64,000 bases of DNA, taken from assembly GCF_036417845.1 (NCBI RefSeq), contig NC_089978.1, positions 126,758,183 through 126,822,182 on the forward strand, in the 5' to 3' direction. Within the stretch, counting starts at the first letter, position 1; each line of letters begins with the position of its first letter. Made by a program: the position numbers and the translations under genes. Of this stretch, positions 1 through 64,000 are shown in pieces. The stretch comes from Apteryx mantelli (taxonomy: Eukaryota; Chordata; Aves; Apterygiformes; Apterygidae). The notes under the pieces were generated by a model. It made no database searches. It was not told the DNA's origin and saw nothing but the letters and a program-made list of their open reading frames with translations.

Positions 1-3000
1 TTTAAAGAATTTGTCCTTACAGGGTGAGTGCCTTGGCTTCTTTTTCACTTGGAAAATTGTCAAACATGATGCTTGCAGTATTTCACCATCACGTCCTAGA
101 AAGTTTGTGATAGTTAAAGTAACCTGGAAAGTACAGATCCATTATTTGGTTAGTCAAAGTTCTTGAAACTGCTGCTGTTACTGGTAGTAAGTTACTATCT
201 GGGTCCAGATACTCTGGATCTAGAATTTTTTTCTATACCTGTTTGAAAAGCACACCATTTATTGCGCCTGGAAAATAATCAAAGCCAAACTGCAAGAATG
301 ATTGTTTTGATCAAAGCAATTACAGTGCAGCTTCCAAGCAGTTGTCTGAGCAGTGAGACCTGTAATATTCCATTTAACTTGTCATACCGCTCTCTTGTTT
401 TTTGAGTTGCTTTTCGAATCTGCCTCTGCCAGGTTCATTGGAACACCCAGGACTCCATTCTTTGGGCTCTTGTCTATTCTTAGTTTTACATTGAAAACTA
501 CACTTAAACAAGAAAATGTTTCAGTAACTTCTCCTATCATACTAGTCAAGCAGAATTTTCCATGTGTGAATCTTTCAAGGATAACGTCAGATCATTATTC
601 ATAATTTCCAATATTTCTCTTCCTGAGGTTGTTGTTTACAATACACCTTGGAAGGTCTGACATTGAAATGGGCTTGCTGTGATTTTCTTCATTCTGTCTC
701 CTATACAGTAATGATGGTGTGCATCTTGTCCTTCATTAAAATCAGTTTCACTGCACTACGGTTTTTTCATGGGCCTCTCCTAGCCTACCGTATTAAATGA
801 AGATGATCCTTTTTTTTTTCCTTTGCGTCCAATTCTATTTTCCCCTGTTTCCAAAGAAATTTTAGAATATTTTATTAGTCTGGGGGTTTTCTGACTCCAC
901 AAAACTGAAAAACATTAAGACTTCCAGTCATCTGATACAGTATCATTTTGACTTTGTCGAGTGTTTCTGATGGCTCCTCTGCAGAAAAATGTAGTTCTTA
1001 TTTCTGTATCCCTGCCCTATCTAGAAATGTATTTATTTTTTAATTAGGTGTAGATGTTCTCTTTCGTTCTGGTGGTTTGTTTAAGGGCAATTAAGTTCAG
1101 AGACCATATCACTAGTGGCCAGGAAACTTTGCAACACTAGTTTCTATACAAGCCTTCAAAAAAGAGTCTGAATATGGCTAAACACAGTTCTCATGCATGT
1201 TTGTGTTGGCAGTAATTGGAAGGTAATAAAGGAAAATATTAAGAATGCAGTTCTGCTGTGTTAGTCAGAGATGTGCCAAATAGCTTTGGGTCAATTGAGG
1301 TAGCCCTTAAAATAGGGGATGTGTCCCACCAGCCTGCTGGTAAAGACTTTTTGTAAGAAAAAATATTAATAGTAAACAAAAAGCCTATGCTTTTAAAATT
1401 TCCTTTTAGGTTCTGATGCTTTGCCTGGTTAAGTAGTTTGGTGATTTCAACTACACTTTTCTCCTTTTCAAGTATATTTTGAGCGGTCTCTTTTGGATTA
1501 GATTGTGTCCCACGGCAAAGTAATTTTCAGCCGTGATTTCTCTTGAGGAATATAAATAACAGGAAATGTAATAAAAATACCCTGTAAAGTAAAGGTGAAA
1601 TGTGTAGGATATATGCATTTACCAAACTGTTTTTATAATTTGTGATAGATGGTTTCCTTCAAAAGTTTTTTCATGTGTCTTACAAAAGTTATGAAACAAA
1701 AAAACGAATGTTGCTGTTATTTTATGCAAAGGTCATAGCAAGTAAGTCTTCATACCTTTAGTGTTTAATGTTGCTAGAAGCTTTCAGTAGAGTTATAGAC
1801 ATAAATTCATAATTATCTGCTTATGCTATTATTACCATTATCTACTATTGCTTAATTAGTATTGTCTAATATTGCATTTAGCACCCAAAATGTGCTATCT
1901 GCACACAAGAAAAAATCTGTCTCAAAGAGCTTAGCTTCTGTTAACAACAAGGGTCAAGAGATCAAAACTACAGTGACAGTGGCAGTGCTATTAAGATAGG
2001 AAGGCAAAGATTACAGAAGTAGTACTGCTTTCTCGTGCACTCTTTATTACAAAATATGTATGACATTGCTGTTAAAGTCAGGGTTCATGGGTAAGCAGTT
2101 CCCATTTCCCTTGGCCCTTCTTTGAATCTGATGAGGAGAAAGGCCCTCCAGACAAGCCCATCATTATCTTTTGAGGAAAATGTTCCCTTCTGTTAAACCT
2201 AGTTTTCTTTGCTAGTTGTGGTCACACTGCTATTCAAGCACACTCTGTGCAGAGAAACTCAATAGAGACAGTCCTGCCTGATGGTCTTCTAGCCACCAGC
2301 ATCTCCCCAGCAATTAACCTGAAGTCACAGGACTGTATTAAGCTGTTCCAGTCCTCAGTAATATGATGAAAATCTCTCTTCACCTATTTTCAGTTCTGAA
2401 TTCTTACATTTTCTCCTTTTGCATGATTTGAAAAAATGAAGGCACTGCTACATCTGCCAAAGTTCCATGTGGAATACTGATTTTCTATGGTGGAAAAATC
2501 TGTTCTGCACAGTAATTACTATGAGACAAGTCCATTTAATCTGCTCAAGGACTTTCAGTGTCTTATGCTGTTCAAGAGGATTTGGGAGGTCTGATCTCTC
2601 CCAAGTTTGTAGAATGACATTCTTAGAGAGGTCAGAGGTGTGAGAGATGTTAGCTTGCTGCATATATTGGGTAGCAGAGTTCCTGGCATCTTAGGTGCAT
2701 ATATATAAAGGTGGAATATAGACTGGAGTTTCTCGTGAATAGTGCAGTTTCTCATGAATGTCAAGTCTGGCTAAGAGGTAGACATGGGATAATCATTATA
2801 TAGCTTTTCTATTTCCTTTTAGTAACTGCCCTACATAGAGCAGTTTTTTCCCTCCCTTGTGGCTTGTGTTGAAGCGGATAAGATTGCAGCAAGTATTTCA
2901 TCTTTTTTTCCCCCTACTTTATTTTTGTTTTTCAGCTCTTCCAGCTGACATATTAAAAGGGAGGCTTTATATGGTTTTCTGTGAAGAAAGCCACACCATG

Positions 3001-6000
3001 GCTTTAATATTCAGTTAGATCTGTAAACTCTATCACACCATAACCTCAGTCTAACTTTTCCTTTCTCTCCCTTCCAATTTTCAGTCAACTAGTTACTTTT
3101 GTTTGTCTCCAAAAGTGGTTCCTACTTGTTCTTGTGCTGTTGCAGCCACTGCTGTTGTTTCTGGTTTGAATCTGGCAGAGGAAAGGAGCCTGCAATGTTT
3201 TGGTACCTGTGAAAACATCTACCACAAAGCTGGGAAATTGCCTATGTTTTAATTGAAAAAACTTGCTTTTTAATGTTATTAGTAGGAAGCTCTCCTAATT
3301 GTCTTTAAAAAAATATCTGTGGACCATCCATTAAGCTAAACTTTGAACTCTCCTTTATTACTTTTCTCCAGTTTTGTTTATGTGTTTACACGGGCTGAAA
3401 CCTGCATGCACAGGTTTTAGACATTTATTTAAATTTTGCCAACTGCAGTTTGATCTCTTGCAGAGACCATAGTGGTCCCTAGACCACAGTTTGAAGAACG
3501 CTGCTTGGAAAATATTTAGCCTTCATTTCTTGTTTGGTCATTTATGAAATTAGAGAATTGATGGGTCCAAAATCATAGATTTAAGATTTTGGGGGAAAAG
3601 GACTGTTTCTTACTGTATGTTGCCTGGTGCAACTCATAGTAGTACATACCACCTCTCAAGGACAATGTAATTGTACAAAAATAAGCAAAACTTTTAAAAT
3701 TTTGTTCAAAACCCTCTACTGTCTTGTCCAGCTTGTGATTTTCTGGCTGACAGAGGTGTGTAAATTCAGCTTGCAGAAATCCTTACATATTCGAGTAAGA
3801 TCCAGATATGGTGACAGATCTTTATCTTCTCTACTCACACATGCCTGGGTCATTGCCTTCTGACTCCCTGCAGCTACCCACTTCCACAAAAGCACTTCAC
3901 CTGCTCTGTTTTTGCCCTTTCCTTGTAGCCAACACTGGAGTCAAAAATTTCTAGATCAGAAATCCTAGACAGTGCTCTTCAAATTTCTCTTTTAATTTCA
4001 CATAAAGTCACGTAAACAGACTATTATTACCAAGAAGATTAGACCAAAAATTCCTAGTAAAGCAAAAGAACATGCTATATTGAGCTGTCAGTTATCAAAA
4101 TGATGATAGCTCTAAATAAAGTGTTCCTGCTGTGAAGGAAGCAAGAGAGTTTCTTTGGAGTCTTTTATCTCTAGGCATGTATTAATTTGTACATTGTCCA
4201 AAATGGTGCATCTCCCAGCTATTCCTTCAAAATACCCAATGTATTCTTGAATCTTCATTTACACATCAGTGATTATGCAGAAAGGATGTTCAACTGCTGT
4301 GTTACAGCTTACTGGATAATAGCGATTTTGTCTTTCTTGCTAGATGTGAATACTTCTTACTGTACCACATGCCAAATGTGAATATAGAAAAAAAGAAAAC
4401 TGATTGGGTCCATTTTTTTAAAAACATGTATTTAAATAATTTGAAGTTGATTATGACAAAGATTTTGTGTTCTAGAATTTATTAATTACTTCATTTATTT
4501 AATGTCTCCTGCAATAATGTAATATGAGTGGCTCAAAACAGTCTTGCAGCAATTTTGAATGAATGTTAAGATTACTCCAAATAGACTTTTTAAAGACCAA
4601 ACAAACTGGTGTTTCACTTAGAAATGTCCATGGTTTATCCACAATATATCTGTTCAGCATACCAATGTTTATAATAAGTATTTCCCATAATTTCTAGGGT
4701 TTTCTTTTCTTTTTTAAGGCAATTGCTTGTGTAAGCAGTTTTGAAGTTAAAAATTGTCTTAAGAATGCTCTGGATGGAGAACAGTCACTTGATGCTGCAC
4801 AATGAGGAGTCCACTGAGGCTGTTCAGGTTTTGCAGGAACCAAGAAACAATGAGCAGCAATCCACAGTTTGGATTAAATTATTCTGTCTCGTGTAGGGAC
4901 TTGCAAGAGGAGTTTACAAATTTCCAAGCATGCAAAGAGTGGTATGTTTTTTCTTCAGAAAATTGCTGTTTGGAAGGAATCTCAGCTATGGTACATTCAT
5001 GACCTACTGAGTTATCACTAATAAGTAATCCTTCATGAGTCAAGAGCTGGATGTTTAATTACCCACTTTTGGGATTTTCAGTTCATTCTGTATAGTGTCT
5101 AAGTTAGGTCTTATTTTCTAGACCTATAGCCATTTTGATTCATATTCTATAGATCTGTCTAGCTGATGAAAAAACATGCTATGTTAAGAGAGATTCACTA
5201 CTCATGTGCCCAGAGCATATGAAAAAATCTTCATCTTTTTTATGCCATGTAGCTGGCATGCATGGGACAGTTTATTGCTCACAACTCATGGGTAAGGTAT
5301 GGAGAGGGTGCTGTTGACAGGGGGTGCACATGCTACTACTTGTTGGGGTGCTTTGGCAGGGAGGACATGCAGAGGCAGTGGGTGAGAAACTGTGAGCTGT
5401 CATGGTGCAGGGAGTAACTCTTAAGGGCTGCCAGCCTGGAGCCAGAAAAGCTGAGAAGCTGCTCACTGAGATAGCGGGTGCTGGGAGGCAGAAAACTGAG
5501 TCTGCTCCTAGTTCTGCCATTCATGTAAGATCTTAGCCAAGTCCCATCTCCTCCTCGTAACTCTCCTACTTCATCCATCTCATTTCTTTTTTTGTTACAT
5601 TTTTAGGTTTGCGACTATCTTTCAGTAGGTATTTACCTAGAGCATTTAACTGTGAACACTGCCTAAATTTTAGCTGAGCTGTGGAGTTAGAAACAACCTT
5701 GTCTTGCCTGTCCATCAAAGTTAAACAAGTATCGAGGAGTAGGAGAAGCTTGAGCAGAGGCATCTGGCTTGGATTTTTTTTTTTTCCCAGTCTTGTTCCA
5801 TTTTCTTAGGATTTAGTTCTGTTCCCACAGAATCACAGAACAGTTGGGGTTGGAAGGGACCTCTGGAGATCACCTAGTCCAACCCCCCTGCTCAAGCAGG
5901 GTCACCTACAGCAAGTTGCCAGGATTGTGTCCAGACGGCTTTTGAGTGTCTTTACAGATGGAGACTCCGCAACCTCTCTGGGCAACCTGTTCCAGTGCTC

Positions 6001-6998
6001 AGTCACTCTCATAGTGAAGAAGTTTTTCCTCATGTTCAGATGGAACTTCTTGTGTTTCAGTTTGTGCCCGTTGCCTCGCGTCCTGTTGCTGGGCACCACT
6101 GAGAAGAGTCTGGCCCCATCCTCTTGACACCCTCCCTTCAGATACTTGTACACGTTGATAAGATCTCCTCTCAGCCTTCTCTTCTCCAGGCTAAACAGGC
6201 CCAGCTCCCTCAGCCTTTCCTCATATGAGAGCTGCTCCAGTCCCCTAATCATCTTAGTAGCCCTCTGCTGGACTTGCTCCAGTAGCTCCATGTCTCTCTT
6301 GACACAGTGCTCCAGTTGTGGCCTCACCAGGGCTGAGTAGAGGAAAAAATGCAGTTTCCAGCAAAGTCATGATGAAAAGAGGTCATGAGTTACTGAAGTA
6401 TAGACTGGCGCTGCACGATATTACTATGAAAAAAGTATGAAACTGCCCAATATCTTTTTATTACTTTGTGTATTTAACATTAGTGTATATTCAGGTAATT
6501 GAATCTTTGCCTTGGCTGAACACCGGTCGCAGAAGACATGCTTTGCATTTAGGCACTGACCCTGCCTGTCACTGTTGGTGAGTCTGAGAAGAACTGAATT
6601 GGAGGTTTGTGTTCTTGTGAATGAAAAATTTGCAAGTAAATAGCACTGTGCTTTACTCAGTCTCTCCTTATCAGATTGCTTCTGATGTGAACTGCTCCCT
6701 TTGCCAGAACTGAATTGTGTGTGAGAGAAGACGGAATTAAACCAGTGGTGCATTAAAACAAACATTAATAGCATGTGTGCAAAGAATTGTCAAAATGAAT
6801 GAGAAATTACTTGTTCAGAGAGGCTTTATACAATTAGGAAAAAGAATGTCATAGTGTTTTCAGAGTAACAAACAAGGCCTTTTGGCTCTTTTCTAAGAGG
6901 CCAGTAGCACCAGAGTGTGTGCTGGCAATTTGCTTGCTCCAGACCCTAAAAGAATGCTTAGTTTGCAAAATTTTCATATCCTGTTTTTTACTCCTCAG
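1..6998 (+). other. ABI3BP: ABI3BP intron (5' part cut by window edge)
   Basis: This is AT-rich sequence with no coding exon I can support. The next exon starts in the middle of an FN3 domain, so the first half of that domain must be upstream. I looked for it here, as an acceptor followed by an open FN3-like frame ending one base before a TAT codon, and did not find it, so it most likely lies before position 1. The only recognised element is the CR1 copy at 5829-6345. A moderately GC-richer patch at 5270-5560 has no recognised identity. Confidence 0.55.
5829..6345 (-). mobile_element. CR1 LINE, 5'-truncated 3' end
   Basis: This is a typical avian CR1 non-LTR retrotransposon 3' end inserted in minus orientation. 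Read on the - strand it encodes the C-terminal tail of the CR1 reverse transcriptase ORF: RATKM, then [19 protein letters not shown], then [13 protein letters not shown], then [20 protein letters not shown]. It ends in the TTGGACTAGGTGATCTCCAGAG-type 3' terminus, with a final TCTGTGATTCTGT-like octamer repeat. It is severely 5'-truncated, as most CR1 copies are. Compared with the usual CR1 protein, about 9 residues containing the conserved FWAPQYK segment are missing between EHCV and KRDMELLE, so this copy carries a small internal deletion. The frame between 5902 and 6327 is otherwise open, which suggests modest age. Confidence 0.95.
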
Positions 6999-16712
<9,714 letters not shown>

Positions 16713-18020
16713 ACCTGACATGAACTTGGTAAAGAGGTCCATCACTATCCACCCCTTCCATCTGCCCAGAGCAAGCTCAAAGATGAAAATGTTTATGGTA
16801 TGCCTGTCAGTTAAAGAATTTTGCTAATGTGTAACGGTTTATACAAATCTAATGACAATACTGCATTAATTGTGTAATATCATAGGCTGCTTACTGTAGT
16901 TATCCTGTTTTACAAATTTGTTTTTAGGTTAAAAAAAAAAACAGGTTAAGGACATGGTGTAGGATAATGTATAGGGAAGCTGGCTCCCTATTCTTGAGGT
17001 ATGGTTTATATGGTATTTTAAAAGATACGGTGTGTATATTATTTATCACAGTGTTGTAATAAATGTTTAAGGCACAGTTATGGCAAAGTCAGTCATGGAA
17101 TGCAGTGTGCATTAGTTTTAAATATTCACTGTTTTTTTATTATAATATAAAGTGCTGTAAGCTAGCTGTCCCCATTCATAAATTATAGAATAGAAAAAGA
17201 GTCCAAATCTTTTAATATCCTGCAACCAGTAAACATGAAGAGCTTTCTCCTTAGACATAAAAACAATTCCTGCCAAAAACACAGGTAGGTTTATTGTATG
17301 TACAGCTTTAAATGATCAAGTTAGTTAGTGTGTTTTGGTTTTTTTCCATGTTTGTTTTCAAATGCAAGCTTCAACTCCAGCAAAACAGTATGAGCAGCCT
17401 ATTGCTAAAAAGTTAGAAACATTTGCCTGTTTAGCTTGGCAGGGCTTTAGTTGGTTTGTTTTTCTGTAATTAAAGCAGACAGGTATATATGTACATGAAA
17501 AAAAAATACAACTGGCCTCCACTGCCATGGCTTTTCATTAAAGTGTACTGTTTTCAGAGGTTTAGCCTTAATACTTCAAAAGCCAAATGTATATATAGTG
17601 CAGGAGGATTTGGAAAGCTATACAAAATGTAGAAGAGAGCCCCCTGTATTTAAAACTAAGCTAATAATAATAGTACAGTTTGTTTTATGAAACAGAAAAA
17701 AGTGGTTTGAAAATGTTTGTTGTTTGGGGAAAAAGGAAAAATAGTGATAAATGAACTTTTAAAACTGCTTTTAATTTTGATTAAAATCTCTCCCAAAGCT
17801 ACTTGTTGTATTGCTTGAACATTTATGAACTAAATAAAGAGATGTAGTTTTTTTTTAAAGGTGTTATTCATTACACTATTAATGTATTGAAAAAATATGA
17901 ACAGGAACACTAAGATATATATAGTAGAAATAATCGTTTATAGAAAATGCCTTTAAAGTACATTGCAGGTACACTGTACTACTACTAATAAAATATTTTT
18001 TAATCAATCAAATGTTTTTC
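16713..18020 (+). other. ABI3BP: ABI3BP 3'UTR
   Basis: This is AT-rich sequence after the TAG stop with no further coding content. Three AATAAA signals lie at 17058-17063, 17833-17838 and 17987-17992. The last is followed by a T-rich and GT-rich stretch (18000-18030), the usual arrangement around a cleavage site. The end near 18010-18020 is therefore inferred; earlier signals could give shorter transcripts. Confidence 0.7.
17987..17992 (+). terminator. ABI3BP: ABI3BP distal poly(A) signal AATAAA
   Basis: Canonical hexamer about 1.28 kb after the stop, followed within 15-40 bases by T- and GT-rich sequence. Proximal alternatives lie at 17058-17063 and 17833-17838. Confidence 0.65.
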
Positions 18021-18884
18021 TTAGTGTTGTACATCAAAACAAAAAATTAGTTGCTGTGGTAATTGCTGTTCCAGGAAGCAGTTTCTTCTGGAACAGGCAC
18101 ATGCTGAATTTTTGATGAACACCTGATTTGTCAGGTCTGACAAGATATTAAACAGCAGTAATGACATGTTATTGCTTACTGGATATATTTGCATCTGATG
18201 TGAGAGCAATATTAAGGGTGCTTAAGTTCAGAAATTATTTTTTTACTCCCTTTATTTCTTAATTTATGACAGTTCAAGAAGCTTGCCCCACTTAGTTCAT
18301 TTTTTTTTTATTCCCTACTCTTAGTTTTATATGTTCCTAGAATCCAGAAGATGGAAAATATTAACTCAGAGAATGTTTTGCCCTTTCCTGTTATATGGCC
18401 TATTGAATTTGTTACAGCTCTTGATCTGTTTTTTCTTGGCTCAAAATTGCACTCCCAAGTCTTTCTGGGTGGCAAAGAAGCTGTGGTAAGTTGTTCCTTT
18501 TTAAGAGTTCTTTTTCTCTAGCATAGTTATTTATTTGGCTCAATCTTTTGGGTCAAAACCCAATTCTTCTCCCTCCCTTGTTAAAATGAAATGGTTAAGG
18601 AACCTACAATTTTATGCATTAGTTCTTACTCTTCGGTAACAGAGTTGCTTGGCAATTAATGACAGCTGACAGTGCAAGACTGCCTACTGCACGATTTGTT
18701 CAAAAGTAGGCCGCATTCACAAAATTTCTCCACTTACCTGGACAAAGCAGGTGATGAGACCTAGACCTAGAAGTCTGCCACTTTTCTTAGAACCCTGGTA
18801 TCTGTACACCTACCATGCACACTTGTCTCCTTAACATAGCTTTCTTGTTCTGTATTACCTAAATTTTGAAATCAAAACCAGGCA
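18021..18884. other. Intergenic gap between convergent ABI3BP and TFG
   Basis: About 0.86 kb separates the inferred 3' ends of two convergent genes. I see no gene or named repeat, only AT-rich sequence with a T-run near 18300. The width depends on which poly(A) sites are used. Confidence 0.6.
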
Positions 18885-19367
18885 AATAATATATTCAGGA
18901 TTTTTATTAGCTTTCCATGTGAGCATTACAATTTATAATACATCATATCTACTTTCAACTCCAGAATGAATCTAATTTAGTACATCATATTATTAGTAAA
19001 AACAAGCCTGGTAAGTGGGCTAAATTTCCAACTAGGATTTTAATATCCTTCAAACAAGGCAAGCTAGAATGTCAATCAATCACTTTACAGACATTTAGGT
19101 AGTGTTTCCCAAAACAAAAAAAAGAGGAGAAAAAAAAACAACAAAAAACCCCCAAACCCAACCCCAAATTAAATTAGGAAGCGGATACAATTTAAAGCAG
19201 AGAGAGATTCATTTGGTCATTCCCCCCCCCAGCAGAATTTAATTACCAGCTATAGTTATAAAGGACATTTTGCCTCATTATGGTTTTGGAACCTCAATTA
19301 AAAATACTGGAGTCAGTTGGGATGAAATAGTAGGCGAGAGCCGCTTGCGTTCAGCAGCACCAGGTCC
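18885..19367 (-). other. TFG: TFG 3'UTR
   Basis: AT-rich sequence after the TAA with an A-rich, T-poor stretch near 19110-19160 and a C-run (19221-19230). Its end is inferred from the AATAAA at 18903-18908. Confidence 0.6.
18903..18908 (-). terminator. TFG: TFG poly(A) signal AATAAA (TTTATT on + strand)
   Basis: On the - strand this reads AATAAA about 460 bases after the TFG stop codon, with T/G-rich sequence further downstream (18850-18890). This gives a short 3'UTR of about 480 bases at roughly 18885-19367. Other TTTATT hexamers near 18250 and 18307 could serve longer forms. Confidence 0.6.
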
Positions 19368-42621
<23,254 letters not shown>

Positions 42622-42752
42622 TCTGGCTTCTCCGCGGTCCCACCGGTGGAGGCCGCCCGCCCGAGCCCGGCAACGGCCGCCGCCGCCCGTACGTGGCAGA
42701 GCAGCGAAGGGGCTGGAGCAACGGCTGCAACTGCCGGGCCTGCGCGAGCCGC

Positions 42753-42763
42753 CCGCATGCGCA
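42753..42763. promoter_or_regulatory. NRF1-type site
   Basis: CCGCATGCGCA matches the core of the NRF1 binding motif (YGCGCATGCGCR) with one weaker position. It lies in the CpG island, 32 bases from a perfect second copy. Confidence 0.6.
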
Positions 42764-42794
42764 CTCGAGGCCCCAGCCCGGCCGGCGCCGTAGG

Positions 42795-42804
42795 GCGCAT
42801 GCGC
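42795..42804. promoter_or_regulatory. NRF1 palindromic site GCGCATGCGC
   Basis: This is the perfect palindromic core of the NRF1 consensus. NRF1 commonly drives CpG-island promoters of widely expressed genes. Binding is inferred from the sequence only. Confidence 0.7.
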
Positions 42805-43010
42805 CGACCAGGGCAGTGGGGGCGGGAAGCCGCTTCCCTCCCCGCGCCGACGCGTCGTGGGGCGGGGGCGCGCGCGCAGCCGCACGCGCGGCGGGGCGGG
42901 GCTTTGGCGCCGCCAGGGACTGCGTGGCCGCGCGGGCGGCGGTCGTCGGGGCTGTGAGGGCGGGGGCGGCGCCGTGGCGGCGGGGATGCAGCCCGGCAGC
43001 CTACTCAGGC

Positions 43011-46000
43011 ACTTGCCCCGGCCCCTTGGGGTTGCTGCCTCACTCTTTTCTCCCAGCTAAAAAGGTTTTTGTTTGTTTGTTTTTAGCCAGTATTTACCAA
43101 ATGGACAGGTCTTGGGGCAAAACCTTTCAAAGTGTTGTCACTAAACAGCAAAATGCAGTCATCTGGCTGATGTTCATCGCTGGGGTAAAAACATACCTCT
43201 TCTCATGGCTGCTAGGGTGAGCTACGGGTCATACCGGCTGCAACAAAAATGGGGTGGTATGTCCAGCTCCTGCCGAAACGCAAGAGATGTGGCTCAAGCA
43301 GCATAAAATGATTTTTTTCAGACAGAGCGCAGTAACAGGACTGTTTGAAAATGCAAGCTTGTATCCTCCTAGACTGGTGGCACTGAGATGAAAAACCAGT
43401 CATTAAATTACACAATGCTTGTCATGCACAGCCACCCGCACAGAGAGAGCCTGTCTGCCTACTTCATCCACGAATAATCATGGCCCTGACATGAGTATTT
43501 ATTCATGTAGGTATTCTCTGCTATTCCCCCACCCTCCTGCCTTCTTTTAGGAGCTTGCCTACTTAGGAAGGAAAACCACAAATCTAAAAAATATACCTGA
43601 CTTCCTGAGTTTTCTCTGGTGAAGATGTGAGACTGGACTCCTCGGGTTCAAAAATCAAGCTTAAGGGTACTTCTCAAAGAACAGCCAGAATTGGATTTTC
43701 TGTTGTTCCAGGGCATTTGGGATTTCTACTGCCTTTCTTCATTTGTGGGTGCAAAGTTACACATGTTCGTACAAATGACAGAAATACCTATGCAGGTCTA
43801 AGTAAAGCATAACTGTAGTTATTTGTTTCCTGGTGTTAGAGGTCGGTTCCACTAAGAAAAAAGCCTCTGAGAAGACACCTTGTTGTTTAGTGGTCTGAAA
43901 AGCAAAGCTCACAAATTGCAATTTCTGATGGGGCAAGAACAAAAAGCTGTAAGAGTTTGATTTTGTAGTCTGCTAAGTCTCTGTCTAGCAGACTCTAATA
44001 ACAAGTGCAACTAGCAATAAGCAGACATTACTCACACAGAAATGGAAACAGAGGAGAAAAGAGTTGGATATGTTTTTAATTCTAAATATTTTTAGGAGGA
44101 GGAAGGGATCAGTTAAGGAGGCTTCCTTTGCTAAATGTTAGAAAATATTTAGAAATAATTTTGGCATTTCCAAAGGCAAAAAATAGATTATCTCATTGCT
44201 TCTAAAAGTGTAGGAAAGAGGTCTGGAGAACAGGACTTTTCCATCAGTTACACACGCAGGCTCTGCATCTCATATTTCATACCTTTGGACTGATGATTCA
44301 GTCCTTCTTCTTATTCAAGCAGTCCTTTATTCAAGCAGAACTTCCAATATGCTAACAAGAAGAAACTTCATGATCCTTAAAGTCCACATATCACAAAGAA
44401 TACCAAAGTTCACTGCATTATTAAGATCAATATATTCCACGCGTAGATAAGAACTGAACTATTGTTCTTATACTGCCAAGCATATAACCTGAAAAAGATT
44501 ATTTTGCTTTGTTCCCTTTTTGAAATTAGGATTCCTTAGATGCAAAAGCCCACAAAAATTGATATTTTCCATTTTCTTTGAAGGTGAAAATGTTTTCTTT
44601 TAGGTCAGACGTGCTCAGTGTTCACTTTAACAGAATTTTTTAACATCTCAAATACTTAGAGACAGGATGTTTAGTTTTATTAGTAAAAAGTCAATACTTT
44701 GCCAGTTCGATATTGTACAAATTCTCCTTGATTTTTTGCTTGATTTTTGGTCTATAAAGATAAGATATTGGTTTAAAAAAAGTCTGTGCTCAAAATTAGG
44801 CAGGAGGTGCTTTACACAATACTCCTTTCTTTGTGGAAAAAAAAATCAAACCTAGAAAATATTATCACTCCTTAAAGGAACCATCATCACAGTATCCAGC
44901 TGTCTTTTAAAATGAGATCAAATATCCTAAACCACACTATAGTTTCTAAAATACTCTTCTTCGATAAAATTAAAGGAATTGACAAAGGTAAATATTACAG
45001 ACCTAATTTACAAATAAAAAATGGATATTGCATGGAAACATAAACATCCTGTCCAAAAAAAAGTATGACTGAAAACATGCATCATAGCAAAATATGGGAA
45101 ATTACCTTTCCTGGACAATTTTTACTGACATTCTCTGCCATTATCTGAAGCAGTGGTGATGAGCTTCAGCCTTCTATCTGATATAACTGCTCTTTCTGGA
45201 GGCTCATTAATTCTAGAGAACATTTTCTTCTGCTGCATAGAGAATGCGTAGATTTCTAAGAAGTGGAAAATTTTTCAGGACCACTGAAACACTGCCATGA
45301 AGACATTCAGAAAGTCTCACAGTGCCCAGGGTATTCAGAGATTGTATCCCTAAATATTCAGCCATTACATTTGATCAAGTCCGTGACTTTATTTGGAGCA
45401 TCTTGCAAGTTTTCAAAATACACCACATTCATTTTCAGAAAAAAAAAAGACAAAAAAAAAAGAGGGAAATCTGACCATGCTTCTTAAAAACAGACTTTTG
45501 TTTAAACTCCAACATGATGTTCTCGTTTTATAAAAACTGGAGATGGCTAATCATACAAGTATATTTGTTCAGAGTGCAGAATGAAAATTGTTTTTAAAAT
45601 ATTACCTGTCTAAATTTCTTAGTCTTTTTTCTCGCACAGGAGAGAATGGGATGGGTCAATGTAATTATTCTCATTTTTGTTAGGCAGGAACCAACTACAG
45701 TGGATCTTAGTGCTTTGCTCAAAGACACAAAGCGAGAAGAGCTGCTTGCTCTTCACACACCACTTTGTGCTCAAGCCACCATACAACACTTCCTTTCATC
45801 AAGATACTCTGCTGTTTCTTCCTTATTCATCACTTCAACATCCAGAAACTCTTCTCCTGCTCCCTTTAACATTGCTTTCAACTTCTTCATGCTGTATTAT
45901 ATTAATAAATGATGGACTGAGAACAGGATTTTTAATATTTATTTATAGCCTAAGTTTAGAAACCAACGTCTAATGCCAAAGACAAGTGGCTCCTCTCCCT

Positions 46001-46847
46001 AGCTCCCAATAAAGCCAAAGGACAGACGGATGGAAAGGTTCATCCAAAGGTCAGTTCAGAGGAGAGCTCTAACTGAAGTACTGCAGCTGGTATTCTGGAA
46101 AAACCCATCTACCTCCAAAAAAAGCATGCTGCCTAACACAGGCTAATGCTGAGGGGAGTGGTGTGAATAGGATGTGTGTTACACATTTATGACAAATGCC
46201 TCTCCTAGCCTGTTTATTCAAGTGTCTAACTTCTTTTTTCTTTTTCTCATATGAAAATAGAAAAATTTTAGTCTAATTACCATTTATCCCAAAGAAGTTT
46301 TAGCTGGGAAGTTTAAAAGACAATTCTAAGATACAGATTTCCTTTTGTAAAGACGGCGGTAAGGCCAACATGTTATGGAAGTGGGTAGTAAGTACAGTTT
46401 GGAGCCAGAGCCAGTGAGGACTGTTCTGTTCATTGATTTATCCCTTGGTTTCTAATTAAATCAAAATGTTCTTATGAAAGGGGGAACTACATTGCAGAGG
46501 CCAGGTAAACATGTTCTACAGGTCTGAAAAATGAGACGGTATAAACAGAGCAACTTCCAAACACCTACACTATGTAAAACTATAATGTCCTCAACTTACT
46601 TTCAAAGACCTTCCTCAGTGGCATGCAATACAAATGGTATCAAGAGGATCTATCACTGCATTGCTGCTAAACGGTCACACAGTCTTGCTAGCATGTGCCC
46701 CTGCTTAAGACTCCTGATATTCTTGTCTTCTGATCTATTCCTACCTCCCTGCACTTGGAATAGTGTGTTCAACATTGAAGATATGTGATGCATACATAGA
46801 ACAAACACTGAAAAACACAGGTTTATATTTCACATATTTACAGGTTT
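43011..46847. other. Intergenic region between TFG promoter and ADGRG7 3' end
   Basis: AT-rich sequence with a GTTT-repeat near 43066-43085. No coding exon, named repeat or RNA gene is recognised. The ADGRG7 3'UTR should occupy its right end; an AATAAA on the - strand (TTTATT at 46213-46218) lies about 630 bases past the stop and is a possible end. Confidence 0.55.
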
Positions 46848-47071
46848 CTACCTGTGGTTAGATAAGGTAGACAAGGAAATATCTTCTGAAGAAGTTTCGG
46901 ATGGTCTGAAAGTTTCCTTTGCATGTTTTGCAAGTTGTGATTTTGAAACATAGTAAGTTTTTGAATGCAGGTACACTGGTATCTCTGACACTGAGAAAAA
47001 GGAAACACTTCAGAAACTTTTTTCTTGAAGACTGGCGATCTGAAAGTGTACAGAATACAAATCTGAAGTCC
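46848..47071 (-). pseudogene. ADGRG7: ADGRG7 terminal exon (end of TM7 and tail)
   Basis: The acceptor is ctccacag. It starts in frame as GLQICILYTFRSPVFKKKV, but the conserved-looking acidic tail SETSSEDISLSTLSN, ending at TAG 46850-46848, lies in a different frame. The 224-base length is not a multiple of three although the exon starts at phase 0, so at least one indel is likely. The site cannot be placed because the tail is poorly conserved. Confidence 0.72.
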
Positions 47072-48085
47072 CTGTGGAGTAAATGAAAGCCCAGAGTTAA
47101 TATTTTACTGATAAAACCAGAAGAGATTGGTCAGTATGATTTGACTTGAAAAATAGCTGCAACAATAGTTTTCCGTAACCACTGACAATGAAGTTAATAC
47201 CTTGAAATACACACAGTATTTTCAATGGGAAAATTATTCGATGGAACTATGCTGTAGTTGCATGACTTGCACGTTGCAATGGATTAGCTAGCATGTCTCA
47301 GAATGACATTATTGCCCTCTACTGAATAGGATGAATATAAGACCTGCCTGAGTATGCCATGAGCAGGAAATGAAGTGGTGCCTTATCAGCACTTCAAGCA
47401 GACACACACAGAGGAAAAGTGGGACTTCTGTATTTCCATACCACTTCTTCTAAATTCCCATCTCAAGCATTAATCATGAGCATCCTGGGTAAAAAAGAAA
47501 GGGCTCATGGTTTTAAATAGATGGGTCTGTGTTCTGTCTCTGTTCATGATTTCAGGCTGAAATCATGGAGTATAATCCATATACCCAATAGTATAGTGAT
47601 AACCACTTTGGGACTTTTTGCACAGAGAGTTTTCAGATCTAATCCCCATTGGTGCTAAGGGCCTCAGTTTTCAGTAAATCAAGCAGATAGTAAACAGTTT
47701 AAGATCTGGGCACAAGGGAAGTTTTTCTCAAACCATGAAGCTCTTGCTTCCCTGAGACTCTTTCCCACAGCTGATGGAGAAGTTTTTTCCTGATACTCAC
47801 TCTGAATATCACTTTACATATCATTTGGTATAGGAGAAGCCACCCAGACAAAAAGATCTTTTCAATGGTGACCTTGAAATAAAATACCGCAGTGATTTGC
47901 ACTATGAGAAATGTTTTATGAGTGACAAACAAGAATGATAGCATCCCTTTCTGAACAAAAATTCCAGATCTCTGTAACCCTTTTCAAACAAATCCCCAGG
48001 CTATACCAAGCTATAGGACAAATAAATCGGACAGCTTTTTTCCCCAGTATCTCAATTATCAGTCTCAGAATTATTAAATATTTAC

Positions 48086-48242
48086 CTGGGTAACATTCAA
48101 AATGCAGAACACATAGCTGAAAATGAGACTTGTTTCCTCATGATTTATTAGCATCATGTAGCCTACTGTCCAGGTGATTCCGAGCACTACAACTATAGAG
48201 ATAGTGCCAAGCATCTTTTTCATGAATGAATCCTTTTTATTC
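48086..48242 (-). pseudogene. ADGRG7: ADGRG7 exon j (TM6-TM7)
   Basis: The acceptor is gctctctag and the donor CCAG|gtaaat. The intact frame reads KKMLGTISIVVVLGITWTVG (TM6), then LIFSYVFCILNVTQ (TM7 start). Confidence 0.9.
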
Positions 48243-49264
48243 CTAGAGAGCAAACAAACAAAAAAATCTTTCTCCGTACCACCTGTTACCTTATTGAGCT
48301 TTAAACATGTTATTTTATTTATTAAAGGCTATATCCCAAATAGTTATTTCTCAGGTGAGTTGAGAACATATGCCTTCCTACATTTGTTTGAATCCTCATC
48401 CATAAAAGAAATCCTGAAAGAGAAATCTGTGCAAGCTTATCTGAATGATCTGTGTTTAGAATATGTATCTGGAACATATCTTACTTTAACAACTTCAAAA
48501 AGTAAGATTTGCCAAGGAAACAGGAAGCAGTAAGAATGAATGTGTTAGCTATTAGAAGTTTTTAGAAAATGAAGAAACTTAATCCAAATGTCCTCAATTT
48601 TCAGTATAAGAATAAGCTGCCAATGAAGTTTGGACATCCAATTTCTCCCAGGTCTGAGAGGAGTCAGAGATGAGGTATTCTGGTTTGCTCCAAGCCTGAA
48701 AATTATATATAAAAGAAATGAAAAAATGATACAAAGTTTTGCTGAACATATCAGCTCTATGAGTTAAAAAAATTTAAAAAATTCCCTTTTAAATTAATAC
48801 AAATATCACTGCAGAATCTGTGACACTTAGCTTGTGACAATACATTGAGTGTATATGTAAAATTGAGCAAGTAAACCTACTTTAAATCTTCTAGAGAACT
48901 GGCCTGATATTCAGATGTCTGAGAATCCATAATTCTCATTTGGCTGGACCTGGTTCTGCTCTCACTTACATTGATTTAAATTGAGGATAACCTTTATTGA
49001 AGTCAAGTTGAGTAACACTCCAACCCCCTCAAAAAAGAAAAAGGCAGCAAAAGCCTGCAATATGTTCAATGAAATGTAATTGTACAAAGAACACAATCTG
49101 ACCCACTGGAGTAGTGGAATTAATTTTCTGAATGCTTTAAAAATACATTTCTTTAGAACAAAAGATTTCATCAAAAATCTGAGTTCCTGGCAAGAATGTC
49201 TAAGCTCATGACAAGAGAGTGAAGAATTATTCTGAAAACTCTGAGGAGCTCTATGCCAGCTCAC

Positions 49265-49426
49265 CTTGTCAAATTCTTGTTATCCCTCCATATCACTGAG
49301 ACTGTGATGTTGATGAAGATGATAAAGTTAAACAGGAGTATGAGTGCTACTGGCAGTAGGAATGACCACAACATAGGCTTTTCTGTGCTAAAATCCTGAT
49401 TTTCAAACAGTGCTGCAAGCCAGCAA
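49265..49426 (-). pseudogene. ADGRG7: ADGRG7 exon i (TM5)
   Basis: The acceptor is atttaaag and the donor CAAG|gtgagc. The intact frame starts with the ECL2 motif CWLAALFENQDFSTEKP and continues into TM5 (MLWSFLLPVALILLFNFIIF). Confidence 0.9.
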
Positions 49427-50406
49427 CTTTAAATATAAAGAGAGGCTATTTCAAAAGATTCATTAGGCACATTTTTCAGAATACAAAACCAAAACAAAAT
49501 AATTTATCACTTCCCATTCTGAAGGGCCTCACAGGGCTTTCTAGACCTTGTTAGCCCATCTCCGAAAGGCAGCCATTCCCTGAGAGCTGAGGGCATTTGA
49601 TCATGCCTTTCTCTGCAGAGTGCAAAGTGATTTTATCAGACAAACTGCATAGGGAAATGTAAGGTGGAATATAACTATCCAAACAGGTATCTGGCCAGCA
49701 TGTGCAAGTTTATCTTTAGTGTATATATGATAATAGAGCTAAAGAATAATAAGGGAAGACCTAATGGACAAAGGTTGAAACAAAAATGGGAAAAAATTTA
49801 GGCAGATGGGATTACCCTGAAATAATCCTTTCTTCTTTTTTTTGTGGATAAATAATCTCAGAAAGAGGTCAACACCCCCTAAATGACCATCACGAGATGA
49901 CCACCACGGGTAAAGGGGCTTGTGTTTACATCTATTCTGAAAGAAGTCTACCTCTGTTCTATATTGTCCACTGTCACCAAGGTACGTTGCAAGCATAATA
50001 GCCAGCTTTGGGATGCTGGCACTCAGATGAGGGCAGATGCCAAAAGCATACAGCAATTAGGGATATCAGTTATGTTGGCCAGAAAGCTTTAAGGTAAATG
50101 GGATGATTAAGCTTATGTACTGAAATACAGTTATGCACTTAAATGAATGTCTTGAATTTCAGCTAGACCAAGAGCACTCCCAATCTCCATTTAAAGCCAC
50201 ATGGGAGCTTACAGGAGCATTCAAGGCAGATGTGTGATTTAGTATCCAGAATCCTTAGTGAGGAAAAACTGCATTTTCTTATAGTGGAAGTTTAGCTTGA
50301 GTGAAGAGTTTTCTTTAAGTACGGGTAATAAATCTAGAATGGCATTAATAATAAGCCAGCATAAAAGGTATGGGATAGCAAGTATCTTAATAATTCATTT
50401 ACTTAC

Positions 50407-50488
50407 AATTCTTCCTGTCAGTAGTTTAATGCTTTTCCTTCTCTATAAGTAGTTCCAAGTGTTATTGCAATGACTATAGCGGGGATTC
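50407..50488 (-). pseudogene. ADGRG7: ADGRG7 exon h (TM4) with TGA
   Basis: The acceptor is ttaattag and the donor AATT|gtaagt. It reads GIPAIVIAITLGTTYREGKA, then LNY, then TGA at 50420-50418, then QEE. Family members have arginine at this position as I recall, so CGA to TGA by CpG decay is the likely change (inference). Confidence 0.87.
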
Positions 50489-52055
50489 CTAATTAATAGG
50501 AGAGACATCAGCAGTTTATTGTTCACTTGCATAGATGTACCTTATCCCCCCTCTACAGAAATAGCTACTTGCCTCCTAAAATCCATAGATTTTAAGACCT
50601 GTGCTTCATCTGCCTTGCACTAAGCTAAGTGGGTATCCATAGCCTACAGGAAAAGGCAGGACTGGGGGCTGTGAGCAGTATTTTTCTGAGAACAGCTCAT
50701 GTCCATACCTTGTTCGTTTCTTGCCTTCAGAGAGCTTCAACACAGCTTCCAGAGATGACTCTTCTGGTAACAGAACCAGCTCTTTTCTGTGCTGTAGCTG
50801 ACTTATCACAGCCGTGCAAGCCTACCCCCTTGTCTGCAGGGGAAACTAATTTAAGATAATTCTGCTCCAAGCACTGTTATATTTCATACGAATTTGATGC
50901 AGAGAGTACTTTTTTTTTCTCAGAGAAATGAAGTTACTTCCTTGATCCCTTTGCATCACTTTGTGTTTTCCGGCTCCCCTGACTACCTGTTAGAAGTTTA
51001 AGCTGCACGTCTCATGGGAAGGAGGCCCCACACAAGCTTTTGTCCAGGAGATAAACATGCTCCTTAAGGGCTGTTCCTGTTCTTTCCCTCCTTCAGCCTT
51101 ACTACAGATCTTCCAGACTGCCCAGTATTTACTCTACTCTCGAACTCTGAAATGCAGTGAATCAGAATCATGCTATTTTGCACATGTGTAATGAATCATA
51201 AGACACAGTGGAGAACCTAATGCTGGGTTGTCATGCAATATACACCACAGAGCAGAGTGTCATTTAGCCAGGCAGCTTTCACTGGGCATTTTCTGGCTTG
51301 TGCGTGCAGTCTGAAGTCTAAAAGCTTTAGCGGAATTGCCTCTATCCCCACCCAAATGCAAGACATAATAATAAATTAATTGGAATCTAAAACTGTTTAG
51401 TAGATGCCATCAGAATCAATATACCACAAAAGTTGAATACATAGTGGGCCAAAGGCAGATATTCCTGTATACTGTATTAGAATAGTGTCTTGAAGGAAGC
51501 TGAGATTTACCTTACTTAGTGTCTGTGTCTGCATTCTTCAGTCCTCCAAGTAGTTCCCCTTCAGCTTGCAATGTAGCTGCTAATTGCTATAAAGTCTTAA
51601 GGATGTGCTCATTGCTTATTAATAAATAATGTAACAAATAATGTAAGTCAGTTCTGCTTCTGGATGCACACAAGGCTCTGGCTGAGATCAAAAGGGCCAG
51701 AGAATAATTTTACTTCCCATATACAATCACTGTATCTGAAAGATTTTTTCCTTCAGTTGACAGAAACAGATTGTTGAATGTCTTGGTTACTGAGAAATTT
51801 CTGCTGCATGCAACAGACCTACGCTGCTGAGCTGATGAGCAAGCTATTGATTTCCGTGCCACATCGGGACAATGACAACAAATTCAGATTATACCAGTAG
51901 TGTAAGCAGTAACTGGAGATTACTTATTAAACCACAGTGGCTAACTCGGGACACTGACTGTAATTGCTGTCTACTGGTCTAATACTTTTACAACCCTCCC
52001 TGAACGTACTGATACTTTGGCATGAGATTGCTATATATATGACTTTAAATCTTAC

Positions 52056-52418
52056 CCCATCCAATTACTGACATGGTTACAACGAAGCGTCCAGGAAGCG
52101 GCTTCATGACTAAGCAGCAGTAAGTACAATTGTGCAGAACGGAGTGCTGTCCACATAAATGTTGCCAACAAAAAGTAATGCAGTAGGACTGCCACAACTG
52201 TACACCAAGGGTCTGCAGGAGGATTTACCAAATCAGATGTGAGTAAGGTATTATTGGTGGTGTCATAAGTCTGATATTGCTGGTCATATCTGGTGGTATC
52301 ACTGCTGTGATTCCTGGCATTTCAGTTCTCAATTCCGGAGATGAAGATGATGTTAAAAATTAGCATAGAGAAGCAGAGACTCACTAACATCCACGTTATT
52401 GAGGACTTTCGAGTTTTC
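52056..52418 (-). pseudogene. ADGRG7: ADGRG7 exon g (TM2-TM3) with TGA and frameshift
   Basis: The acceptor is actaacag and the donor TGGG|gtaaga. TM2 reads SSITWMLVSLCFSMLIFNII, then FISGIEN, followed by TGA at 52324-52322. The frame continues to TM3: WCTVVAVLLHYFLL, then WTALRSAQLYLLLL, and then loses phase. The conserved MKPLPGRFVVTMSVIGWG appears two bases out of step. The exon is 363 bases; 365 would satisfy the flanking phases, agreeing with a 2-base loss near 52106-52114. Confidence 0.9.
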
Positions 52419-55400
52419 CTGTTAGTAGAAATACATTTGGAGAAAAAGTAAAGCAAAATAAGAAAAGTTATAAAATACTTCCTCATTTTCTGAAGCTTAC
52501 TTGCATATAGAGGAAGCAAGCTAGGGTATGCAATCTTTAATACAGAGAAAAAACAAAGCTGTAACTTTTTGCAGAGTTCTACGATGTTGTTACTCTTGCA
52601 CAACTTACCAAATTTGTCAGTAGTGTCTGATTCAAGTACTGCAGAGAATACTCAGCACCTTTGAGGACTGTGCCCTTTCCAACAGCATTTGGGATGCATT
52701 TTCTTTTTTCCTCTCTGCAGTTTTTAGAATCATTCTCTTCAGTGTTGAGAGGTGAAATAACATAAGAGAAGTATTTCTAAACACTCTTCAAGGTACAAGA
52801 GAATAACCCTACACTTTCAAATTCTATCTTATAAATGCATTTGAAAGGTAGAGTCTGGAAGCTCCTACAAGTTTAAATATGTATACATTGACCTTGAGGG
52901 AATTACTTCAAATCTACATAAGTGCAAGCAAGATGAGAAGCTTGCATTCATCTATGATAGCTACGACTCTGTTGGCATGACTTTGCTCCTTGTTCAAATG
53001 AGCATCTGAGAGTCACATGGCACTTAATTATGGGCATGTCTATCAAGGAAGTTTGCTGTAATCATATTTGAATGAAGTAATTTGCAATAAAATGGTAACA
53101 CAAGCAATGTAGATAAACATTTACATTTAATCATGATGCTTTGAAATCACCTGTTATGAACAGGCATTTTATATATGCCATTTCATTGTTCAAAGGCAAT
53201 GAAGTATAGGACTGAGTATAGAAACTATCAAATAGGGAACAGAAAGCAGAGCAATATTTAAATAGAATAGCAAAAGGAGAACATGAAGAGTGATATACAT
53301 GCTTCTATGTGAATGCTAAAAGTCCAAGAAATAAGACAGAGAACTGGAATGGCTATCCTTAAACGAAGACATCAACATAACAGGCATATTGGTAATTGGC
53401 TAGAAGAAAGATAACTGATGGGGCATTGTAATACTAGGGTACAGAGCATAGAGGAAAAAAAAAGTAGATCAGACTGATGGCAGAGTACTCTTATACGTTA
53501 AAAAAGCCTAGTGTCAGTGTAATGAACTAACCATCTCATCAAGTAGCATGGACCAACACAGGAATAATGTAGCACTGGACCTATATTATCACCTCCCTGA
53601 CCAAGGTAGTAACACAGACTGAGACATACCAAGAGAGAGCAGAGCAGCAGTGGGGAAAATACAACAGTAACGGGAGACTGCTGTTGCCCTCCTGTAGACT
53701 GGGCAAATGTCCCACTAGAACATAACTCAGAAGTGACATCGTTAGACACGATCATGGGAGCCCACGGTAAAAGGATCAGCTCTTGATATGATCCACAGTA
53801 GCACACAGTGCCTGCTTTATGATCTTGTAGCTGGTGAGCTGCCCTGCAGTAAAAGCCGTAACATATCTAGATTGACCATTCCTGTAGGAAAAACAGAAAC
53901 CAAAACATCCACCACAGTTATGCTCACCTTGACTAAAGGGGAACTACGTATAACAAGGCAGATCATCAAACGAAGTTAAAAGGGGCAGCCAAGAGAAATA
54001 AACCCTTACAGGCAGCATGGAGACTACTTAATGATACTATGTTGGAAGCCTGTAGCAGACAAATACCAGGAAATATCTGAGAAAAGACAAGAGGAAGCTG
54101 ACATACCTAAGCAGAAGGAAGATTAGCAGATGCAAGTAAGTATTGTCCAGAAAACTGAAGTGATGTGCTAATGAAGAAAATCAAAACCTACACCCTGGCA
54201 AATTAGATGTAAAAATATAAAAAGAGTTTGAGGAAAAATGAGCAAAAGGCATTAAATCTAATAATAAATCTTTCTTGAAACATACCAGAACCAAGAGGCC
54301 TCCCAGAGACTCTGTACAGCCAATAGATGATTAGAGTATAAAAGAAGTCCTCAGATGGGGAAAGGATCTCAAAGGAGAACTTTGTGAGTGCTTCATCAGT
54401 AGATCTGTCTTAAATTGCAGTAGCTTTGGAAGAGTTTATGGAATGAAGAGGCAAAAAGAATAGCAACAAGCCACAAGGAACAAACAGCACTCATCCAGGA
54501 GTCTTGATGGAGCTTAAGGATGAAATAACTGAGCTAGTAACAGTGCTGTGTAACCTCTCATGTAAAATCAATGTGGTACATGAGGACTGGAGGGTGTTAA
54601 ATGTCATGTTGCTTTTAGAGTTCCTGGCCTGTAAATCTGACATCTTTACTGAAAAAAATAGCAGAAACTATACAAATTTTAAAAAGGCTTGCTCACTAGG
54701 TGGACAAATATGATGTACTTGAAGAGAGTGTGGCTTTTGTAAAAGAAGGTCCTTCCTCACCAAACTATTGGAGTTTTCTGAAAAATTCAGCAAGCATGTG
54801 GCTAAGGCTCACACAGTCAGCACAGGCCTGGTTTCCCCAAAGCTTTTTCAGAAAGGTCTCTCACCAAAGACTTTTACAGAAGGTCATAGCCATGGCAAAA
54901 AGGGGAAGTCCTTGCATGGATAAACTGTTGCTTAAACAATATGAAACAGAGGCTGGGAGCTAAGCAGTCATTTCTGGTGAGCTCACTAATGCAATTCTGC
55001 AGAGACCTGTGGTAGGACCCTCACTGTTCAAAGTTTTCATTATAAAGCTGGATATGAAGTAAGCAACAAGGCAAAGTTTGCTGCTGATATTAAGTCATGC
55101 AGGTGGTACAGCCAAGGGCAGCTGTGAAGAATTGCAGAAAGCTGTTATGAGACTGAATGGCTGGGCACTAAGATGCAATGAAATTCATATAGAGAAATGT
55201 AAAATGAATCACGTGGGGAAAAAAAACTTCTGATCTGACATATAAAAGCACAGGCTTGTTCCATTCAGGAGTGAAATCTTGGGATGATACTGGATAATTT
55301 CACAAAATACACCCACTCAGTGCACAGGACTGGTCAAAAAAAGCAGATCAAATGTTAAAAATGATTAGGAAGAGGCAGAAAAAGCCAAACAGAAAACATC

Positions 55401-57293
55401 CTTATGCCACTTACACATTCATAGCAGAGCTTAAAAAATTTAAGAAAAGAACAAGAGAAAAGAGACAGCTGTGGGGAGATGTGATACAGGTCAGCAAAGT
55501 CTGAAATAGCATGGAGGGCATGGCTACAGATCAGCTGATCAGTCTCTTTTGATACAAGAACTGGGATGCTTTGAGTGAAGCTAATAGGAGCCAGTTTCAA
55601 ACTACACAAAATAGGCAGTTCTTTTTGCACTATAGAACTCCTTGCCAAAAAAAGCAGATGCTGAAAGTTTATATGGGCTCAAAGTGGGATTGGACAAATT
55701 CACAGAAGAAAAATCCTTTGCAACTTTCTAAATAAAAGGAATCACAGCCTATAGAGAAAGTCCCTGAACTGCACAAGCTTGGAGATTTGGGAGAATGCTG
55801 GGAAGAAATAGCATATATATTTTCCCTGTTCTTATGCTCTGTCACAGCCCTGAGCAAATCTCCCTCCAAAAAGGGGTTTGACTGCCGGTGCCAAAAGCCA
55901 GCTCTGATATGGCACAACTGGATAACCTTGGGTCAGACTCTCATAAAAACAGCTAAGTTATGAGCAAGAGCTGCAAGAAGTCCCATGTGGAGCCTCCCCT
56001 CTGCTCAGGAGCTGCATTAAAGCCCAGGTGCTTGTCCCTGCTCCTCACTTGAGCTATGTTACTGCATATGGCCCTGACTTACTTTCTCTAGGCATCTCCT
56101 TTTACTATAAACTGCTCATTGTACTGGCTAGGTAGGTCTTCAGTCTGACCCAGCACAGCTGCTCTTATGTTCCTATGCACTCCAGAGTCATCCTTTTGCT
56201 TTGCGCTTTTCTGGAATTTCTGCTGGAAAGCAGGGGGATTGTGGAGTTGAACATACAAGCTCCAGTGGAGTCCACTGCCCAGCCTGAAAGTGCTATCGGG
56301 GAGAAAACATTAGCAGATATTGTTATTCACAGAGTGGTGAAGATAAAGAGGCTGTGGTAAGCGTATTTATGAGCCATGCATTATCTTCCCAAGCAAGGAA
56401 TAAAGTCACCTGGGGAATAGGACAGCGATGCTGACCGAGTGTTTCCATCACAGTTTCATTCACTGAATCACCACTTCTTGCCTCAAATTCACAGGCCCGT
56501 GAGGAACCCACCTAGAGCTCACCTTGACTGACAGCAACAAAACGCCTACATGAGAGCACCCCTTCATTTCCAGAGGCATCTGAGCATTGATCTCTGCAAG
56601 TTTGCCGCCAGTCAGGAGCTAATCACTCCGGGACTGGTAGACTAGCCTCCAGGGCTGTAGTCATGGTAGTGCGTTTTGCTATCAATTTAGGCTATTCTTC
56701 ATTTTCCTGATCGTAAGACTGGGCTGTGCATCAAAAGCTAAATAGACACGTTCAGCTGAATGATGAGAAATACGTGCTTCACAGGAGGCTTCAGCATTCA
56801 TCATCAGGAAGGAATATTTTTTCATGGGGTACTTTTGATATCCTGTTGTGCTTTGCACAACACAAGCCAGAGCGATGGAAAGACTTTTCTTGTCAGTGGT
56901 CATGCCCAGCTTTTCCTACGAAAGGCTTGGCCTTTTACCAAACTGGGCTCTTAGGTATCCTGTTACATCACCTCTTTTCAAATCTAATATTTTTTAGTAT
57001 GGATTTCTCAAATAATAATCATATGTATAAATATCCTCATGTTAAAAGAGGGAAAGAGTAACAGAAAAGTTAAAATCACATCCAGGTGAGTGGCATGGCT
57101 GAGACATTGCTTAACTTTGCTTTAACCAGTAAGCCACACTTACTAACAAACTACACTACATGATTAGCTCATTTTTTTGTATTACTTGCTAATCGATAAT
57201 ATTGCTACTTTCTCTGTTTTCCCCTCAAACTATATACAGAGAAAGATATTTTAACAGCATGAAATATTTATAGTTTTACATCTTCACTCTTAC
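52419..57293 (-). other. ADGRG7: ADGRG7 intron f-g
   Basis: Intron of about 4.9 kb, more than half of it the LINE at 53295-56178. The remaining parts are AT-rich and hold nothing recognised. Confidence 0.7.
53295..56178 (+). mobile_element. Decayed CR1/L3-type LINE, about 2.9 kb, endonuclease to 3' end
   Basis: Successive landmarks of an old amniote CR1-group LINE appear in order on the + strand. They are an endonuclease start (gtgaatgctaaaagtcc, ctgatggggcattgtaatac), a later endonuclease motif (LYYHLPDQGSNTD near 53580-53620), reverse-transcriptase remnants (AKFAADIK near 55074-55096, where the family has KFADDTKL), an RT C-terminal remnant (gaactccttgccaaaa near 55636), and a 3' tail (gtctgacccagcacagctgc, then tcttatgttcctatg to 56178). 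Frameshifts and stops are frequent throughout; no frame longer than about 90 codons remains. It lies in the ADGRG7 intron between exons f and g, antisense to that gene. The family name is inferred from memory of turtle, crocodile and bird copies. Confidence 0.75.
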
Positions 57294-57406
57294 CTAGTGA
57301 AGATCTGAAACAAAATGGTAATGACCAGACCAGCAATGGACAATCCAATACCAATGTAAGAGATATACTCCAAAGGTTTTGCATAATTATATTTGATCTG
57401 GAAGGC
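57294..57406 (-). pseudogene. ADGRG7: ADGRG7 exon f (TM1)
   Basis: The acceptor is tttctag and the donor CTAG|gtaaga. The intact frame reads AFQIKYNYAKPLEYISYIGI, then GLSIAGLVITILFQIFTR: a clear first transmembrane helix directly after the GPS and tethered-agonist region. Confidence 0.9.
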
Positions 57407-58749
57407 CTAGAAAACAATTTGTATCAGTTATAAGATGAGCAGACATAATTTTCCTTCTACAATTGTGTGTTTCTAGTTGCACGTTGAAATGAAAATATTT
57501 TTGTAAAGTTATGACTGTTGCTTGCCATTGCCAAAATTTTCAGATAACACAGAAATATTCTGGACAATCAAGGCTAGAGAAGCTCCAAGAGAGACTTAAC
57601 AATGTGAATCAACTATTTAGCAAAATAGCATATTAAATTATTCATAAACAAATGCAAGGTGACACAGATTGGAAAGAGTAGCTTTAACTTTTTGTACTGA
57701 CATGCACTCTGAATTTTGACTAGTAAGGACTAGTTGTAAAGAATTACTAATCAAAATCAGTCCTTGTTTGTACAGTGGCAATAAAGCAGCAAACAAAATG
57801 TAAATGTATTCAGTGAAACAGAAAAAACTGTTGTCTTTGTGTAGATGGATACGAATCTTCTCTTAGAAGATCATCTTGTCATCTTGTTTGAAAATGTTAT
57901 GCAAATATAGTCATCTTATTCAAAAATGTTATTCATAACATAAAAGGAAGTCTAGAAATAAGTAAATATTAGAAATATGGAAATGCTGATCTGTGAACAC
58001 AGATTAAAAAGAAATTTTGAAATCCTGGCGCTACTGAAGTCAATGGCCAATATGCAATTTTAGCCAGGGAAGGTTTCATGTAGAGAAGTTGAAACAAATA
58101 CATATATTGCCTCTCTGTCAGAGAGGCAGTCATTCCTAAGTAGTCTTGCACAAGAGGAAAATATGTAAAACTAAATGATAGCAGACTTAATATTTACAAA
58201 GTAATTACTTTTTATAAACATATAAGTAAAGGAAATAGTTAGTGCTGAGTGCTTTGAGTTGTTTACTCAGCATAAGGAAGTGCCACACAGACAGCTGAGC
58301 TAACACAGGCACCAGCCTACTTTATTGTTGGTCTCAGGGCACTTTCGGGTTTAGACACACATTTATTTAACAACCAGCTGCAGCAATTTAGGTGCAGTGC
58401 CAGAGGCTACCACAGCTGAGCAAGGGGAATAAATTGTGCCAGCACTTCCCTGCTGCTGGGGTGCAAAGTTGGGTGGGTTTAGCTAGAATTTATGTCAGAG
58501 GAAACCAGAACTTCCAGCAGCCTGGGGAGCTCCCACATGTCCCAGTTTGCCAACTCTGCCACAGGTCGTCTTAAAGGCCATGGGGGAACACAGGGAAGTG
58601 CCATAGGGGTCATCTTCAATGCCTGTGTCTTCTAGCTCGGTGAATGCACACGTAAGCCCTTATATTGACATTCTGGTCTTATAAGTCAAAGAACAATTGG
58701 AAAAAAATAAACCCAGCCTCATCCTGTTCAAGAAGGAGCGATGCTCTAC

Positions 58750-58903
58750 CATCAGGACAGCAAAATTAGTAGTGTGGTTACACTTGCATCTCAAGAATTG
58801 GTCTCTTTCTTTTGTACAGCCTGCGGTGCTCCAGTCATTAGTGGTATAGTCCCAAAATCTGTGATCATGCATGATCATGCAGCTGGAGCTCTGATGCGTT
58901 GTA
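58750..58903 (-). pseudogene. ADGRG7: ADGRG7 exon e (GPS) with frameshift
   Basis: The acceptor is gtccacag and the donor GATG|gtagag. The frame starts YNASELQLHDHA and hits TGA at 58867-58865. The conserved continuation FWDYTTNDWSTAGC, then RCKCNHTTNFAVLM, is in another frame. The exon is 154 bases where a multiple of three is required, consistent with four extra bases at the palindrome 58862-58877. The GPS W, C and HT|T residues are all still present. Confidence 0.9.
58862..58877. repeat. 16-bp perfect palindrome at the frameshift
   Basis: TGATCATGCATGATCA is its own reverse complement and coincides with the four surplus bases in ADGRG7 exon e. It may mark a slippage or hairpin-templated insertion. 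Confidence 0.9.
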
Positions 58904-60364
58904 CTGTGGACTGGGATTACAAGGAGAAAAGATGGTTGAAGAAGCATAAAAAGATATGCAGCAGTAAACAATGTGTGCTGACAAGTATCCCCTGAAAGGG
59001 GAGCTGAACCTACTGAGGAGTTTACAGCAATTCCAGTAAACTTTATGAAGAATATTAATAATGGCATAATTTGGCTTTGTGAGCTTACATTGTAGGTCCT
59101 TTCTCAATCAAGACTGCCAACAAAATTTTCAATTTCTTTGAATTACTCAGATAATTATGGTTTAGAAGTACGTCCCCACGGCACTCAACAAGTGCCAAAT
59201 AAATTCTGCATTAGCCAAACAACAGCTTTCAGATACTAGTAACATTAAATTACTGCCAACTGGAGCTGAATCCACACTGGAACTGGGAAGCAAACAATTG
59301 TAAAATCCACGGCCAAGTCTGTGAACCATCCAGTCCCCTCCTCCAACACAGCTTTGCTAGCACAGTCGTATACCAAGATGCATGCTGTATTTTTCAATTA
59401 ATATACTTCAGTGGGCAACCGCAATTAGAACTGTGTTTTAATAAGCAATGAGCACCTTGAGATGTACACATAAATAGTGAAAGCCACATTATCTGCAGTA
59501 CTAGGTAGTTCAGTTAAAAATGACAGCTAAAGGTAGGAATAAAAAAAAATTAATTATAGGCTTATTTCAGTGACAGCCATACAAATTGTACTTGTTTCTC
59601 AGATCACTTAATTGCATATGTCCATCAGGATGATTATTGATCTGTCGCAAGCATGTATTTGGGCCTAAAAATCTTTGTCAAGTGAGTTAAACATTGTAAG
59701 AAGAAGTCAAATATTGTTTTCTGGAGAAACATGCTAAAAAATCAGTATATCTCATCTAAAAATTCAGCTATTAGAGGCAAGTGAGGACTCACATAGAACA
59801 TTTCCTGCAAAAAGCAGTAACATCTGCAATAAATTCCTGGGGGAGGAAGCTAAAGTAAAATGCACAATGATTTTAAAGAAAGAGGGAGTTAAGAGATACT
59901 ATGAAAAATTAACGCTCCCCAGGTTGGTAAGCTTGTTGGGCTCTGCCATTCATGTTATCTTTTGCTTGTTTCCCAAAGCGTTGAGAGTCTCCTGAAAAGA
60001 AAAATTGTCTTCCAGGTACCTGTCTCTTTTCATTCTTGATTTTGGACAAATCTGCTCTTGCATAGCTATCACTTTTTATGAAATACAGTTTTGCTTGCAA
60101 AAGTCCTAGCTTAGTAATACAGAAGCAGTAATATCAGATGTTAAATACACAAGTTGAAAAGCATTTTCTATGCAACATTATCTAAATACGCTTCCTGTTT
60201 CACTTACAAGGTCATGTATGCATCCCTCAAGCTCCCTGAGCAGCTCACTGCCAGAAATCAAGGGGGCATACCAAAGAAACCTCTCTGCTTGAGTCTCTTT
60301 CTACAAATATTGAAGACAGGCAGTAGGGCTAGGTCAACCTCTGGTCATTCTTGTGAGAACTTAC

Positions 60365-60516
60365 CTTCGGGCTGAAGGCTAGTTCAACACCACCGGTTCT
60401 TCCACCATCAATGTTGCCAGAGATGATTTGTTTAGAAAAACTACTGTGACTCCTATAAATCCTCTACTGGAAGAATTTGTCATTTTGATACAGGACAAAA
60501 CCAGCTCTTCCCTTAT
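60365..60516 (-). pseudogene. ADGRG7: ADGRG7 exon d with in-frame TAG
   Basis: The acceptor is ttcatcag and the donor GAAG|gtaagt. The frame opens NKGRAGFVLYQNDKFFQ, meets TAG at 60466-60464, then continues in the same frame as RIYRSHSSFSKQIISGNIDG and GGVELAFSPK. The family has a coding residue, serine in human as I recall it, at the stop. The exon is 152 bases and phases agree on both sides, so the stop is a substitution and not an exon-boundary error. Confidence 0.88.
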
Positions 60517-62428
60517 CTGATGAACCTTCGCTAGGCAAACAGAAAAGTAGGTACAGATGTCAGAGAAGCTGGTGCCTTCCAAGCAGCCTACATTATCCTG
60601 TTTCACACATGCAGGATTTACAGCAGATTTTTGTTTAGGTGTTTCTTCAGAGTCCATTTAAGATCTAGAGAAGAACTTCTTTTCCCATGAATCTCAAGAG
60701 ATTCATCTTCATTTTTTGCTGAGGTGGAGTGTTAAAATAATCATTTCCCTTCTCTTAATTCCTGAAGAAAAAGCACTGGTAGTGAGAGGAAAATAATATC
60801 CTATATCCAGACATGTACACATGCTCCAAAGGTCCAGGATTTTAATAACACCAAAGAAGAAAAAGTAACAACAGGGCCAAGTTACTAGAAACTCAGAAGT
60901 CCAAAGATGCTGGCTGAGCTCCTCCCTTTGGACTCCACTGTTGGACTCTGTTTCTTTTGTGGCAATCTTCTACTAAGTTAAAGAATTTTTTTTTTTTTTT
61001 AAGTGATTTAAATCACTAGTCTTAATTGTGACTTAAAGGAGGAAACAAAAATCCTATTTTAAATAACTAATTTTATTCTTGGTTTTACTTTGTTACTTTT
61101 TGTTTTCATCAAGAGAGGTTGAATACAGTAAATTTATACCTGCAACATGTCAGTTGTGCATTTAATTTTAAATACATCTATTTTTTGAAAAGATAAACTG
61201 TCTCTCTTGAGGGAAGAGCTATGACATAGAGGCTTTACGATAAAGAGTATAATTACATGATCACACTGTTTTTCCACAGGATTGTCATCTGAAACAGTCA
61301 ACAGAATGAACAGTAATCAGTTACGCCATCAGTAATGATGGCTTAGTGCTATTATAGTGTTATACGGAGATGTTAAGGACAAGTCCGCTCATTTCAGGTA
61401 CCCAGCTGAAATTCCTACAGTTTTTAATGTGCCATCGAAATGCACATGATCAAAGCTCCCTGGGACTGTAGTTGCAGCTGTGCATAATTAGCACTTTTGC
61501 AAATCAGACACAAGGGACAAAACTGGACATTCAGGAAACAAAGACCGTATAACTAGCAACCACGAATTAAACGTTTGGTGAGTCTCCATGGGTTTGAAAG
61601 AGCTTTCAAAGAGACAAAGAAACAGAGCCAGATCAGTGTCTAACAAAAAGGCACATCCAATCCAAAATTCAGGTCCCTGCTCCATAACAGAAGGCTTCAC
61701 TTCAGAGTTTCATAAAATAAGCTTGCAAGCGTTTCTTTAGCATTGAGAAATTTGGCCTTAAACTTTCAAAAATAATTTACTTAAAGAAAAGTAAGGATAA
61801 TTTCAGCCCTCACAGTTAAAGTGTGTCAAAGTTGTAAGCCAGCAAAAGCAGAGTCTTAAAAGATGTGTCAGACAATTTTAATAACAGTTAGTGCTACCAA
61901 CACCGTGTGTAACAGCTACACAGGCATTTCTACAGCTCCTGGCGGTTTAGTGATACCTCCCGTGGGAGAGACCCAAAGCTGTGCGGGTGACTGGGTGTCT
62001 AACTGGTCAGCCTCACGGCAGCAGGCACAGCACAGCTACCGTCACAGTCTACTGACAACAAAAAGTAGTGGCAATTGGAGTTGAAATGGTTGCTGTCCTT
62101 CGATTTCAGGGAAGATGTGTATGCAGCAGCTTTTGATCTTGATGTCCACAAAGGCATGGCTCAAGATTCATTACATTCTGAATTTTAAAAAACAAAACAA
62201 ATGAAAAATTCTCAAACGCCAAAGGCTTTCTGGACATGTTACACATATATAAGCATTAATCTATAAGTAAGATCATCCAGCTCATTTGATATGTACATTT
62301 CTTGCACCATAGTATGACACCAGTATGCATAAAAAACAACATGTAATTGTTTATATTGGCTGAGAATTTTTTTTTAGACAATATTCATTCAAAATCTTCC
62401 CAGGTCCAGTTTTCAGTAAAGAATTTAC
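60517..62428 (-). other. ADGRG7: ADGRG7 intron c-d
   Basis: AT-rich intron of 1.9 kb with a T-run near 60988-61001. No exon or repeat is recognised. Confidence 0.65.
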
Positions 62429-62542
62429 TGTTATTTATAATGTTGAGCAGTATCTGAACTTCTGTACTGAGATCTCCAATAAGTCCAGGGACATTTTCCT
62501 GTACTTCTAGTTTTGTTGACTGAAAATATCCCAATCCCGTAT
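62429..62542 (-). pseudogene. ADGRG7: ADGRG7 exon c (GAIN)
   Basis: The acceptor is tcctgtag and the donor AACA|gtaaat. The frame reads TGLGYFQSTKLEVQENVPGL, then STEVQILLNIINN. The phase fits both neighbours and there is no break. The donor is weaker than the others. Confidence 0.8.
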
Positions 62543-62626
62543 CTACAGGAATTATCACTGGATACATTAGAATTTATGGTATGTACCACTTTGTCCACAG
62601 AAATCCAGCAAGATACATGGGCTTAC

Positions 62627-62745
62627 CTCTCTGTGCAGAAAACAGAATTGTAGATGACTTTAATTTCAGTGGGACTGACTGAATTGCAGTGTTGGACTGG
62701 GTGATGTTGCTGGTCAAAGAAAATTTTTCCATTGTTCTTGTGAGG
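62627..62745 (-). pseudogene. ADGRG7: ADGRG7 exon b (GAIN)
   Basis: The acceptor is aatgcag and the donor AGAG|gtaagc. The intact frame contains LTRTMEKFSLTSNITQSNTA, then IQSVPLKLKSS and ILFSAQR. Confidence 0.88.
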
Positions 62746-62896
62746 CTGCATTGAAATAATGAGTAAGATAAAACTTTCTTTACCACTTTCTGTTAATATA
62801 TAGCTACAGGTTCAGTTTCTGTGCTTCCTCTCTGATTTTGCTCTCCAGCATGTGAGGCAGAGTGCAGAAACTGTGTGAGCTTGCTCTAGCTGCACA

Positions 62897-62959
62897 TGAG
62901 GTCACCAGAAATCTTATTTCTGGTGTCACTTCTGAGGTCACCAGAAATCTTATTTTTGG
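62897..62959 (+). repeat. Local tandem duplication, 27-bp unit at 36-bp spacing
   Basis: The unit at 62897-62923 recurs at 62933-62959 with one mismatch (tgaggtcaccagaaatctta, then tttctgg versus tttttgg). It lies in the ADGRG7 intron between exons a and b. Confidence 0.9.
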
Positions 62960-63568
62960 CCTCAGGAGGCACAGGATTTGGCCTAAACTGCAGCTAGGGC
63001 AGGAGTACGGTGAAATCTAGCATATTGTCAAATTGTAATAGCTCACTAGGTAAGTGGGAAATTTCTTCTAACAAATACATGTAAATATACAGGATTCTTC
63101 ATGGAGAGAGTATGTTATAGCTTTCTCCTTCCACACACTGGATCCTGTAAAATTACTTCTGACTCATCTGAAAAGAAATGAAAATGCTGTAAGTGTTTAT
63201 AAATACTGCAGTGTGTTCTCCTAGCATCTCAGCTGGCAGGTAGGACCACTCTGTAAACTATAACATGTCCACAGGCAGTGGCATGCTACTTAAATGATTT
63301 CACCAAACTGTTGGAGCCAGCTGATGACCAAATAGGGACCTAACTCCAGAAGCCCCTACTCCTCATTCCCTATCCTCCTCTTTTTTCCAAAGCAGAAAAG
63401 TCCAGCCAAAATTTTTTCCCTGGATGTATTTCTACTGAATCAACCAAACTGCATGCTGGAGATGGATACCAAAAACATTTTGGCTCATTTGTGAACCACC
63501 TCTATATTGAAATGGAAGGTCAAATGCAGTTTACTACGTTTAATAAAAAGAGCAAAATCTAATGTCAC

Positions 63569-63660
63569 CTTGCTGTATCATCGACAAGATTATTGTGGTT
63601 AAATTCTGTTTCATTGGCGTCCAAGAGTTGACTGACTGTAGCCATTACTGCCACAGATGC
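63569..63660 (-). pseudogene. ADGRG7: ADGRG7 exon a (GAIN)
   Basis: The acceptor is gtctcag and the donor CAAG|gtgaca. The open frame reads ASVAVMATVSQLLDANETEF, then NHNNLVDDTA, the helical part of the GAIN domain around the TVSQLLDA motif. It is intact. Exons 5' of this one are not found up to position 64000. Confidence 0.88.
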
Positions 63661-64000
63661 CTGAGACAAGCAGAAAATAAGGTAATATTCAATAACAATT
63701 GAAATAAATGAGCTCATGTTCTACACTGTGAATTGGCATGGTAAGACCACTTAATCAGCATTGTTTCAAGCTACACACTGGAATAAACAAAGTAGAGGAT
63801 GTCATTTGAGAGAATACAAACTTTGAGCCAATGGGTTCATAAATACCCTGATTTTATTAATTTAGACAGTAAAGATTAAATGTTGAACCTAAACATGAAA
63901 TGATGATAGCATTAGAATTTCAGATATATGCAAGTTAAAATAGCTGGTAACAAATTTCCACTCTGCTCTGAGAATGGAAATGGCAGTGATTCCACAAATA

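Follow-up and report, generated by a model that had tools for sequence, protein, structure and literature searches.

A 64-kb stretch of kiwi DNA, referred to here as the window, carries exons 6–16 of ADGRG7 (GPR128) on the minus strand at positions 46848–63660. The whole ADGRG7 locus comprises 16 exons across 30.6 kb (C1:126805030-126835670), and exons 1–5 continue past base 64000, outside the window. ADGRG7 is flanked by a DUF716 gene upstream and by TFG downstream, and all three genes lie on one strand. By its position, we take the DUF716 gene to be TMEM45A, and the TMEM45A–ADGRG7–TFG order presumably matches the human order. The DUF716 match was flagged as containing one TAA; by eye, its frame is open from the splice acceptor onward. 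The coding exons of TFG are intact (19371–37382, minus strand), as a tblastn search with a human TFG sequence aligned seven blocks spanning residues 1–400, and the only stops in this alignment occur where block 1 overruns its exon edge. The PB1 domain model missed TFG, and an intron within the domain is the probable reason. TFG serves both as a syntenic anchor and as a local control of assembly quality.

What identifies the decayed gene as ADGRG7? Three Pfam models specific to GPR128 exceed their curated cut-offs at the locus: the N-terminal domain (PF22257, 72.6 bits), GAIN subdomain A (PF22259, 98.6 bits, positions 1–101 of 101) and GAIN subdomain B (PF22261, 83.0 bits, positions 2–108 of 119 once exon 8 is included). 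The GPS model (PF01825, positions 5–45 of 45, in exon 10) and the seven-helix model 7tm_2 (PF00002, positions 3–249 of 250) also exceed their cut-offs; the latter scores 139.9 bits over 247 positions on a read-through protein with X at the lesions. Such a 7tm_2 score, together with the lack of any match to PF22259 or PF22261 outside the locus in a genome-wide search (1.5 Gb), excludes a chance resemblance. The GPR128-specific models support the assignment of the locus as a putative ADGRG7 orthologue. The ectodomain of the human ADGRG7 reference sequence used here is backed by Pfam. The C-tail pieces yielded no Pfam match, and of 67 matching PDB sequences the 60 that were listed include none named ADGRG7. 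A pattern for mitochondrial 16S primers matched none of the contigs.

The exon architecture of the gene is well preserved in the window. All 11 exons have an AG acceptor, each of the ten exons that require a donor has GT (the last exon has none), and the phases, assigned from the recognized frames, agree at ten of ten junctions. On the minus strand, GAIN subdomain A is encoded by exon 6 (63569–63660, phase 0–2) and exon 7 (62627–62745), the latter matching both PF22259 and PF22261, and GAIN subdomain B continues through exon 8 (62429–62542) and exon 9 (60365–60525) into exon 10 (58750–58903), which also contains the GPS. TM1 is located in exon 11 (57294–57406), TM2 and TM3 in exon 12 (52056–52418), TM4 and the second extracellular loop in exon 13 (50407–50488), TM5 in exon 14 (49265–49426), TM6 and TM7 in exon 15 (48086–48242) and the end of TM7 with the C-tail in exon 16 (46848–47071). 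The assignment of exons 6–8 and 11 rests on splice sites, phase and Pfam matches (PF22261 for exon 8), and that of exons 13–15 on protein matches, splice sites and phase. Exons 6, 7, 8, 11, 14 and 15 are intact, and the length fits the phases in 8 of the 11 exons, with exons 10, 12 and 16 as the exceptions.

Alternative exon models were rejected at three places. Exon 8 was first left out as a chance frame, and the Pfam GAIN B match runs through it. A model of exon 9 with two frameshifts was dropped because it used the wrong frame; read in the correct one, the exon matches GPR128 GAIN B and contains just one TAG. A GPS exon that starts at 58858 and is preceded by a missing small exon was also rejected, given that the exon starts at 58903 and the apparent gap is a 10-bp duplication. 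At exon 9, the acceptor that agrees with the phases (cgaag) sits 5 nt below a stronger-looking cctag, whose use would add a frame error, and the exon 4 acceptor beyond the window (tagag) likewise has an AG just above it.

The reading frame is disrupted by three in-frame stops and at least three frame breaks. A TAG at 60464–60466 interrupts the PF22261 match in exon 9. In exon 12, a TGA at 52322–52324 follows TM2 and lies within the PF00002 match at C1:126810291-126810590. Another TGA, at 50418–50420 in exon 13, replaces an Arg of human ADGRG7 in a change of the CGA-to-TGA type. Exon 10 contains a perfect 10-bp tandem duplication (58862–58881, minus strand, as for the stops) that causes a +1 frameshift immediately ahead of the GPS core and gives the exon a length of 154 nt (1 mod 3, where 0 is required); in the alignment, the first GPS Cys of human ADGRG7 is left unmatched, at or near this duplication. 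A second frameshift (net +1 or −2) falls after TM3 in exon 12, at about 52108–52125 on the minus strand, where frame 1 runs to ...LYLLLLS and frame 2 resumes with MKPLPGRFVVTMSVIGW; the exon length is 363 nt (0 mod 3, where 2 is required). Exon 16 is 224 nt long (2 mod 3, where 0 is required), and its frame is broken at least once. Frameshift-aware alignments used two to three shifts in this exon at an ambiguous place, and we counted it as one lesion among six, although it may hold more. The exon 16 break falls in the poorly conserved tail. No splice path escapes the lesions while keeping seven helices, as reasoned from the exon map, because skipping exon 12 costs TM2 and TM3 and skipping exon 13 costs TM4. 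These findings bear out a sequence-only reading of this DNA, which had described eleven exons with GT-AG sites and matching phases, recognizable GAIN, GPS and seven-helix sequence, three in-frame stops and at least two, probably three, frameshifts.

In addition to these small lesions, a LINE of 4,528 bp, probably of the CR1 type, lies inside exon 5 and divides it in two. The 4-bp target repeat TGAA is present on both sides, and joining the flanks across it restores a perfect in-frame exon 5 of 156 nt. Both ORFs of the element (352 and 977 codons) are open. The 3′ end of the element, which is antisense to the gene, reads TCACAGAATC, a putative octamer-like CR1 end. Private change in this copy is at most 1.33%, compared with 0.22–1.30% in eight other copies, which were selected from 57 listed matches, with scores computed for 40 of 3,592 candidates; a column qualified as private only if five or more of the other copies carried a base there and were in agreement. 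The exon 5 copy is fairly young, but it carries the most private change of the nine copies compared and is thus not the youngest of them. At 1.33% private change, about 4–9 lesions would be expected in its ORFs by a hand estimate under assumed rates, whereas none is present. Therefore, either some of the private change is older than the insertion or the indel rates were set too high, and age estimates are loose.

Does an intact ADGRG7 exist elsewhere in the genome? The read-through protein produced 20 genome matches, of which 10, at 72% identity or higher, represent the ADGRG7 locus itself; the remaining 10, with 26–40% identity, belong to paralogues. The 5,573-bp 3′ part of the gene, used as a DNA query against the genome, matched only itself. 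A functional ADGRG7 counterpart is thus probably absent from the genome as represented by one assembly. The presence of introns shows that the locus is not a processed copy, and its placement between the TMEM45A-like gene and TFG makes it a unitary pseudogene. The earlier proposal that ADGRG7 is a unitary pseudogene in its ancestral place beside TFG, rather than a processed or duplicated copy, is upheld, and the search for a second intact copy that it called for found none. With a 4.5-kb CR1 inside exon 5, the loss is better supported than that reading could show.

Thus, we propose that the locus is almost certainly the original ADGRG7 gene decayed in place. In this process, constraint on the receptor would have been lost in the kiwi lineage, neutral mutation would then have introduced the small lesions, and the young CR1 would later have inserted into an already dead gene. 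The longer CR1 ORFs contain none of the six small lesions, all of which are located in the gene (P about 0.002), and the decay therefore probably started before the CR1 landed. Any transcript would yield at most an N-terminal fragment with the anchor helix, the EGF-like segment, the GPR128 N-domain and part of GAIN, devoid of the GPS and the seven helices.

An intact gene could look decayed in this way through assembly or sequencing errors, and an A6 run does lie near the exon 16 frame break. However, three stops in otherwise open frames, a 10-bp duplication and a 4,528-bp insertion with its target repeat are not homopolymer slips. Moreover, TFG is free of lesions across its coding exons in the same window, the other eight ADGRG7 exons have phase-fitting lengths and both CR1 ORFs are open, which makes this explanation extremely improbable. 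It is just as improbable that the locus is a dead duplicate of an intact ADGRG7 located elsewhere. The assembly consists of 408 contigs and parts may be missing, but the locus retains its introns and its ancestral place beside TFG, and searches with the protein, the DNA and two GPR128-specific models revealed no other copy. A polymorphic or very recent loss, with a working allele in some individuals, would fit the fairly young CR1 and the single haplotype represented, but the six further independent lesions on the same haplotype are probably older than the CR1, and we regard this alternative as very unlikely.

The distribution of the lesions raises a further alternative, in which the gene is not fully dead. 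Exons 9–16 contain all six small lesions, whereas exons 1–8 have none (P about 0.035 by length), exon 1 retains its ATG and exons 1–4 are phase-consistent. This skew could hint that the N-terminal part was retained longer. Exons 1–4 and part of exon 5 would then encode a useful short product, a membrane-anchored fragment with EGF-like and GPR128_N segments. The skew is weak, however, since it involves six events only and its P value is uncorrected for the choice of cut point; in addition, the frame would continue into antisense CR1, and neither the GPS nor any helix is left. A useful short product is therefore very unlikely. There is a correspondingly slim chance that the lesion-free first half reflects retention of this ectodomain fragment as the sole product, for a time or still, after loss of the GPS and seven helices. 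If so, what had been a signalling receptor was already reduced to a binding or decoy protein when the CR1 broke into exon 5.

When a gene is missing in birds, an assembly gap is a common suspicion. The readable remains of ADGRG7 mark its absence as a true loss in at least the kiwi lineage, and the locus shows a route by which a bird comes to lack this receptor, in what is otherwise an ordinary gene loss. That some birds lack ADGRG7 has been published; in kiwi, the cause is decay in place rather than deletion or an assembly gap. Wittlake et al. (2021, PMC8584163) describe ADGRG7 as absent from some birds and amphibians and from every reptile they investigated, and note that assembly gaps cannot be excluded for some other missing members. 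The intact reptile ADGRG7 that the sequence-only reading suggested as an alignment reference may thus not exist. The published account concerns the same gene and comes to the same conclusion for some of the birds, but it reports lacking orthologues, whereas in kiwi the decayed gene itself is readable with its lesions and neighbours. ADGRE4 and ADGRD2 are described there as pseudogenes in mammals and are likewise adhesion GPCR genes that have been repeatedly lost, although they are other members, and the passages on them name no ADGRG7 pseudogene. Similarly, STK33 is reported to be an original gene (PMC4509753) that decayed to a unitary pseudogene in neognaths about 100 million years ago; it is a different gene, and the kiwi ADGRG7 loss looks far younger than ~100 million years.

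ADGRG7 is poorly understood, and its natural loss provides a free experiment on its role. In a chicken liver study, ADGRG7 is among the annotated, upregulated genes (PMC7915382), and its deletion in mice is reported to reduce weight gain and raise gut contraction frequency (PMC6361214). Given these effects in mice, altered gut physiology or diet may be guessed to lie behind the lost constraint. The exon 5 element probably resembles the bird CR1 LINEs of Galbraith et al. (2021, PMC8665684) in being full-length with an open, putative EN-RT ORF, but the kiwi copy differs in that it sits within a coding exon of a receptor gene that is dead. Its presence or absence in relatives offers a clean marker for the order of the loss.

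The sequence-only reading of ADGRG7 (GPR128) as a unitary pseudogene rested on well-kept exons that carry stops and frameshifts, and both parts hold. Exons were mapped by script on the minus strand of the Apteryx mantelli assembly (1.504 Gb, 408 contigs), in the window (C1:126758183-126822182, C1 being contig NC_089978.1) and in the adjoining C1 flanks, where coordinates above 64000 continue the window numbering. Exons 6-16 span 63660 to 46848 and are, as claimed, eleven consecutive GT-AG exons with matching phases: AG is found at 11/11 acceptors and GT at 10/10 donors, and the junction phases, assigned from the recognised frames, are consistent. The three in-frame stops are confirmed on the minus strand as TAG at 60466-60464 (exon 9) and TGA at 52324-52322 (exon 12) and 50420-50418 (exon 13). 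Exon length fits phase in 8 of 11 exons, and the misfits, exons 10, 12 and 16, account for the "at least two, probably three" frameshifts of that reading. Exon 10 is broken by a perfect 10-base tandem duplication (58862-58881); without it the exon would measure a fitting 144 nt. The repeated unit, TGATCATGCA, is palindromic, overlapping with its reverse complement, a property that may have promoted slippage. In exon 12 the frame breaks past TM3: one frame runs as far as ...LYLLLLS, and another picks up at MKPLPGRFVVTMSVIGW. The exon 16 tail contains at least one frame change; frameshift-aware alignment with the human tail places two shifts or three according to the penalty chosen, which leaves the net misfit as the only firm result. 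Exons 9-16 hold all six small lesions and exons 1-8 none (P ~0.035 by length), too few events for this skew to mean much.

Can splicing circumvent the lesions? The exon map indicates that no splice path retains seven helices, because exon 12 has both a stop (after TM2) and a frameshift (after TM3), and in exon 13 a further stop follows TM4. Skipping exon 9 (phases 1-0) would disrupt the frame, and skipping exon 10 would cost the GPS. By the same map, exon 5 (156 nt, phase 0-0) could be skipped in frame.

Upstream, the minus-strand exons continue as exon 4 (71208-71099), exon 3 (71650-71519), exon 2 (74015-73908) and exon 1 (77488-77377), which begins with ATG and in which a hydrophobic anchor is visible by eye. 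The EGF-like segment of exon 2 matches a teneurin EGF model only below cut-off. Exon 5 is in two pieces (68866-68748 and 64219-64183), split by a full-length antisense CR1-like LINE, which we take to be CR1, at C1:126822402-126826929 (2220-6747 of the flank L009). The insert of 4,528 bp starts 220 bases past the window end, is bordered by TGAA on both sides and has two open frames on its own strand, which measure 352 and 977 codons from their probable starts. The rejoined flanks give a 156-nt in-frame exon, VETGNFSNVSAIASNTQILTSMPDQLTTQSISTAANIAVKILKKPNISEDSQ.

Recognisable GAIN, GPS and seven-helix sequence, also claimed earlier, is corroborated by Pfam. The read-through, translated with X at the lesions, matches 7tm_2 at 139.9 bits (positions 3-249 of 250) and also matches the GPS motif; with exon 8 and upstream exons included, GPR128_N, GPR128 GAIN A (1-101 of 101) and GPR128 GAIN B (2-108 of 119) pass their cut-offs. 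The human ADGRG7 ectodomain sequence used for comparison scores 181 (GAIN B), 139 (GPR128_N) and 134 bits (GAIN A), and is therefore adequate as a guide. A search for a second intact copy found none: 10 of 20 genome matches to the read-through reach at least 72% identity, every one at the ADGRG7 locus, and the remaining 10 represent paralogues with 26-40% identity. Genome-wide, the two matches to PF22259 and the one to PF22261 all lie at the locus, and a 5,573-bp DNA query from it matched only itself. The ancestral place beside TFG is likewise upheld. TFG lies downstream, with seven blocks covering residues 1-400 of human TFG and stops confined to block 1 where it overruns an exon edge; a DUF716 gene, presumably TMEM45A, lies upstream on the same strand as ADGRG7 (C1:126846568-126849108). 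Positions 42001-44000 reach a GC content of 56%, where the remaining 2-kb steps of the window lie at 34-44%, and are likely a CpG island upstream of the first coding exon of TFG and probably its promoter.

Wittlake et al. (2021; PMC8584163) report that ADGRG7 is absent from some birds, amphibians and every reptile investigated. Given the earlier literature on ADGRG7, a loss of this kind was to be expected; what seems to be new is the legible remnant of the gene, together with the CR1 marker. Among the papers listed in the literature searches, none has a title or abstract opening that reports a decayed bird ADGRG7. In chicken liver, ADGRG7 is named as one of the annotated genes upregulated on an oregano diet (PMC7915382).

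The CR1 insert bears on the timing of the loss. An initial genome search turned up 3,592 candidate relatives; among the 40 scored, long matches are 93-97% identical, and the family has therefore been recently active. Compared with eight other copies (pairwise 3.2-3.7%), the insert has 24 private changes in the 1,799 columns unanimous in those copies (1.33%), the most among the nine. Of 15 private changes in its ORFs, 13 are nonsynonymous, much as expected after neutral landing. All six small lesions lie in the gene and none in 3,993 bp of CR1 ORFs (P = 0.0023-0.0025 on one clock); thus, most lesions are probably older than the insert. The six lesions correspond to a drift of the gene by ~1.6-3.4% (95% limits 0.6-7.3%), assuming indel-to-substitution ratios of 0.15-0.05. 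If avian rates are taken as 1-2e-9 substitutions per site and year, the point estimates for the decay come to ~8-34 million years, with limits of 3-73, and the insert would be at most ~7-13 million years old; these ages are crude because the CR1 ORFs show no lesions although some are already expected at 1.33%. Two CR1 copies 13 kb apart, C8:291421-293431 and C8:304642-306652, have the same length and score and are equally identical to the query; they may represent a segmental duplication.
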